From positions 62,001-126,000 of the forward strand of contig NZ_MVHH01000003.1 in assembly GCF_002086515.1 (NCBI RefSeq): a DNA stretch of 64,000 nucleotides. Direction: 5' to 3'. Source of the DNA: Mycolicibacter arupensis (GTDB lineage Bacteria; Actinomycetota; Actinomycetes; Mycobacteriales; Mycobacteriaceae). Made by a program: the position numbers and the translations under genes. The notes under the pieces are model-generated. The model saw only the letters and a program-made list of their open reading frames with translations, made no database searches and was not told the DNA's origin. Positions 1-64,000 of this stretch are shown piece by piece; position 1 is the stretch's first letter, and every line of letters starts with the position of its first letter.

Positions 1-1853
<1,853 letters not shown>

Positions 1854-1874
1854 AGTGACCAGTATGTTGGAGCC

Positions 1875-2891
1875 GTGAGGACACCGGCGAGTGTGGTGGC
1901 GGGGTTGGATTTCGGCGGCTTGGGGGACCCGGATTTCGCGGGCCGGGTACGCGACGGGGTCGCCCGCATCGAAGAGCTGATGGACACCGAACTTCGGGGC
2001 GGCGACGGCCTGATGACCGAGGCGGTGACCCACCTGTTCGACGCCGGTGGCAAGCGCTTCCGTCCGCTGTTCACGGTGTTGTCCGCCCAACTGGGACCCG
2101 AGCCCGATGCGTGGCAGGTGACGGTGGCCGGCGCGGTGATCGAGTTGGTGCACCTGGCCACGCTGTATCACGACGACGTGATGGACGAGGCGCAGATCCG
2201 CCGGGGAGCGCCCAGCGCCAATGCGCGGTGGGGCAACAACATTGCGATCCTGGCCGGCGACTACCTGTTCGCCACGGCGTCACGTCTGGTGTCACGGTTG
2301 GGGCCGGACGCGGTACGGATCATCGCCGAGACCTTCGCGGAGCTGGTCACCGGTCAGATGCGCGAGACCCGTGGCGCGGCCGAGGGGGTGGACTCGGTGG
2401 AGCACTACCTCAAGGTGGTCTACGAGAAGACGGCCTGCCTGATCTCGGCGTCGGGGCGATTCGGCGCCACATTCTCCGGGGCCGGCGATGAGCAGATCGA
2501 AAGGCTGGCCCGGTTGGGCGGGATCGTGGGCACCGCCTTCCAGATCTCCGACGACATCATCGACATCGATTCCGACCCCGATGAGTCCGGCAAGCTGCCC
2601 GGCACCGATCTGCGTGAGGGCGTGCACACCCTGCCGGTGCTCTACGCGCTGCAGGGCACCGGAGCCGACGCTGAGCGGCTGCGTGTGCTGTTAGCCGGTC
2701 CGGTCACCGAAGACGCGGCGGTCGAGGAGGCGCTGGACCTGTTGCGGGCCTCGGCCGGCATGGTCCGGGCCAAGCAGACGGTGGCCGACTATGCCGCGCA
2801 GGCGCGCACGGAGCTGGCCGCGCTGCCCGACTGCGTCGGCCGAGCAGCCCTGGCCAGCCTGGTCGACTACACCGTCAACCGACACGGCTGA
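1875..2891 (+). CDS. grcC1: Trans-polyprenyl diphosphate synthase, GrcC1-like
   Basis: A 338-residue all-alpha isoprenoid synthase. The first aspartate-rich motif is in [14 protein letters not shown] (about residues 97-110) and the second is DDIIDIDSD (about 222-230); these bind the Mg-diphosphates of the allylic substrate and IPP. The family elongates prenyl chains for quinones or polyprenyl carriers. Chain length cannot be set from sequence alone. A GTG at 1875 is used as start, only 21 bp from the divergent menJ start, so its transcript probably has little or no leader. The order menJ/grcC1/htpX matches the Rv0561c-Rv0563 block. Confidence 0.88.
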
Positions 2892-2943
2892 CCGCGATTG
2901 CGGAACTCGTGCGACCCCGGCGGCGTTTAATGAGCACGACCGG

Positions 2944-2963
2944 GGTTCTTCAAGGTTCTTCAA
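2944..2963 (+). repeat. Tandem 10-mer repeat before htpX
   Basis: GGTTCTTCAA occurs twice head to tail, ending next to the ribosome-binding site of htpX. It may be a regulator half-site pair or a replication-slippage product; nothing else supports either reading. Confidence 0.6.
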
Positions 2964-2973
2964 GGAGGAGTCG

Positions 2974-3822
2974 ATGACCTGGCACCCGTATCACAACACG
3001 GCGAAGACGTTCTTTCTGCTGTTGGTGATGTCGGCGTTGATCGTCTTGGTGGGCCGGGCGTTCGGACCGCAGATGATGTGGGTGGCGGTGCTTTTCGCCG
3101 TGGGAATGAACGCCTACACCTACTTCAACAGCGACAAGCTGGCGCTGCGTGCGATGCGCGCCCAGCCGGTGACCGAGGTTCAGGCGCCGGAGATGTACCG
3201 GATCGTGCGTGAGTTGGCCACCGCCGCCCACCAGCCGATGCCCCGGCTGTACGTCAGCGACACCAATGCGCCCAACGCCTTTGCCACCGGCCGGAACCCG
3301 CGGCACGCCGCGGTGTGCTGCACCAGCGGAATCCTGCGACTGCTCAATGAACGGGAGTTGCGCGCGGTCCTCGGCCATGAGCTGTCCCACGTCTACAACC
3401 GCGACATCCTGATCTCGTGTGTCGCCGGTGCACTGGCCTCGGTGATCACCGGCTTGGCCAACATGGCGATGTTCATGGGCAACCGCCGCGACGGCAACCC
3501 GCTGGCCATGCTGCTGGTCGCCTTGGTGGGGCCGCTGGCGGCCTCGGTGGTCCGGTTGGCGGTATCGCGGTCACGCGAGTACCAGGCCGACGAATCCGGC
3601 GCCGTGCTCTCGGGCGACCCACTGGCGCTGGCCTCGGCGCTGCGCAAGATCTCCGACGGCGTGCAGGCCGCCCCGCTGCCGCCCGAGCCGGCACTGGCCA
3701 GCCAGTCGCATCTGATGATCGCCAACCCGTTCCGGGCAGGTGAAAAGGTCGGCCAGCTGTTCGCCACCCACCCCCCGATGGCTGATCGGATTCGCCGGCT
3801 CGAGGCGATGGCCCGGGGATAG
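2974..3822 (+). CDS. htpX: HtpX-family membrane zinc metalloprotease
   Basis: A 282-residue M48 protease with two N-terminal membrane helices (about residues 12-48), the zinc motif HELSH (about residues 135-139), a further hydrophobic pair after it and the third-ligand region SREYQADE (about 200-207). HtpX degrades misfolded membrane proteins under stress with its active site facing the cytoplasm. The ATG at 2974 follows an AAGGAGGAG ribosome-binding site at the usual distance. Directly upstream is a tandem copy of GGTTCTTCAA (2944-2963). Length and position match the mycobacterial HtpX that follows grcC1. Confidence 0.92.
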
Positions 3823-3841
3823 CGGGGCTCATCGGCTCCGA

Positions 3842-5446
3842 TCAGGCGCGTCCGTTCCTGCTCGATCCGGGAACGCCCAACGCGGGCACGTCGTTGTGGA
3901 CCGCATGTGCGAGCGCTTCCGGACTCACCTCAAGCCGGACCTCCGGTGCGCAGGTCGTGCAGGAGGAGTCCGCATCCTCGCCGGACTGTCCCGGCCGCAC
4001 GACGGTGCCGCCGTTGGCGCAGTGCTGCTGCTGCCAGTCGTCGAGGGCTTGTTCGGCGGCGTGATCGAGGTAGGTCGTCGAGATGTCCAGGATGACCCGG
4101 GCGCCCGCGGGAATCCGCGCCAGTACGCCGGTGAGCCTCGGCAGTGCCAGGAAGGTGCAGGCGCCGGTGATGGAAACCAGCCACGCCTCGCCGACCTGCT
4201 CGGAAGTGACTTTGACCCGGATGACTCGCCAGCCGGTCATGACCAGCGCCAGTGCCAACCCGATCATGACCCCCTCCAGCAGGTTCAGGAAGACCACGCC
4301 GACGATGGTCACCGCATAGATGGCGATATCACCGCTGCGCCATGCCGTTTCGACGTGAGCCAGTTTGATCAGCTGGACGCCGACGGTGATCAGCAACCCG
4401 GCCAGCGCAGCGCTCGGAATCTGCTGGATCAGACCGGCGAACGGCAGGGCGAACAGCAGGATCCACACACCGTGCAGGAAAGCCGACGCCCGCGACTTCG
4501 CGCCGGCACTGACGTTGGTCGCGCTGCGAACGATCACCCCGGTGATCGGCAGGCCACCGAGTAGGCCCGAGGTGACGTTCGCGGTGCCCTGCCCGATCAG
4601 TTCGCGGTTGAAGTCGGTGCGCGGGCCGTTGTGCATCCGGTCAACCGACACCGCCGAGAGCAGGCTCTCCACGCTGGCGATCAACGCCACGGTGACCACT
4701 CCGATGACGGCGGCTGCCCATTGACCGTGGGGCAGCTCAGGCAGCGCAACGGCGTCCAGCAGCGAGCCGTCGAGGGTGATGAGGCGAACATCGAGGGAGA
4801 ACTTCAAGGACAGCAGCGTCGCCCCGATGATCGCCACCAGGGGGCCGGGAATCCGGCCCAGCGGACCGGGCACCGACCGCCAGGCGAGCATCGTGATGAT
4901 CACCAGGATTCCCAGGAGCGGCTCAGGTCCGTTGGCGTCGATGACCCCGCTGGGTAGGGCTGTCAGGTTCACCCAGGCTGAACTGGCCGACTTGCCTCCC
5001 AGCAGGACGTGCAGTTGTTGCAGGGCGATGGTGACGCCGATACCGGCCAGCATCGCGTGCACCACCACCGGGGAGATGGCCAGCGCGGCTCGCGCCACCC
5101 GGCTCAGGCCGAGCAGAATCTGGAGCACTCCGGCGCCGACGGTGATAGCGCACGTCACCTTCCAGCCGAAGGTTGCCACCAGATCCGCGACGATCACCGT
5201 CAGGCCGGCCGCCGGCCCGCTCACCTGCAAGGGCGAGCCGCCGAACAGGCCGACGACGAGGCCGCCGACGATAGCGGCGATCAGGCCGGCCAGTACCGGC
5301 GCGTCCGAGGCGATGGCGATGCCCAGTGACAGCGGCAGCGCTACCAGGAACACCACCAATGACGCCGGGAAGTCGTACCGAAGGATCGATCGTGACCTGG
5401 CTGTGCGGTTGGTGATGGCATCGCCGGCTCTTCGCACGGTCAGCAT
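3842..5446 (-). CDS. SulP-family anion transporter (sulfate/bicarbonate type)
   Basis: A 534-residue integral membrane protein. It opens with the SulP signature region (YDFPASLVVFLVALPLSLGIA, split by the first helices), has about ten to twelve hydrophobic segments up to about residue 405, and ends in a soluble STAS-like region (about 415-480) with the pattern GARVILDIS and a hydrophilic Cys-containing tail. SulP proteins move sulfate, bicarbonate or dicarboxylates. No fused carbonic anhydrase is present. It lies between htpX and gpsA, which I recall as adjacent in M. tuberculosis, so it looks like an insertion into the block. Its upstream region carries direct and inverted repeats (5524-5564). 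Confidence 0.88.
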   Translation of the reverse strand: MLTVRRAGDAITNRTARSRSILRYDFPASLVVFLVALPLSLGIAIASDAPVLAGLIAAIVGGLVVGLFGGSPLQVSGPAAGLTVIVADLVATFGWKVTCAITVGAGVLQILLGLSRVARAALAISPVVVHAMLAGIGVTIALQQLHVLLGGKSASSAWVNLTALPSGVIDANGPEPLLGILVIITMLAWRSVPGPLGRIPGPLVAIIGATLLSLKFSLDVRLITLDGSLLDAVALPELPHGQWAAAVIGVVTVALIASVESLLSAVSVDRMHNGPRTDFNRELIGQGTANVTSGLLGGLPITGVIVRSATNVSAGAKSRASAFLHGVWILLFALPFAGLIQQIPSAALAGLLITVGVQLIKLAHVETAWRSGDIAIYAVTIVGVVFLNLLEGVMIGLALALVMTGWRVIRVKVTSEQVGEAWLVSITGACTFLALPRLTGVLARIPAGARVILDISTTYLDHAAEQALDDWQQQHCANGGTVVRPGQSGEDADSSCTTCAPEVRLEVSPEALAHAVHNDVPALGVPGSSRNGRA

Positions 5447-5523
5447 CCGGTAACTCCCCTGCTCTTCTCATAAGACGTCGCTGAGATGCAGCAAAGATAT
5501 TCCTCGATTATTACCGGTTCACC

Positions 5524-5607
5524 AAGTAAACATGTCTAGAAAGTAAACATCGGTTACACAACCGAAGGGAATTACCAGGTTTCTGGCAGGTATTGACAGG
5601 TTTCTGG
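5524..5607 (-). promoter_or_regulatory. Repeat-rich upstream region of the SulP gene
   Basis: AAGTAAACAT occurs at 5524-5533 and 5541-5550, a 17-bp period. It is followed by the perfect inverted repeat CGGTT-ACAC-AACCG (5551-5564) and by two copies of CAGGTTTCTGG (5576-5586 and 5597-5607). The stretch is clearly more AT-rich than its surroundings and lies between the SulP start (5446) and the gpsA stop (5611). It looks like an operator/promoter region for SulP; the regulator is unknown. Confidence 0.5.
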
Positions 5608-5610
5608 GAG

Positions 5611-6636
5611 TTAGAAGCCCGTTCCCTCCACTTCGTGGCCCGGTGTCTCGGCGATCAGCCCGCGGTAGGCCTGCTCGACGGTGGAGCCGTGGTTGATCAC
5701 ACCGTCGACCTCGCGGGCGATCGGCATGCTCAGCCCGTACTGTGCGGCGAACTTCATGATCACGCTGGCGGCCCGAACGCCCTCGGCCACCTGGTTCATC
5801 GACGCGATGATCTCGTCGATGGGTTTGCCGGATCCCAGTTGTTCGCCGACGTACCGGTTGCGGCTGCGCTGGCTGGTGCAGGTGACGATCAGGTCGCCCA
5901 TCCCGGCCAGGCCTGCGAACGTGTCGCGAGCCCCGCCCATGGCCTCACCCAGCTTGGACATCTCCCGTACCGACCGCGACATCACCATGGCCCGAGTGTT
6001 CTCGCCGATCCCCAGCGAGTAGCCCATCCCGACCGCGATCGCATACACGTTCTTGAGGGCCCCGGCCATCTCGACACCGATCACGTCGTCGGTGGTGTAG
6101 ACCCGGAACCGCTTGGTACGAAACAGTGACGCCAGCTCGCACGCCAGGCTCTGATCGGGCATGGCCAGCACCGCGGCCGCGGCGTACCCTTCGGCGACCT
6201 CGCGGGCGATGTTCGGCCCGGCCAGGATGCCGGCCGGATGTCCGGGCAATATCTCGTCGACGATCTGCGACATCCGCATGTTGGTGCCCTGCTCCAGGCC
6301 CTTGACCAGCGAGACCACCGGCACCCAGGGGCGCAGCTCGGCGGCCAGCTCTTCGAGGACTCCCCGGAATCCGTGCGAGGGAACCGCCATCACGACGACA
6401 TCGGCGCAGTGTGCGGCCTCGGCGAAGTCGGTGGTGGCGCGCAGCGTTTCGCTGAGCTCCACGTCGTTGCCCAGGTAGCGGCTGTTGCGGTGGTTGTCGT
6501 TGATGTCGGCGGCGGTCGACTCCGATCGGACCCATTGCAGCGTCGGCGCGCGGCGCGAGCAGATAGATGCCACGGTGGTGCCGAACGATCCGCCTCCGAG
6601 CACGACGACATTGGGTGTACGAGTAGCAGCAGGCAT
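5611..6636 (-). CDS. gpsA: NAD(P)H-dependent glycerol-3-phosphate dehydrogenase
   Basis: A 341-residue enzyme that reduces dihydroxyacetone phosphate to sn-glycerol-3-phosphate for phospholipid synthesis. It has the N-terminal dinucleotide motif VVVLGGGSFGTT (residues about 9-20), the family segment SLVKGLEQ near residue 107, a conserved lysine region (GALKNVYAIAVG, about 190-200) and GLAGMGDLIVTCTS near residue 235. The ATG at 6636 is preferred over an upstream in-frame ATG because it sits just before the Rossmann strand. It is in the Rv0564c position. Confidence 0.93.
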   Translation of the reverse strand: MPAATRTPNVVVLGGGSFGTTVASICSRRAPTLQWVRSESTAADINDNHRNSRYLGNDVELSETLRATTDFAEAAHCADVVVMAVPSHGFRGVLEELAAELRPWVPVVSLVKGLEQGTNMRMSQIVDEILPGHPAGILAGPNIAREVAEGYAAAAVLAMPDQSLACELASLFRTKRFRVYTTDDVIGVEMAGALKNVYAIAVGMGYSLGIGENTRAMVMSRSVREMSKLGEAMGGARDTFAGLAGMGDLIVTCTSQRSRNRYVGEQLGSGKPIDEIIASMNQVAEGVRAASVIMKFAAQYGLSMPIAREVDGVINHGSTVEQAYRGLIAETPGHEVEGTGF

Positions 6637-6711
6637 GAGCGACAGCGTATTGCCGTCGACACCGCCACACCGGCGGTTTGTGGACATGTCGCCTAAACGG
6701 CAGCCCAGCCA

Positions 6712-8187
6712 CTACCCGGCCAGCGGTATCGCCTCTCCGGCCCGCCCGAACACCATGGACTCGGTGATCTGGTCGAACCGGAAGTCCAGGGCGTCGGCGA
6801 AGTAGTTCTGCCGCACGTTCCAGGGCCGTTTGGTTCCCGACCGCGGAAGCGCGTGCGGTGCGCGCAGCACATAGCCGGCTTGGATGTCCCAGGCCGACTT
6901 CTCGGTCATCGGCTGGTCGCCCAGGTGCGGGTAGGCGTGGGTGTAGCCCCGAGAAGCCATGTAGGACAGCAGGTTGGCGGTGGCGCGCGCAGTGATGTCG
7001 GCGCGCAGCGTCCAGGACGCGTTGGTGTAGCCCACGCACCAGAACAGATTCGGTACGTCTTCGAGCATGTGGGCTTTGTAGACGAACCGGTCGGTGGGTT
7101 TGATCTCGGTGCCGTCCAGGCTGATCCGCACTCCTCCGAGCGCCTGCAGCTGCAGGCCGGTGGCGGTGACGATGATGTCGGCATCCAGGTGTGCACCGGA
7201 CTGCAAGGCGATTCCGGTGGTGTCGAAGTGATCGATCCGCTCGGTGACCATCTCCACACGCCCGGCGCTGATGTGGGCGTAGAGGTCGGCGTCGGGAATC
7301 AGGCATAGGCGTTGGTCCCACGGCTGATACGGCGGTTTGAAGTGGGTGTCCACGGCGTAGCCGGGGGGTAGGTTCTGCACGGCCTCGCGACGCAGCATCC
7401 ACTTCAGCAGCGGAGGCGTTTTGCGGGCCAAGAACCACACATAGCCCTCGAAGAGCGCCATGACGAATCGAATGATCGGGTGAGCCACCTTGCGGGGAAA
7501 CAGCTTCGAGACCACGTTGACGAACATGCTGTATTTGGGCGCCGAGATCAGGTAGGTCGGTGTGCGTTGCAGCAGGGTCACCCGCGCGGCAGTCTCGGCC
7601 AACGCCGGCACCAGGGACATCGCAGTGGCCCCGCTGCCGATCACCACCACGTTCTTGCCCGCGTAGTCCAGGTCTTCGGGCCAGTGCTGCGGGTGCACCA
7701 GCGTCCCGGCGAACGTCTCGGCACCGGGAAAGTCCGGGGTGTAGCCGTCGTCGTAGTTGTAGTAACCGGACCCGAAGAACACGAACCTGCTGCGGTAAGT
7801 CCGCGGGGTGCCGTTCTCGTCCGCCGTCACTGCCCAGGTATCGGTCGCCGAATCCCAGTCGGCCTCTAGGACGTGGTTGTTGAACCGAATGTGGCGGTCG
7901 ATGCCGTGCTTGTGTGCGGCCTCGGTCAGGTAGTCGCGGATCTCGTCGCCGTTGGCGACCCGTTCCCGCCGAGTCCAGGGCTCATACGGCAGGCACAACG
8001 TGAAGATGCTGCTGTCGGAGCGCACTCCGGGATAGCGGAACAGATCCCACGTGCCGCCGATCCGCTGGCGCCGTTCCAGGATGACGTAACTGGTGCCCGG
8101 GTTGCGCTCGGTGATTCGGTAGGCCGCGCCGATACCGGAGATGCCGGCTCCGATGATGACGACGTCCACGACCTCTTCGGTAGTCAC
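6712..8187 (-). CDS. FAD-containing monooxygenase (Baeyer-Villiger / MymA-like)
   Basis: A 491-residue flavoprotein monooxygenase. The FAD-binding motif GAGISGIGAAYRI is at about residues 12-24. A Baeyer-Villiger-like stretch lies near residue 160 (FAGTLVHPQHWPEDLDYAG), and the NADPH-binding motif VIGSGATAMSL follows at about 180. It would insert one oxygen atom into ketones or oxidise S/N atoms. Its position matches Rv0565c, a monooxygenase I recall being linked to thioamide prodrug activation; that role is not visible here. The start is a GTG at 8187. It lies downstream of yajQ on the same strand with a 44-bp gap. Confidence 0.88.
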   Translation of the reverse strand: MTTEEVVDVVIIGAGISGIGAAYRITERNPGTSYVILERRQRIGGTWDLFRYPGVRSDSSIFTLCLPYEPWTRRERVANGDEIRDYLTEAAHKHGIDRHIRFNNHVLEADWDSATDTWAVTADENGTPRTYRSRFVFFGSGYYNYDDGYTPDFPGAETFAGTLVHPQHWPEDLDYAGKNVVVIGSGATAMSLVPALAETAARVTLLQRTPTYLISAPKYSMFVNVVSKLFPRKVAHPIIRFVMALFEGYVWFLARKTPPLLKWMLRREAVQNLPPGYAVDTHFKPPYQPWDQRLCLIPDADLYAHISAGRVEMVTERIDHFDTTGIALQSGAHLDADIIVTATGLQLQALGGVRISLDGTEIKPTDRFVYKAHMLEDVPNLFWCVGYTNASWTLRADITARATANLLSYMASRGYTHAYPHLGDQPMTEKSAWDIQAGYVLRAPHALPRSGTKRPWNVRQNYFADALDFRFDQITESMVFGRAGEAIPLAG

Positions 8188-8231
8188 AATCCCAGACTAG
8201 GCACCGGGCGGGCCGGCGGGTCGGGATTGCG

Positions 8232-8723
8232 CTAGCGGTAGTTCACGAACTGCAGGGCCACGTCCAGGTCGGCGCCCTTGAGCAGCGAGATCACGGCCTG
8301 CAGGTCGTCACGCTTCTTCGACGAGACCCGGATCTCCTCGCCCTGGACCTGGGACTTGACGCCCTTGGGGCCCTCGTCGCGGATCAGCTTGTTGATCTTC
8401 TTGGCGTGCTCGGAATCGATGCCCTGCTTGAGGCTGCCGCTCACCTTGTAGGTCTTGCCCGACGGCTGCGGGTCCCCGGCGTCGAACGCCTTCATAGAGA
8501 TGTCGCGGCGGATCAGCTTCTCCTTGAAGACGTCGACGGCAGCCTTGACCCGCTCCTCGGTGGAGCTCACCAGCTCGATGGTCTCCTCGCCCTTCCAGGC
8601 GATGGTGGTGTCGGTGCCGCGGAAGTCGAACCGGGTGGCCAGTTCCTTGGCGGCCTGGTTCAGGGCGTTGTCGACCTCCTGCCGATCGACCTTGCTGACG
8701 ATGTCGAACGATGAGTCCGCCAC
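8232..8723 (-). CDS. YajQ-family nucleotide-binding protein
   Basis: A 163-residue protein with the YajQ/DUF520 pattern throughout: [14 protein letters not shown] at the N-terminus, RFDFRGTD near residue 32, and the C-terminal segment [12 protein letters not shown]. YajQ proteins bind nucleotides or RNA and some bind cyclic di-GMP. The GTG at 8723 gives the exact length I recall for Rv0566c, and a purine-rich ribosome-binding stretch precedes it. The gene ends the conserved block next to the tRNA. Confidence 0.93.
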
Positions 8724-8802
8724 GAGACCTGTCCTCTCCTTGAGTTGTGCTGGCCGTTTGTGTCTGAGGTACATCCTCGTTGTACTCTGCTAGGCGCACT
8801 AC

Positions 8803-8885
8803 GGCAGGTTGCCCGAGCGGCCAATGGGAGCGGACTGTAAATCCGTCGGCGGAAGCCTACACAGGTTCGAATCCTGTACCTGCCA
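8803..8885 (+). tRNA. tRNA-Tyr (anticodon GTA)
   Basis: The 5' acceptor strand GGCAGGT (8803-8809) pairs perfectly with ACCTGCC (8878-8884), followed by discriminator A. The anticodon loop CTGTAAA has GTA at 8837-8839, the T-arm has GGTTCGAATCC, and a long variable arm typical of bacterial tRNA-Tyr is present. CCA is not encoded. Confidence 0.96.
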
Positions 8886-8891
8886 CACTGG

Positions 8892-8919
8892 TCAGGCCCC
8901 CTCTTTCGAGGGGGCCTGA
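8892..8919 (+). terminator. Intrinsic terminator after tRNA-Tyr
   Basis: A perfect 12-bp stem (TCAGGCCCCCTC / GAGGGGGCCTGA) closes a TTTC loop seven bases after the tRNA, followed by a short T-rich run (GTGTTTTC). This is the strongest terminator in the window. Confidence 0.9.
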
Positions 8920-9188
8920 CGTGTTTTCGGGGTCGCAGACCGGCGCGAGCCTCGGCGGTTCGGCCAGAAGCTCCTGCTGGCGACTTCGCGATCGTGCCGT
9001 GGAGGTGATCCCGGTGGCCTTCCTCGTTCCCCCGCCTCCTGCAGCCATTAAGTCGAGGGGCCTGGAGGAGTCAATGGTTGGGCACAGGCTGCGTAAAACC
9101 GCTCCGCACAGTCAATTCCGTGGGCTGGCATCTTCGCGCGTTCGCGGCGGCTTACACTCCGGCGATGCCTGCCGAGAAGGAGCCCACC
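8920..9188. other. Intergenic stretch, no gene recognised
   Basis: About 270 bp between the tRNA terminator and the amidohydrolase start. I see no convincing coding frame or RNA. It must hold the amidohydrolase promoter, but no clear -10/-35 pair could be picked out. Confidence 0.5.
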
Positions 9189-10787
9189 ATGCCCGCAGCC
9201 GATCTCGTCGTCATCGGCACGGCTGTGACGGTCAATGATGCGCAACCGACCGCCGAGGCGCTGGCCGTCACCGGGGGGCGCATCGTCGCGGTCGGTGACC
9301 GCGCAGACATCGAGAGTCTGATCGGCCCGGACACCCAGGTGCTCGACATCGGCGACGGCTGTGTCTTGCCCGGTTTCGTCGAGGCCCACGGTCACCCGCT
9401 GATGGAGTCGGTCGTGCTGTCGGGGCGGATGGTCGACATCCGGCCCGTCACCCTGACCGACCCGGATGCCGTGGTGGATCTGGTCCGCGCAGAGGTCGCC
9501 GCGCGCGGCGCCTCGGGGGCCTACGCGATCGGCTGGGACCAGTTGCTGCAGCCGGGCCTGCCTGAGCCGACGTTGGCCTGGCTGGACGGCCTCGCGCCGG
9601 ACAGCCCGCTGGTGATCGTGCACAACTCGGGACACAAGGCGTACTTCAACAGCGTGGCCGGCCGAGCGGCGGGGCTGACCCGCGATACCCCGGACCCGGT
9701 CGGGGCCAAGTATGGCCGCGACGCCGCCGGTGAACTGGATGGGACCGCGGAGGAGACCGGGGCGCTCATTCCGCTGCTGGGTGAGGCCATGCTGCCCGGC
9801 GACGCTCCGGCGATGCTGCGTGCCGAGTGTGCGCGCCTCAACCGGGCGGGGTTGACGACGATTTCGGAGATGGCGTTCTCGCCGCAGTTCCGGCCGTTGG
9901 TGCAGGCACTGCATGACGAGCTGACGGTGCGACTGCGCACCTACGAGATCTCCAATCCGCAATTGCACACCGACGCCTCGCCAGGCGACGGAGACGACAT
10001 TGCTCGTCAGGTCGGTATCAAGATCTGGGTGGACGGCTCGCCGTGGATCGGCAACATCGACCTGTCCTTCCCATATCTGGACACCGAAGCCACCCGCGTC
10101 ATCGGCGTCGAACCCGGATCGTGCGGGCACGCCAACTACACCGGTGAACAGTTGACCGAGATCGTCGAGGCGTATTTCCCGCACGGCTGGCAGATGGCCT
10201 GTCACGTGCACGGTGACAACGGCGTCGACACCATCCTCGACGTCTACGAAGATGTGTTGCGCCGGCACCCGCGCGAGGATCACCGGCTGCGGCTCGAACA
10301 CGTCGGTGCCATCCGCCCCGAGCAGTTGCGCCGTGCTGCCGCGTTGGGTGTCACCTGCAGCCTGTTCGTCGACCACCTGCACTACTGGGGGGATGTTCTG
10401 GTCGACGGGCTGTTCGGGGAGGAGCACGGGTCACGCTGGATGCCGGCGGCCTCTGCCGTCGCGGCCGGCATTCGCATCTCCCTGCACAACGACGCGCCGG
10501 TCACCCCCGAAGAGCCGCTGCGCAATATCAGCGTCGCCGCCACCCGGGTGGCGCCCAGTGGGCGGGTCTTGGCGCCCGAGGAGCGGCTCACCGTCGAGCA
10601 GGCGATCCGGGCGCAGACCCTCGACGCGGCCTGGCAGCTGTTCGCCGACGACGTGACAGGTTCCCTGGAAGTGGGCAAGTATGCCGATCTGGTGGTGCTC
10701 TCGGCGGACCCGCGCACCGTCGCCCCGGAAGCGATCGCGGATCTAGAGGTGCGCGCCACGTTCCTGGCCGGTCGCCAGGTGGTCTGA
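9189..10787 (+). CDS. Amidohydrolase family protein (YtcJ-like, amidohydrolase 3)
   Basis: A 532-residue TIM-barrel metallohydrolase. The N-terminal small beta domain (DLVVIGTAVTVND) is followed by the metal-binding EAHGHP motif at about residue 64, HVHGDNGVD (about 340), LEHVGAI (about 371) and HNDAPVTP (about 434). The small domain closes at the C-terminus with the segment SLEVGKYADLVVLSADP. Family members hydrolyse amides, formamides or related bonds; the substrate is unknown. The ATG at 9189 follows an AAGGAG ribosome-binding site; a longer frame starting at 9078 has no such site. Its end overlaps the converging oxygenase gene by 45 bp. Confidence 0.85.
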   Translation: MPAADLVVIGTAVTVNDAQPTAEALAVTGGRIVAVGDRADIESLIGPDTQVLDIGDGCVLPGFVEAHGHPLMESVVLSGRMVDIRPVTLTDPDAVVDLVRAEVAARGASGAYAIGWDQLLQPGLPEPTLAWLDGLAPDSPLVIVHNSGHKAYFNSVAGRAAGLTRDTPDPVGAKYGRDAAGELDGTAEETGALIPLLGEAMLPGDAPAMLRAECARLNRAGLTTISEMAFSPQFRPLVQALHDELTVRLRTYEISNPQLHTDASPGDGDDIARQVGIKIWVDGSPWIGNIDLSFPYLDTEATRVIGVEPGSCGHANYTGEQLTEIVEAYFPHGWQMACHVHGDNGVDTILDVYEDVLRRHPREDHRLRLEHVGAIRPEQLRRAAALGVTCSLFVDHLHYWGDVLVDGLFGEEHGSRWMPAASAVAAGIRISLHNDAPVTPEEPLRNISVAATRVAPSGRVLAPEERLTVEQAIRAQTLDAAWQLFADDVTGSLEVGKYADLVVLSADPRTVAPEAIADLEVRATFLAGRQVV

Positions 10788-11774
10788 CGGCCGGGATGCG
10801 GTCGGGGCCGGCGTGATCCCGTGGTGCAACGCGGCCACGTCCGGGTGTGCTCGCGTCCGCGACTTCCAGGCGTTCTGGCCGTAAGTGTTGTAGAGGGGAT
10901 TGTCGGGGTCGGTCTCCACACCGCGGGCCAGGACGGCTAGCGCGGCAGGCAGGGGGATGCGCGCGACGGTGGCATCCAGGGCCGGGTTGAGGAAGTAGGC
11001 GATCGACACGCGGTCGGTGCCGGGCCGGGGTGAGCGCACCCGGTGGCGCGTGGCTCGCAGGTAGCCGTCGGTCGCGACTTCGAGCAGTTCACCGATGTTG
11101 ACGATGAACGCACCCGCCACGGGAGCCACGTCCACCCATTCGCCGGGCGCGCTTTCCACCTGCAGGCCCTCGGAATTGGGCTCGACGAGCAGCAGGGTCA
11201 ACACCCCGGAGTCCTTGTGGGCACCGACACCTTGATCGCTGTGCGCGGTACCGGGATAGCGGATCACCTTGATCAGCGTCGACGGAGCGGTGAAGGCGTC
11301 GTCGAACAGATCTTCTCCAGCGCCCAGCGAGGCCGCCCAGTGCCCGAGCAGGGTGCGGCCCACCGAGGACAGTGAGCGATCCCACGACTCGAACACGGGC
11401 CTGAAGGCCGCCGGCCGCTGCGGCCACAGATTCGGGCCCTGCAGATGCCAGAAACCCTGCGCGCCGGGCAGCGCCGGGCATTCGGGACCGATGTCGATCT
11501 GCTCGCGCCAGTCGATGCAGCCGTTGGTCAGCTCGCCGCCCACGCGTGAATAGCCCCGGAAATGCGGGCTGTGCAACTGGCTGATCCGTTGCTTGTCCTC
11601 GTCGGGCAATCCGAAGAACTGCCGCGCCAGCTCAAGGGCCTGGGTGATCTGCGCGTCGGGCACGCCGTGACCGGTGAGATAGAAGAAGCCGTGCGTATGG
11701 GCGGCCTCCCGCAACGCCCGGCGAAACCCGGCGGTGTCGGTGTCGGCCTCGGACAGGTCGAGCACGGGCAGCAT
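10743..11774 (-). CDS. 2-oxoglutarate/Fe(II)-dependent oxygenase, isopenicillin N synthase-like
   Basis: A 343-residue member of the plant/fungal-type 2OG oxygenase family. It has the N-terminal DIOX_N region (FFYLTGHGVPD near residue 32) and the iron-binding HxD...H set as HKDSG (about 185) and RHRVRSP (about 241), with the 2-oxoglutarate-binding RxS as RVSIAYF. Such enzymes hydroxylate or desaturate small molecules. The substrate is unknown. The C-terminal tail runs antisense into the end of the amidohydrolase gene, an arrangement that makes the two transcripts complementary at their 3' ends. Confidence 0.85.
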   Translation of the reverse strand: MLPVLDLSEADTDTAGFRRALREAAHTHGFFYLTGHGVPDAQITQALELARQFFGLPDEDKQRISQLHSPHFRGYSRVGGELTNGCIDWREQIDIGPECPALPGAQGFWHLQGPNLWPQRPAAFRPVFESWDRSLSSVGRTLLGHWAASLGAGEDLFDDAFTAPSTLIKVIRYPGTAHSDQGVGAHKDSGVLTLLLVEPNSEGLQVESAPGEWVDVAPVAGAFIVNIGELLEVATDGYLRATRHRVRSPRPGTDRVSIAYFLNPALDATVARIPLPAALAVLARGVETDPDNPLYNTYGQNAWKSRTRAHPDVAALHHGITPAPTASRPSDHLATGQERGAHL

Positions 11775-11796
11775 CGCGTCGGGCTTTCGGTCGTGG

Positions 11797-12228
11797 CTAC
11801 AGATCGCCGGAGTAGTCGGCGGTCAGCCAGCGGTCGGGCCGAACGGTGAACAGCACACTGGAGTCGTCGCCCATGCTGGCGGCGAAGGCCCGTCCGCCTT
11901 CCTCCCCCAGGTAGCGGATCGCGATGGCTTCACGCTGGTCCAGTGGTGCCGGCGTGGTGGTCTGGACCACGGTGCCTTCGACGATCACGTACTGGTAGGG
12001 CAGGTCTTCGCGCTGAACCACCAGCGTCACCACGCCGGCCTGCTCGATAAGCCTGGCCTTGCGTCTGCCGGCACCGGTGTTGATGACTATGTCGCCGCCG
12101 GGGGTGTAGCCGTACCAGATCGGGACACTGGCGGGTGGGCGGCCGTCGGTGGCCGCGACGGACAACACCGCGACGTGCTTGTCGGCGAGGAACTGCTGGC
12201 GTTCGGTTTCGGTGAATGGCTTGGGCAT
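11797..12228 (-). CDS. Pyridoxamine 5'-phosphate oxidase-fold protein (F420/FMN type)
   Basis: A 143-residue split-barrel protein. The pattern VAVLSVAATDGRPPASVPIWYGYTPG followed by VINTGAGRRKARLI is typical of the PPOX family, which in mycobacteria often binds F420 or FMN and reduces quinones or other electrophiles. The ATG at 12228 is chosen because homologous sequence begins there; an in-frame ATG 63 bp upstream only adds a low-complexity leader. It is transcribed away from the iron-box methyltransferase, 88 bp apart, so the box could affect it too. The motif above is given in two parts and extends over about residues 19-55. Confidence 0.8.
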   Translation of the reverse strand: MPKPFTETERQQFLADKHVAVLSVAATDGRPPASVPIWYGYTPGGDIVINTGAGRRKARLIEQAGVVTLVVQREDLPYQYVIVEGTVVQTTTPAPLDQREAIAIRYLGEEGGRAFAASMGDDSSVLFTVRPDRWLTADYSGDL

Positions 12229-12292
12229 GTTCGGTCGAACACCGACGAGGCCGGTGCTATTCCGGGGCCTAAAGACCCCTGGCGTCTGCAAT

Positions 12293-12311
12293 ATTGGTAA
12301 GGCTAACCTTC
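12293..12311 (+). promoter_or_regulatory. Candidate IdeR iron box
   Basis: ATTGGTAAGGCTAACCTTC matches the mycobacterial IdeR consensus TTAGGTTAGGCTAACCTAA at 14 of 19 positions, with a perfect ten-base core AGGCTAACCT. It ends five bases before the ATG at 12317, so bound IdeR would cover the transcription start and repress in iron-replete cells. Confidence 0.6.
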
Positions 12312-12316
12312 ATTGC

Positions 12317-13102
12317 ATGAACCTGCCGATGCCCGAACGCAAGACCGCCGACCTGCCCGGCCACTGGCTCTTCGCCCGGCTGGGCAAACGCGTCCTGCGG
12401 CCCGGAGGGCTCGAGCTGACCCACCGAATGCTGGCCGACGCGCGCCTGACCGGCGTCGATGTGGTGGAGCTGGCACCCGGCATGGGGCGCACGGCGACCG
12501 ACATCCTGGAGCGCAACCCCGGCAGCTACACCGGCGTCGAGGCCGACACGAACGCCGCCGGCGCCGTGCGTTCGGTAGTCGGCAGCCGGGGCCGAGTAGT
12601 CACCGGGGAGGCCTCGCAGACCGGTCTGGACGCCGACAGCGCCGACGTCGTGATCGGCGAAGCGATGCTGACCATGCAGACCAACGCCCACAAGGCCGAC
12701 ATCATCCGCGAGGCCTTCCGGGTGCTGCGTCCCGGCGGCCGCTACGCCATCCACGAGATGGTGCTGGTGCCCCACGATGTGCCAGACGCCGTCAAGGACG
12801 AGGTCCGGACCGCGCTGGCCCGCTCCATCAAGGTCAACGCCCGCCCGCTGACCGCCGCGGAATGGACCGAGTTGCTCACCGACGCGGGGTTCGCTGTGGA
12901 GAAGATCGGCTACGCGCCGATGGCACTGTTGGAGCCCCGCCGGCTGGTCGCCGACGAAGGCCTGCCCGGGGCGCTGCGGTTCGTGTTCAACGTGCTGCGC
13001 GATTCCGACGCGCGGGCCCGGGTGCGCACTATGCGTGCGACGTTCCGCCGTCACCGCGACAACATGGCTGCCATCGAGGTGATTGCCGTCAAGCCGGCCT
13101 AG
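12317..13102 (+). CDS. Class I SAM-dependent methyltransferase, probably iron-regulated
   Basis: A 261-residue methyltransferase with motif I VVELAPGMGRTATDIL at about residues 46-61, motif II GVEAD, and the later RVLRPGGRYAIHEM segment typical of UbiE-like enzymes. The substrate is unknown. The ATG at 12317 is supported by the position of a candidate iron box ending five bases upstream and by alignment to the family start; the transcript would be nearly leaderless. Iron-box control would place the enzyme in the siderophore or iron-stress response; this is an inference. Confidence 0.82.
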   Translation: MNLPMPERKTADLPGHWLFARLGKRVLRPGGLELTHRMLADARLTGVDVVELAPGMGRTATDILERNPGSYTGVEADTNAAGAVRSVVGSRGRVVTGEASQTGLDADSADVVIGEAMLTMQTNAHKADIIREAFRVLRPGGRYAIHEMVLVPHDVPDAVKDEVRTALARSIKVNARPLTAAEWTELLTDAGFAVEKIGYAPMALLEPRRLVADEGLPGALRFVFNVLRDSDARARVRTMRATFRRHRDNMAAIEVIAVKPA

Positions 13103-13126
13103 GTTTCCCGGACCTGCTGGCCGAGC

Positions 13127-13172
13127 CGGAATCCTGCGACGCGACACACCGTGGGAGCGTCGCCGGATTCCG
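13127..13172 (+). terminator. Long hairpin after the methyltransferase gene
   Basis: CGGAATCCTGCGACGC (13127-13142) pairs with GCGTCGCCGGATTCCG (13157-13172): a 16-bp stem with one mismatch and a 14-base loop, starting 25 bp after the stop codon. No U-tract follows, so it may be a factor-independent pause, a terminator of the GC-rich type, or an mRNA-stabilising structure. Confidence 0.5.
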
Positions 13173-13192
13173 ACGCGCGGCATGATGAGCCC

Positions 13193-13669
13193 ATGACAAC
13201 CCGCGACCGCGACAATTCCGGCCGCCCCCGCAACGCCCGCCCGCGGGATCGTCTGGGCCGCCCGTTGCCGCGAGGCAGCCAGGACGGTGTCCAGGGCGTT
13301 CCTGACGACCTCAACCTCCCGCCCGCGCAGATGCTCGCCTACGCGCAGCTGTTGCTGGACGACGGGCTGGCGTTCAACGCCCACGAGGTACTCGAAGCCG
13401 CCTGGAAACATCGTCCCGCCGCCGAGCGTGACCTATGGCAGGGCTTGGCGCAGCTGGCGGTGGGCGTCACTCACGTGCAACGCGGGAACGTCAGCGGTGC
13501 GATCAGTCTGCTGCGCCGCGGCGCCGAACACTTGGCGACGGTGCCGCCCCCGGCGCCGCACGGGATCGACCTGGCCGGGCTGCGGAGTTTTGCCGCGGAC
13601 CTGGCCGACGATGTGGCGGCCGGAGTCACGATCGCGCCCCAGCGGCTGCACCCGCGGCTGATCGCGTGA
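13193..13669 (+). CDS. DUF309 domain protein
   Basis: A 158-residue alpha-helical protein. The DUF309 pattern is present as FNAHEVLEAAWKHR (about residues 62-75), LWQGLAQLAVGVTHVQRGN (about 82-100) and a following Leu-rich helix. The biochemical function of the family is not established. A basic, Pro/Arg-rich N-terminus of about 40 residues precedes the domain. The stop overlaps the GTG of galT by four bases, so galT translation is coupled to it and the three genes DUF309-galT-galK form one operon. Confidence 0.85.
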   Translation: MTTRDRDNSGRPRNARPRDRLGRPLPRGSQDGVQGVPDDLNLPPAQMLAYAQLLLDDGLAFNAHEVLEAAWKHRPAAERDLWQGLAQLAVGVTHVQRGNVSGAISLLRRGAEHLATVPPPAPHGIDLAGLRSFAADLADDVAAGVTIAPQRLHPRLIA

Positions 13670-14760
13670 GCGCCCCGCTGCGCTGGACGCTGGCCGACGG
13701 CCGCGAGCAGCTGTTCTTCGCGTTGCCCGGCAACACTGCGGCGCCGGTGCCTGATCGTCGGCCGCTGCCGTCACGCGACCCCGAGGCCTCCGAGCTGCGT
13801 TTCGACCGCACCACCGGTCAATGGGTGATCATTGCCGCGCAACGCCAAGACCGGACCTATAAGCCCCCTGCCGATGCCTGCCCGCTCTGCCCCGGCCCGA
13901 ACGGCCGCACCAGTGAGGTGCCGGCCGCCGACTACGACGTGGTGGTCTTTGAGAACCGGTTCCCCAGCCTCGCGGGGCCGGGGACCAGTGTGGTCACCCC
14001 GCCCGACGCCGACGGCTTCATCACCGAGTTTGTTTCCAAACCGGGCAACGGCCGCTGTGAGGTGATCTGCTTCTCGCCCGATCACACGGGATCGTTCGCC
14101 GACCTGCCGCCGGCCCACGCGCTTCTTGTGGTGCAGGCCTGGCGGCATCGCACCGCCGACCTACTGAACCGTCCGGGCATCGAGCAGGTGTTCTGCTTCG
14201 AGAACCGTGGCGAGGAGATCGGGGTGACCCTGGCCCACCCGCACGGCCAGATCTACGGCTACCCCTACCTGACCCCACGCACCGCGGCGATGCTGGTGCA
14301 GGCCCGTGAGCATCGAATTGCGCATGGCACCAACCTGTTCGCCGATCTGCTGGCCGCCGAGCGCGCCGACGGTACCCGAGTGGTGGCGCGCTCCGACCAC
14401 TTCACTGCGTTCGTGCCCTTCGCCGCGCGCTGGCCGGTAGAGGTTCACCTGTATCCGAATCGGCGGGCGCACAACCTGACTGAGATGACCGATGACGAAC
14501 TCGACGACTTCGCGATCGTCTACCGAGACCTGTTGAGCCGCTTCGACCGGATCTACGACGCCCCGCTGCCCTACATGGCCGCCCTGCACCAGTACCGCGA
14601 CCGCGGCGTCCAGGCCGACGGCTATTTCCACGTGGAGTTGATGTCGATCAGACGAAGTGCGTCCAAACTGAAATATCTGGCGGCCTCGGAGTCGGCGATG
14701 GATGCGTTCATCGCCGACGTCACCCCGGAGGCTGTGGCGGCTAGGCTGCGTGACTTGTGA
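13666..14760 (+). CDS. galT: Galactose-1-phosphate uridylyltransferase
   Basis: A 364-residue HIT-superfamily transferase of the Leloir pathway that exchanges UMP between UDP-glucose and galactose-1-phosphate. The catalytic motif [10 protein letters not shown] is at about residues 191-200, preceded by the conserved FENRG(E/A)EIGV segment; the zinc-binding CPLCPG lies at about residue 70. The GTG at 13666 overlaps the preceding stop (GTGA). A single complete gene is present here, whereas I recall it as split (galTa/galTb) in M. tuberculosis. Confidence 0.93.
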
Positions 14761-15836
14761 TCACCTACTCTGCGCCGGGGCGGGTCAACCTGATCGGCGA
14801 ACACACCGACTACAACGGTGGTTTCGCACTGCCCATAGCGTTGCCGCAGCGTACTCATGTCACGTTCACCCCGGACAGTGTCGACACGCTCACCGTGTTC
14901 AGCGACTGCGCCGACACGCCGGTGACCATAGCGCTGGACACCACTCCCGGCCAGATCCATGGCTGGGGTGCTTATGTCGCGGGAGTGGTCTGGGCGTTGC
15001 GCGACAGCGGATTCGCCGTACCCGGTGGCTCGATGACCATCAGCAGTGACGTGCCGATCGGTTCGGGCCTGTCGTCCTCGGCAGCTCTGGAATGCGCGGT
15101 GCTCGGCGCGCTGAGCACCGCGGCGGGCCGACACCTCGACCGGATCGATCAGGCCCGGATCGGCCAACGGGCCGAGAATGACTATGTCGGGGCGCCAACG
15201 GGTCTGCTGGATCAGCTGTCGTCGCTGTTCGGTGAGATGTCCCACGCCCTGCTGATCGACTTCCGGGACGTCACGGTGCACCCGACACCGTTCGACCCCG
15301 AAGCCTCCGGGGTGACCCTGCTGCTGCTGGACTCCGGCCAGCGGCACGGTCATGTGGATGGCGAATACGCCGCACGGCGAGCGTCGTGTGAACGGGCGGC
15401 CGCCGAATTGGGGGTGGCTTCGTTGCGCGACCTTCAACATCGGGGCGTGGAAGCGCTGGGCGCGCTGCATGATCCGGTCGACGCCCGGCGTGCCAGGCAT
15501 GTGCTCACCGAGAACGATCGGGTGCTGGATTTCGTCGCTGCGTGCGCGGAGCTGGACTTCGCCGCTGCCGGGGCGCTGTTGAACTCCTCGCACGCCTCGA
15601 TGCGCGACGACTTCGAGATCACCACCGAGCACATCGATCTGATCGCCGACAGTGCGGTGGCCGCCGGTGCGCTCGGCGCCCGGATGACCGGCGGTGGATT
15701 CGGGGGCTGCGTGATCGCGCTGGTGCCCGCACCGCTCACCGTGAAGGTGGGTGACGCGGTGCGCGCCGCGGTCACCGACGCCGGCTACGCCGAGCCCGAG
15801 GTGAGTCGGGTATATGCCGCGGCGGGGGCGGGATAG
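14757..15836 (+). CDS. galK: Galactokinase
   Basis: A 359-residue GHMP kinase that phosphorylates galactose with ATP. It carries the galactokinase signature [15 protein letters not shown] at about residues 6-20, the ATP-binding loop [13 protein letters not shown] at about 100-112, and the C-terminal motif [14 protein letters not shown] at about 309-322. It starts at a GTG overlapping the galT stop by four bases. The stop lies two bases from the stop of the converging flavin monooxygenase, with no room for a separate terminator. Confidence 0.94.
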
Positions 15837-15838
15837 TT

Positions 15839-17020
15839 TCAGATCCCGTAATCGGGCAGGTCGATATCGTCGCGAACGGCGCCGGCGAACAGGCTTGTCA
15901 ATATCCGCAGGTTCATCGCCCGTAGCGCCTGCTTGCGGAACCATAGGCCCAATCGCGTTCGGGTGGCGAAGAATCCGACGAATCGACGCGCGCCGGCCTG
16001 CTTGGCTTCGATGAACGGGCGCAGCCGCTCTTCGTAGGCGTGAAAGGCGCGCACGTGGTCGCCTTTGGCGGCATGCAGCTCACCGGCGAGAACGTAGGCC
16101 TCGGTGATCGCCAGGCCGGTACCTTCGCCGCCGAGCAAGGAGATACAACCTGCGGCATCCCCAATCAACAACACCCGACCGTGTGACCACCGGTCCATGC
16201 GGACTTGACTGACCGCGTCGAAGTACAAGTCGTCGGCCTCGGCCACTCCGGCCTGGTCGGCCAACGCGGCCAACAACTGCGGGCACTCCCAGCCGACATC
16301 GGCGAACCGTTCCCGCAGAATGGTTTTCGGGTCGCCATCAGCAGCGGTGTCGTCGCGAAATACGAACAGGGCCAGCGTGCGGTCGTCGCGCAGCGCAACG
16401 CGGGACACCTGCCGCCCCGGGGCGGCATGGGTGACGTAGGTTAGGTCGTCGCGGGGCTCATAGCCCGCTACGACGGCCGCAGCCACTTTGCATCCCAGAT
16501 AGTTCTCGAACTCGGCATCCGGGCCGAAGGCCAATCGTCGCACGTTGGAGTGCAATCCGTCTGCGCCGATCAATAGATCGAAATCGCGTGGTCCGGCGTG
16601 GGAGAACGTCAGCCGCACACCGTCGTCATGCTGATCGATAGCGGTGATGCTATCGCCGAAAATCACCTCGACCTTGTCGCTGACCGTGGCGTAGATGGCG
16701 GCCGCGAGATCGCCGCGTGGCAGGGTGATGAAGTCATCGCCGATGAGGTGCGTGAAGACACCCGCGTCCAATTCGGCGAGGGCGCGGCCGTCGGCGTCCA
16801 CAGAGCGCACGGTCTCCATGTGGTATCCCGCTTCGTGGATCTGATCTGCGATGCCCATGCGCCGAGCGACCGTGTAGCCGATGCCCCAGAAGTCGATCAT
16901 GTAGCCGCCGGCGCGGAAGGCCGGTGCGCGCTCGATCACGGTCGGGGTGTGGCCGGTGCGGTGCAGCCAGTACGCGAGCGCCGTCCCGGCTACTCCGGCA
17001 CCGCTGATCGCGATCCGCAC
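15839..17020 (-). CDS. FAD-dependent aromatic-hydroxylase-type monooxygenase
   Basis: A 393-residue group A flavin monooxygenase. It has the FAD motif AISGAGVAGTALAYWL (about residues 3-18), the second FAD/NADPH motif DLLIGADGLHSNVR (about 151-164) and the third motif GRVLLIGDAAGCISLLGGEG (about 275-294). Such enzymes hydroxylate aromatics or modify polyketides and antibiotics, including tetracyclines and rifamycins. The substrate is unknown. The start is GTG at 17020, four bases after the stop of the upstream membrane-protein gene, so the two are probably co-transcribed. Confidence 0.85.
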   Translation of the reverse strand: MRIAISGAGVAGTALAYWLHRTGHTPTVIERAPAFRAGGYMIDFWGIGYTVARRMGIADQIHEAGYHMETVRSVDADGRALAELDAGVFTHLIGDDFITLPRGDLAAAIYATVSDKVEVIFGDSITAIDQHDDGVRLTFSHAGPRDFDLLIGADGLHSNVRRLAFGPDAEFENYLGCKVAAAVVAGYEPRDDLTYVTHAAPGRQVSRVALRDDRTLALFVFRDDTAADGDPKTILRERFADVGWECPQLLAALADQAGVAEADDLYFDAVSQVRMDRWSHGRVLLIGDAAGCISLLGGEGTGLAITEAYVLAGELHAAKGDHVRAFHAYEERLRPFIEAKQAGARRFVGFFATRTRLGLWFRKQALRAMNLRILTSLFAGAVRDDIDLPDYGI

Positions 17021-17024
17021 TGGC

Positions 17025-19391
17025 TCAGATCATTTCGTTCTCGGTCAGCCACCGCATCACCGGCCAGCCGATGAACACCGGCAGCCAGCAGGTCAACACC
17101 CGGTAGAGCAGTACCGAGGGGACTGCCAGCGCGGCGGGTACGCCGAACGCGGCCAGCCCACCGATCAGGGCGGCCTCCACGGCTCCCACGCCGCCCGGTG
17201 TCGGTGCGGCAGAGGCCAGCGTGCCGCCGACCATCGTCACTACCGTGACGGTCACAAATGAGGTGTTGCCGCCGAAGGCCTCCACGCTGGCCCACAAGGC
17301 CAGCGCCGCGCCGAGGGTGGTGCCGGCGGCGCCCAGCACGATCAACGCCAGGCGGTTGGGCTCCCGGGCGAGCTCCACCAGGTCCCCGGTGACCTCCTTG
17401 AGGCGGGGACGCAGCGCCGTGGTCATCCAGCGGCGCAGGTTCGGAACCAGCAGCACGATTCCTGCCAGCCCGAGCGCCACACCGGCGATCAGATAGAGCA
17501 GGGTGGCGCCGGGCACGAAGTGCGACAGATCCGTCGAGGCTCCCGCGGCGGTGGTGAAGATGACCAGCAGGATCACGTGCACGATCACCTGCACCGACTG
17601 CTGCAACGCGACGGCGGCCGTCGCACGCAGCGTGCTCAGGCCACCCTTCTGCAGGAACCGTGTGCTCAGCGCCAGACCACCGACGCCGGCCGGGGTGGTG
17701 GTGGCGGCAAAGGTGTTGGCCACCTGCATGATCGCCAGATCTCGAAACCGGACCAAGCCGTTGGCGCAAGCCCAGAGGGCACCGGCGGCGCCGACATAGG
17801 TCAGCGACGAGACGATCAGCCCAACCATCGCCCACCACCAGTTCGCCTGCCGCAGTTGGGAGAAGAACGTGGGCACCTGGCTGATAAACGGGTAGGCGAC
17901 ATAGACCAGGGCAACGAGCAGGACCAGCTGGATCAACTGGCTGCGGGTGAACCGGGTGATGGTCTTGGTCTGGATCTGATCGGTACCGGTCTGGCGCTTG
18001 ACCTCCTCGCGAGCGGCGGCGATCACTGTGCCGACGTCGGGCACGGCGCTGCGCAGGCGCGCGGGCACCGCCGATTTGGTGAGGCGACGCGAGGCGGCCA
18101 GCACCGCGGTGCGGCCGAAGTACTCGATGGCCGCCTCCACTGCAGCGGCCGGTTCGTAGAGCCACGACGTCGTCACCAACAACTGGGCGATATCGGACTG
18201 CAGTTGAGTGTCGGTGGCGCCGTACTCGGCGTTGCCGAAACCGCCGAACAGCACGGTGCCGCCGTCGACGGTCATCTCCTTGCTGCGCAGGTCGCCGTGC
18301 GAGATCTGTTGATCGTGCAGATGCCGCAGCGACTCCCAGGGTTTGCTCACCGGAGTGGTGGCGGTGCTGTTGGCGAGCGGAGTTCCGCGGGGCGGGGTAT
18401 GGGCGTAGAGCGTCCAGCCGCGATCCAGTGAAGCCACCGCGACGGTCTTGGTGTTGGCGAACCCGGTATCGCCGATGCAGATCGCCATCAGCCCGCGATG
18501 CTCCACCGCACGGTGCAGCGAGGCGTGCAGGGGTGCGGTTTCGGTGGTGCGTAGCCGGAATTTGCGCCAGAGCTGGCGCAGGGCGCCTCCGCTGCGCTGG
18601 TTGGGGCCGTACAACTCGATGATCGCCGGGTTTTCGCCGACGGTGGACAGCACCAGCGGGCCGGGGCCGGCGGGTCGGATGACCGCGAGTTCGGTGACGG
18701 CGTGACCGCGGCGCGCCAGGGTGCGCACGGCGCCGTCCAGCGGCACCTCCAACGCCGGGGTGCCGACGATCAGGATCACCAGCGCGCCGACGAACCAGCC
18801 GACCGCCAGTCCCAGCAGCGAGCGCGCCGGCACGATCGCGCTGACCACCAAGTGGATGGGCACGAAGGCCAGCAGCAGCGCCCACCACCAGCGGCGCCAC
18901 CGGGCCGGGAGCCACGGCCCGGAGACGGTCAGCATGGCGGCGAGCATGGCGATCCACCGCGGATCGTCGAGGAACTGCGCCAGCGTGGTGGCCAGCCGGT
19001 CGGAGAGATCGAAATGCCAGTTGGGTGCCGCCATGCCGGTGCTGCGGATGGACAGTGACACCACCGCCAGCAGCCCGGCCACGGCATAGGCGCCCAGCAG
19101 TTTCCACTGTCGGGAGACCACCAGCCCGATCAGGATTGCGAACGGCAACACCAAGATCGCGATGCCGTAGGCCAGGTAGACCAAGTTGGCGTGGACTGGG
19201 GAGAGCACCCCGATGATCTGCGATACCGACCGCTCCAGGGCCACCCATTCGTAGCGGGTGACCAGCGAGCTGGTGATGACGGTGGCGAGAAAGAGCGTGG
19301 CCAACACCAGACGCAGGATGTCGTTGGTGCGTCGGGTCAGCGGCTGCAGCAGGTTGCCGGTGACGGTGACGTCGCGCCCCTCAACTCGCAT
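17025..19391 (-). CDS. Polytopic membrane protein: degenerate kinase-like domain plus YbhN/UPF0104 flippase-like domain
   Basis: A 788-residue protein in three parts. Residues about 25-215 have several membrane helices. Residues about 235-450 are soluble and resemble a protein-kinase/APH fold: SHGDLRSKEM (364-373) sits where a catalytic loop would, and FGGFGNAEYG (382-391) where the DFG loop would. The expected Asn after HGD and the Asp of DFG are both absent, suggesting a pseudokinase. Residues about 480-788 are the lysylphosphatidylglycerol-synthase-type transmembrane region (TTTPAGVGGL, PTPGGVGAVEA) seen in UPF0104 proteins, some of which move lipids. It is probably involved in envelope lipid handling, but the role is not known. 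Confidence 0.78.
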   Translation of the reverse strand: MRVEGRDVTVTGNLLQPLTRRTNDILRLVLATLFLATVITSSLVTRYEWVALERSVSQIIGVLSPVHANLVYLAYGIAILVLPFAILIGLVVSRQWKLLGAYAVAGLLAVVSLSIRSTGMAAPNWHFDLSDRLATTLAQFLDDPRWIAMLAAMLTVSGPWLPARWRRWWWALLLAFVPIHLVVSAIVPARSLLGLAVGWFVGALVILIVGTPALEVPLDGAVRTLARRGHAVTELAVIRPAGPGPLVLSTVGENPAIIELYGPNQRSGGALRQLWRKFRLRTTETAPLHASLHRAVEHRGLMAICIGDTGFANTKTVAVASLDRGWTLYAHTPPRGTPLANSTATTPVSKPWESLRHLHDQQISHGDLRSKEMTVDGGTVLFGGFGNAEYGATDTQLQSDIAQLLVTTSWLYEPAAAVEAAIEYFGRTAVLAASRRLTKSAVPARLRSAVPDVGTVIAAAREEVKRQTGTDQIQTKTITRFTRSQLIQLVLLVALVYVAYPFISQVPTFFSQLRQANWWWAMVGLIVSSLTYVGAAGALWACANGLVRFRDLAIMQVANTFAATTTPAGVGGLALSTRFLQKGGLSTLRATAAVALQQSVQVIVHVILLVIFTTAAGASTDLSHFVPGATLLYLIAGVALGLAGIVLLVPNLRRWMTTALRPRLKEVTGDLVELAREPNRLALIVLGAAGTTLGAALALWASVEAFGGNTSFVTVTVVTMVGGTLASAAPTPGGVGAVEAALIGGLAAFGVPAALAVPSVLLYRVLTCWLPVFIGWPVMRWLTENEMI

Positions 19392-19587
19392 GATCTCTTT
19401 CGGTCCGTCTCATGCCGCATCGCGTGGCGGCTCGCCACAACTTAACCGGTGAGCTGCGGGATCACGCTGGTTTGTCCGTGAGATACGGCCGCGTCGCCCC
19501 GCCGGAGTCCCATCCGTCACAGTTGTCACTGGCTGGTAAGGGTGTCGGGTGTGCCCGCCTCGCAGCGACAACCGCCTCGCCGCTGTC

Positions 19588-20472
19588 TCAGAGCGGGTAG
19601 CTGACCCCGGTCATCTTCTCTGACTCCTCCCAGAGCCGCAGCCACAACTGCCGGTCGTTCGACAGCTTGTTGGAGGGGCAGGGCCCCACCGGGCCACGCG
19701 ACTGGTTCAGCTTCATGGGTCCCCAATAGATGTCCGGGTCGGCATCGGGGACGGTGGCCGCGAACAGGGTGGACTCGGCGCCCCGCTCCGGCGGCTGGCC
19801 CACCAGGTGCAGGCCGTACTTGGCGATCAGACCGACAAGGGTCTTGTCGTTGTCGAACAGCTCGGTGCTCGACACCCCGGGGTGCACGCCGTAGGAGCGC
19901 AGTGGAGAACCGGCCGCCACGAGCCTGCGCTGCAGTTCGCGGGCGAACATCAGGTTGGCCAGCTTGGACTGCGCGTAGGCCAGGTTGCGCTGGTAGGGAC
20001 GGTGCTCGTAGTTGAGGTCGTCGACCCAGAACTTGGGGGTCTGCTTGTGCGCGATGCTCGCCACGGTCACCACCCGGTCGCTGATCCGGTCCAGGAGTAG
20101 GCCGGTCAGTGCGAAGTGGCCCAGGTGGTTGACCCCGAACTGCATCTCGAAGCCGTCCACGGTCCGCCGTTTCGGGATGTTCATGATCCCGGCGTTGTTG
20201 ATCAGCACGTCGAATCCGCCTTGCTGGCCGGCGAACTCGCGCACCGACTCCAGGCTGCCCAGGTCCAGCGCCGCCACCGTCACGTCGCCGTCGATGCCGT
20301 CGGCGATCTCCTGGGCCTTGGCGGTGTTACGGCAGGCCATCACCACCGTGGCGCCCTTGGCGGCGAGGGTGCGGGTGATCACCACGCCCAGACCACCGTT
20401 GGCGCCGGTCACCACGAAGGTGCGGCCGGACTGATCGGGGGTGTCAGTGATTCGGAAAGACATGCTGGTCAC
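19588..20472 (-). CDS. Short-chain dehydrogenase/reductase
   Basis: A 294-residue classical SDR of the retinol-dehydrogenase-like type. The cofactor motif VVTGANGGLG is at about residues 20-29, NNAGIM near 92, and the catalytic YAQSK at about 154-158 (Tyr and Lys). It would interconvert alcohols and ketones with NAD(P)H. An internal ATG at 20463 is an alternative start. It stands alone between oppositely arranged membrane genes, and the substrate is unknown. Confidence 0.88.
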   Translation of the reverse strand: MTSMSFRITDTPDQSGRTFVVTGANGGLGVVITRTLAAKGATVVMACRNTAKAQEIADGIDGDVTVAALDLGSLESVREFAGQQGGFDVLINNAGIMNIPKRRTVDGFEMQFGVNHLGHFALTGLLLDRISDRVVTVASIAHKQTPKFWVDDLNYEHRPYQRNLAYAQSKLANLMFARELQRRLVAAGSPLRSYGVHPGVSSTELFDNDKTLVGLIAKYGLHLVGQPPERGAESTLFAATVPDADPDIYWGPMKLNQSRGPVGPCPSNKLSNDRQLWLRLWEESEKMTGVSYPL

Positions 20473-20500
20473 CGTACCTGCCGGTGGTGTTGGTCGGCGT

Positions 20501-20803
20501 CTACGCCCAGTGCAGGACTTGGGTGACTATCACTGGCGGGAGGACGACGAGGGCGATGGTCAAGGGTGTCGCCAGACAGCCGATGAGGATGCCCAAGCCC
20601 ACTTGAGCAGTTTTGATGCCACCGGTCTGCCACATGAAGAAGCCGGTGGGTACCAGGATCGCTGTGGCGATGCCGAGCAGGTAGAGCTGCAGGATCCAAT
20701 AGGGGAATAACGCCCACGTCGCGGCTTCGACGAACGCCATGGTGGCCACTGCGGCGACAAAACCGTACGGGCTGTAGCGATCCTCGGCAGGTGGGGCGCT
20801 CAT
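20501..20803 (-). CDS. Small membrane protein
   Basis: A 100-residue protein with three clear hydrophobic helices (about residues 13-35, 38-58 and 66-95) and a short polar N-terminus. No family recognised. The ATG at 20803 overlaps the TGA of the upstream small membrane protein (TGATG), indicating translational coupling; the two probably act together. Confidence 0.6.
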   Translation of the reverse strand: MSAPPAEDRYSPYGFVAAVATMAFVEAATWALFPYWILQLYLLGIATAILVPTGFFMWQTGGIKTAQVGLGILIGCLATPLTIALVVLPPVIVTQVLHWA

Positions 20804-21147
20804 CAGGGTCGCAATACGGTCAGGAAAGCCAGGACGAAGGACAAGCCGACGGCGGCCACAGCCACTGCGGCTCCGCCGAGGGCAAAGCCGAGGCCGTGCC
20901 GGCGTGGTGATTCCGCGCACAGCAGTCTTGCGGCCAGCACGAGCGAGGCATCGGTGGTGATGGTGGTGGTGACCACGACCAAGAGGGAAATCCGGGCATC
21001 AGTGTTGATCGGAAAGCGGGCCAGTAGCCAGCCGATGCCTAACGCTGCTGCGAACACGCCTTGCACGACGAGCGGTGCCGCCCAGGTGGCGGTGCGCCAC
21101 ACCTCGGGGCTGCTGCCGCGGATGCGGCTCGCAAGTGGGACAAGCAT
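20803..21147 (-). CDS. Small membrane protein, partner of the downstream gene
   Basis: A 114-residue protein with three to four hydrophobic stretches (about residues 20-42, 50-72 and 84-111). The N-terminus is short and polar. No known family is recognised. It is translationally coupled to the next small membrane protein. The first gene of the pair begins close after the end of the 21190-21591 gene on the same strand, so all three could be on one transcript. Confidence 0.6.
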   Translation of the reverse strand: MLVPLASRIRGSSPEVWRTATWAAPLVVQGVFAAALGIGWLLARFPINTDARISLLVVVTTTITTDASLVLAARLLCAESPRRHGLGFALGGAAVAVAAVGLSFVLAFLTVLRP

Positions 21148-21189
21148 CTACCAGCTCCTCTCGGCGGTCACGCGGGGACACCGCCCGGC

Positions 21190-21591
21190 CTACCCGAGGC
21201 CGACGACACCGACGGCCTGGATGGTCGGCCGCCGGCGGTCCTGCACCGAGTACCCGCCACCCAGCGTGCGCACCGACCGCGCGCGATCCTGACTGTCGGC
21301 CACGGTGTCGGTGATCACCCGGTGGATGTCGCAGGTCTTGGCGGTCAGGAACCGCTGGAATTGGCGGGCGCCGGCGGGCGTGTTCAGAGCTGCGCGATGC
21401 TGCGCCACCGCTTGGCGGATCTCGGCTTCGATGCTGTCGAGCCGGCGACGCCCCTGCGCAGTGACCTGCGCCGCGTCGCGCAGCGTGGCCAGGAAAGCCC
21501 GATCGGTGTGCACGGACCGTTGCAGCCGCTGCGCCAGCGCGGCCTCGCGTGCGCGGGCGGCGTCGGCGTGAGCGCCGAGTTCCTCGGGCAT
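21190..21591 (-). CDS. Small helical protein, possibly DUF4226-like
   Basis: A 133-residue, Ala/Arg-rich, mostly helical protein with predicted coiled-coil character up to about residue 100. The Gly-rich C-terminal tail contains a YSVQDRRRP segment. It recalls small mycobacterial proteins of the DUF4226 group, but this is a weak impression. No signal peptide or membrane segment. Function unknown. Confidence 0.5.
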   Translation of the reverse strand: MPEELGAHADAARAREAALAQRLQRSVHTDRAFLATLRDAAQVTAQGRRRLDSIEAEIRQAVAQHRAALNTPAGARQFQRFLTAKTCDIHRVITDTVADSQDRARSVRTLGGGYSVQDRRRPTIQAVGVVGLG

Positions 21592-21652
21592 AGCCGGGAC
21601 GCTAGTTCACCGCCGGCGATCGCGGTATTCACCGTGGAAGCCCAGGGAAGCG

Positions 21653-22474
21653 TCAGTCCTTGAAATACACCAGTTGATGGGTGCTGGCCAGCAGTCGGCC
21701 GGCGCGCGACCACAGGTGGGCGCTCTGATCGAAGTAGCCGCGCGAGAACCGATTGGCGTGTGCGCTGGCCAGCAGGTAATCGCTTCCTGCAGCGTCGATC
21801 TCGCTCTGGTCGACGTGGAAATAGGTGGTCAGGGTGATGGTTCCGGCGGGCAGGAAACGCCCGCGACGCAGGAACACGCGCGGAAAGAACACGTCGGACA
21901 GGCAGGCCAATGCAGCGAAGTCCAGGGCGCGGCCCTGGGCATCACGCACCCACAAGGTGGTGGTCGACGATTCGCTGGGTTCGACGGCCCGTAGCGGAAC
22001 CGGGCCGTCGGTGAAACGCATGTCGTAGCGCTTGGCCCAGACGATCGCGTCCACAAACGCACCCGGCTCGACCTCCTCGGGTGCGGGGACGCTCGGCGGG
22101 TGGCTTTCGTCGTCGGCCCACGTGTCGCGGTGCAGACCGAACAGAGCGGTTGCGGTGGTCTTGACCTCGTCGCCCTGGCGAAGTTCCAGCACCCAGTGCT
22201 GGTTGCTGCGGTTGGTTCGGGCGGCGCGCAGGCAGATGTCGAACTCGCCGTCGGTGATCGGGGCCGCGAAGTTGACGGTCAGTGCCAGCGGATCGCCGAT
22301 CCGATCGGGATGCGATTCCACGGCGCGCAGCAGGGCGGCGGCGGTGATCCCGCCGAACGGCCCGACCATATTGGCCCAGTCCGGATCGGTGGCGCCGCGA
22401 ACGGTCCCAGCGTCGACGGTCTCGAGCCGGACGGCGCGGTCGAAGGGGTGCGAGGAGGCGGTCACAGCGGTCAC
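21653..22474 (-). CDS. Acyl-CoA thioesterase family protein (double hotdog)
   Basis: A 273-residue TesB-like thioesterase. The N-terminal hotdog carries VGPFGGITAAALLRAV (about residues 32-47) and the C-terminal hotdog ends with LASTHQLVYFKD, both typical of the double-hotdog acyl-CoA thioesterases. It would hydrolyse acyl-CoAs to free acid and CoA. The GTG at 22474 overlaps the TGA of the upstream methyltransferase by four bases, so the two are one operon. Confidence 0.82.
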   Translation of the reverse strand: MTAVTASSHPFDRAVRLETVDAGTVRGATDPDWANMVGPFGGITAAALLRAVESHPDRIGDPLALTVNFAAPITDGEFDICLRAARTNRSNQHWVLELRQGDEVKTTATALFGLHRDTWADDESHPPSVPAPEEVEPGAFVDAIVWAKRYDMRFTDGPVPLRAVEPSESSTTTLWVRDAQGRALDFAALACLSDVFFPRVFLRRGRFLPAGTITLTTYFHVDQSEIDAAGSDYLLASAHANRFSRGYFDQSAHLWSRAGRLLASTHQLVYFKD

Positions 22475-23316
22475 GCTATCGCGCTGACCACCCAGGTGTG
22501 GCCCGGGAACTTCACCACCCCGTCGACCCGCAGCCGGCGCAACTCGTCCCGCAATTCGTCGACGGCCGCGGCCCAACCCTCGGCGCCCAGCCGTTCCTCC
22601 AGTTCGGCGCGGGCCTGCTGCCCGGTGCGGTTCGCCAGGATCAGCCGGACGCGCTCCTCGACGCCGTCGCTGCCGCCGATGCCGAAGTCACACACCCCGT
22701 CGAACGCTTCGAGTGCCACGTGGCTCCAGCCGGCGTCGGTCAGCACGGCCCGTACCCGTTCGGGATCGCCGAAGGCCAGCGGGCCCGGCAGCGTGGGGTC
22801 CAGCGCCGGGGGAGGCGATTCCAGCTTTGTCGCCAAGATGTCGATGCCCGTGGTGAACATCGGATTGTCGCCGTCGCGCCAGCACACGAACGCCAGCCGG
22901 GCACCCGGTGCGGCCGCCCGGCGGATGTTGGTGAACGCGGCCACCGGGTCGTCGAAGAACATCACCCCGAACCGGGAGATGACGGTGTCGAACGCGGCCC
23001 CGCCGGCGGGCGCGCGCAGGTCCATGGTCTGGGCGTCGCCCAGACTGACCGTTGCCGCGGGCACCCGCTGGCGGGCCGCGGTGACCATGGGCGCGGAGAT
23101 GTCCACGCCGAACGCACGGGCGCCCAGGGCTGCCGAGCGTTGCAGCAACGTACCGGAGCCGCAGCCGATGTCGAGGACCCGCGCACCGGCGCCGATCTCG
23201 GCGGCGTTCATCACAGCGTCGGCAAACGGTGCCAGTACCGCCTCGAAGATCGCCGCGTTGTCGACCCAGTCGATGCCCTGGGCCGCCCAGGCGTGCTGCT
23301 GTTCCTCGTTCGCCAT
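22471..23316 (-). CDS. Class I SAM-dependent methyltransferase
   Basis: A 281-residue methyltransferase with motif I RVLDIGCGSGTLLQR at about residues 46-60, motif II AFGVDIS, and the post-motif segment ISRFGVMFFDDP common to UbiE/arsenite-type methyltransferases. The ATG at 23316 gives the family start; an upstream in-frame ATG adds 16 Cys-rich residues that look non-coding. It is coupled to the thioesterase. The substrate is unknown. Confidence 0.83.
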   Translation of the reverse strand: MANEEQQHAWAAQGIDWVDNAAIFEAVLAPFADAVMNAAEIGAGARVLDIGCGSGTLLQRSAALGARAFGVDISAPMVTAARQRVPAATVSLGDAQTMDLRAPAGGAAFDTVISRFGVMFFDDPVAAFTNIRRAAAPGARLAFVCWRDGDNPMFTTGIDILATKLESPPPALDPTLPGPLAFGDPERVRAVLTDAGWSHVALEAFDGVCDFGIGGSDGVEERVRLILANRTGQQARAELEERLGAEGWAAAVDELRDELRRLRVDGVVKFPGHTWVVSAIA

Positions 23317-23418
23317 GCCCCGAGCGTAGGGGCCGCAGGCCGGCGCGCACGTGGCGCAGCCCATGATGGTGACTTACCTCCACACCACGGCGTCAACACC
23401 ACGGCGAAGGAATGCCCG

Positions 23419-24987
23419 ATGCCCGATGCTCCGCTGCGTGACGATCACCTCGAGCTTCTGCGCCGGCGTGCGCTGACCGAGGACGCGGCCCGACCCGACG
23501 CCGTGCAGCGCCGGCACGACGCCGGTGGGCGCACCGCCCGCGAGAACATCGCCGACCTGGTCGATCCGGGCACGTTCGTGGAGTACGGGCGGTTCGCGAT
23601 CGCGGCCCAACGGGCCCGACGTGACCTGGACGACCTCATCGCCAACACCCCCGGCGACGGCCTGCTGGGCGGTACCGCGACCGTCAACGGCGAACTGTTC
23701 GGACGCGAACGCGGCGCCTGCGCGGTGTTGTCCTACGACTACACCGTGCTGGCCGGAACGCAGGGCGCGATCGGTCACTTCAAGAAGGATCGGCTCTTCG
23801 AGCTGATCGAGCGGCTGCGTCTGCCGACGGTCTTCTTCGCCGAGGGCGGCGGCGGACGGCCCGGCGACACCGACTACCCGACGGTGTCCTCGCTGGACGT
23901 GCCGGCATTCGCCTTGTGGGCGAAGCTGTCCGGTCTGGTGCCGCGCATCGCGGTGGTCAACGGCCGCTGCTTCGCCGGTAACGCCGTGATCGCCGGGGCC
24001 TCGGATCTGATCATCGCGACCGCAGGCACCTCGATCGGGATGGCGGGGCCGGCGATGATCGCCGGCGGCGGCCTGGGGCACGTCGCACCCGACGACGTGG
24101 GCCCGCTGTCGATGCAGGCCCCCAACGGTGTCGTCGACATTGTGGTGGCCGACGAAGCCGAAGCCGTCACGGTCACCAAACGGGTGCTGGGCTACTTCCA
24201 GGGCGACACCGCGCCCGGTCCCGTGCCGGACCAGAACGCGTTGCGCACCATGATCCCCGAGCGCGCCCGGCGCGCCTATCCGCTCAAGCCGATCATCGAA
24301 ACCCTGGCGGACACCGACTCGGTGACGTTCCTGCGGGAGAAGTTTGCGCCGGAGATGGTCACGGCGCTGGCGCGCATCGAGGGTCGCCCGGTCGGCATCA
24401 TCGGCAACAACACCATGGTGATGGCGGGCGCCATCACCGCGGCCGCCTCCGACAAGGCCGCGCGGTTCCTGCAGCTGTGCGACGCCTTCGGGTTGCCCAT
24501 CGTGTCGCTGGTGGACTGTCCGGGATACATGGTGGGCCCCGCGGCCGAGGCCCAAGCGCTGGTGCGGAGGGCATCTCGGCTACTGGTGGCCGGCGCCGCG
24601 CTGCGGGTGCCACTGGTGGCGGTCATCCTGCGGCGGGGCTATGGGCTGGGCGCGCAGGCCATGATGGGCGGCAGCCTGCACGAGCCGGTACTGACCGTGG
24701 CCTGGCCCGGCGCGCACCTGGGTCCGATGGGACTGGAGGGGGCCGTCCGGTTGGGTCTACGCAAGGAGCTGGAGGCCATCGCCGACGCCGACGAACGTGA
24801 GGAACGGGTACGTCAGGCCACCGCGATCGCACAGGAGAACGCCAAAGCGCTCAACGCCGCAACGCTTTTCGAGATCGATGACGTCATCGATCCCGCCGAT
24901 ACCCGGGGATTGATCGCCGCCACCCTGGCGGCGTCCGTCCGGTTCGGGCAGGACGTGCCGCCGCGCCGATTCGTCGACACCTATTAG
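23419..24987 (+). CDS. Acyl-CoA carboxylase carboxyltransferase (beta) subunit
   Basis: A 522-residue biotin-dependent carboxyltransferase. The N-terminal crotonase half contains the oxyanion segment GGGGRPGDTD (about 140-149) and RCFAGNAVIAGASDLIIA; the C-terminal half has DCPGYMVGP (about 363) and RRGYGLGAQAMMGGS (about 402-416). It transfers CO2 from carboxybiotin to an acyl-CoA. No biotin carboxylase or BCCP gene is adjacent, so it must use an alpha subunit encoded elsewhere. The ATG at 23419 follows a GAAGGA ribosome-binding site. It ends in a 4-bp convergent overlap with the next gene. Confidence 0.87.
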   Translation: MPDAPLRDDHLELLRRRALTEDAARPDAVQRRHDAGGRTARENIADLVDPGTFVEYGRFAIAAQRARRDLDDLIANTPGDGLLGGTATVNGELFGRERGACAVLSYDYTVLAGTQGAIGHFKKDRLFELIERLRLPTVFFAEGGGGRPGDTDYPTVSSLDVPAFALWAKLSGLVPRIAVVNGRCFAGNAVIAGASDLIIATAGTSIGMAGPAMIAGGGLGHVAPDDVGPLSMQAPNGVVDIVVADEAEAVTVTKRVLGYFQGDTAPGPVPDQNALRTMIPERARRAYPLKPIIETLADTDSVTFLREKFAPEMVTALARIEGRPVGIIGNNTMVMAGAITAAASDKAARFLQLCDAFGLPIVSLVDCPGYMVGPAAEAQALVRRASRLLVAGAALRVPLVAVILRRGYGLGAQAMMGGSLHEPVLTVAWPGAHLGPMGLEGAVRLGLRKELEAIADADEREERVRQATAIAQENAKALNAATLFEIDDVIDPADTRGLIAATLAASVRFGQDVPPRRFVDTY

Positions 24988-25442
24988 GGCGCCGGTGTGT
25001 GGTGTCCCCGCTCCCGGGACGGCACCCACCCGACATAGGTCAGATACAGCCCGATGAGCGCGAACACGGCGTAGAGCAGGCGGGTCCAGCCGTCGGCCCG
25101 CATCGCCATGTTCGCCGCGGACATGCCACTGTCGGGGAAAACGGTCAACGCGAGCCCCTTGAGGACGGTGATCCATCCCGTCACCGAGACGAAGATCGCC
25201 GCGGCGCCGCGCCAGTAGGGGTGCAGCGCCACCACGATCAAGCCGACCAGCAAGGTGAATGCCCCAGTGGCCCACAGTGTCAACGGGTCGGTCCCGTAAT
25301 TCTCGACGTCTTCCCACACCTGCGGTGCGCGAAATATCGCCGCTGCGGTGACGATGAAAAGGAAGGGACCCAGCACCCGGGCAAACATGCGTGTCCTGGC
25401 CGGGGCGGTGGTGGTAGGAGCGTGTTCTGAGGTGGCAATCAT
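24984..25442 (-). CDS. Four-helix small membrane protein
   Basis: A 152-residue protein with four hydrophobic segments (about residues 22-40, 56-76, 82-102 and 118-137) and a Thr/Ala-rich polar N-terminus. No family is recognised. Its 3' end overlaps that of the carboxyltransferase. It may be a monocistronic envelope protein. Confidence 0.65.
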   Translation of the reverse strand: MIATSEHAPTTTAPARTRMFARVLGPFLFIVTAAAIFRAPQVWEDVENYGTDPLTLWATGAFTLLVGLIVVALHPYWRGAAAIFVSVTGWITVLKGLALTVFPDSGMSAANMAMRADGWTRLLYAVFALIGLYLTYVGWVPSRERGHHTPAP

Positions 25443-25514
25443 CGTGCCCTCCTAGGGTTATTCCCCCAGGTTAGGAGCGTTTCCGACGTTTCGCCATCAT
25501 CCGCGCCGCCGATG

Positions 25515-26309
25515 TCAGGACGGGTCGTGGCCGGTGGTGGTGTCCAGCGTCAGGTCCCAGGCCGACAGCCACGGGGCGATGGTCTGGGCGATCGAGAACG
25601 GATGCGGGTCTTCGCACTTGGGCTCGGAGTAGTTGCCATCGGACACCGCGACATAGATGCCGACCGCCTCGGCGGTGCCGTCCTCATTCAGCCGGTACAC
25701 CGGTCCGCCGGAGTCGCCGCAGGTACCCCCGGTTTGGAAGCGGACCTTGTTGGTCTCGCTGGCCACCACCGGTCCGCACAGTGCACCGCCGCTGCGGATT
25801 CCGTAGTGGCACAGCACATCACCGACAACCACCGATTCGGCCACCCCGGTCACCGGATGGCCGTCGACCATCGACGTCACCGGGATCTTGCCGGGATCAT
25901 CCAGGGTGATCAGCCCGATGTCGTAGTCGTCCCAGTCGCTCCCGTCGTTGACGGTCTCGGTGAAGGTGCCAATGGTGCGATAGGCGAAGGCGCCGCCGTG
26001 GCGGATCTCCACCTGGCCGTGACCGCCGCCCGGATTGCAGTGCCCGGCCACCAGCAACCCCGGCCGGTGGTCGCGGTCGCGCACCAGGAAGCCGGTGGTG
26101 CAACTGGCACCGGAGTGGTCGCCGGCGGGCTCGATGTTGATGCCGATACCGGGGCCGATCGCGTGCGCCATCGGAATCGGTGCCTGGGGGTGGATCGGGT
26201 GGGCGCGGTTCACCAGGTAGAGGCCGACGAAGATCGCGGTGACCACCACGGCGGTCCCGATCCGCCACGCCGCTGTCCGCACCCTGTCCCCGCGGCTCGG
26301 TGTCGTCAC
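25515..26309 (-). CDS. Membrane-anchored or secreted trypsin-like serine protease (S1 fold), triad intact
   Basis: A 264-residue protein with an N-terminal membrane anchor or signal segment (about residues 15-33) and a chymotrypsin-fold domain. The triad is visible as His90 in AGHCN, Asp130 in DDYDIGL and Ser200 in GTCGDSGGPVY. Cys residues suitable for disulfides (Cys70/91, 167/178, 198/229 region) indicate action outside the cytoplasm. It is the intact paralogue of the substituted copy at 40161-40934. A GTG at 26309 is used as start because the sequence upstream overlaps the divergent SelO gene. Confidence 0.82.
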   Translation of the reverse strand: MTTPSRGDRVRTAAWRIGTAVVVTAIFVGLYLVNRAHPIHPQAPIPMAHAIGPGIGINIEPAGDHSGASCTTGFLVRDRDHRPGLLVAGHCNPGGGHGQVEIRHGGAFAYRTIGTFTETVNDGSDWDDYDIGLITLDDPGKIPVTSMVDGHPVTGVAESVVVGDVLCHYGIRSGGALCGPVVASETNKVRFQTGGTCGDSGGPVYRLNEDGTAEAVGIYVAVSDGNYSEPKCEDPHPFSIAQTIAPWLSAWDLTLDTTTGHDPS

Positions 26310-26351
26310 CGACGCAACGGTAGCGGCAGCGGCCTTGCGTAGGCTTGGCAG

Positions 26352-27779
26352 ATGGCGTCCCCGACTCTGACCGCCGACTTCGCTCGCCAGTTCCCCGAAC
26401 TCGCGAAGTCCTGGCAGGCCGCCACAGCACCGGAACCGAGATTGCTGGTCCTCAACGAGGAATTGGCCGGTGAACTGGGGATGGACCCGGGCTGGCTGCG
26501 CAGTCCCGAAGGACTGGCACTGTTGACCGGTGCCGCGGTTCCGGCCGGGGCGACCCCGGTGGCACAGGCCTACTCCGGCCACCAGTTCGGCAACTACGTT
26601 CCGCTGCTCGGCGACGGCCGCGCGCTGCTGCTCGGTGAACTCGACGGCGCCCGTCAACGCGATGTGCACCTCAAGGGCTCCGGGCCCACGCCATTCGCCC
26701 GGGGCGGTGACGGGCTGGCGGTGGTCGGCCCGATGCTGCGCGAATACCTCATCAGTGAAGCCATGCACGCCCTCGGGATTCCCACCACCCGTTCGCTGGC
26801 CGTGGTGGCCACCGGAGCGTTGGTGCAACGGGAGACCCCGCAACCCGGGGCGGTGCTGACCCGTATCGCCGCCAGCCACCTACGGGTGGGCAGCTTCCAG
26901 CTGGCCGCCCAGCAGGCCCATGCCACCGGTGATCTGGGGCTGTTGCGCCGGCTGGCCGACTATGCGATCGCTCGGCATTACCCCGATGCCGGCCACGCCG
27001 AGAACCCTTACCTCGCACTGTTTCAGGCGGTGATCGAAGCACAGGCGGCATTGATCGCGCAGTGGATGCTGGTCGGATTCGTGCACGGGGTGATGAACAC
27101 CGACAACATGACCATCTCCGGGGAGACCATCGACTACGGCCCGTGTGCCTTCATGGAGGCCTACGATCCGGCGACGGTGTTCAGTTCCATCGATCACGCC
27201 GGTCGCTATGCCTACGGCAATCAGCCCCGGGTCGCACAGTGGAACCTGGCCCGGTTCGCCGAGACCGTCCTGCCGCTGTTGGCCGCCACCGAGGAGCTGG
27301 CAGTGGCCGTGGCGGTGGAGACCCTCGAAGGATTCATGCCGCGCTATCACGGCCTGTGGTCGGCGGGCATGGTGGCCAAGTTCGGGCTGGCGGCCAGTGT
27401 GGAGTCCGCCGCGCTGGTCGATCAGGCGTTGGCGCTGATGACCGAGCACCAGGTGGACTACACCTCGTTCTTCCGCCGACTGGCACGGGCGGGTCGCGGA
27501 GACACCGCCGCACTGCCTGCGGTGTTCGGCGACTGGCTGCCGCGCTGGTGGGCCATGGACCCCGACGTCGACGCGATGGACCGCGTCAACCCGGTCTACA
27601 TTCCGCGTAATCACCTGGTGGAGCAGGCATTGGCGGCAGCGATGCGGGGAGACCTCACGCCGGTGGATCAGTTGCTGGGCGCGATCACCGACCCGTACCG
27701 GGAGCGCGACGGCCTGGCGGACTACGCGTCCCCGGCGCCTCCGGAATTCGGGAACTACCGGACCTTCTGCGGAACGTGA
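26352..27779 (+). CDS. selO: Protein adenylyltransferase SelO (YdiU/UPF0061 family)
   Basis: A 475-residue pseudokinase-fold AMP transferase. Family landmarks include [19 protein letters not shown] (about residues 74-92), [15 protein letters not shown] (about 107-121), RTRS-like [11 protein letters not shown] (about 141) and the metal-binding region [13 protein letters not shown] with DYGPCAFME (about 244-267). SelO AMPylates redox proteins in oxidative stress. The C-terminal YRTFCGT has Cys where selenoprotein homologues can carry Sec; no in-frame UGA is present. It is divergent from the protease gene, 42 bp apart. Confidence 0.92.
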
Positions 27780-27885
27780 CGGTTATTCACAGGGCCAGTG
27801 GCTGGTGACTACGCGCTTCCTGGCCAGCTGCACCAGACTTGACACGCTGCGCCGGTCTGCGCGGTATCCGCATGCACACACAAGG

Positions 27886-27914
27886 TGATATCAGGATATG
27901 AAAGTAGCTATCAT
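27886..27914 (+). promoter_or_regulatory. Promoter/operator candidate of the vapBC module
   Basis: The palindrome TGATATCA (27886-27893) is followed by a -10-like TATCAT (27909-27914) placed to start transcription at or next to the GTG at 27922. Autoregulation at such a palindrome is usual for RHH-PIN modules. Confidence 0.45.
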
Positions 27915-27921
27915 CGAGGGC

Positions 27922-28218
27922 GTGAAGCAGCTTCTCCTGCGGGTTCCCGAGGAACTGCACCGTCGGCTGATGGCCCGCGCGGCGCGCGAGGGGCGCAGCC
28001 TCAATGCGGTGGCCACCGAGATTCTCGACGCGGCGGCTGAAGCGGATTCCGGCGACCGTCGGGCTCGGGTCCGCGCGGCCGCGGCCGCCTCCGGGACTCT
28101 GAGACCGATGATCGCCCGCCCGGTGAGCGCAGCTCGCCGACAACGCGCGATCGCGTCGACCCACGGCCTGGGTGCGCAGCTCGACCGGCTGCTCGCCGAC
28201 GAACGCGAACGGCCGTGA
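27922..28218 (+). CDS. vapB: VapB/FitA-like ribbon-helix-helix antitoxin
   Basis: A 98-residue protein (GTG at 27922; an in-frame ATG at 27898 would add eight residues). The N-terminus KQLLLRVPEELHRRLMARA followed by SLNAVATEIL is the ribbon-helix-helix DNA-binding domain of FitA-type antitoxins. The C-terminal half would wrap and neutralise the PIN toxin. The GTG start is preferred because the -10-like TATCAT eight bases upstream implies a leaderless message. The stop overlaps the toxin start by four bases. VapB proteins normally repress their own promoter with the toxin. Confidence 0.82.
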   Translation: MKQLLLRVPEELHRRLMARAAREGRSLNAVATEILDAAAEADSGDRRARVRAAAAASGTLRPMIARPVSAARRQRAIASTHGLGAQLDRLLADERERP

Positions 28219-28649
28219 TCGCCTACCTGGACTCGTCCGTCCTGGCGCGCGCCTACCTGGCTGACGAGGACGGGCATCAGCAGGCCACCGCGCTGATCGC
28301 CGACCCGGAAATTGCCACCGTGACGGGTACCTGGACCCGGATCGAGGTCTCCGGCGCCCTGGTCCGCGCAGCGCGGGCGGGCCGCGCCCTGGAAAAGGGC
28401 CTTCTTGCAGCATTGGACGCCGACCTTGCCGGACCGGTCGTCGTGTTGGGCGCTCCGCAGGAGCAGGTGGAGGAAGATGCCCTGGAACTCGTGCGCCGGC
28501 ATGCACTGCGTGCGATGGACGCCTGGCACTTGGCGGTCGCCGCACTGGTAGTCCCCCCGCTGCTGGAGCCCGGAGAGCAGGGCGGTTTCGCCTCGCGAGA
28601 TGCAGCGCAGCGCCAGGTCGCCGAGCGCCTGGGTTTCATCGCGATCTGA
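28215..28649 (+). CDS. vapC: VapC PIN-domain ribonuclease toxin
   Basis: A 144-residue PIN-domain protein with the acidic cluster expected for a Mg-dependent RNase: Asp5 in AYLDSSVLARAYL, Glu in RIEVSGAL (about 43), Asp in RAMDAWHLA (about 99) and Asp in FASRDA (about 127). VapC toxins cleave tRNA or rRNA. The GTG at 28215 overlaps the antitoxin stop (GTGA), giving coupled translation. The numbering within the family is not assigned. Confidence 0.87.
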   Translation: MIAYLDSSVLARAYLADEDGHQQATALIADPEIATVTGTWTRIEVSGALVRAARAGRALEKGLLAALDADLAGPVVVLGAPQEQVEEDALELVRRHALRAMDAWHLAVAALVVPPLLEPGEQGGFASRDAAQRQVAERLGFIAI

Positions 28650-28692
28650 GGACAGACTGCACCAATGGTTTTCGCTTCCAATGCTGTTCATG

Positions 28693-28712
28693 CCGCACTG
28701 AGTCCGGTGCGG
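28693..28712. terminator. Small hairpin between vapC and the MMPL gene
   Basis: CCGCAC / GTGCGG stem with an eight-base loop, lying between the two converging stops (28649 and 28723). It could terminate either transcript; it lacks a T-tract. Confidence 0.35.
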
Positions 28713-28722
28713 ACAGCGCGGC

Positions 28723-31035
28723 CTACTGCGTGTCCCGGTGAGCCCGGTGGGCACCGTGACCCGCCGGCACCTGGGGGGCCGCCAGTCCCGGCGGTGCCGC
28801 ATGCCGACCCGTTGGCGCACTGCCGTTCTCGCTGATCTCGAAACGCCGCGCCACCCACGCCAGCGGGCCGGGCGCCCACCAGTTCCATCGGCCCATCAGA
28901 TGCATGAACGCCGGCACCAGCACCATCCGGATCAGGGTGGCATCCACCAGCACCGCCAGGGTCAGGCCGAGGCCCAGCATGCGCATGAACGACACCTGCG
29001 CGGCGATCAGGGCTGCGAACGAGATGGACATGATCAGTGCTGCAGCGGTGATCACCCGGGCGGTATGGGCCAGCCCCAGCGACACACTCTCGTCGTTGTC
29101 GGCGCGGGTCTGGCCCGACGCCAGCCAGTACTCGCGGATACGGGAAATCAGGAACACCTCGTAGTCCATCGAGAGTCCGAACGAGATGCAGAACAGCAAC
29201 ACCGGCATGTTGGCGACCAACATCCCGGTGGGCGTCGTGCCCAGCGCCCCCAGATGCCCGTCCTGGAAGATCCAGACCAGGGCGCCGAAGGCGGCCGACA
29301 GCGACAGAATGTTGAGAATCAGCGCTTTGATCGGCAACACCACGCTGCCGGTCAGCAGGAACAGCAGTCCGAAGGTGATGGCGGCGATCAGGCCCAGCAC
29401 GTGGGGTAGCCGATCGGTGATCGCCGCGACGCTGTCACGGTTGATCTGCGCCAGCCCACCCATCTGTACCGGCTGACCGGCTGGTCCCGGCACCTGGTGT
29501 AGCCGATCGAGCTGGGCTTCGGAGGCGTCCGAGAACAGCGGGGCGGTGCCGGCGACGGTCAGCAACACCGTGTCGTCTTTGATGCCGGTCGCCGCCGACG
29601 GGTCGCCCACGCGGTTGCCTCCGACGAACGTGCCGGTGGGTGCCGACACCGAGGACACCCCAGGCACCCGGGACAAATCGCAGGCATAGCGATCCAGCTC
29701 CTCGGGAGCGATGGCGTGCGCGTCGCGCACCACGATCGGCACCGCCCGGTCGGAGTCGTCGGCGAACTGCTCGCGCATCGCGTCACCCACCTGGTGCGCC
29801 GACGCCGATCGCGGCAACACCCGGTCATCGGGGTAGCCCCACTTCACCCCGAGAAACGGCAGCCCGACAGCCACCAGCAGCGTGACCACCACCAGGCCTA
29901 TCGGCACCGCAAACCGGGCGACGAAGGCCGTGGACCGATACCAGAAACCCTGCTCGACCGGTCGCGCGATCGGTTCGGGGCGCCGCAGCAGCCGGCGCAG
30001 CCCGCGCCGCAGATCCAGCGCGTCCAGGCGCGGCCCCAACAGGGCGATGGCCGCAGGGGTGACCACGATGGCGGCGATAGCCACGAACGTCACGGTCGCC
30101 ACGCCGGCGTAGGCGAACGACTTGAGGAAGTACATCGGGAACAGAACCATGGCCGCCATCGACAGTGCGACGGTGATCGCCGAGAACAACACGGTGCGGC
30201 CCGCGGTGGTCATGGTCCGGACCAGAGCCTCGTCCGGGGCGGCGCCTTCGGCCAGCTCGTCGCGGTAGCGGCTGATGATCAACAGGGTGTAGTCGATGGC
30301 CAGCGCCAACCCCAGTGCGGTGGTCAGGTTCATCGCGAAGATCGACACGTCCGTGCCCAACGCGATCAGCCGCAGCACGGCCATGGAACCCACGATCGCC
30401 AGCCCGCCGAGCGCGATCGGCAGTGCCGCCGCCAGCAGGCCGCCGAAAACCCATACCAGCACCGCGAAACTCAACGGGATCGCGATCGATTCCATCAGCA
30501 GCAGGTCGTGTTGATTCTGATGGTTGATCTGCGCGTAGATCATGGCGCCGCCACCGGCTCGCACGGTGACTCCGTCGCGGTCCTGGGCCAGCTGGTCGGC
30601 CAGCGTGCGGGCGTACTTCTGCGCGTCGTTCTCGCCGCCCTTGAGATTGGCCACGATCAGGCCCGCGGTTCCGTCGGTACTCTTCAGGCGCGCGGCCGCC
30701 GACGGCGGATCCGTCCACGGCGAGGCGACGTTGAAGACGTACGGCGACTTGCGCAGTGCCGCAGCGATCTCGGTGCCGACCGCGCTCGCCTTCGCGCTGT
30801 CGGCGCCCTCGGGTGTACTCACCAAAAGCAGTAGCTGCTGGTCGCTCTGACCGAACGTGTCGGTCAACAACTGGGTGGTCTGGGCGGACTCGGAATCGGG
30901 GTCCTGGAATCCGCCCGCAGACAGACTGTCTGCCACCGGGATTCCGAACACCGCTGCGGCCACCATGACCAGTCCGGCCACAGCAAGGACACGGCGTGGA
31001 GCGGACAGGGCCAACACGGCGATCCGGTACAGCAC
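28723..31035 (-). CDS. MMPL/RND-family lipid transporter
   Basis: A 770-residue inner-membrane protein with the duplicated MMPL architecture. One N-terminal helix (about residues 12-34) is followed by a periplasmic loop and five helices. These are followed by a second helix and loop, then five more helices. Conserved helix motifs include AIDYTLLIISRYRDEL near residue 255 and GLSMDYEVFLISRIREYW near residue 605, which carry the proton-relay Asp-Tyr pairs. MMPL proteins export lipids or siderophores. The GTG at 31035 is chosen because the first helix begins right after it; the frame is open further upstream but reads as non-coding. It is divergent from the flavoprotein at 31274. Confidence 0.86.
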   Translation of the reverse strand: MLYRIAVLALSAPRRVLAVAGLVMVAAAVFGIPVADSLSAGGFQDPDSESAQTTQLLTDTFGQSDQQLLLLVSTPEGADSAKASAVGTEIAAALRKSPYVFNVASPWTDPPSAAARLKSTDGTAGLIVANLKGGENDAQKYARTLADQLAQDRDGVTVRAGGGAMIYAQINHQNQHDLLLMESIAIPLSFAVLVWVFGGLLAAALPIALGGLAIVGSMAVLRLIALGTDVSIFAMNLTTALGLALAIDYTLLIISRYRDELAEGAAPDEALVRTMTTAGRTVLFSAITVALSMAAMVLFPMYFLKSFAYAGVATVTFVAIAAIVVTPAAIALLGPRLDALDLRRGLRRLLRRPEPIARPVEQGFWYRSTAFVARFAVPIGLVVVTLLVAVGLPFLGVKWGYPDDRVLPRSASAHQVGDAMREQFADDSDRAVPIVVRDAHAIAPEELDRYACDLSRVPGVSSVSAPTGTFVGGNRVGDPSAATGIKDDTVLLTVAGTAPLFSDASEAQLDRLHQVPGPAGQPVQMGGLAQINRDSVAAITDRLPHVLGLIAAITFGLLFLLTGSVVLPIKALILNILSLSAAFGALVWIFQDGHLGALGTTPTGMLVANMPVLLFCISFGLSMDYEVFLISRIREYWLASGQTRADNDESVSLGLAHTARVITAAALIMSISFAALIAAQVSFMRMLGLGLTLAVLVDATLIRMVLVPAFMHLMGRWNWWAPGPLAWVARRFEISENGSAPTGRHAAPPGLAAPQVPAGHGAHRAHRDTQ

Positions 31036-31273
31036 GTAGTGACCTTTCGCCTCACGGGGCAAACGGGGGTGCGGGGGCGCCCTTACCGACAACATACGTA
31101 GTGGACGGCCCCGCCGTTCACCATTTGCGGGCGTGCCGCGCCGTTGAACCACCGCCCCGCCGGCACCGTGGTCACGATATGGCTGCGCACACCCCTTGCC
31201 GTCGCTTCGCCCTGGCCAACACAGCGGAAGTGCGGGAACGTATTCGGATGGACAACGTCGCGTTGGGGTGCCG
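31036..31273. promoter_or_regulatory. Divergent intergenic region between MMPL and flavoprotein genes
   Basis: A 238-bp gap between two start codons facing away from each other, so it should hold both promoters. I could not fix a convincing -10/-35 pair or an operator within it. Confidence 0.4.
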
Positions 31274-32290
31274 GTGACGGGCTTCGACGCCGACCTGCTG
31301 ATCGTCGGCGGCGGGCCCGGTGGTCTGGCCGCGGCGTTGTGCGCACGCCGGCACGGACTGTCGGTGATCGTCGCCGACCCCAGGGACGGCCCGATCGACA
31401 AGGCCTGCGGGGAGGGGCTGATGCCGGGCGGGCTGGCCGTGTTGACCTCGCTCGGGGTGGACCCCGACGGGATGGCACTGCACGGCATCACCTACCTCGA
31501 CGGCCGGCGCAGCGCCCAGGCGTCCTTCCGTGACGGACCGGGTCGCGGGGTACGACGCACCACCTTGCATGCCGCCCTGGCCGATCAGGCCAAACGCAAC
31601 GACGTCGACTGGATCCACACGAAGGTGGGCGACGTGGTCCAAGACTCCGAAGGAGTCACCGCGGGCGGTGTGCGGGCCCGCTGGCTGATCGGCGCCGACG
31701 GTCTACACTCCACGATTCGCCGCGCCGTCGGGATCCCCTGCGTCGCAGGGAATCCACGGCGCTACGGGGTGCGATCGCACTACCGGATTGCGCCCTGGTC
31801 GCCGTTCGTGGAGGTGTATTGGTCGCGCTGGGGTGAGGCGTATGTGACGCCGGTAGAGCCCGGTCTGGTGGGGGTGGCGATCTTGTCGCCGCAGCGTCCG
31901 CAGCTCGACTGGTTTCCTGCCCTGGCTGCCCGCCTGGGCGACGCCGCCAGTGGCCCCGCCCGTGGGTGCGGCCCGCTGCGGCAGGTGGTTTCGCGGCGCG
32001 TCGCCGGCCGGGTGCTGCTGGTCGGTGACGCCGCCGGATACGAGGATGCGCTGACCGGAGAGGGCATCAGCCTGGCCGTCAAGCAGGCCACGGCCGCCGT
32101 CGCGGCGATCGTCGAGGACAACCCGCAGGCCTACGAACGGCGCTGGCAGTCGATCACGCGCCGCTACCGCCTGCTCACCCGCGGTCTGGTGCTGACCAGC
32201 GCGTGGCAGCCGGCCCGACGGGCTGTGGTCCCGGCCTGCCGCGCATTGCCGGCGGTGTTTGACCGTGCGGTGCACCTGCTGGCCCATTGA
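31274..32290 (+). CDS. Geranylgeranyl reductase family FAD-dependent oxidoreductase
   Basis: A 338-residue flavoprotein. It shows LLIVGGGPGGLAAALCARR (about residues 8-26), the family CGEGLMPGG (about 45-53), WLIGADGLHSTIRRAVG (about 137-153), and VLLVGDAAGYEDALTGEGIS (about 248-267). It is related to menJ at 621 but is shorter. Such enzymes reduce isoprenoid double bonds or act as monooxygenase-like oxidoreductases in natural-product pathways. It faces the four-gene biosynthetic operon and its last 116 bp overlap that operon's final gene in antisense, so a pathway link is possible but not shown. Confidence 0.82.
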   Translation: MTGFDADLLIVGGGPGGLAAALCARRHGLSVIVADPRDGPIDKACGEGLMPGGLAVLTSLGVDPDGMALHGITYLDGRRSAQASFRDGPGRGVRRTTLHAALADQAKRNDVDWIHTKVGDVVQDSEGVTAGGVRARWLIGADGLHSTIRRAVGIPCVAGNPRRYGVRSHYRIAPWSPFVEVYWSRWGEAYVTPVEPGLVGVAILSPQRPQLDWFPALAARLGDAASGPARGCGPLRQVVSRRVAGRVLLVGDAAGYEDALTGEGISLAVKQATAAVAAIVEDNPQAYERRWQSITRRYRLLTRGLVLTSAWQPARRAVVPACRALPAVFDRAVHLLAH

Positions 32291-33326
32291 GCGCCTGCTC
32301 GACGACGCCCAGCACCTTCTGGGAGGAGCCGCGGGAGTCGACGGTGATGCGCACCGAACCATCGGGGTAGTTGCGCACCTGCAGGCCGCTGTGGTCGAAG
32401 ATCTCGCTCCACGAGCGGCCGGCCGCGGGAAGGTAGACGAAGTTCGCGTGCGAGTCGGTGGTGTAGGCGCCGGCGGCACGCAGCCGGGCGCTCAGATAGC
32501 TGCGTTCGGCGACGATGTGTGCGATGCGCTGCTCCAATTGGGCGTGGGCGGCGTAGGAGGCCGCCACCGCCAGTGTGCAGCCGGTGTTGATGCCGAACGG
32601 CAGCTGCAAAGACCACAACAGCTCGGCCAATTCCGGAGCCGCCAAGGCGTATCCGATGCGCAGACCGGCCAGCCCGTATGCCTTGGAGAAGGTGCGCAGC
32701 ACAACAACATTCGGGAAGCGTGCGATCAGCCGGTGGACATCGACGCGTCGAGTGGCCGCGACGAACTCGATGTAGGCCTCGTCGAGCAACACGATGGTGT
32801 CGGTGGGCACCTCACCGATGAACCGCTCCACGTCGGCGACGGACTCCAGGGTGCCGGTCGGATTGTTGGGCCGGCACAGCACCACCACCCGCGCGTCCTG
32901 GGCCGCGTGGGCCATGGCGGCCAGGTCGTGGTGGCCGTAGCTGTCGAGGGGAACGCTCACCGTTACCAGTCCCGCCATCCGGGCAAACGCCAGGTATCCC
33001 TCAAAGATGGGTGTGCTCAATACGATCCGGTCACCGGGTGCCGCAGCGGCCTGCAGCAGGCGCAGGGCCAAGCCGGAGGCCCCGGGGCCGATGGCCACGT
33101 TCTCCTGCGGGACCTCGAGATGGTCGGCCACCAGCGTGCGCAGCCGCGTCGGCAGGAACTCCGGATAGCGGTTGGCCGCCCCGATGAAGTCGGCCATTGC
33201 CGCCCGCACCGCTGGAAGCGGGGGCAGCGCGCTTTCGTTGAGCGACAACGCGCAGGGGTCGATCGCCGGCGCGAGGATGTTGCGAAGCTGCGCGCTCGCC
33301 GGATCCGCCTGTGCCGCGGAGGTCAT
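32175..33326 (-). CDS. PLP-dependent class I/II aminotransferase (HisC/CobD-like)
   Basis: A 383-residue fold-type I PLP enzyme. The PLP-lysine motif TFSKAYGLAGLRIGY is at about residues 209-223, the pyridine-binding LDEAYIEF near 180, and CRPNNPTGT near 151. It resembles histidinol-phosphate aminotransferases, but the context is not histidine biosynthesis. It is the last gene of a four-gene operon and overlaps the KAS III-like gene by four bases (ATGA). About 36 C-terminal residues, Pro/Gly-rich and unlike the fold, read antisense through the end of the convergent flavoprotein gene. Confidence 0.85.
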   Translation of the reverse strand: MTSAAQADPASAQLRNILAPAIDPCALSLNESALPPLPAVRAAMADFIGAANRYPEFLPTRLRTLVADHLEVPQENVAIGPGASGLALRLLQAAAAPGDRIVLSTPIFEGYLAFARMAGLVTVSVPLDSYGHHDLAAMAHAAQDARVVVLCRPNNPTGTLESVADVERFIGEVPTDTIVLLDEAYIEFVAATRRVDVHRLIARFPNVVVLRTFSKAYGLAGLRIGYALAAPELAELLWSLQLPFGINTGCTLAVAASYAAHAQLEQRIAHIVAERSYLSARLRAAGAYTTDSHANFVYLPAAGRSWSEIFDHSGLQVRNYPDGSVRITVDSRGSSQKVLGVVEQALNGPAGAPHGQTPPAMRGRPGPQPVGPAATRWSAPDRG

Positions 33327-34354
33327 TGCGGACGCCCGCCCCACCGGACGGCCGCCGCACCGGCGAAGTCTCCGGCGTGTGCGAATCCGGCCATCATCAC
33401 CACCTCGCCGGGTTGGACCCGGTTCTCGCTGATGGCGCGATCCAGGTTGATCGGGATACCGGCGCCGAACAGGTTGCCGCACTCGTCGAAGGTGTCGACG
33501 TGTCGCGATTCGGGCAACTCCAGCGCTTCGCGCCAGTTGCGCAGAAAGACCCGGTTGGGTTGGTTGGTCACCAGCAGACCGATGTCGGAGGCGGCCAGGT
33601 GATTGCGGTGGCAGACCGCGAGCGCGACCTCGGGGACCTGCCGATTGCCGCGGGCGAGCACCTTGGTGATCTTGTCTTCGGTGAAGCCGATGTAGCCGGC
33701 GCCGGAGCCGGGCTCCCACCATTTTCGGGGCGGGTCGACGGTATAGGTCATGTCGCCGGCGTACTGGCCGTAGGTGCGGCATTCGACGTCGATGATCGGG
33801 GACTGATCGGACAGGGTGAGCAGCCCGACCGCGGCGCCGTCACCGGGAACCGACGCCTGCGACTTGCTGCGTACGGCGGGCTGATCGAAGACCTGGCCGG
33901 CCGCGTTCTGGGTGATCGCGATGAGCGCGCTGCGCCCGGCGCCGGCGGCCAGGAGTTGGCGGGCGATGTTGATTCCCAGAACGAAGGCGGCGCAGCCGCC
34001 GTTGTGCAGATCCAGCACCGTGGTCGGACGCATTCCCAGGCGGTGGGCGATGCCGCCGCCCGAACCGCAGAACGGGATGTCGGGCAACTGCGTGTGGGTG
34101 ATCAGGATGTCGACGCTTTCCAAGGCGTCTTTGCCGTGGCGCTCGATGATTCCCTGTGCCGCCCTTTCGATCATGTCGACCGCGGATTCATCGGCGGCCA
34201 CGTGATGACGGAATCGGGGGGCACGGAACATCAGGTTGTCGCGCAACGCATCGGATTCGGCGAACTGCGTGTAGTAGTCGGCGGGGACGGGCTCGCCGGG
34301 CAGGTAACTGGAGACGTCGATCAGGCTGACTGCGGGCTGGTTGGGCTGGCTCAT
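33323..34354 (-). CDS. KAS III-like (FabH-fold) acyltransferase with non-canonical triad
   Basis: A 343-residue thiolase-fold enzyme. The nucleophile is Cys121 in LHNGGCAAFVLG. The position of the usual catalytic His (PHQAN motif) reads VTNQPNR, with Asn264 in place of His; the later Asn is kept in ECGNLFGAGIP (Asn294). Such substitutions are known in FabH relatives that perform acyl transfer or atypical condensation and not standard fatty-acid initiation. It would use a CoA- or ACP-bound acyl group. It is the third gene of the operon, seven bases after the SRPBCC gene. The ATG at 34354 starts the homologous region. Confidence 0.83.
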   Translation of the reverse strand: MSQPNQPAVSLIDVSSYLPGEPVPADYYTQFAESDALRDNLMFRAPRFRHHVAADESAVDMIERAAQGIIERHGKDALESVDILITHTQLPDIPFCGSGGGIAHRLGMRPTTVLDLHNGGCAAFVLGINIARQLLAAGAGRSALIAITQNAAGQVFDQPAVRSKSQASVPGDGAAVGLLTLSDQSPIIDVECRTYGQYAGDMTYTVDPPRKWWEPGSGAGYIGFTEDKITKVLARGNRQVPEVALAVCHRNHLAASDIGLLVTNQPNRVFLRNWREALELPESRHVDTFDECGNLFGAGIPINLDRAISENRVQPGEVVMMAGFAHAGDFAGAAAVRWGGRPQ

Positions 34355-34361
34355 GTTCGCC

Positions 34362-35033
34362 TCACTGCATCCAGGCCGGGGTGACCGGCAGACCGTTGTG
34401 GTGGCGATACTCCGCAATCGCCTTGAGGTTCTTCAGCTCCAGCAGGTGTCCGGCGCCGAACATGTCCCAGAAGTCGCCCACCCATACCGGGCGCTCGGGC
34501 GGCGCGGTCTGCGGGTAGGGGTTCTCGTCATAGAACGGGTGGTGGCAATTGGTCCACAGCACAACCGATCCGGGCTTGTCGAAGACCAGCTGCGCGTCGA
34601 CCACCCGGATCAGATAGATCATCCACAAGTGGTCGGGCTGATCCCAGGCGCAGTGATAGTCGACGGTGCGGGCTTCCCGATTGAACTCGGTGCGGGTGTA
34701 GATCTTGGTCTCCGAACCCAACCGGTCATAGGCCAGCCAGAGGCCCTCTTGCTCGGTGGGAGTGAAGCCGCGCAGGCTGTAAGTCCACTCCTCCAGGCTA
34801 CGGGTGTCCGAGAGGTAGTCGAACAGTTCGTCGGGCGGGCAGTCGATGTAGTCGTTGACGGTGCAGTAGTCGCCGAAGACCACATCGTGGGGGTAGACCG
34901 AGCGCATCATCTCCATGATGATCGGCGTGGCGACCTCGCGCGGGCTGGTCTCGACGCGGATCAATCCGTCCAGGGACCCGGACGTACCGGTGTGGTCGTT
35001 GATATCAGCGAGGGCTGGCAGCGACATCGACAT
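34362..35033 (-). CDS. SRPBCC/START-like ligand-binding protein (possible cyclase)
   Basis: A 223-residue protein. The segment after about residue 55 (DYIDCPPDELFDYLSDTRSL followed by EEWTYSLRGF) reads like the helix-grip SRPBCC fold used by polyketide cyclases, aromatases and lipid-transfer proteins. Between ThDP-enzyme and KAS III genes it is likely to bind or cyclise a pathway intermediate. The ATG at 35033 follows an AGGAGGAT ribosome-binding site and lies inside the end of the upstream ThDP gene, so translation is coupled. Family assignment is moderate. Confidence 0.65.
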   Translation of the reverse strand: MSMSLPALADINDHTGTSGSLDGLIRVETSPREVATPIIMEMMRSVYPHDVVFGDYCTVNDYIDCPPDELFDYLSDTRSLEEWTYSLRGFTPTEQEGLWLAYDRLGSETKIYTRTEFNREARTVDYHCAWDQPDHLWMIYLIRVVDAQLVFDKPGSVVLWTNCHHPFYDENPYPQTAPPERPVWVGDFWDMFGAGHLLELKNLKAIAEYRHHNGLPVTPAWMQ

Positions 35034-36756
35034 GATCCTCCTTGTGGGTGGGTTCTTGGTCGTGATGCCCATCGGGGGCAGTGGCTTTGGGTGAATCGGT
35101 GTCGGACAGGAACGGTGCGAACGGCGGTATCTCGTCGGCGGAGCATTCGATGCTGATCACCGAGGGTCCGTCGTTCTCGAGCGCGGTTGCCAGGGCGGCG
35201 CTCAATGCGTCGTCGGTATCCACATCGATCGCGTGCAGGCCCGGGAACATCGCGGCCAGCCCGGCGCCGAGGTGGCTGGGAGTAAAGCGGTTGTAGCTGT
35301 AGAAGCCCTCGTAGAACAGTTGCTCACGGGTGACGCACATGGCGTGCGCGTTGTTGTTCATCAGGATGAACACCATGGGGAGCCGGTACTGCACGGCGGT
35401 GTGGATCTCCATGCCGTGCATGAAGAATGAGCCGTCGCCGGCGATCACCACGGTGCGCCGCCCGCGGCCCAGGGCCATGCCGATGCCGGCACCGAAGCTG
35501 TATCCCATGCCGCCCATCCCCAGGGCCACCAGGAAGCGGCCTCCGTTGCGCGGTGGTAGGTAGTGAATGGCCGCCGCGCCGGTGTTGCCCGCATCGACGA
35601 CGATGTCGACCTCGGCGGGCAAGGCCCGGTCGAGCTCTGCCATCGCGTCGCGATAGCGCACGCCCGGGCCGGTGTGGGCGGGCGGCTTCAGCTCCGTGTG
35701 CGGCATGGTCTCGGGGACCCGCAGCCACCGGGGGCGCCCAGCACCGGAGAGTTCCCGGCGCAGGGCGCGCAGCGACTGAAGCAGATCCGCGGTGTGCACG
35801 TGCGTGCACGCCACGTAGGGGGGTGCCGAACCTATCGACACGGTGCGGACCGCGCTCAGGGCCTCATCGAGGCCGGCGCGGGCGGTCAACGACAGCCGGG
35901 TGCCCACCACCAGGCACACCGCGCTGGTGGCCAGTGTCTCGGCGGCTGAGGGGTGGCCCATGATGCCGGCCACCCCCAATGCCGACGACGCCCCCAACCC
36001 CGATGTGCCAGAGACATCCTTGGCGTCGGGCACACACACCACCCGGGCACGCAGCAGAGCCCGCAGCTCCTCAAGCTCGGTGCGGGCGTCGTCGCGGGCC
36101 ACCTGCTCACCGGCGATGATCGTGACCGGTCCGTGGGCCTGGCGCAGTGCCTGCACTATCGGATGCGGGTCGCTGATCTGGGGTTGATCAGATCCGGCTA
36201 CGCCGTTGTGGGTACTCGGCCCGGTGGCGACACTGCCGCGCTGAACGTCCTTGGGCAGCAGAAGCACTGCGGGGCCACCGGTGCGTGCAGCGGCGATTGC
36301 CCGGGGCAGGGCGGCCACGATGTCCTCGGGGGCGAGCACCCGTTCGCAGAACACCGACACCGCTGAGAACAGGGCCGCAGCGTCGAGAGCGCCGTTGCGG
36401 CCGCTGGTGTCCTGGAAGCTGCCGCGGCCGTCCAAGGTGCTCGGTGCCTGACCCACCAGCGCCAGCACCGGGACTCTGCTGGCGAACGATTCGCCGAGTC
36501 CGGCAACCAAGTTCAGTGCGCCGCCGCCCGAAGTGGCTGCCACCACGCCCAGCCCCGCACCGCTGCGGCTGTAGCCGTCGGCCATGGTGGCGGCCGAGAA
36601 TTCATGTTTGGCCAGTACCGCTGTGGTCTCGGGGTGGAAATACGCTGCGTCGTAAAGATCTTCGATATTCGCGCCGTCGACCCCGAAGATGTGACCGACC
36701 CCCTGCGCCGCCAGCTGGGCGATGATGAAATCGACCACGGAAACGATCCTGGACAT
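35005..36756 (-). CDS. Thiamine-diphosphate-dependent enzyme (acetolactate synthase-like)
   Basis: A 583-residue ThDP enzyme with the three standard domains. The catalytic Glu is in LAKHEFSAATMADGYSR (about residue 52), and the C-terminal ThDP/Mg motif starts GDGSFFMHGMEIHTAV (about residue 432) and ends at NNNAHAM. It would decarboxylate a 2-oxo acid and pass the activated aldehyde to an acceptor, for example forming an acyloin. It is unlike the housekeeping IlvB in context: it leads an operon with SRPBCC, KAS III-like and aminotransferase genes. It overlaps the next gene by 29 bp and begins 70 bp downstream of rslA. Confidence 0.83.
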   Translation of the reverse strand: MSRIVSVVDFIIAQLAAQGVGHIFGVDGANIEDLYDAAYFHPETTAVLAKHEFSAATMADGYSRSGAGLGVVAATSGGGALNLVAGLGESFASRVPVLALVGQAPSTLDGRGSFQDTSGRNGALDAAALFSAVSVFCERVLAPEDIVAALPRAIAAARTGGPAVLLLPKDVQRGSVATGPSTHNGVAGSDQPQISDPHPIVQALRQAHGPVTIIAGEQVARDDARTELEELRALLRARVVCVPDAKDVSGTSGLGASSALGVAGIMGHPSAAETLATSAVCLVVGTRLSLTARAGLDEALSAVRTVSIGSAPPYVACTHVHTADLLQSLRALRRELSGAGRPRWLRVPETMPHTELKPPAHTGPGVRYRDAMAELDRALPAEVDIVVDAGNTGAAAIHYLPPRNGGRFLVALGMGGMGYSFGAGIGMALGRGRRTVVIAGDGSFFMHGMEIHTAVQYRLPMVFILMNNNAHAMCVTREQLFYEGFYSYNRFTPSHLGAGLAAMFPGLHAIDVDTDDALSAALATALENDGPSVISIECSADEIPPFAPFLSDTDSPKATAPDGHHDQEPTHKEDHVDVAASPR

Positions 36757-36825
36757 CTACCCCCACCTAACTCCCGACGATGCCTGTGACACGGTGTGCG
36801 TCCGGCGTTGGTTCAGGCTGGGGCG

Positions 36826-37542
36826 CTAGAGCGTGTGCTCCAGCAGAACCTGGCCGTTGACGGCCGAGACCACCTGGACCGAGGCGATCTGATCCGCCGG
36901 TGTCGAGATGCTGGCTGCCGGTGTCGCGGTGTGTCCGGGTTCGGCGACCCAGGTCGCCAGCCGGGTCTGGCTGCCGTCGCGGCCCACGACCACCAGTGCC
37001 AGCGTGTCGTGGTGGGCGTTGACCGGCGCCAGGCAGACGCAACTCAAGTCGATGTGACTGCCCCAGGACTGGCTGCTGACCGCGACCGTGGAGGCCAGCG
37101 CGGTGGTGCCGACCTGCGCCATCGGTACCGCCTCGTGGTGCGGGGATCGCGCAGGTGAGGAGCCGATGCCGATCAGGACACCGATCCCGAGCACGGCGGC
37201 CGCCGCGGCCGACGCCGTCCAGGTAACCATCCGGGTCCGCCGGCGTCGCCGATGCACCTCGGTCAACAGGGCCGGAAGCAGGCTGGTCGGGGGCTGCGGC
37301 GGCGGGTCGGCCTCGTTGATCGCGGCCACAGTGTCGCTGTCGATCTGTGACAGCAGCGCGGGCACACCACTGATCTCGGTGACGGCATCCCGGCATTGCG
37401 GGCAGCCGGCCAGGTGGCCCTCGAATTCGCGGCGATCGGCCGCAGACAGGGAGCCGAGCACGTAGGCGGCATCCCACATGGCGTAGGGATGCTGGTCGTC
37501 GTCCGGCCCCCAGGTGGGGCCGGCGTCTCGCGGCAACATCAT
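36826..37542 (-). CDS. rslA: Anti-sigma-L factor RslA (ZAS, membrane-anchored)
   Basis: A 238-residue anti-sigma factor. The N-terminal zinc-binding anti-sigma domain carries H43-x3-C47-x2-C50 (HLAGCPQC). A single transmembrane helix lies at about residues 107-128, and the extracytoplasmic C-terminal domain has a Cys pair (LSCVCLAPV) and the conserved stretch GRDGSQTRLATW. The sequence closely matches what I recall of M. tuberculosis RslA (Rv0736), which holds SigL and releases it on oxidation of the zinc site. It overlaps sigL by four bases (ATGA). The gene itself looks intact although its partner is interrupted. Confidence 0.92.
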   Translation of the reverse strand: MMLPRDAGPTWGPDDDQHPYAMWDAAYVLGSLSAADRREFEGHLAGCPQCRDAVTEISGVPALLSQIDSDTVAAINEADPPPQPPTSLLPALLTEVHRRRRRTRMVTWTASAAAAAVLGIGVLIGIGSSPARSPHHEAVPMAQVGTTALASTVAVSSQSWGSHIDLSCVCLAPVNAHHDTLALVVVGRDGSQTRLATWVAEPGHTATPAASISTPADQIASVQVVSAVNGQVLLEHTL

Positions 37543-38072
37543 CGTGTCACCCCCATCTCCTGCAGAGCCAGGCGTAGAGCCCGCACCGCGTAGTGCAGGC
37601 GTGATTTCACCGTTCCCTCCGCGATTCCCAGGTCGTGCGCGGTCTGTGCCGTGGTCCAGCCACGGTAGTAGGACCGTTCGATCACCGCGCGATGCTCCGG
37701 TGACAAGTTGGCCATGGCGTCGGCGATCAGCATCCGGTCCAGCGCGGTGTCCACCTCGTCGCGGGTGGGCTGCTCGGGCGCGGTTGTCTCGTCGAGCGAG
37801 GCGACGACGTTGCGGAACTTGGGACTGCGCCGTTCGTCGATGATCATGTTGCGCGCCACCGTGCACAGCCAGGCCCGCGGGGAGCGTTCGGTGTCGTCGA
37901 TCACTTCGGGGTGCTGCCAGGCACGCAGCAGCGTCTATTGAACCACGTCTTCGGCTCGGCTGGCGTCGCCGGTCAGGCGCATGGCGTAGCGCCACAGCAC
38001 GGCGGCGTGTTCGTCATACAGCGCTTTCATCAGCGCGGCTTCGTGGTCGGGCGGGATGCCGATACGAGGCAA
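37539..38072 (-). pseudogene. sigL: ECF sigma factor SigL, interrupted by an amber codon
   Basis: The frame reads from a TTG at 38072 (eight bases after an AGGAGG) through region 2 (ALYDEHAAVLWRYAMRLTGD, AEDVVQ) to a TAG at 37935-37937, codon 46. It then resumes in the same frame with TLLRAWQHPEV, the rest of region 2 and an intact region 4 (YYRGWTTAQTAHDL, GTVKSRLHYAVRALR). Total length with read-through is 177 residues, the length I recall for SigL. The affected codon is Glu in the M. tuberculosis sequence (VVQETLLRAW), so one G-to-T change (GAG to TAG) explains it. Everything else is intact, suggesting a very recent mutation or a sequencing error. A downstream ATG at 37904 could make a protein lacking most of region 2. 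Confidence 0.85.
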
Positions 38073-38146
38073 GCTGATCACCTCCTGCCTAGTGATACGA
38101 CGTAGGTGGGCGATGGGTTCATGCTCGTTCCGGATACCCCGACGGC

Positions 38147-39769
38147 TCAGTCGGGAATCCAGCTCCCGTGAAAGCCGTGCGGAACTCGCCGGGGCAGCTG
38201 CACCCGGGCGACCGGTTCGGCGTCGAACTCCGATGCGCTGATGATCACCAGTTCGCTGCTCTGGCGGACCGGACTGTAGACGTAGCTCAGATACCAGCCC
38301 GCCGATTCATCGGTGTGCCCCGGAGCCGGGGCGAACACCGCCTCATCGGGGGCGCCCGCTGTGCCGTTGACACCGAACCGGTACACCTGGGCGCTGTCAC
38401 GCGCCAGGTCGTAGCGGACCAGGCCCTCGGTGCCGACGGTGACGGCGTAGCGGGCCTCGGTGCCCACCCGCCGGTCATCGACGCGGGGAAACTCGATGTC
38501 ACGATCGTCGAGCTGAACCTCGCGCACCACCCCGGCTGCCAGATCGATGGTCCAGCGCCACAAAGCGGCGGTGGTCTCGAAATCGCTGTTGTCGCGCCAG
38601 ATCTCGGGGTAGCGGACCACCTGCATCACTATCGCGTCGCCCTGGGGTGAGGACACGTCGAACGCATTGGCGATGTGGAAGACGTAACACGGTTCGATGT
38701 CGAGCCAACGGATCGGCCCGAAGGGGTCATCGCGGCGCAGCACGCCCAGGCGGGCGCCGTAACCGTCATCCCAGCGGTAGGGCGGGTCACGGTCGACCGG
38801 CCCGGTCAGGGCCACCCGCGGGTTGAACACCACGGGCAGGTCCAGGAAAACGACATGGTCTGCGGTCAGAGCGAATTCGTGCATCAGCGTCATCGCGGGG
38901 AGGTCGATCGGTCGCCGGATCGTCACGGTGCCGTCGGCGCCGGCACGGTAATAAGTGATCTGTGAGCGGGCGAAGTCGCCGTAGCCGAAGAAATGCAGCT
39001 CGCCCGTCTTGGGACACACCTTGGGGTGGGGGGCCATCGAGTCGACGAGCTTTCCTGCGAAGTCGTAGGTGCCCAGGGTGTCGAGTTCGTGACTGATCTC
39101 GTAGGGCAGGGAGGCATCCATCAACGCCAGGGTCTTGCCGGCGTGCTGGATCACATGGGTGTTGGCGGCGCTGGCGTGCAGGTTGCGGCTGCCATCGGGG
39201 TTGAGCAGCGGCAGCGGCTGATCGAAGCTCTCGGTGCGCACCCAGCGGTTGCGGTACCAGGCCGCCCGGCCCTGGTGCAGCCGGACGCCGTGCACCATGC
39301 CGTCGCCGGTGCACCAGTGCCCGCCCGCCGCGCGAGGGTTGGGCCCGTTGCGCAGGTACCAGCCGTTCAGCTCCGGCGGAATGCTGCCCTGAATCGGCAG
39401 GTCGAACGCGGTGAGCTCGTCGGCGACCGGCGCGTAGTTGCCGGGGCGAAACACCGAGAAGACGGTCTCCGGTGGCTGCAAGACCGCCACCGGGGCGCTG
39501 GGCGCCGACAGCTCCGCGCTGCCGCCGTGGACCTTCCGGGCGCCGCCGTGGAGTTCGGGGGCGACGGTCGCGCGGGGTAGCTCGACCGGGAAGTCGCTGC
39601 GATCCAGTAGTGACAGCGCCACCACTGTCTCGGACAACTCGGCGACGGCGTCTTGGCACAGCCCGCAGTGGTCCAGGTGGGTCTCGAACTCGAGGTGCTC
39701 CGATGCCGACAGGGATCCCAGCACGTAGGCGGCGTCCCATGTGGCGTACTCGCGGTGCGAGGTCGTCAT
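38147..39769 (-). CDS. Anti-sigma zinc-finger domain fused to a carotenoid cleavage oxygenase
   Basis: A 540-residue two-domain protein. Residues 1-50 are an anti-sigma ZAS domain with H31-x3-C35-x2-C38; its start YATWDAAYVLGSLSASE is nearly that of RslA. Residues about 100-540 are a full carotenoid cleavage oxygenase with all four iron-ligand His in their motifs: H248 (APHPK), H297 (MHEFA), H365 (CYVFHIANAF) and H534 (GFHGSW). There is no transmembrane helix. It should therefore be a soluble iron enzyme that also can bind a sigma factor. The ATG overlaps the sigma-4 gene's stop by four bases. Start and frame are continuous with no sign of an assembly join. Confidence 0.88.
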   Translation of the reverse strand: MTTSHREYATWDAAYVLGSLSASEHLEFETHLDHCGLCQDAVAELSETVVALSLLDRSDFPVELPRATVAPELHGGARKVHGGSAELSAPSAPVAVLQPPETVFSVFRPGNYAPVADELTAFDLPIQGSIPPELNGWYLRNGPNPRAAGGHWCTGDGMVHGVRLHQGRAAWYRNRWVRTESFDQPLPLLNPDGSRNLHASAANTHVIQHAGKTLALMDASLPYEISHELDTLGTYDFAGKLVDSMAPHPKVCPKTGELHFFGYGDFARSQITYYRAGADGTVTIRRPIDLPAMTLMHEFALTADHVVFLDLPVVFNPRVALTGPVDRDPPYRWDDGYGARLGVLRRDDPFGPIRWLDIEPCYVFHIANAFDVSSPQGDAIVMQVVRYPEIWRDNSDFETTAALWRWTIDLAAGVVREVQLDDRDIEFPRVDDRRVGTEARYAVTVGTEGLVRYDLARDSAQVYRFGVNGTAGAPDEAVFAPAPGHTDESAGWYLSYVYSPVRQSSELVIISASEFDAEPVARVQLPRRVPHGFHGSWIPD

Positions 39770-40032
39770 GGCAGTGTTCTCACCGATTGCAGGCCCTGTT
39801 GCAGGGCCCGCAGCGCGTAGTGCAGTTGTGTTTTCACGCTGACTTCCGCCATTTCCAGATCGGCTGCGATCTGCTGGGTGCTCCAGCCGTCGTAGTAGGC
39901 ACGGCGTAGCAGGTCCCGCTGTTCAACGGGGAGCTGAGTCAGTGCGGCGGCCACGGCGGCCCGGCCGGGAGCCAGGTGACGGGGCGCGCCCGCCATCGTC
40001 TCGCGATCTGCCGCGGGCTTTCCACTGTCCAT
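39766..40032 (-). CDS. Sigma-70 region 4-only protein
   Basis: An 88-residue protein. Residues about 30-85 match ECF sigma region 4 with the helix-turn-helix (LPVEQRDLLRRAYYDGW, TQQIAADLEMAEVSVKTQL) and resemble the same part of SigL. Region 2, needed for core binding and -10 melting, is absent, and the 130 bp upstream do not encode it. The ATG at 40032 has a GGGGAGG ribosome-binding site upstream. It is coupled to the ZAS-oxygenase gene (ATGA). It may be a degenerate duplicate of sigL, or a DNA-binding partner for the ZAS fusion. Confidence 0.78.
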   Translation of the reverse strand: MDSGKPAADRETMAGAPRHLAPGRAAVAAALTQLPVEQRDLLRRAYYDGWSTQQIAADLEMAEVSVKTQLHYALRALQQGLQSVRTLP

Positions 40033-40160
40033 GCACCGGCCTCCCCGAGTGACACGCTGCGGCGGCCTGGCCGGTTCACTTCGGATCCCCCCGAAACCGG
40101 CCGTGGCCCGTTCGTTCAGTCTGGTCCGCGTGAGGCGGCAGCGGAAGGGAGTGCTGGTTT

Positions 40161-40934
40161 TTACGACGTACTGGTGACCAGCGTCAGGTCCCAGGCCTGC
40201 AGCCACGGCTTGATCAACTGGGCGACCGAGGACTCCTGCGGGCCGGTGCACACCGCCTCGGGATCTTTCCCGTCGGACACCACGCTTAAGATGCCGACCG
40301 CTTCGGCGGTGCCGTCGGGCCGCACGCGGTACGCCGGGCCACCGGCATCGCCGCAGGTACCGGCCGCGGTGAAGCGCACCGAGTCCCTCTCGCCGGCGAT
40401 CACCGTGCCGCACATCGGCTCACCGCTGCGCACCCCCAGATGGCAGAGCTCGTCGCCGATCTCGACGCTGTCGGCCACCCCGGTCACCGGGCGACCGTCG
40501 ACTTCGGCGGACAGTGGGAACTTCTCGTGGCGGTCCAGGACGACGAGCCCGATGTTGGAATCTCCCCAGCGGTCGCCGTCGTAGACGCTCTGGGTGAACC
40601 CGCCGACGGTGGGGTAGAGGGCGCCGTGGTGGATGGCCACCTCGCCAGACCCGCCCGGCTTGTTGCAATGCCCCGCGGACAACAGGCCCGGCTGCCCCGT
40701 GTTGGTGCGGACCAGAAATCCCGCGGTGCAGCTGGTGGATTCCGAGCGTCCGGTGCCGGACACATTGATGCCGACGCCGGGACCGATCGCCTGGGCCGGG
40801 GGTAGCGGGATCAACTGCCGGACCGGCTGTGCGCGGGTGGCCCAGAAGATGCCGGCCAGGACTGTGAGCGCGCCGACCACGATGGCCAGGCGCTTGAGCA
40901 GGGTCTTGGGTGGGAGTCGTCGAATGGCGTCCAC
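40161..40934 (-). CDS. Membrane-anchored trypsin-fold pseudoprotease
   Basis: A 257-residue paralogue of the protease at 25515-26309, colinear throughout, with an N-terminal membrane segment (about residues 16-33). The catalytic His is kept (His89 in SAGHCN), but Asp is Asn127 (GDSNIGL) and Ser is Ala197 (GTCGDAGGPAY). The Ser-to-Ala codon is GCC where the paralogue has TCC, and the Asn codon is AAC against GAC, so each is one base away. The Cys pattern is retained, so the fold is probably maintained. It is likely to act as a binding or regulatory protein outside the membrane. It lies upstream of the sigma/anti-sigma genes. GTG at 40934 is used as start. Confidence 0.82.
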   Translation of the reverse strand: MDAIRRLPPKTLLKRLAIVVGALTVLAGIFWATRAQPVRQLIPLPPAQAIGPGVGINVSGTGRSESTSCTAGFLVRTNTGQPGLLSAGHCNKPGGSGEVAIHHGALYPTVGGFTQSVYDGDRWGDSNIGLVVLDRHEKFPLSAEVDGRPVTGVADSVEIGDELCHLGVRSGEPMCGTVIAGERDSVRFTAAGTCGDAGGPAYRVRPDGTAEAVGILSVVSDGKDPEAVCTGPQESSVAQLIKPWLQAWDLTLVTSTS

Positions 40935-41165
40935 CCGAACAACGCTACCGACGTTTTTTTGCGGGTTTGCTGGCGAAGAGGTTACGTGGGGATGAACAGG
41001 GGCAGTGGGATACGTCACGGGGAGGTGATATTGAAAGGTCCCAAGGAGTTCTCCAACGTCTGACCCGCGACGTGGTACGTAAGTATGCTCAAGCGTGACC
41101 GTTCGGCGAACGATTGTCCGCACTGGTTGCAATGTCTCCACTTGGCGAGAAGGGGTTTTCCGACA
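40935..41165. other. Divergent intergenic region at the left edge of the defence island
   Basis: 231 bp between the start of the pseudoprotease and the first helicase gene. It contains a run of seven T (40964-40970) and must hold the promoter of the first island operon. No repeat, tRNA or integrase remnant marks the boundary. Confidence 0.4.
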
Positions 41166-44100
41166 ATGGCGTCGATGGATCCATCGGCTACGGGACCCGT
41201 CCCGTCATTCGGTTACCACCCAGATCCGGAACATCTCAGTATCGCCCTTGATCGCGGCGAGTTCGTGCGGGCGCTAGTACTCGACGGCCCGGTTCGTGCC
41301 CTTGCTTCGCATGTCAATGAGTGCCGGGTGCTCGGACAGTCCGAAGCGGAACTACCCGAAGGGCTGTACTGGTTTCAAGGACTCGATGGTGGAGCGCTGA
41401 TCCTTCAGGTGGCACTCGGTGGACCGCCGGGGGACGCGACGGTCGCACCGCTCGACCAACTCAGCGACGATCACCCGCTAATGGCGGCGTTCGCGTGGGC
41501 GGAGAAGTTTTGGCTCGACGGTCACGCAGTACCCACACCACGGTTTGAGCTCAACGAAGCCGCAGTGACCCACCCCGGCGACGTAGACGTCGTAATCCGC
41601 GACCGCGTGTATCTCGGCGGTAGGTCGGGGCAGTGGTCGTACACGGTGATCGTTGAGGGCCACCAGCAGAGCGTCATCGAATCCTCGCTCAAGCCCCGAC
41701 CGGAGCTCGACGATCCTCGAGCGTGGGTAACGCGAGAGCCGACGCCAGCGCGCCGTTTCGGTGCCACCTTGACGCGGGCGAAGTTGCAGAGCAAGTTCGC
41801 CAACACCCTGTTCTCGTTCCGCGCGACCCGCACCACCTTTCGTCCATACCAGTTCAAACCGGTCTTGAAGCTGCTGCAAACCGGTAAGGCCCGCATCCTG
41901 ATCGCCGATGAAGTAGGCCTCGGCAAGACCATCGAGGCAGGCCTGATCTGGACCGAGTTGGAGGCACGTCGGGAGGCCGATCGCGTGCTGATCGTGTGTC
42001 CCGCCGGCCTGGTCGGCAAGTGGAAAGAGGAGATGGACGACCGCTTCGAGTTCGACCTGGTTGAACTCGACACCGCCACCCTGCGGACGTTCTTGGAGAA
42101 GCACCGTCAGAACCGCCTGCCGCGCCGGCAGGCGTGTATCTGCAGCATTGAGCGCTTGAGGTCCTGGGAGGGCATGGATGAACTCGATGATCTGCCACCG
42201 GAATTCGACCTAGTCATCGTCGATGAGGCGCACTCCATGCGCAACCAGGACACCAAGAGCTATGCGCTGGGCACACGGCTCACCGACTGGGCGGACAATC
42301 TGGTTTTCCTCACCGCAACACCGATTAACCTACGTCAGGATGACCTGCTGAACCTGCTTGAGCTGCTCGCTCCCGGGGACTACGGCGACATCCGCGACCT
42401 GGAGCTACGTCTGGAACCCAACCGCATCATCAACGCTGTCGCGGCACGCCTGGTCGAGAAGGGTGTCAACGGCCGCGAACTGAGCACCCGGCTTGATGAG
42501 CTCAAGGTGACCGCGCTTGGCGCGCCGCTGATGCAACGCCCGGACTTCGCGCTTTTGAAAGAGGTCCTCGCCAAGGGTGACTTGGCGCCACGCGACATCG
42601 TGGAGGCCAAACGCTACCTGGCCGACCTCAACACACTCTCGACGGTGATCACCCGTACCAAAAAAGTTGAAGTCGACGACCGCAAGTCCAAACGGACCTT
42701 GGACCGACACGAAGTCGTCTGGACTCAGGCCGAAGCCGACTTTTACGACGAATACCTCCAGTGGTGTAGGAATCGGGCGAAAGCAATGGGACGGCCACTA
42801 CACTTCGCGATGCAGATGCCGCTGCGACTCGCCAGCGCGTGTCTGCCCATGGCACGGCGTGCCGTACTGGAGCCGAAGGCATTCGGTGACATCACCGATG
42901 CCGACTCCGATGCACCCGTGGTCCGACTCGAACCCCACGCCGGACTGATAGCGGCCGCGAAACGTCTACCCGCTGACGTCGACACCAAGTTCGATGACCT
43001 GTACGAGGTGCTGCGTACGCTGCATCAGCAGGGCCGGCGCGCGCTGGTGTTCACTCATTCGCGGCCGACTCTGGCTTATCTCAAGCAGCGCCTTGAGGCC
43101 GAGTTCCGGGTCGAGGTTATGCACGGCGGAGTGAATCGGGAGCAACGCCGCCGCATCATGGGAGAGTTCCGCGCCGGCGCACATGACTTCGTCCTCGCCA
43201 ACCGGGTTGCTAGCGAAGGTCTCGACTTCGAATTCTGCTCCGCTGTGGTCAACTACGACCTTCCGTGGAACCCGATGGAGATCGAACAGCGGATCGGCCG
43301 GATTGATCGAATCGGGCAAGTTGAAGAGGCCATGCTGGTGGTGAACTTCGTCAACGAGGCGACCATCGACGAACGTATCCTGTCTCGGCTGCTGGACCGA
43401 ATCGGGATCTTCGAATCGTCGATCGGGGCACTCGAGCCGATCATCGCCGCAAATGCGCCGCGGGCATTGGAGATTGGCTTCAACTTCTCATTGACACCCG
43501 AACAGCGCGAGCAGAAGATGCATGAGGTCGAGACGGCAATCGAGGAGCAACGCGCCGGATTGCAGGACGTCTCGGATGCCTCCAGCGCACTACTGGTCAG
43601 TAATGACGTCGATGTTGCCGGACTCGAAGACGATCTCATGCGTACTGGGCGCTATATCGGGCAGCTCGAGCTCGCCCAACTGCTCGACGACTGGGCGCGT
43701 GTCGACGGCGCGCCGGGAATCCGGTTCGACAAGGACCGGCGGACCGCTGAGCTGCACGGAAATCCGGTGATGGCCGGCCGTGTTGAGGAGCTCGCCAAAG
43801 CTGGCCAACGCAGCCGCTCCGAAACCAGTGGCATCACAGCACAACTGCGCAGTGAGATGCCCATTTCGCTGGTCCTCGATCAGGAGCTGGCTCGTACCGG
43901 TGGTGGCAAGTTGCTCACCGCGACTAGTCCGCTCGCAATGGCAGCGGCCGAGGTCCCAGGCCACCGTCAGGCGCGTTTCGCATCCTTGCGGATCCCGGCG
44001 AAGGCCGAAGATGTCGTACCGGGTGTTTACGTTGTGGTCATGGCCAAGGCTGTCTCAGCGTCGCGCGGTGGGGATGAAATCTGGGGCGCTGCGGTGACTG

Positions 44101-44543
44101 AGTCCGGACTTGACGCCGGCGACGGGCCGGCGAACGCCCTACTGGCAGCCCTCGCCGAGGGCGACCTTGAGGATGCTCCGTTGCGGTCCATCGATCGTCT
44201 GGAAAGGCTGGCGGATCGTGCACAGAACCAACTGCATGATCGTCACCAGAGCGAGCAAGCTAGGCGAGACCACCAGTTCGCGGCGCTGCAAGAGGCTCGA
44301 ACGATCACCTTGAAGGAACAGCACCAGCGCAAGGTCGCGACGATCGACAACCGCATCGCCACCGCGCGAGCACGTGGGCGGAGCGAGCGCGCTATCGCAT
44401 TGTTCGACAGTCAGCGGCGTCGCGCCGAGCAACGCTTCGCGGCGCTGTCCGCCGAGCTGCAGCGAGAGGTCCAACCCGAGATCCGACTCGAGCCGCTCGC
44501 GGCCTGTGTCATCGAAATAGCGGCGCGACGGAGGGATCAGTGA
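41166..44543 (+). CDS. SNF2/HepA-like SF2 helicase (DrmD-type candidate)
   Basis: A 1125-residue protein. An N-terminal unassigned domain (about 1-215) precedes the SF2 helicase: Walker A IADEVGLGKT (about 246-255), Walker B DEAH (353-356), SATP-equivalent LTATPIN, and helicase C with RALVFTHSR and the arginine-finger motif EQRIGRIDRIGQ (about 698). The C-terminal third is charged, with coiled-coil Glu/Gln/Arg-rich helices (about 1020-1110). The nearest known types are the large SNF2-like translocases of defence loci, such as DrmD of class 1 DISARM. The ATG at 41166 is chosen for spacing to a GAGAAGGGG; an upstream ATG at 41085 is possible. The stop overlaps the next gene by four bases. Confidence 0.85.
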   Translation: MASMDPSATGPVPSFGYHPDPEHLSIALDRGEFVRALVLDGPVRALASHVNECRVLGQSEAELPEGLYWFQGLDGGALILQVALGGPPGDATVAPLDQLSDDHPLMAAFAWAEKFWLDGHAVPTPRFELNEAAVTHPGDVDVVIRDRVYLGGRSGQWSYTVIVEGHQQSVIESSLKPRPELDDPRAWVTREPTPARRFGATLTRAKLQSKFANTLFSFRATRTTFRPYQFKPVLKLLQTGKARILIADEVGLGKTIEAGLIWTELEARREADRVLIVCPAGLVGKWKEEMDDRFEFDLVELDTATLRTFLEKHRQNRLPRRQACICSIERLRSWEGMDELDDLPPEFDLVIVDEAHSMRNQDTKSYALGTRLTDWADNLVFLTATPINLRQDDLLNLLELLAPGDYGDIRDLELRLEPNRIINAVAARLVEKGVNGRELSTRLDELKVTALGAPLMQRPDFALLKEVLAKGDLAPRDIVEAKRYLADLNTLSTVITRTKKVEVDDRKSKRTLDRHEVVWTQAEADFYDEYLQWCRNRAKAMGRPLHFAMQMPLRLASACLPMARRAVLEPKAFGDITDADSDAPVVRLEPHAGLIAAAKRLPADVDTKFDDLYEVLRTLHQQGRRALVFTHSRPTLAYLKQRLEAEFRVEVMHGGVNREQRRRIMGEFRAGAHDFVLANRVASEGLDFEFCSAVVNYDLPWNPMEIEQRIGRIDRIGQVEEAMLVVNFVNEATIDERILSRLLDRIGIFESSIGALEPIIAANAPRALEIGFNFSLTPEQREQKMHEVETAIEEQRAGLQDVSDASSALLVSNDVDVAGLEDDLMRTGRYIGQLELAQLLDDWARVDGAPGIRFDKDRRTAELHGNPVMAGRVEELAKAGQRSRSETSGITAQLRSEMPISLVLDQELARTGGGKLLTATSPLAMAAAEVPGHRQARFASLRIPAKAEDVVPGVYVVVMAKAVSASRGGDEIWGAAVTESGLDAGDGPANALLAALAEGDLEDAPLRSIDRLERLADRAQNQLHDRHQSEQARRDHQFAALQEARTITLKEQHQRKVATIDNRIATARARGRSERAIALFDSQRRRAEQRFAALSAELQREVQPEIRLEPLAACVIEIAARRRDQ

Positions 44544-46459
44544 GCACAACACGCAAAGACCTCGACCTCGAAGACGAACGGACGGCAGAGAAGCGGTACG
44601 CCAAGACTCTGCGGGAGAAGGCCAGTCAAGCCTCGGCGTATCAGGGACCGAGGAACAGTCTGTGGACTCGTACTGGGTTGCCTGCAGCGCGTGAGGTGCC
44701 GACCGGAGAACTCATCGGTCGAGTGGCACTCGTTGCTCCCCACGAATGGGTCGACGGCCGTTCCGATTTCTATATCGGCGAGAAACACGCCGAACTCGAC
44801 GGTATCGAAGTGTTCAGCTGGACTGCACCGATCGCCTGCACGTTCTACCGCGGCACCAGACATCACAAGCTTTGCGACGAGGTTGCTGTGGTCCGCACCA
44901 TGGTGCGACGCAACGGCCGGATCGTGGACTTCAGCGACGAGACTGTCCGCGCCGACGCGCCTGAGCGCCCATTCCGCAAGCGTGGGCTGGCGATCCCTAT
45001 CCCGCCGACTAAGCCCAAACGGCCGCAACCTGATGTGCCGAAGCCGTCAGACCCAGTCGCCGAAGGGCTCTCGGCAGCTGCGCGCCAGGGACACCATCAC
45101 TCCGATCACCCACCTGCCGGGATCCGTGCGGAAGAAGCGTTGCGGGCCCAGTTGCAGGCTCCGCGCACAAAACGACTGGATTCGGTTCTGGCCACACTGC
45201 AGCCGGACCAGTACGCGCTGGTGACGATGCCGGCGTGCGACAGCATGATTATCGAGGGAAAACCTGGCACTGGGAAGACGATCATTGCGTCGCACCGTGC
45301 CGCATACCTGGTCAACGAGGAAACTCCATCCGCGGACAGGTCTGCCGGCAACGTGCTGCTGATCGGGCCGACTGCGGGGTACTCCAAACACGTCCTCGGC
45401 GTCATCAACCGCTTAGCCAGCAACTCCGCACAGTTGCGGGTGCTCTCGTTGCCGGAGCTGTGGCAGCAAATTCTCGGGCTGAAGTACCCGGCGAAAGGCG
45501 AGATCTCGCCGACATCGCAGGACGCCGACTGGAAACTTGTGCGCTTGCTGCGGCGTGCCATCCGGCACATTCGAACGGCCAATGGCGGTGCCGCACTGTC
45601 AGCCGAGCAGGTCTACGAATACATGCGCGCCAACAGCGCAGTGGTCACGTCCGACCCGCAGTGGAGCACCTATTTGAGCGCTCTGCCCGAGTACCGGCAT
45701 GCGCGGACGCTTCAGGCCCATTCGCCGCTGCTCGCCTACATCCAGTGGGAGGTGAGTCCGCCGGCCGGCCTCGCTGGTATCACCCACATCATCATCGACG
45801 AAGCACAGGACGTAACTCCGCTCGGCTGGCTGCTGCTCGACGAGATCAACATCGAGGATCGCTGGACGGTGCTGGGAGATCTCAACCAGCGCCGGTCGGA
45901 CCACACTCCGGCGAATTGGCCTGAGATCCTGGACTTGATCGCGATCGAAGAAGACACGGCGATCTTCGAGTTGGCCATCGGATACCGTTCCACGCGGCCG
46001 ATTTTGGAGTTCGCCACCCGGCTGCTCCCCGCGAGTCAGCGCACGATCAATGCCTTCCAACAGCAGGGCCCGGACCCGGTTCTGACTAAGGTACGGCCGG
46101 CGGAGGTCGGCGACGCGGTCGCCGCGCAGGTGGAGCGGCTGCTGACTGCCTACCCACTGGGTACGGTCGCCGTGGTCGGCCCCGACACTGCCGCGGTGAG
46201 GAAGAGTCTTCGGGTGAGCGGGTGGGTCGGATCTATGCACGACTTGAGCCCGTGGGAGAAAGGCGGCCGGGAAGTCAACGTCCTTGACCCGGATTCGGCT
46301 CGCGGCATCGAGTTCGATGCGGTTGTCGTGGTGGAGCCGGCGGACTTCAAACAGAATCGCGGACATCAAGGGCCGCTGTACACCGCGCTGACGAGACCGA
46401 ACCGGGAGCTGGTGGTGGTGCATTCGAAGCTGTTGCCAGATGCTTTGCGGCGGCGGTGA
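44540..46459 (+). CDS. SF1 UvrD/HelD-like helicase or NTPase
   Basis: A 639-residue protein. The N-terminal 200 residues contain a helical start (LEDERTAEKRYAKTL) reminiscent of HelD and an unassigned beta-rich part (VALVAPHEWVDGRSDFYIG). The SF1 core has Walker A EGKPGTGKT (about 239-247), Walker B IIIDEAQDVT (about 418-427), motif IV GYRSTRP and a C-terminal YTALTRPNRELVVVH. It could unwind DNA or act on RNA polymerase as HelD does. It starts at a GTG overlapping the previous stop (GTGA), so it is made together with the SNF2 protein. This is not a standard DISARM component. Confidence 0.82.
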   Translation: MSTTRKDLDLEDERTAEKRYAKTLREKASQASAYQGPRNSLWTRTGLPAAREVPTGELIGRVALVAPHEWVDGRSDFYIGEKHAELDGIEVFSWTAPIACTFYRGTRHHKLCDEVAVVRTMVRRNGRIVDFSDETVRADAPERPFRKRGLAIPIPPTKPKRPQPDVPKPSDPVAEGLSAAARQGHHHSDHPPAGIRAEEALRAQLQAPRTKRLDSVLATLQPDQYALVTMPACDSMIIEGKPGTGKTIIASHRAAYLVNEETPSADRSAGNVLLIGPTAGYSKHVLGVINRLASNSAQLRVLSLPELWQQILGLKYPAKGEISPTSQDADWKLVRLLRRAIRHIRTANGGAALSAEQVYEYMRANSAVVTSDPQWSTYLSALPEYRHARTLQAHSPLLAYIQWEVSPPAGLAGITHIIIDEAQDVTPLGWLLLDEINIEDRWTVLGDLNQRRSDHTPANWPEILDLIAIEEDTAIFELAIGYRSTRPILEFATRLLPASQRTINAFQQQGPDPVLTKVRPAEVGDAVAAQVERLLTAYPLGTVAVVGPDTAAVRKSLRVSGWVGSMHDLSPWEKGGREVNVLDPDSARGIEFDAVVVVEPADFKQNRGHQGPLYTALTRPNRELVVVHSKLLPDALRRR

Positions 46460-46538
46460 AATACCACAACCGATGCCGTGCGGTTATATCGCCGGTTAAC
46501 GTTCATCATGTGGCGGCAGCGACTCCCGTGCTGTTGCC

Positions 46539-46571
46539 TGACCTTCGACATTTGATCGGCATATAACTGCA

Positions 46572-46574
<3 letters not shown>
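46539..46574 (+). promoter_or_regulatory. Candidate promoter for a leaderless second island operon
   Basis: A -10-like TATAAC (46562-46567) is preceded by CTGACC (46539-46544) at 17-bp spacing. Transcription would begin at about the ATG at 46572. No ribosome-binding sequence precedes that ATG. The 112-bp gap holding it is the only gap above 5 bp between the first helicase and the last + strand gene. Confidence 0.5.
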
Positions 46575-51710
<5,136 letters not shown>

Positions 51711-51714
51711 CGCA

Positions 51715-54531
51715 GTGGGATTCGCCCCCGGCAACCTGGTGACCGCGCGCGGCCGCGAATGGGTGGTACTGCCCGAGAGCACCGACGATTTCCTAGTGCT
51801 GCGCCCGATCGGCGGCATCGATGATGATATTGCAGGCGTCCTGGTCAGCGAGGGGGTCAGCCCCGCCATCTTCCCCCCGCCGGCGGCTGATGACCTGGGC
51901 GATCATCTGAGCGCCTCCCTGCTGCGCAGCGCGCTACGGATCGGATTCCGTTCCACTGCAGGACCATTCCGAAGCCTGGCATCGATCGCGGTGGAGCCAC
52001 GCGCCTACCAACTGGTTCCGTTGATGATGGCGCTGCGCCAGAATGTGGTGCGGCTGCTGATCGCCGACGACGTCGGTATCGGCAAGACCATCGAAGCCGG
52101 CCTGGTGGCCACCGAGCTGCTCAAGGCCGGCGACGCCCGGGGACTGGCAGTGCTCTGCGGCCCGGCACTGGCTGAACAATGGCAATCCGAGCTGCGCAGC
52201 AAGTTCGGGCTGGAATCCGAACTAGTTCGGCCCTCCACAGTGCGGCGGCTGGAACGCGGACGAATCGGGGCCGAGTCGATCTTCGAGCGCTACCCGGTCA
52301 CGGTGGTGTCCACCGACTTCATTAAGAGCGCCCGCCGGCGCTACGAATTCCTGCGCACCTGCCCGGATCTGGTGATTGTCGACGAGGTACACACCTGTGT
52401 GGCCGACTCCACCAGTACCGGGACCGGCCGCACCCAACGCTACGAGCTGCTGCGTGAGCTGGCCGCCGACACCTCCCGGCACATTGTTTTGGCCAGCGCC
52501 ACCCCGCACAGTGGCAAAGAGGAAACCTTCCGCAACCTACTGGGTCTTCTCGACCCCGACCTAGCGACCGTTGACCTGGAACAACGCAAGGGCCGAGAAC
52601 TGCTGGCCAAACACTTCGTGCAACGCCGTCGCGCTGACATCCGCCGCTACCTTGATGAAGACACCCCATTCCCCAAGGACAGGCTCTCTACCGAGGTGCC
52701 CTACACGCTCAGCCGTGAATATGAGGCGCTGTTCACCAAGGTGCTTGACTACGCCCGCGAAACTGTCCGCACCGAAGACGGCGGGCTGGCCCGACGGGTC
52801 AACTGGTGGTCGGCGCTGGCGCTGCTGCGAGCTTTGGCATCCTCCCCGCGAGCCGCGGCGCAAACGCTGCGCACGCGTGCCGCCGCAGCGGCGGCCGCAT
52901 CACCGGAGGAAGCCGACGCTATCGGCCGGGCCGTCGTACTCGACCAATCCGAGGACGAGGTGATCGAAGCCGCCGACACCACCCCCGGTGCCGATATTGA
53001 CGCCGCTAGTAATAACGTGAAAGCGCGACGGCTGTGCGGCTTCCTCACTGACGTACAGAAGCTGGAAGGCAAACCTGATAAGAAGATCGCCGCTGCGGTC
53101 AAAATCGTCCAGGAACTACTGGAGCTGGGCTGCGACCCGATTGTGTTCTGCCGCTTCATCGACACCGCCGATTACGTGGCTGAACAGCTCACCGCCGCCT
53201 TGGGTAGAGGCGTGACGGTGCGGGCGGTCACCGGAACCCTGCCACCGGATGAGCGGATCGCCCGCATCGGTGAGCTGGCTGCCATCGAAGGCCGACACGT
53301 ACTGGTGGCTACCGACTGCCTTTCGGAGGGGGTGAACCTGCAGGAGAACTTCCAGGCGGTGCTGCACTACGACCTGGCTTGGAACCCCACCCGCCACGAA
53401 CAGCGCGAAGGCCGCGTTGACCGGTTCGGCCAGACCGCCGACACAGTTCGCACCGTGATGCTCTACGGCAGCGACAACCAAATCGACGGCGTCGTACTTG
53501 AGGTGCTGCTGCGTAAACACCAGGCGATCCGCAAAGCTACCGGTGTGTCGGTGCCGGTGCCCGACAACACGGATGCCGTCGTCCAGGCCCTGATGGAAGG
53601 CCTGCTGCTACGCGGCAAGGACGCCGAACAGCTCAGCCTGGATCTCGACGTCCAACAACAACGCGACACCCTCTATGGCCAGTGGGAATCCGCGGCAGAA
53701 CGAGAGAAGATCGCCCAAACCAAATACGCCCAGCACGGCATCAAACCCGAGGAAGTCTCCGCCGAACTACGGGACACCCGCGAAACGCTGGGCACGAACA
53801 CCCAAGTCGCCGACTTCGTCGAGCAGGCCCTGCGTGCACTGCGCTCCACGGTCACGGCCGCCGACACCGGATTCACTGCCACCCTGACACCGCTGCCGCT
53901 CGGCTTGCGCGATTCACTGCCACCGGGCCGCAGCAACCCACTGCGCTTCGCCACCGACCTGCCAGTGCGCCGCGGAGAGGCGGTGCTCAACCGCACCGAC
54001 GCCTCCGTGGAAGCGCTCGCTCACTACGTGCTCGAATCCGCACTGGATGCAAACCTACCTGAAGAACAACGTCCCGCTCGGCGCTGCGCGGTTGTGCGCA
54101 CGAATGCGGTGACCACCCGCACCACGCTGGTGTTGGTGCGCTATCGATTCCACTTTCAACTGCCGTCCCGCACCGGGACCAAACAACTCGTCGCCGAAGA
54201 CGCCGCCACCCTTGCGTTTGAAGGCTCACCGGTTCAGGCGCACTGGCTCGATCCAGAGGCGGTCATCCCGCTGCTAGCAGCTCAACCTTCTGGCAATGTG
54301 CCCGCACCGCAGGCGGAGCAGTTTTTGAGCCGGGCCCTCGACGGGCTGCCCGACATCAATGGACACCTCGCCGAGCACGGTCAGCAGCTGGCAGAACGGT
54401 TGTTGGCGGCGCATCGTCGGGTTCGTCAGGCGTCCGCCGAGGTGGTACGCGGCTTGAAGGTCACAGTTGAACCCGGCGCTGATGTGCTGGGCATTTTCGT
54501 GTTCGTGCCCCCGGTGGGAGGCGGCAAATGA
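51715..54531 (+). CDS. Second SNF2/HepA-like SF2 helicase (DrmD-type candidate)
   Basis: A 938-residue protein, shorter than and divergent from the 41166 helicase. It has Walker A IADDVGIGKT (116-125), Walker B VDEVHT (222-227), SATPHSGKEETF (about 261) and a C-lobe with VLVATDCLSEGVNL and RHEQREGRVDRFGQT (about 561-575). The C-terminal 300 residues have no recognised domain. The GTG at 51715 is chosen: it follows a GAAGGAAGGG site and lies four bases after the previous stop. Longer in-frame starts would overlap the preceding gene. The stop overlaps the methyltransferase ATG by four bases, an arrangement like drmD-drmMI in class 1 DISARM. Confidence 0.85.
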   Translation: MGFAPGNLVTARGREWVVLPESTDDFLVLRPIGGIDDDIAGVLVSEGVSPAIFPPPAADDLGDHLSASLLRSALRIGFRSTAGPFRSLASIAVEPRAYQLVPLMMALRQNVVRLLIADDVGIGKTIEAGLVATELLKAGDARGLAVLCGPALAEQWQSELRSKFGLESELVRPSTVRRLERGRIGAESIFERYPVTVVSTDFIKSARRRYEFLRTCPDLVIVDEVHTCVADSTSTGTGRTQRYELLRELAADTSRHIVLASATPHSGKEETFRNLLGLLDPDLATVDLEQRKGRELLAKHFVQRRRADIRRYLDEDTPFPKDRLSTEVPYTLSREYEALFTKVLDYARETVRTEDGGLARRVNWWSALALLRALASSPRAAAQTLRTRAAAAAAASPEEADAIGRAVVLDQSEDEVIEAADTTPGADIDAASNNVKARRLCGFLTDVQKLEGKPDKKIAAAVKIVQELLELGCDPIVFCRFIDTADYVAEQLTAALGRGVTVRAVTGTLPPDERIARIGELAAIEGRHVLVATDCLSEGVNLQENFQAVLHYDLAWNPTRHEQREGRVDRFGQTADTVRTVMLYGSDNQIDGVVLEVLLRKHQAIRKATGVSVPVPDNTDAVVQALMEGLLLRGKDAEQLSLDLDVQQQRDTLYGQWESAAEREKIAQTKYAQHGIKPEEVSAELRDTRETLGTNTQVADFVEQALRALRSTVTAADTGFTATLTPLPLGLRDSLPPGRSNPLRFATDLPVRRGEAVLNRTDASVEALAHYVLESALDANLPEEQRPARRCAVVRTNAVTTRTTLVLVRYRFHFQLPSRTGTKQLVAEDAATLAFEGSPVQAHWLDPEAVIPLLAAQPSGNVPAPQAEQFLSRALDGLPDINGHLAEHGQQLAERLLAAHRRVRQASAEVVRGLKVTVEPGADVLGIFVFVPPVGGGK

Positions 54532-57500
54532 GCTACAACGCTTCGACATTCGTCGGCGTTCGCATCCAGGGTGGCTTACTGCCCGCCGATCTGCTGGGCC
54601 GGCTGGCTGCCCGCACCGGCGTTGACGGCCTGACTTCCAAGGATTATCACCTGGCTGCGGGGGAATCGGTCTCCGACGCAGCCAACCGGGTGTGGGCGTA
54701 TCTGCGTGGGGCGTGGACCGCCTACCGGGAAGCCCTAGGTGCGCTGCCCGACACCGACGCCGCCACCGCCTTGACCCGGGAAAGATTCCTGATGGTGCTG
54801 CTCGACCAGCTCGGCTACGGTCGGGTGCCCACCACGGGCAAGGGCGGGATCACATTGGGCGAGCATGCCTTCCCGATCTCGCACCTCTGGGGTCCGGTGC
54901 CGATCCACCTGCTGGGCCGGGTGCCGCTGGATACCCGCACCAAGGGCATGGCCGGCGCGGCTGGGGCTTCCCCACAGTCGATGGTGCAAGAACTGCTCAA
55001 CCGCTCCGATGAGCACCTGTGGGCGCTGCTGGCTAACGACACCACGCTGCGACTGCTACGCGACTCCACCTCGCTGGTCGGCTCGGCCTATATCGAATTC
55101 GATCTGGAAGCGATCTTCGACGGCGACCTGTTTTCCGACTTCCAGCTGCTGTACATGCTGTGCCAGCAGTCCCGCCTTGAAGTCCGTGACCCCGAAATCG
55201 GGCCCACCTCCTGCTGGCTGGAGCGGTGGCGCCAAGATGCCCTCGAGACCGGCTCCCGCGCGCTGAATCTGCTGCGCGACGGCGTCGTCGATGCCCTGCT
55301 AACCCTGGGGACCGGATTCCTCACCCACCCAGACAACACGACCTTGCGCGAACAGCTTGCCGACGGCACCCTGACGGTGAGCGACATCCACGAAGCCCTA
55401 CTGCGGGTGGTCTACCGACTGCTGTTCACCTTCGTCGCCGAAGACCGCGGCGCCTTGCTCGACCCGACCGCTGACCCGACCGCCCGGCAGCACTACCTGG
55501 ACTACTTCTCCACCGATAAACTGCGGCGCATCTCCCGGCGTCGCCGCGGCGGCCGCTACAGCGACCGCTGGCAGGCCCTGACTCTGGTGTGGCGCGGCCT
55601 CGGCGACGAAAACGGGCAACCGGAACTCGGATTGCCGGGTATCGGTGGGCTGTATGAGCCGGGGGAACTGGATTTCCTGACCACCTGCGCAGTCACCAAC
55701 GACGCACTGCAATCGGCAGTGCGCTCGCTGTCGCTGGTGCGCGAACCCCGCTCGCAGATCCTGCGGGTGGTCGACTACCGCAACCTCGGCGCCGAAGAGC
55801 TCGGCAGCATCTACGAAGCGCTGCTGGAATTTGTGCCCGCCTGGGACCCGGCCACTAAGACCTACCAGCTAACGGTGTCGGCGGGTAACCAGCGAAAGGA
55901 CACCGGTACGTATTACACCCCGACCTCGCTAGTGGAATCCTTGCTGGACACCGCTCTGGACCCGGTCCTCGACGACGCCCAGAAAGCCGATGACCCCCAA
56001 GAGGCACTGCTGAGCATCACGGTCTGCGACCCGGCATGTGGCAGTGGGCATTTCCTGGTCGGCGCGGCCCGGCGCATCGCCAAACGCCTTGCGCACATCC
56101 GCACCGGTGACCCTGAACCTGCCCCTGAGGCGGTGCGCACCGCGATGCGCGACGTGGTAGGCCGTTGCATCTACGGTGTCGACGTTAACCCGCTGGCCGC
56201 CGAGCTGGCCAAGGTGTCGCTATGGATGGAAACCCTCGACGCCGGCATGCCGCTGGCATTCCTCGACGCACAGATCAAGGTTGGCAACGGCCTGGTCGGC
56301 GCCACCCCGAAACTCCTCAGCGACGGCCTACCCGACGAGGCATTCAAACCGATCGAAGGCGACGACAAGAAGATCGCCGCCACCCTGGCCAAACAGAACA
56401 AAGCCGAACGCAAGGCCCAGGGCAGCTTGTTCGACATCGACATGGCCGCAGCCACCGAGAAACTCGGTGAGCAAGTTCAGCAAGTGGTCTCGGCCCCGGC
56501 GCTGTCGCTGGCCGACGTGCACGTACAGCAAAAGCGCTGGAACAGCTACACACGCTCGGAGGACTATCAGCGCCAACAGCTGGCCGCCGACGCCTGGTGC
56601 GCGGCGTTCGTCTGGACGAAAACCCCTGGCGCACCAACTGCGCCGACGCATCACACCATCGCCGCCCTGCTCGACGGCAACGGTGAACTCAGTGAGGCAT
56701 CACAGGCTGAAGTGCAGCGGCTGACTGCCGAATACCGATTCTTCCACTGGCATCTGGAGTTCCCACACCTGTTTTCAGTGACGGCCGAGGCCGGAGACTC
56801 GGTGAACCCGGCCACAGGCTGGGCCGGTGGGTTCTCGGTGGTTATCGCAAACCCACCCTGGGAGCACATCGAACTCAAGGAGCAAGAGTTCTTCGAGGCG
56901 CGAGATCCGGACGTCGCCAAGGCGGCTGGCGCTAAGCGCAAGAAACTGATCGCCGAACTCATCGCCACCGACCGGCCACTAGGTCGCGAATACCTCACCG
57001 AGAAGCGTCGCGTGGACGGCATACGGCATTTTGCAGCGAACTCGGGCCGTTACCCATTGTGTGGGCGGGGCCGCATCAAGACCGATCCGTTGTTCGCGGA
57101 GACCGGGCGCGACCTGCTGGCTGCTGCTGGCCGCTTCGGGATGATCTTGCCCACCGGCATTGCAACCGACGCCACCACCCAATACTTCTTCAAAGACCTC
57201 GTCGTCAACGGGTCGATCGCCAGCCTCTACGACTTCGAAAATGCCAAACCGCTCTTCGAAGGGGTGCATCGCAGCTACAAGTTCTGCCTGCTCACCCTGG
57301 TCGGCCGCGAGGCTCGCGAACCAGAGGCTGACTTCGCGTTCTTCGCCCATGACCCAACAGACCTGCAACGCCCGAACGTGCGTTTCACGCTCAGCCCCGA
57401 GGAGATCACCCTGCTCAACCCGAACACCGGCACCTGTCCGGTGTTCCGCAGCCGCCGCGACGCCGAAATCACCCTCGGCATCTACCGCCGGGTGCCGGTA

Positions 57501-58493
57501 CTCATACGCGAAGGCGATCCCGACGGAAACCCTTGGGGGATCAATTTCATGCAAGGTCTTTTCAATGTGACCAGCGATTCGGGGCTGTTTCACAGCCGCG
57601 AGGAGTTGGAGGGTGACGGGTGGGTGCTGCGCGGAAACGTGTTCGAGCGGGGCAAGGAGCGGATGCTGCCGTTGTATGAGGGGAAGATGATCCACCATTA
57701 CGACCACCGCTGGGCCACCTACGAGCGTGACGGTACCGTCCGTGACGTCACGCTGGCAGAGAAACAAGACCCGAATTTCGTTGGCATGACGAGGTATTGG
57801 GTGGACGAGCGGGAAGTTGATGCCAAGCTCAAGGAGCGCTGGGATCGTGAATGGTTGCTGGGTTGGCGCGACATCTGCCGGAGCACTGACGAGCGGACAT
57901 GTATCGGAACCATCAATGGGAAGAACGCATCGCCCGAGGGCGGAACACTGCTTACGTTCTGTGACCCGCCCGAAGCGGCCCCTTTATTGTTGGCGGACTG
58001 GAACAGCTTCGTGTTCGATTTCGTAGCCCGCCAGAAAGTCGGTGGCACACACCTCAAGTTCTTTACAATGCGTCAGCTTCCCATGCCTGCATCTGAAACA
58101 TTGGGCCGAAAGGTGCCGTGGGCAGGGTGCCGCTGGTCAGATTGGGTAATAGGACGAGTCCTTGAGTTGGTCCTCGACAACACGGAGATGACTAATCTTG
58201 CTACCGATTTTGACGCCAGTTTGGCATCGTCTCCGTGGAAGGTTGAGACGCGCGCGCTCTGTCGTGCCGAACTAGACGCCGCATTCTTTCACCTCTATGG
58301 CATCGAACGGGACGATGTCGACTACATCATGGAGACGTTCCCGATCGTCAAACGCAAGGACATCGCCGAGCACGGCGACTACCGCACCAAGAAGCTGATT
58401 CTGGAGGTCTACGACGCGATGGCAGAGGCCGAACGCACAGGGGTGTCGTACATCTCGCCGCTGGGAGACACCGTGAAGAAGGGGGCCGAGTAG
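54528..58493 (+). CDS. Large N6-adenine DNA methyltransferase (Eco57I/DrmMI/PglX-type)
   Basis: A 1321-residue protein. The N-terminal half (about 1-440) has no assigned domain. The segment [19 protein letters not shown] (about 458-476) leads into the SAM motif [18 protein letters not shown] (about 498-515). The catalytic motif [13 protein letters not shown] is at about 770-782. The C-terminal 500 residues resemble target-recognition regions of Type IIL/BREX-type enzymes. It should modify adenine at a specific site and so mark self DNA. Coupled by ATGA to the second SNF2 helicase and by three bases to mcrB. No separate nuclease motif is seen in it. Confidence 0.88.
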
Positions 58494-58496
58494 GCG

Positions 58497-60743
58497 ATGA
58501 CTGAGCAGCTCGCGACGAACCGATGGGCGGCTGCCACCGCACTGGAGGAGGTCGGACGGCGAATCATCGACTTCGGGTTCGGCAAAGACGACTCGCTGCT
58601 CACACCGGGTCGGCCGATCTGGACCGCAGCGAATCTCGACGAGCTGACCCGCTTCTATGTCGATAGGCCGGATGCCGGCTCGGGAGGGTTCTTCGAGAAG
58701 CTGAAGCTGCAACTCGCCGATGCCTCACCGGATGCGGTGCAGCTATTCGCCGAGCTGTTGATCCTCAACACGCTGCCGCTCACCAACGTCAGCGGAGCAT
58801 TGAAGGTCAAGCAGATCCGCAACGTCCTCGATATGAGCCCGGCTCCGGTTGCGATACCGGCAGACGTCGCAGCCGTGCTGGAGGCGCCGGGGGTGTTCAA
58901 CGGCGGGCAGGCCTTCACCAGCCACCGGTGGGCGCAACTGGTCTACCTCATCGAGGTTGCCCGATACTTCAAATCGCTGCCCGAACAGCGCCTGGTCGAC
59001 GCACTCGATGACCCGCTGGCCTTCCGCGAAGAAGTCGGCGCGGTGCAGACCGGCCAGGCCGCTCAGAAGCAGTCGCTTCTGTACGTGGCGTTCCCGAAGT
59101 TTTTCCTGCCGATCGTCAGCGCCGAGCACCGCCAACTTTTACGTGATCGGCTGGCCGACAAGTATCTCGATCACCGGACCGGCGATCGAGACGCTGATAT
59201 CGCCGCAATCTACGCCGCGGTCACCGACGCCGAGGGCGGCTACATCGACCTGTACGACGAGCCCTATGTGTACTGGTGGTTCAAGACACCTCCGCCGCCG
59301 GTGCGACGCGCCTGGAAAGTCCACGGCGCTGGCGTCAAAGGCCAAGATATGGTGCCGATCTGGCGCCACAAGAGCGCGGTCTCGCTGGCCGCCAGCCGGT
59401 TGCGCACCGTTGCCGCTGGCATCGGCCGCGACGAACTCAAAGCGGTCGTCGACGAGGATTACGACTCCTCGGGCTACGCTCAGCGCCAGGAGAAGCTCGA
59501 CGAGTTCGGGGCGTTCCTTAACCGCATGCATCCCCAGGACGTCGTCGTCACCGTCAGCCAGGGCCGGGTGTATTTCGGGGTCATCACCGGGGATGCCGAG
59601 TACGTCGGCAGCAGCGACGGACGCTCCAACCTGCGTCGGCCGGTCAAGTGGTACGACAACTCGCTGCCGCTGGCCGAGCTGCCCGATGAGGTCGCCGCCC
59701 GACTGGGTGCCCAGGGCGAGGTGCTCGATCTGAGCCAGCACCTCGACACCCTGGTCGCGTTGGCCGAGCGACGCCAGCCCCCGGCCGGCACGACCGCGAT
59801 GCATCTGCCGGACGCCACCGCCGAACTGGCCGAACGACTTTACGTGCCCCGGCGGTGGCTGCAGGAATGTGTTGAGCTGTTGCGTGACCGCCCGCAGCTG
59901 ATCTTCTACGGCCCACCGGGCACCGGTAAGACCTACATCGCCCAGGAACTTGCCCGCCACCTGGCTACCGAGCCCAACGTCAAGATCGTCCAGTTCCACC
60001 CCGCTTACTCCTACGAGGATTTTTTTGAGGGCTACCGGCCCACAGGTCAGAGCGGCGGGCAGGTCGGGTTCTCGCTCAAACCCGGGCCGCTGCGGTCCCT
60101 GGTGGACCGGGCCAACGAGAACCCGACCGCGGTCTACGTTTTGATCATCGACGAGATCAACCGCGGCAACCTCGCCAAGATCTTCGGCGAGCTGTACTTC
60201 TTGCTCGAATACCGCGACAAGACCATCGACCTGCTGTACTCCTCAGAAGACACCGAACCGTTCACACTCCCGAAGAACATCATCATCCTCGGCACGATGA
60301 ACACCGCCGACCGCTCCATCGCATTGGTCGACGCCGCGATGCGGCGCCGGTTCGCATTCCTGGCGCTGCACCCCGCGGAGGAACCCACCAACGGCATTCT
60401 GCGCAAATGGCTGGCAGACAACGGCCGCCCGAGCGAAGTCGCTGATCTGCTCGACGAACTCAATGCCCGCATCGATGACGCGGACTTTAAGATCGGGCCG
60501 TCGTACTTCATGCGGCGGGCGATCTATGACGGTGACGAACGCGGGCTGGAGCGGGTGTGGCGCACCGCCATCCTGCCGCTGCTCGAAGAGCACCACTACG
60601 GCGACCGCGCGGTGGATGTGATGGCACGGTATGGATTGTCGGCGATCGAAAAGGCGGTGCAGGCCAGAGTCGACGTCGCCTACCCGCCTGCAGTCTCGAC
60701 TGTGGAACACGATGACACCATCGCCGCCGCTGACGCTGACTGA
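58497..60743 (+). CDS. mcrB: McrB-type AAA+ GTPase with EVE-like segment
   Basis: A 748-residue protein. Residues about 1-330 form a long N-terminal region found in many McrB relatives. Residues about 345-395 ([19 protein letters not shown], then RRPVKWYD) look like an EVE/PUA-type modified-base reader. The AAA+ core has Walker [14 protein letters not shown] (about 468-480), [16 protein letters not shown], Walker [12 protein letters not shown] and the McrB signature GTMNTADRS (about 599-607). McrB recognises modified DNA and powers McrC cleavage. It starts three bases after the methyltransferase stop. Confidence 0.92.
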
Positions 60744-61914
60744 AGGCGGCGACTCGCAGGTCGTCGAGCTAACCGGTGGTGACTACCGGGTGCTGCAGCG
60801 GCTCGGTCTGGTCACGGTGACCCCGACACTCGACCCGGGCAGCTACGAGATCGCCGCCGGTCGCAAGGTTGGGGCGGTCACGGTGGGGGAGCGTCAGTTC
60901 ATCGTCCGCCCCAAGATCACCGACTTGAACCGGCTGCTGTTCTTGATCGGGTACGCCAAAGACCAGCGGCTCTGGCGCGATGATCAGGTCGACCTCATCG
61001 GTGCCGACGACTTGCTGCCCGGCATCGCCGAAGCCTTCAGTCGGCTTGCCTCGCACGCCGTCGACCAGGGAGTTCTGCAGGGCTACCGCACGGTTCGTGA
61101 GGCGCTGCCTGTACTGCGCGGCAGAATGCTCGCAGGCGAGCAGATGACCCGACTCTATGGGCTGCCGGTGCCGGTCGCGGTCGAGTACGACGACTTCACC
61201 GTCGACATCGCCGAAAACCAGCTGCTGCTGGCCGCCACACTGCGGCTACTGACCGTGCCACGGATCAGCGAGACGGCAAGAAGGCGGCTGCAGCGGCTGC
61301 GTCAAAGCCTTGCCGACGTGTCGATCTTGTCGCGTGGCGCTGCTCTGCCGTGCTGGCAACCGAGCCGGCTGAACACCCGTTACCACTCGGCGCTGCGTCT
61401 GGCCCAGATTGTCCTTGCGGCAGAGTCTTTCGAGCATCATGTTGGTGAGCTGCGGGTGTCCGGCTACATGTTCGACATGTGGCGGGTGTTCGAGGACTTC
61501 GTCACCGTCGCGTTCAGTGAGGCACTGGAGGCATCCGGGTGGCGATGCGAACCGCAGGCGGTGTTGCACCTTGACGATGCGCGCCAGGTTCCGATGCGCC
61601 CCGATCTGCTGTGCCATGCACAGGGGGTGCCGGTGTCGGTCGTCGACGCCAAGTACAAGGCTGAGCGGTACGACGGGTTCCCGAACGCCGACCTCTATCA
61701 AATGCTCGCCTACTGTACCGCTCTTGGGTTAGACGAAGGACACCTAATCTATGCTAAGGGCAATGAACCGGTCAGCGTGCACACAGTGCGGCGGTCCGGC
61801 ATCGTGATCCACTGCCACGCACTTGATTTGGCGTTGCAGCCCGCTGACCTACTGAAGCAGATTCACGGATTGGCCGTCCAGATTTCGTCGACCACGGTCG
61901 AAATAGGAGTGTAG
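60712..61914 (+). CDS. mcrC: McrC endonuclease subunit
   Basis: A 400-residue protein. The N-terminal region (RVLQRLGLVTVTP, FIVRPKI) is the McrB-binding part of the family. The middle has VEYDDFTVDIAENQLLLAA. The nuclease core is PD-(D/E)XK with Asp in MRPDLLCHAQ (about 296) and VVDAKYK (about 307-313), followed by a Gln/Tyr helix (LYQMLAYCTALG). It would cut DNA once activated by McrB translocation. The ATG at 60712 lies inside the end of mcrB (32-bp overlap) and precedes the conserved start; longer in-frame starts look non-coding. Confidence 0.92.
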   Translation: MTPSPPLTLTEGGDSQVVELTGGDYRVLQRLGLVTVTPTLDPGSYEIAAGRKVGAVTVGERQFIVRPKITDLNRLLFLIGYAKDQRLWRDDQVDLIGADDLLPGIAEAFSRLASHAVDQGVLQGYRTVREALPVLRGRMLAGEQMTRLYGLPVPVAVEYDDFTVDIAENQLLLAATLRLLTVPRISETARRRLQRLRQSLADVSILSRGAALPCWQPSRLNTRYHSALRLAQIVLAAESFEHHVGELRVSGYMFDMWRVFEDFVTVAFSEALEASGWRCEPQAVLHLDDARQVPMRPDLLCHAQGVPVSVVDAKYKAERYDGFPNADLYQMLAYCTALGLDEGHLIYAKGNEPVSVHTVRRSGIVIHCHALDLALQPADLLKQIHGLAVQISSTTVEIGV

Positions 61915-62630
61915 TGACCGAGCCGACGACGTTTCGCCTCGACACACTCGACCTTGCATCGGTATTCGGCTGGGATTTGGACCATCTTTCTACTCTCGAC
62001 GAGTTCAGCAAAGGCGGCATCACGATTCTGGTGCAGTACTCATCCGAAGACGCGATCACCAGCCTCACGCGAACTCGACCGAAACGCGCCGACGAAGCCT
62101 TCTCGGCAGTTTCACCGGGGAACAACGAGCGGCTTCGGTTGTGGTTGACGGGCCAAGCACTGGCGCCCGCTACTTCGGGCACCGGACTCTTCCAGGGGCT
62201 GAAGATCCTATTCGACCCTCGGGACACTGATGCCTGGGCGCCGCAGGAATTCCTCGATGCTGTCGAAGGCCAATCCGACAGCGCCTTCCTACACAGGGTT
62301 CTGGAGAGGCTGCAGGAGAACAGCCGGCTTCCGGCGATGGGCGATTACTGCCACCTGTTCTTCGGTCAGCGCCCCCTCGGCGGAATGTTTGTTTACCCGT
62401 TCATGCGCAGGTTCCCGCCGTACAAGTTCAAAGTCAAAGCTGGGCAGCTGCAGATTGCTGGCTGTTGGAAAAGCAACTTTAAGGTCACCGGGCATCCTGG
62501 TTTTGCGGAGCTGGCTTCGATGTTGGGACTTGACCACACCGGTTCTGCGCCTTGGAGTCCGGTCTCAGGACTTGACCCCGACGAGCTGTGGGAGGTAGGC
62601 GAAAGAGTCTCCCGCGCGATCAACGCTTGA
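61914..62630 (+). CDS. Unknown protein co-translated with McrC
   Basis: A 238-residue soluble protein of no recognised family. It has an acidic N-terminal half (FGWDLDHLSTLDEFSKGG), a central DYCHLFFGQRPLGG, and a C-terminal half with several aromatics (RRFPPYKFKV, AGCWKSNFKV). No nuclease, helicase or membrane motif is seen. The GTG shares its first base with the last base of the mcrC stop (TAGTG), so it is produced with McrC and is likely a functional part or inhibitor of that module. This is inferred from coupling only. Confidence 0.75.
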   Translation: MTEPTTFRLDTLDLASVFGWDLDHLSTLDEFSKGGITILVQYSSEDAITSLTRTRPKRADEAFSAVSPGNNERLRLWLTGQALAPATSGTGLFQGLKILFDPRDTDAWAPQEFLDAVEGQSDSAFLHRVLERLQENSRLPAMGDYCHLFFGQRPLGGMFVYPFMRRFPPYKFKVKAGQLQIAGCWKSNFKVTGHPGFAELASMLGLDHTGSAPWSPVSGLDPDELWEVGERVSRAINA

Positions 62631-62856
62631 TCAAACCGCGGTCCGAAACCTGTTTCTGCAGGAGCCTAAGCAACGGCAGTTTGCGGTACGCAGCGTCTGT
62701 CCCCGCTCTACGGCGGTACCCAGGGGTGGAGCTGGTGAACCGCCGTATGTTGGTCGCGCCCGCCAATCTGCGTTCGCGTCGCCAGGCGTAGTTCGGCTCG
62801 GGTGGATCATCTGTCGGCGGTGCTGCGAAAACAGTGAGCATGAACTCGGCCAGGCG
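62631..62856. other. Convergent intergenic stretch
   Basis: 226 bp between converging stops. No clear terminator hairpin. A minus-strand frame of 73 codons (62620-62841) exists but is very Arg-rich, without a ribosome-binding site, and is not called. Confidence 0.4.
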
Positions 62857-63960
62857 CTACGCGGCAACCACTCGATGCGCCGGCAGAACAACCACCGAGC
62901 CGTCTCCGGCGCGCACCATCTCGATCGCGACATCGGAAGGGCCCTCGGCAGTATCGATGCCGTCGCCTAACTCACGAAGCCGATAGGCGGTGCGCAACAA
63001 CTCGTCGACCTCACCGCGAGAGAACACGATGTCGCGCACACCGCGGGGACGGTCGATCTGCAGGGACGACAGTCGTCGCAGTACACCGGTGATGTCCCTT
63101 TCCAGCTCCACGACCGACCTTTGATCACGTTTGAGGGTGCCGATGAAGTTCTCGAAGAGGTTCGCCGGATTCAATTGGGCGTGCTCTACGGCCTGCAGGA
63201 CGATGACACGTTTCTTCAGTGCGATTGCTAGCTCGGCGAGTTCCAGATGGGCGCGGAAATCACCACCCTGTGGCTGATCGATCCCATCGAAGTGCTTCGT
63301 CAATTGCGCAAGCTCGACGGGTCGCCCACCCAACCCGTCGAGAGCGCGTCGCCATTTCTCGAGGCGCTGATGTGCCTGGGCTACGGCGGTCTCGATGGCG
63401 TAGACGGCGCTGTCCAATCCCAGCCCGACGCCGATCTTTCCCTCATCCAGCAGGATGGCGGTGGCCTTATCGATCGTGGCGCGGCAACCGCTGAGCGCCA
63501 CGCGCTCGCGGTCGAGGGCGTCATTATGCAGCTGCGTCAGCATCGCTGAGATGTTCGCGATGGCCTGTTGTCGTTTCTGTTCGGCGTGCGCACTGACTCC
63601 GACGGCGACTGCCATCAGCACCAGGGGAGCAGCGACGGTCAGGGCCCCGGCGCTTGCTGCGGCGACCCCAGCCGTGGCCGCGGACCCGCCGGCGGCAGCG
63701 GCCGCCTTCCCAGCGACCGGAACAAACGTTGCCTGCGCGGCGATCCCCGAAGGCCCCATCATGGCGCTGTGCACGCCGCCGGGAACTGCTTTGGACGCCA
63801 TCGACTTGACCATGCCGCCGCCGACCTGTGCGGCAACCTTCGCCGGGACGACCATGCGGTACAGGGTCTCGCCGGTGGCAGCGCTGGGAGCGGTCTTCGA
63901 TGTCTGGCTGATCAGCTGCGACAGGTGCGTGGCCAGTGGGCTTGCCGCATCGAGGTGCAT
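62857..63960 (-). CDS. Unknown protein with hydrophobic Ala/Gly-rich segment and long helices
   Basis: A 367-residue protein if started at the ATG at 63960; the frame stays open to the window edge, so the real start may be upstream. Residues about 82-124 form an Ala/Gly/Val-rich hydrophobic stretch (AAAAAGGSAATAGVAAASAG, ALTVAAPLVLMAVAVGVSA) that could insert into membrane as a hairpin. From about 125 onward it is helical and charged (EQKRQQAIANISAMLTQLHN). No family recognised. It converges on the defence operon. It could be an unrelated gene or a membrane-acting effector. Confidence 0.7.
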   Translation of the reverse strand: MHLDAASPLATHLSQLISQTSKTAPSAATGETLYRMVVPAKVAAQVGGGMVKSMASKAVPGGVHSAMMGPSGIAAQATFVPVAGKAAAAAGGSAATAGVAAASAGALTVAAPLVLMAVAVGVSAHAEQKRQQAIANISAMLTQLHNDALDRERVALSGCRATIDKATAILLDEGKIGVGLGLDSAVYAIETAVAQAHQRLEKWRRALDGLGGRPVELAQLTKHFDGIDQPQGGDFRAHLELAELAIALKKRVIVLQAVEHAQLNPANLFENFIGTLKRDQRSVVELERDITGVLRRLSSLQIDRPRGVRDIVFSRGEVDELLRTAYRLRELGDGIDTAEGPSDVAIEMVRAGDGSVVVLPAHRVVAA

Positions 63961-64000
63961 ACCCTGTCTGCGGTCGAGTTTCGCCGGGACCGGGTGGGCT

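Follow-up and report, generated by a model that had tools for sequence, protein, structure and literature searches.

A probable ARMADA type I-like gene set with built-in McrBC behind a separate SNF2/HelD-like gene pair in Mycolicibacter arupensis

The analysed window, a stretch of 64,000 nucleotides from Mycolicibacter arupensis (contig NZ_MVHH01000003.1, positions 62,001 to 126,000), carries eight open frames between positions 41166 and 62630, designated g1 to g8, all of which lie on the plus strand when the sequence is read directly. The first gene, g1 (41166..44543, 1125 aa), encodes a SNF2-type ATPase resembling DrmD and RapA and overlaps by 4 bp, as read off the sequence, with g2 (44540..46459, 639 aa), which encodes a HelD-like SF1 motor; the two are referred to as module A. 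A gap of 112 bp (46460..46571) separates this pair from g3 (46572..51710, 1712 aa), a YprA/ArmC-type helicase with an MrfA Zn-binding (DUF1998) domain, whose last 118 codons (51354..51707) correspond to a Vsr-like nuclease tail that has lost the D-G-P-x-H motif in alignments. The ArmA/BrxHII-like SNF2 ATPase g4 (51715..54531, 938 aa counted from the GTG at 51715) follows after 4 bp, or overlaps g3 by 26 bp if the alternative ATG at 51685 is taken, and in turn shares 4 bp with g5 (54528..58493, 1321 aa), the gene of a PglX/ArmB-like adenine methylase. The McrB GTPase gene g6 (58497..60743, 748 aa) begins 3 bp further on and overlaps by 32 bp with the McrC gene g7 (60712..61914, 400 aa, ATG at 60712), which shares 1 bp with g8 (61914..62630, 238 aa). 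The eight same-strand genes and their families, namely SNF2 (g1 and g4), SF1 UvrD/HelD (g2), DEAD/DUF1998 (g3), methylase (g5), McrB (g6) and McrC (g7), agree with a first-pass annotation of this DNA. Its further statement that all junctions except the 112-bp gap measure at most 4 bp needs correction: they are small throughout, but the overlap of g6 and g7 exceeds this limit.

Judged by sequence, g3, g4 and g5, i.e. a YprA helicase, a BrxHII/RapA-like SNF2 ATPase and a PglX-like methylase, would constitute an ARMADA type I core. A domain search assigns a DEAD helicase and an MrfA Zn-binding domain to g3, in which CxxC pairs are visible; g4 matches the PADLOC model PDLC02853 'DpdE' with 1054 bits, and g5 is an Eco57I/N6 methylase featuring both DPACGSGHF and NPPW. 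The labels NPPW, Walker A, NxxD and PD...DAK are applied here to the motifs as in general usage or in the cited papers. Among the ARMADA proteins of E. coli, ArmC is closest to g3, ArmA to g4 and ArmB to g5. Moreover, across 397 genomes of the order the trio is found with its order kept around 32/32 other full-length g4 orthologues, one of them truncated by a contig end, and since this gene order is maintained in relatives a chance arrangement is ruled out.

The succession of YprA helicase, BrxHII-like ATPase and PglX-like methylase is common to the island and to ARMADA type I as portrayed in passages of Bell et al. 2025 (PMC12458937), relative to which g1-g2 and g8 are extras. According to the same passages, the helicase tail of type I is a predicted active Vsr nuclease, a trait that the island does not share owing to its lost motif, and the island is therefore classed as a variant of type I. 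A BrxA-like insertion and zinc modules also belong to the helicase of type I, and the CxxC pairs in g3 are noted with regard to this trait. The earlier guess that the locus belongs among DISARM-related arrays was right, those arrays being the ARMADA systems of this source (PMC12458937), and the case that the set is already a named system applies in outline to g3-g7 but not to the exact eight genes. Class 1 DISARM itself shares with the island a SNF2 protein (DrmD-like), a methylase (DrmMI-like) and a helicase of the YprA family, but comprises separate drmA and drmB plus drmC, whereas in the island DUF1998 is fused within g3 and McrBC is found instead. Membership in DISARM was rejected because helicase and DUF1998 reside in one protein and a DrmC-type nuclease is absent from the match lists for g1-g8. 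Druantia type III, to which the top PADLOC score of g3 (DruE) points, was likewise dismissed, as the match lists for g1-g8 and four neighbours contain no DruH and g3 groups apart from DruE-like proteins: in the tree its clade is separate from DruE and from type II ArmC with a support of 95, the E. coli rows being on long branches and the published type I reference protein outside the comparison. ARMADA type II was rejected on account of its differing gene order, ArmA-ArmB-ArmC followed by ArmD, and of the match between g2 and E. coli ArmD, which spans only 137 residues.

Downstream of the core, g6 encodes an AAA_5 McrB with the NxxD-type signature NTAD, and g7 a McrC (PF10117) in which the PD-(D/E)xK nuclease motif is present as PD...DAK, so that by its motifs the pair would qualify as a type IV McrBC. 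The partnership of ARMADA with McrBC is itself already in print. The introduction of the type I paper recalls an association with McrBC operons (PMC12458937), and Bell et al. 2024 (PMC11090510) tie a McrBC branch to a DISARM-like cassette in which an NxxD-bearing McrB and McrC stand beside YprA, SWI2/SNF2 and PglX genes, as in the island; the passages concerned state an association only, and neither tail loss nor co-divergence figures in them. In the present survey, McrBC lies downstream of the core in 18 of the 33 loci of the order including the window (17/32 others) and is present in 13 of 27 further loci of the class and in three of the five plasmid records opened out of 65 with a match; L208 was entered as McrBC-present from its annotation, the searches having missed McrBC there. 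In the order, 18 of 37 McrC matches, and 13 of the 16 closest, fall within ARMADA loci.

It might be held that ARMADA type I works independently of McrBC and merely travels with it, the former striking unmarked and the latter modified DNA, while the helicase tail is simply decaying. McrBC is absent from 15/33 loci of the order, in some of which the contig ends soon after the core, and in a separate tally of gaps it lies at a distance of 0.5-5.3 kb in 10/33 loci; moreover, McrBC together with g8 occurs without the core in two genomes of the genus (L085 and L086), from which it follows that McrBC is able to exist without the core. The gene g8, for which PADLOC, Pfam and NCBIfam gave no match, is a mycobacterial companion of McrBC. 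Against such independence, McrB is located directly 3' of the methylase in 23/33 loci of the gap tally (in both counts G241 is read as adjoining its second methylase copy), and McrC distances track YprA nearly as closely as those of the core methylase do: over 33 loci, with host kinship uncontrolled, Mantel r amounts to 0.78 for g3-g5, 0.73 for g3-McrC and 0.66 for g3-McrB. Two independent systems appear to be the less likely reading. The helicase/methylase part and McrBC are supported as a recurring, co-diverging set, and to this extent the claim of the first-pass annotation that the locus forms a single composite system was upheld.

In alignments, the tail motif of g3 is lost in the window as well as in G142, G270, G109 and G329, and this loss of the Vsr-like motif, in the lineage of the window and in others, appears to be what is new here. 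Because the motif is gone, cutting by the tail, which had been considered a possibility before, is unlikely in this locus, and McrBC is the likely cutter. The tally of tails comprises 63 loci, leaving out L205, where g3 was not seen, and L210, where g3 runs past the end and the order differs, and the short contigs G099, G396, L180, L191 and L203 were kept out of the McrBC tables. The motif was called by a pattern that also fails rows holding D-G-P without H, e.g. L181 and L182, so some of the scored losses may be partial. On this scoring the motif is lost in 16/24 loci with tightly linked McrBC versus 9/34 remaining loci (Fisher p 0.003, and 0.11 with any McrBC), where 'tight' was defined after the gaps had been seen and both L208 (211-bp gap) and G241 (McrB after the second methylase copy) were scored tight by judgement. 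The motif is kept in 16 of 34 loci with McrBC and lost in 7/24 without McrBC in view, and it is gone from a clade of six loci of the class (L182, L185-L189), among which McrBC is in view in L186 only. With kinship controlled, tail loss shows no significant link to McrBC, 2.2 independent pairs pointing the same way and 1.3 the opposite way. The proposition that tail loss accompanies McrBC is weakened, and both the losses without McrBC in view and the absence of a kinship-controlled link speak for two separate systems.

The lost tail motif, in conjunction with the solitary McrBC-g8 of two genomes, could also be taken as a sign that the whole core is decaying and non-functional and that McrBC-g8 alone still works in this lineage. 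This is the least probable of the readings considered, as every frame is open, the motor and methylase motifs are present, and the identity to the counterparts in G142 over the full length is 90% for g3 and 92% for g4.

With regard to module A, g1 scores 393 bits against the PADLOC DrmD model PDLC02623 and 330 bits against the DrmD model of NCBIfam, under the cut-off of 610, while its closest solved chains are those of RapA. The best PDB match of g2 is HelD, by profile (E 4.6e-38) as well as by fold, and both motor and N-terminal region align; assignment to the HelD/HelR family was nevertheless rejected, since NCBIfam scores reach at most 131 bits with cut-offs of 419 to 1100 and the insertion between the motor blocks is shorter (121 versus 272 residues). 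HelD/HelR and RapA, to which the two proteins of module A are thus related, are motors that recycle RNA polymerase. None of the PADLOC and NCBIfam matches names g1-g2 as a pair. From a set of 80 loci, 48 (L127-L174) whose match scarcely extended beyond the motor part were dropped, and the remainder plus eight loci from another set gave 40, with the window, G270 and G241 outside the tally. In 34 of the 37 with a full-length g2, g1 is situated at most 1 kb upstream on the same strand (r 0.91), and g1-g2 is an independent two-gene pair. Its loci nearly always have no ARMADA in view. Ten neighbours were chosen by eye, nine from six of 14 listed loci plus the insert of G270, and gave a strong match in five of the six loci and a weak one in L099, which is an association and not a rate. 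Together with the co-occurrence, these neighbours suggest that g1-g2 would be a defence unit of its own.

The first-pass annotation had joined all eight genes in one composite system. The shared strand, the small gaps with only 112 bp between g1-g2 and the rest, and the proximity of g1-g2 to ARMADA in G270 and G241 are in line with this, yet the pair lies near the core in only 3/33 loci, being inverted in one, and an ARMADA-type g3 was seen in only one of the 40 other g2 loci (L100, opposite strand). On the same strand, g1-g2 precedes ARMADA in the window and in G270 only, and in the latter a ThsA-like SIR2 gene intervenes. The eight-gene composite was rejected given that g1-g2 mostly occurs without ARMADA, and we regard it as very improbable.

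Taken together, the eight genes probably represent three modules, i.e. an ARMADA I-like set with built-in McrBC (g3-g7), the g1-g2 pair and the companion g8, of which g3-g7 would restrict DNA with McrC as the likely cutter. Adenine methylation by g5 would mark the cell's own DNA, g3 and g4 would translocate on unmarked DNA, the degenerate g3 tail would no longer cut, and the cut would likely be provided by GTP-driven McrB-McrC.

Anti-phage activity of ARMADA is, in the passages of PMC12458937 that address it, demonstrated for the E. coli type II system only, and the relevant part of a 2026 review (PMC12904381) lists the DNA restriction mechanism of ARMADA as unknown. As a tentative extension, g3-g7 may form one two-fuel machine, in which ATP-driven ArmA and ArmC would find and move unmarked DNA and pass it to GTP-driven McrB-McrC, tight McrBC perhaps having allowed the helicase to drop its Vsr nuclease, as in this mycobacterial lineage, with g1-g2 (RapA-like plus shortened HelD-like) as a second, unnamed defence unit in front. 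Loci that combine a motif-less helicase tail with McrBC would render the question of ARMADA restriction directly testable, and g1-g2, being a defined, co-diverging unit unnamed as a pair in the matches, is a candidate new defence system.

The island at 41166-62630 of the window is filled by eight open frames on one strand, as the first-pass annotation had correctly observed from the sequence, and its G+C content amounts to 62-65%, compared with 66-69% at 30-40 kb. Among the named relatives of its proteins are some from Mycolicibacter terrae and M. algericus, which point to a mycobacterial host. Since no DNA shared by the flanks and the relatives' loci was found beyond scattered matches to genome G270 situated elsewhere, the islands occupy different sites. 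Outside the island, an anti-sigma-type zinc finger (residues ~13-64) and a carotenoid oxygenase domain (~105-540) share a single reverse-strand frame at 38147-39769, which overlaps the frame of an ECF-type sigma factor at 39766-40413.

The central genes g3 (YprA/ArmC-type helicase), g4 (ArmA/BrxHII-like SNF2 ATPase) and g5 (PglX/ArmB-like adenine methylase) constitute an ARMADA type I core. Their order is identical to the sequence YprA, BrxHII-like, PglX-like reported for type I (PMC12458937), the likeness being drawn from this published description. Within the E. coli ATCC 8739 locus, their nearest counterparts are ArmC, ArmA and ArmB, respectively. A tree of 27 rows placed g3 together with its orthologues in a single clade, separate from the type II ArmC of E. 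coli and from DruE-like proteins of both E. coli and actinobacteria; the E. coli rows are long-branched. With g4 as query, 33 full-length orthologues were retrieved from 397 genomes of the order, the window's counted, and in all 32 other loci a YprA-type helicase precedes g4 and a methylase follows on the same strand (that of G099 being cut by the contig end). PADLOC labels the core (46572-58493) as DruE, DpdE and DrmMI, with 1054 bits for the DpdE model PDLC02853; this scoring of pieces hides the ARMADA set, and thus automatic annotation would split it among three other systems. A second g5-type methylase copy occurs after the first in G241 (L027/L028) and before g3 in G119 (L057/L058).

The proposed union of a DISARM-related part with McrBC is borne out: g6 (McrB) and g7 (McrC) have counterparts after the core in 18 of the 33 order loci, in 13 of 27 further loci of the class and in three of the five plasmid records opened, namely Nocardioides, Deinococcus and Chlorohelix. 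Conversely, the window's McrC as query identified 37 places in 35 of the 397 genomes; ARMADA loci account for 18 of these and for 13 of the 16 closest. Across the 33 ARMADA loci with McrBC, distances correlated with those of YprA at r 0.73 for McrC and 0.66 for the C-terminal part of McrB, compared with 0.78 for the core methylase, host kinship being ignored in all three values. McrBC together with its companion g8 can occur without the core, as illustrated by the stand-alone loci L085 and L086, both of which are nested within the mycobacterial ARMADA-linked McrC clade. Matches to g8 were confined to one genus (6 of the 397 genomes), while a wider protein search yielded 37 homologues.

ARMADA YprA proteins are described as carrying a C-terminal, predicted active Vsr-type nuclease (PMC12458937), whereas the tail of the window's g3 is devoid of the DGPxH stretch. 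In an alignment of the 33 order orthologues, most tails follow the consensus ARPDFVY...VAVFVDGPVHD...RD; the stretch is missing from the window's tail, as it is from those of G142, G270, G109 and G329, the nearest relatives, and G142 additionally lacks the first D. Hence, the g3 tail is likely no longer able to cut. McrB features GPPGTGKT and the NTAD signature, and McrC features PD...DAK. Because McrC retains its own motif while the tail has lost that of the nuclease, these residues make it likely that McrC took over cutting in the window's locus. Among 63 loci the tail pattern fails in 25, requiring a minimum of 8 changes on the tree. Five short contigs set aside, loss affects 16 of 24 loci where McrB directly follows the methylase versus 9 of 34 otherwise (Fisher p 0.003), while the difference is weak for McrBC anywhere in view (18 of 34 versus 7 of 24 without; p 0.11). 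Row pairs on separate paths did not support the link (2.2 concordant against 1.3 discordant), and a takeover by McrC as a general rule is unproven.

Further arrangements were observed in single loci. In Mesorhizobium (L209, 19637-22400), the place of McrBC after the type I core is taken by genes annotated as SMC and HNH endonuclease, and the tail motif is lost. From 9747 of L188, the core precedes two same-strand genes that, judged by eye, resemble an OLD-type ATPase and a UvrD-type gene, a combination known from Gabija. The methylase of Deinococcus radiodurans MP1 (L207, 14817-19846) is split into two annotated genes, after which an IS630-type element and, farther downstream, McrBC are found.

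The assignment of all eight genes to one system proved wrong with respect to g1 (SNF2-type ATPase) and g2 (HelD-like SF1 motor), which stand as a pair. An alignment of g2 homologues, used to scan named genomes, and the order search together provided 40 loci, 37 of which encode full-length g2; in 34 of the 37, a same-strand g1 precedes g2 by no more than 1 kb, and distances of the two proteins correlate at r 0.91 over 35 pairs, the window's included. An ARMADA-type g3 came into view at one of the 40 loci (L100, opposite strand), the views spanning up to ~10 kb and many contigs ending sooner. Within the order sample, full-length g2 is present in 9 of 397 genomes and adjoins ARMADA in three, the window, G270 and G241, but is inverted along with g1 in G241. 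In G270, a ThsA-like SIR2 protein of 535 aa is encoded between g2 and g3 (L011, 9327-10934, reverse strand). A defence role for g1-g2 is suggested by neighbours of the pair, chosen by eye and not randomly sampled, whose matches comprise BREX (BrxHI, PglZ), DISARM DrmB, a type I restriction enzyme, Vsr, MzaC and PDC-S68. A third gene of ~1250 aa immediately follows the pair in L087 (4885-8688, reverse strand), where it matches the PADLOC candidate PDC-S68 with 1399 bits, and in L098 (11954-15706, forward strand). HelD is nearest to g2 but has 272 residues between the motor blocks as opposed to 121. RapA is the nearest solved relative of g1; as g4 matches the RapA model too, this likeness may be a trait of the entire group. 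No description of g1-g2 as a pair was found in PADLOC, NCBIfam or the literature searched.

The association of the ARMADA core with McrBC is already in print: a 2024 paper (PMC11090510) states that McrBC is prevalently linked with a DISARM-like cassette, and the ARMADA preprint (PMC12458937) refers back to this. The present analysis adds the loss of the tail motif, the quantified co-divergence, the independence of the g1-g2 pair, and g8. Of the relatives, an E. coli ARMADA type II system protects against phages, and this protection disappears when any one of its four genes is deleted (PMC12458937). In the window's island, g5 would methylate host adenines, g3 and g4 would load onto unmarked DNA and travel along it, and GTP-driven McrB-McrC would cut in place of the helicase tail, while g1-g2 would work independently.
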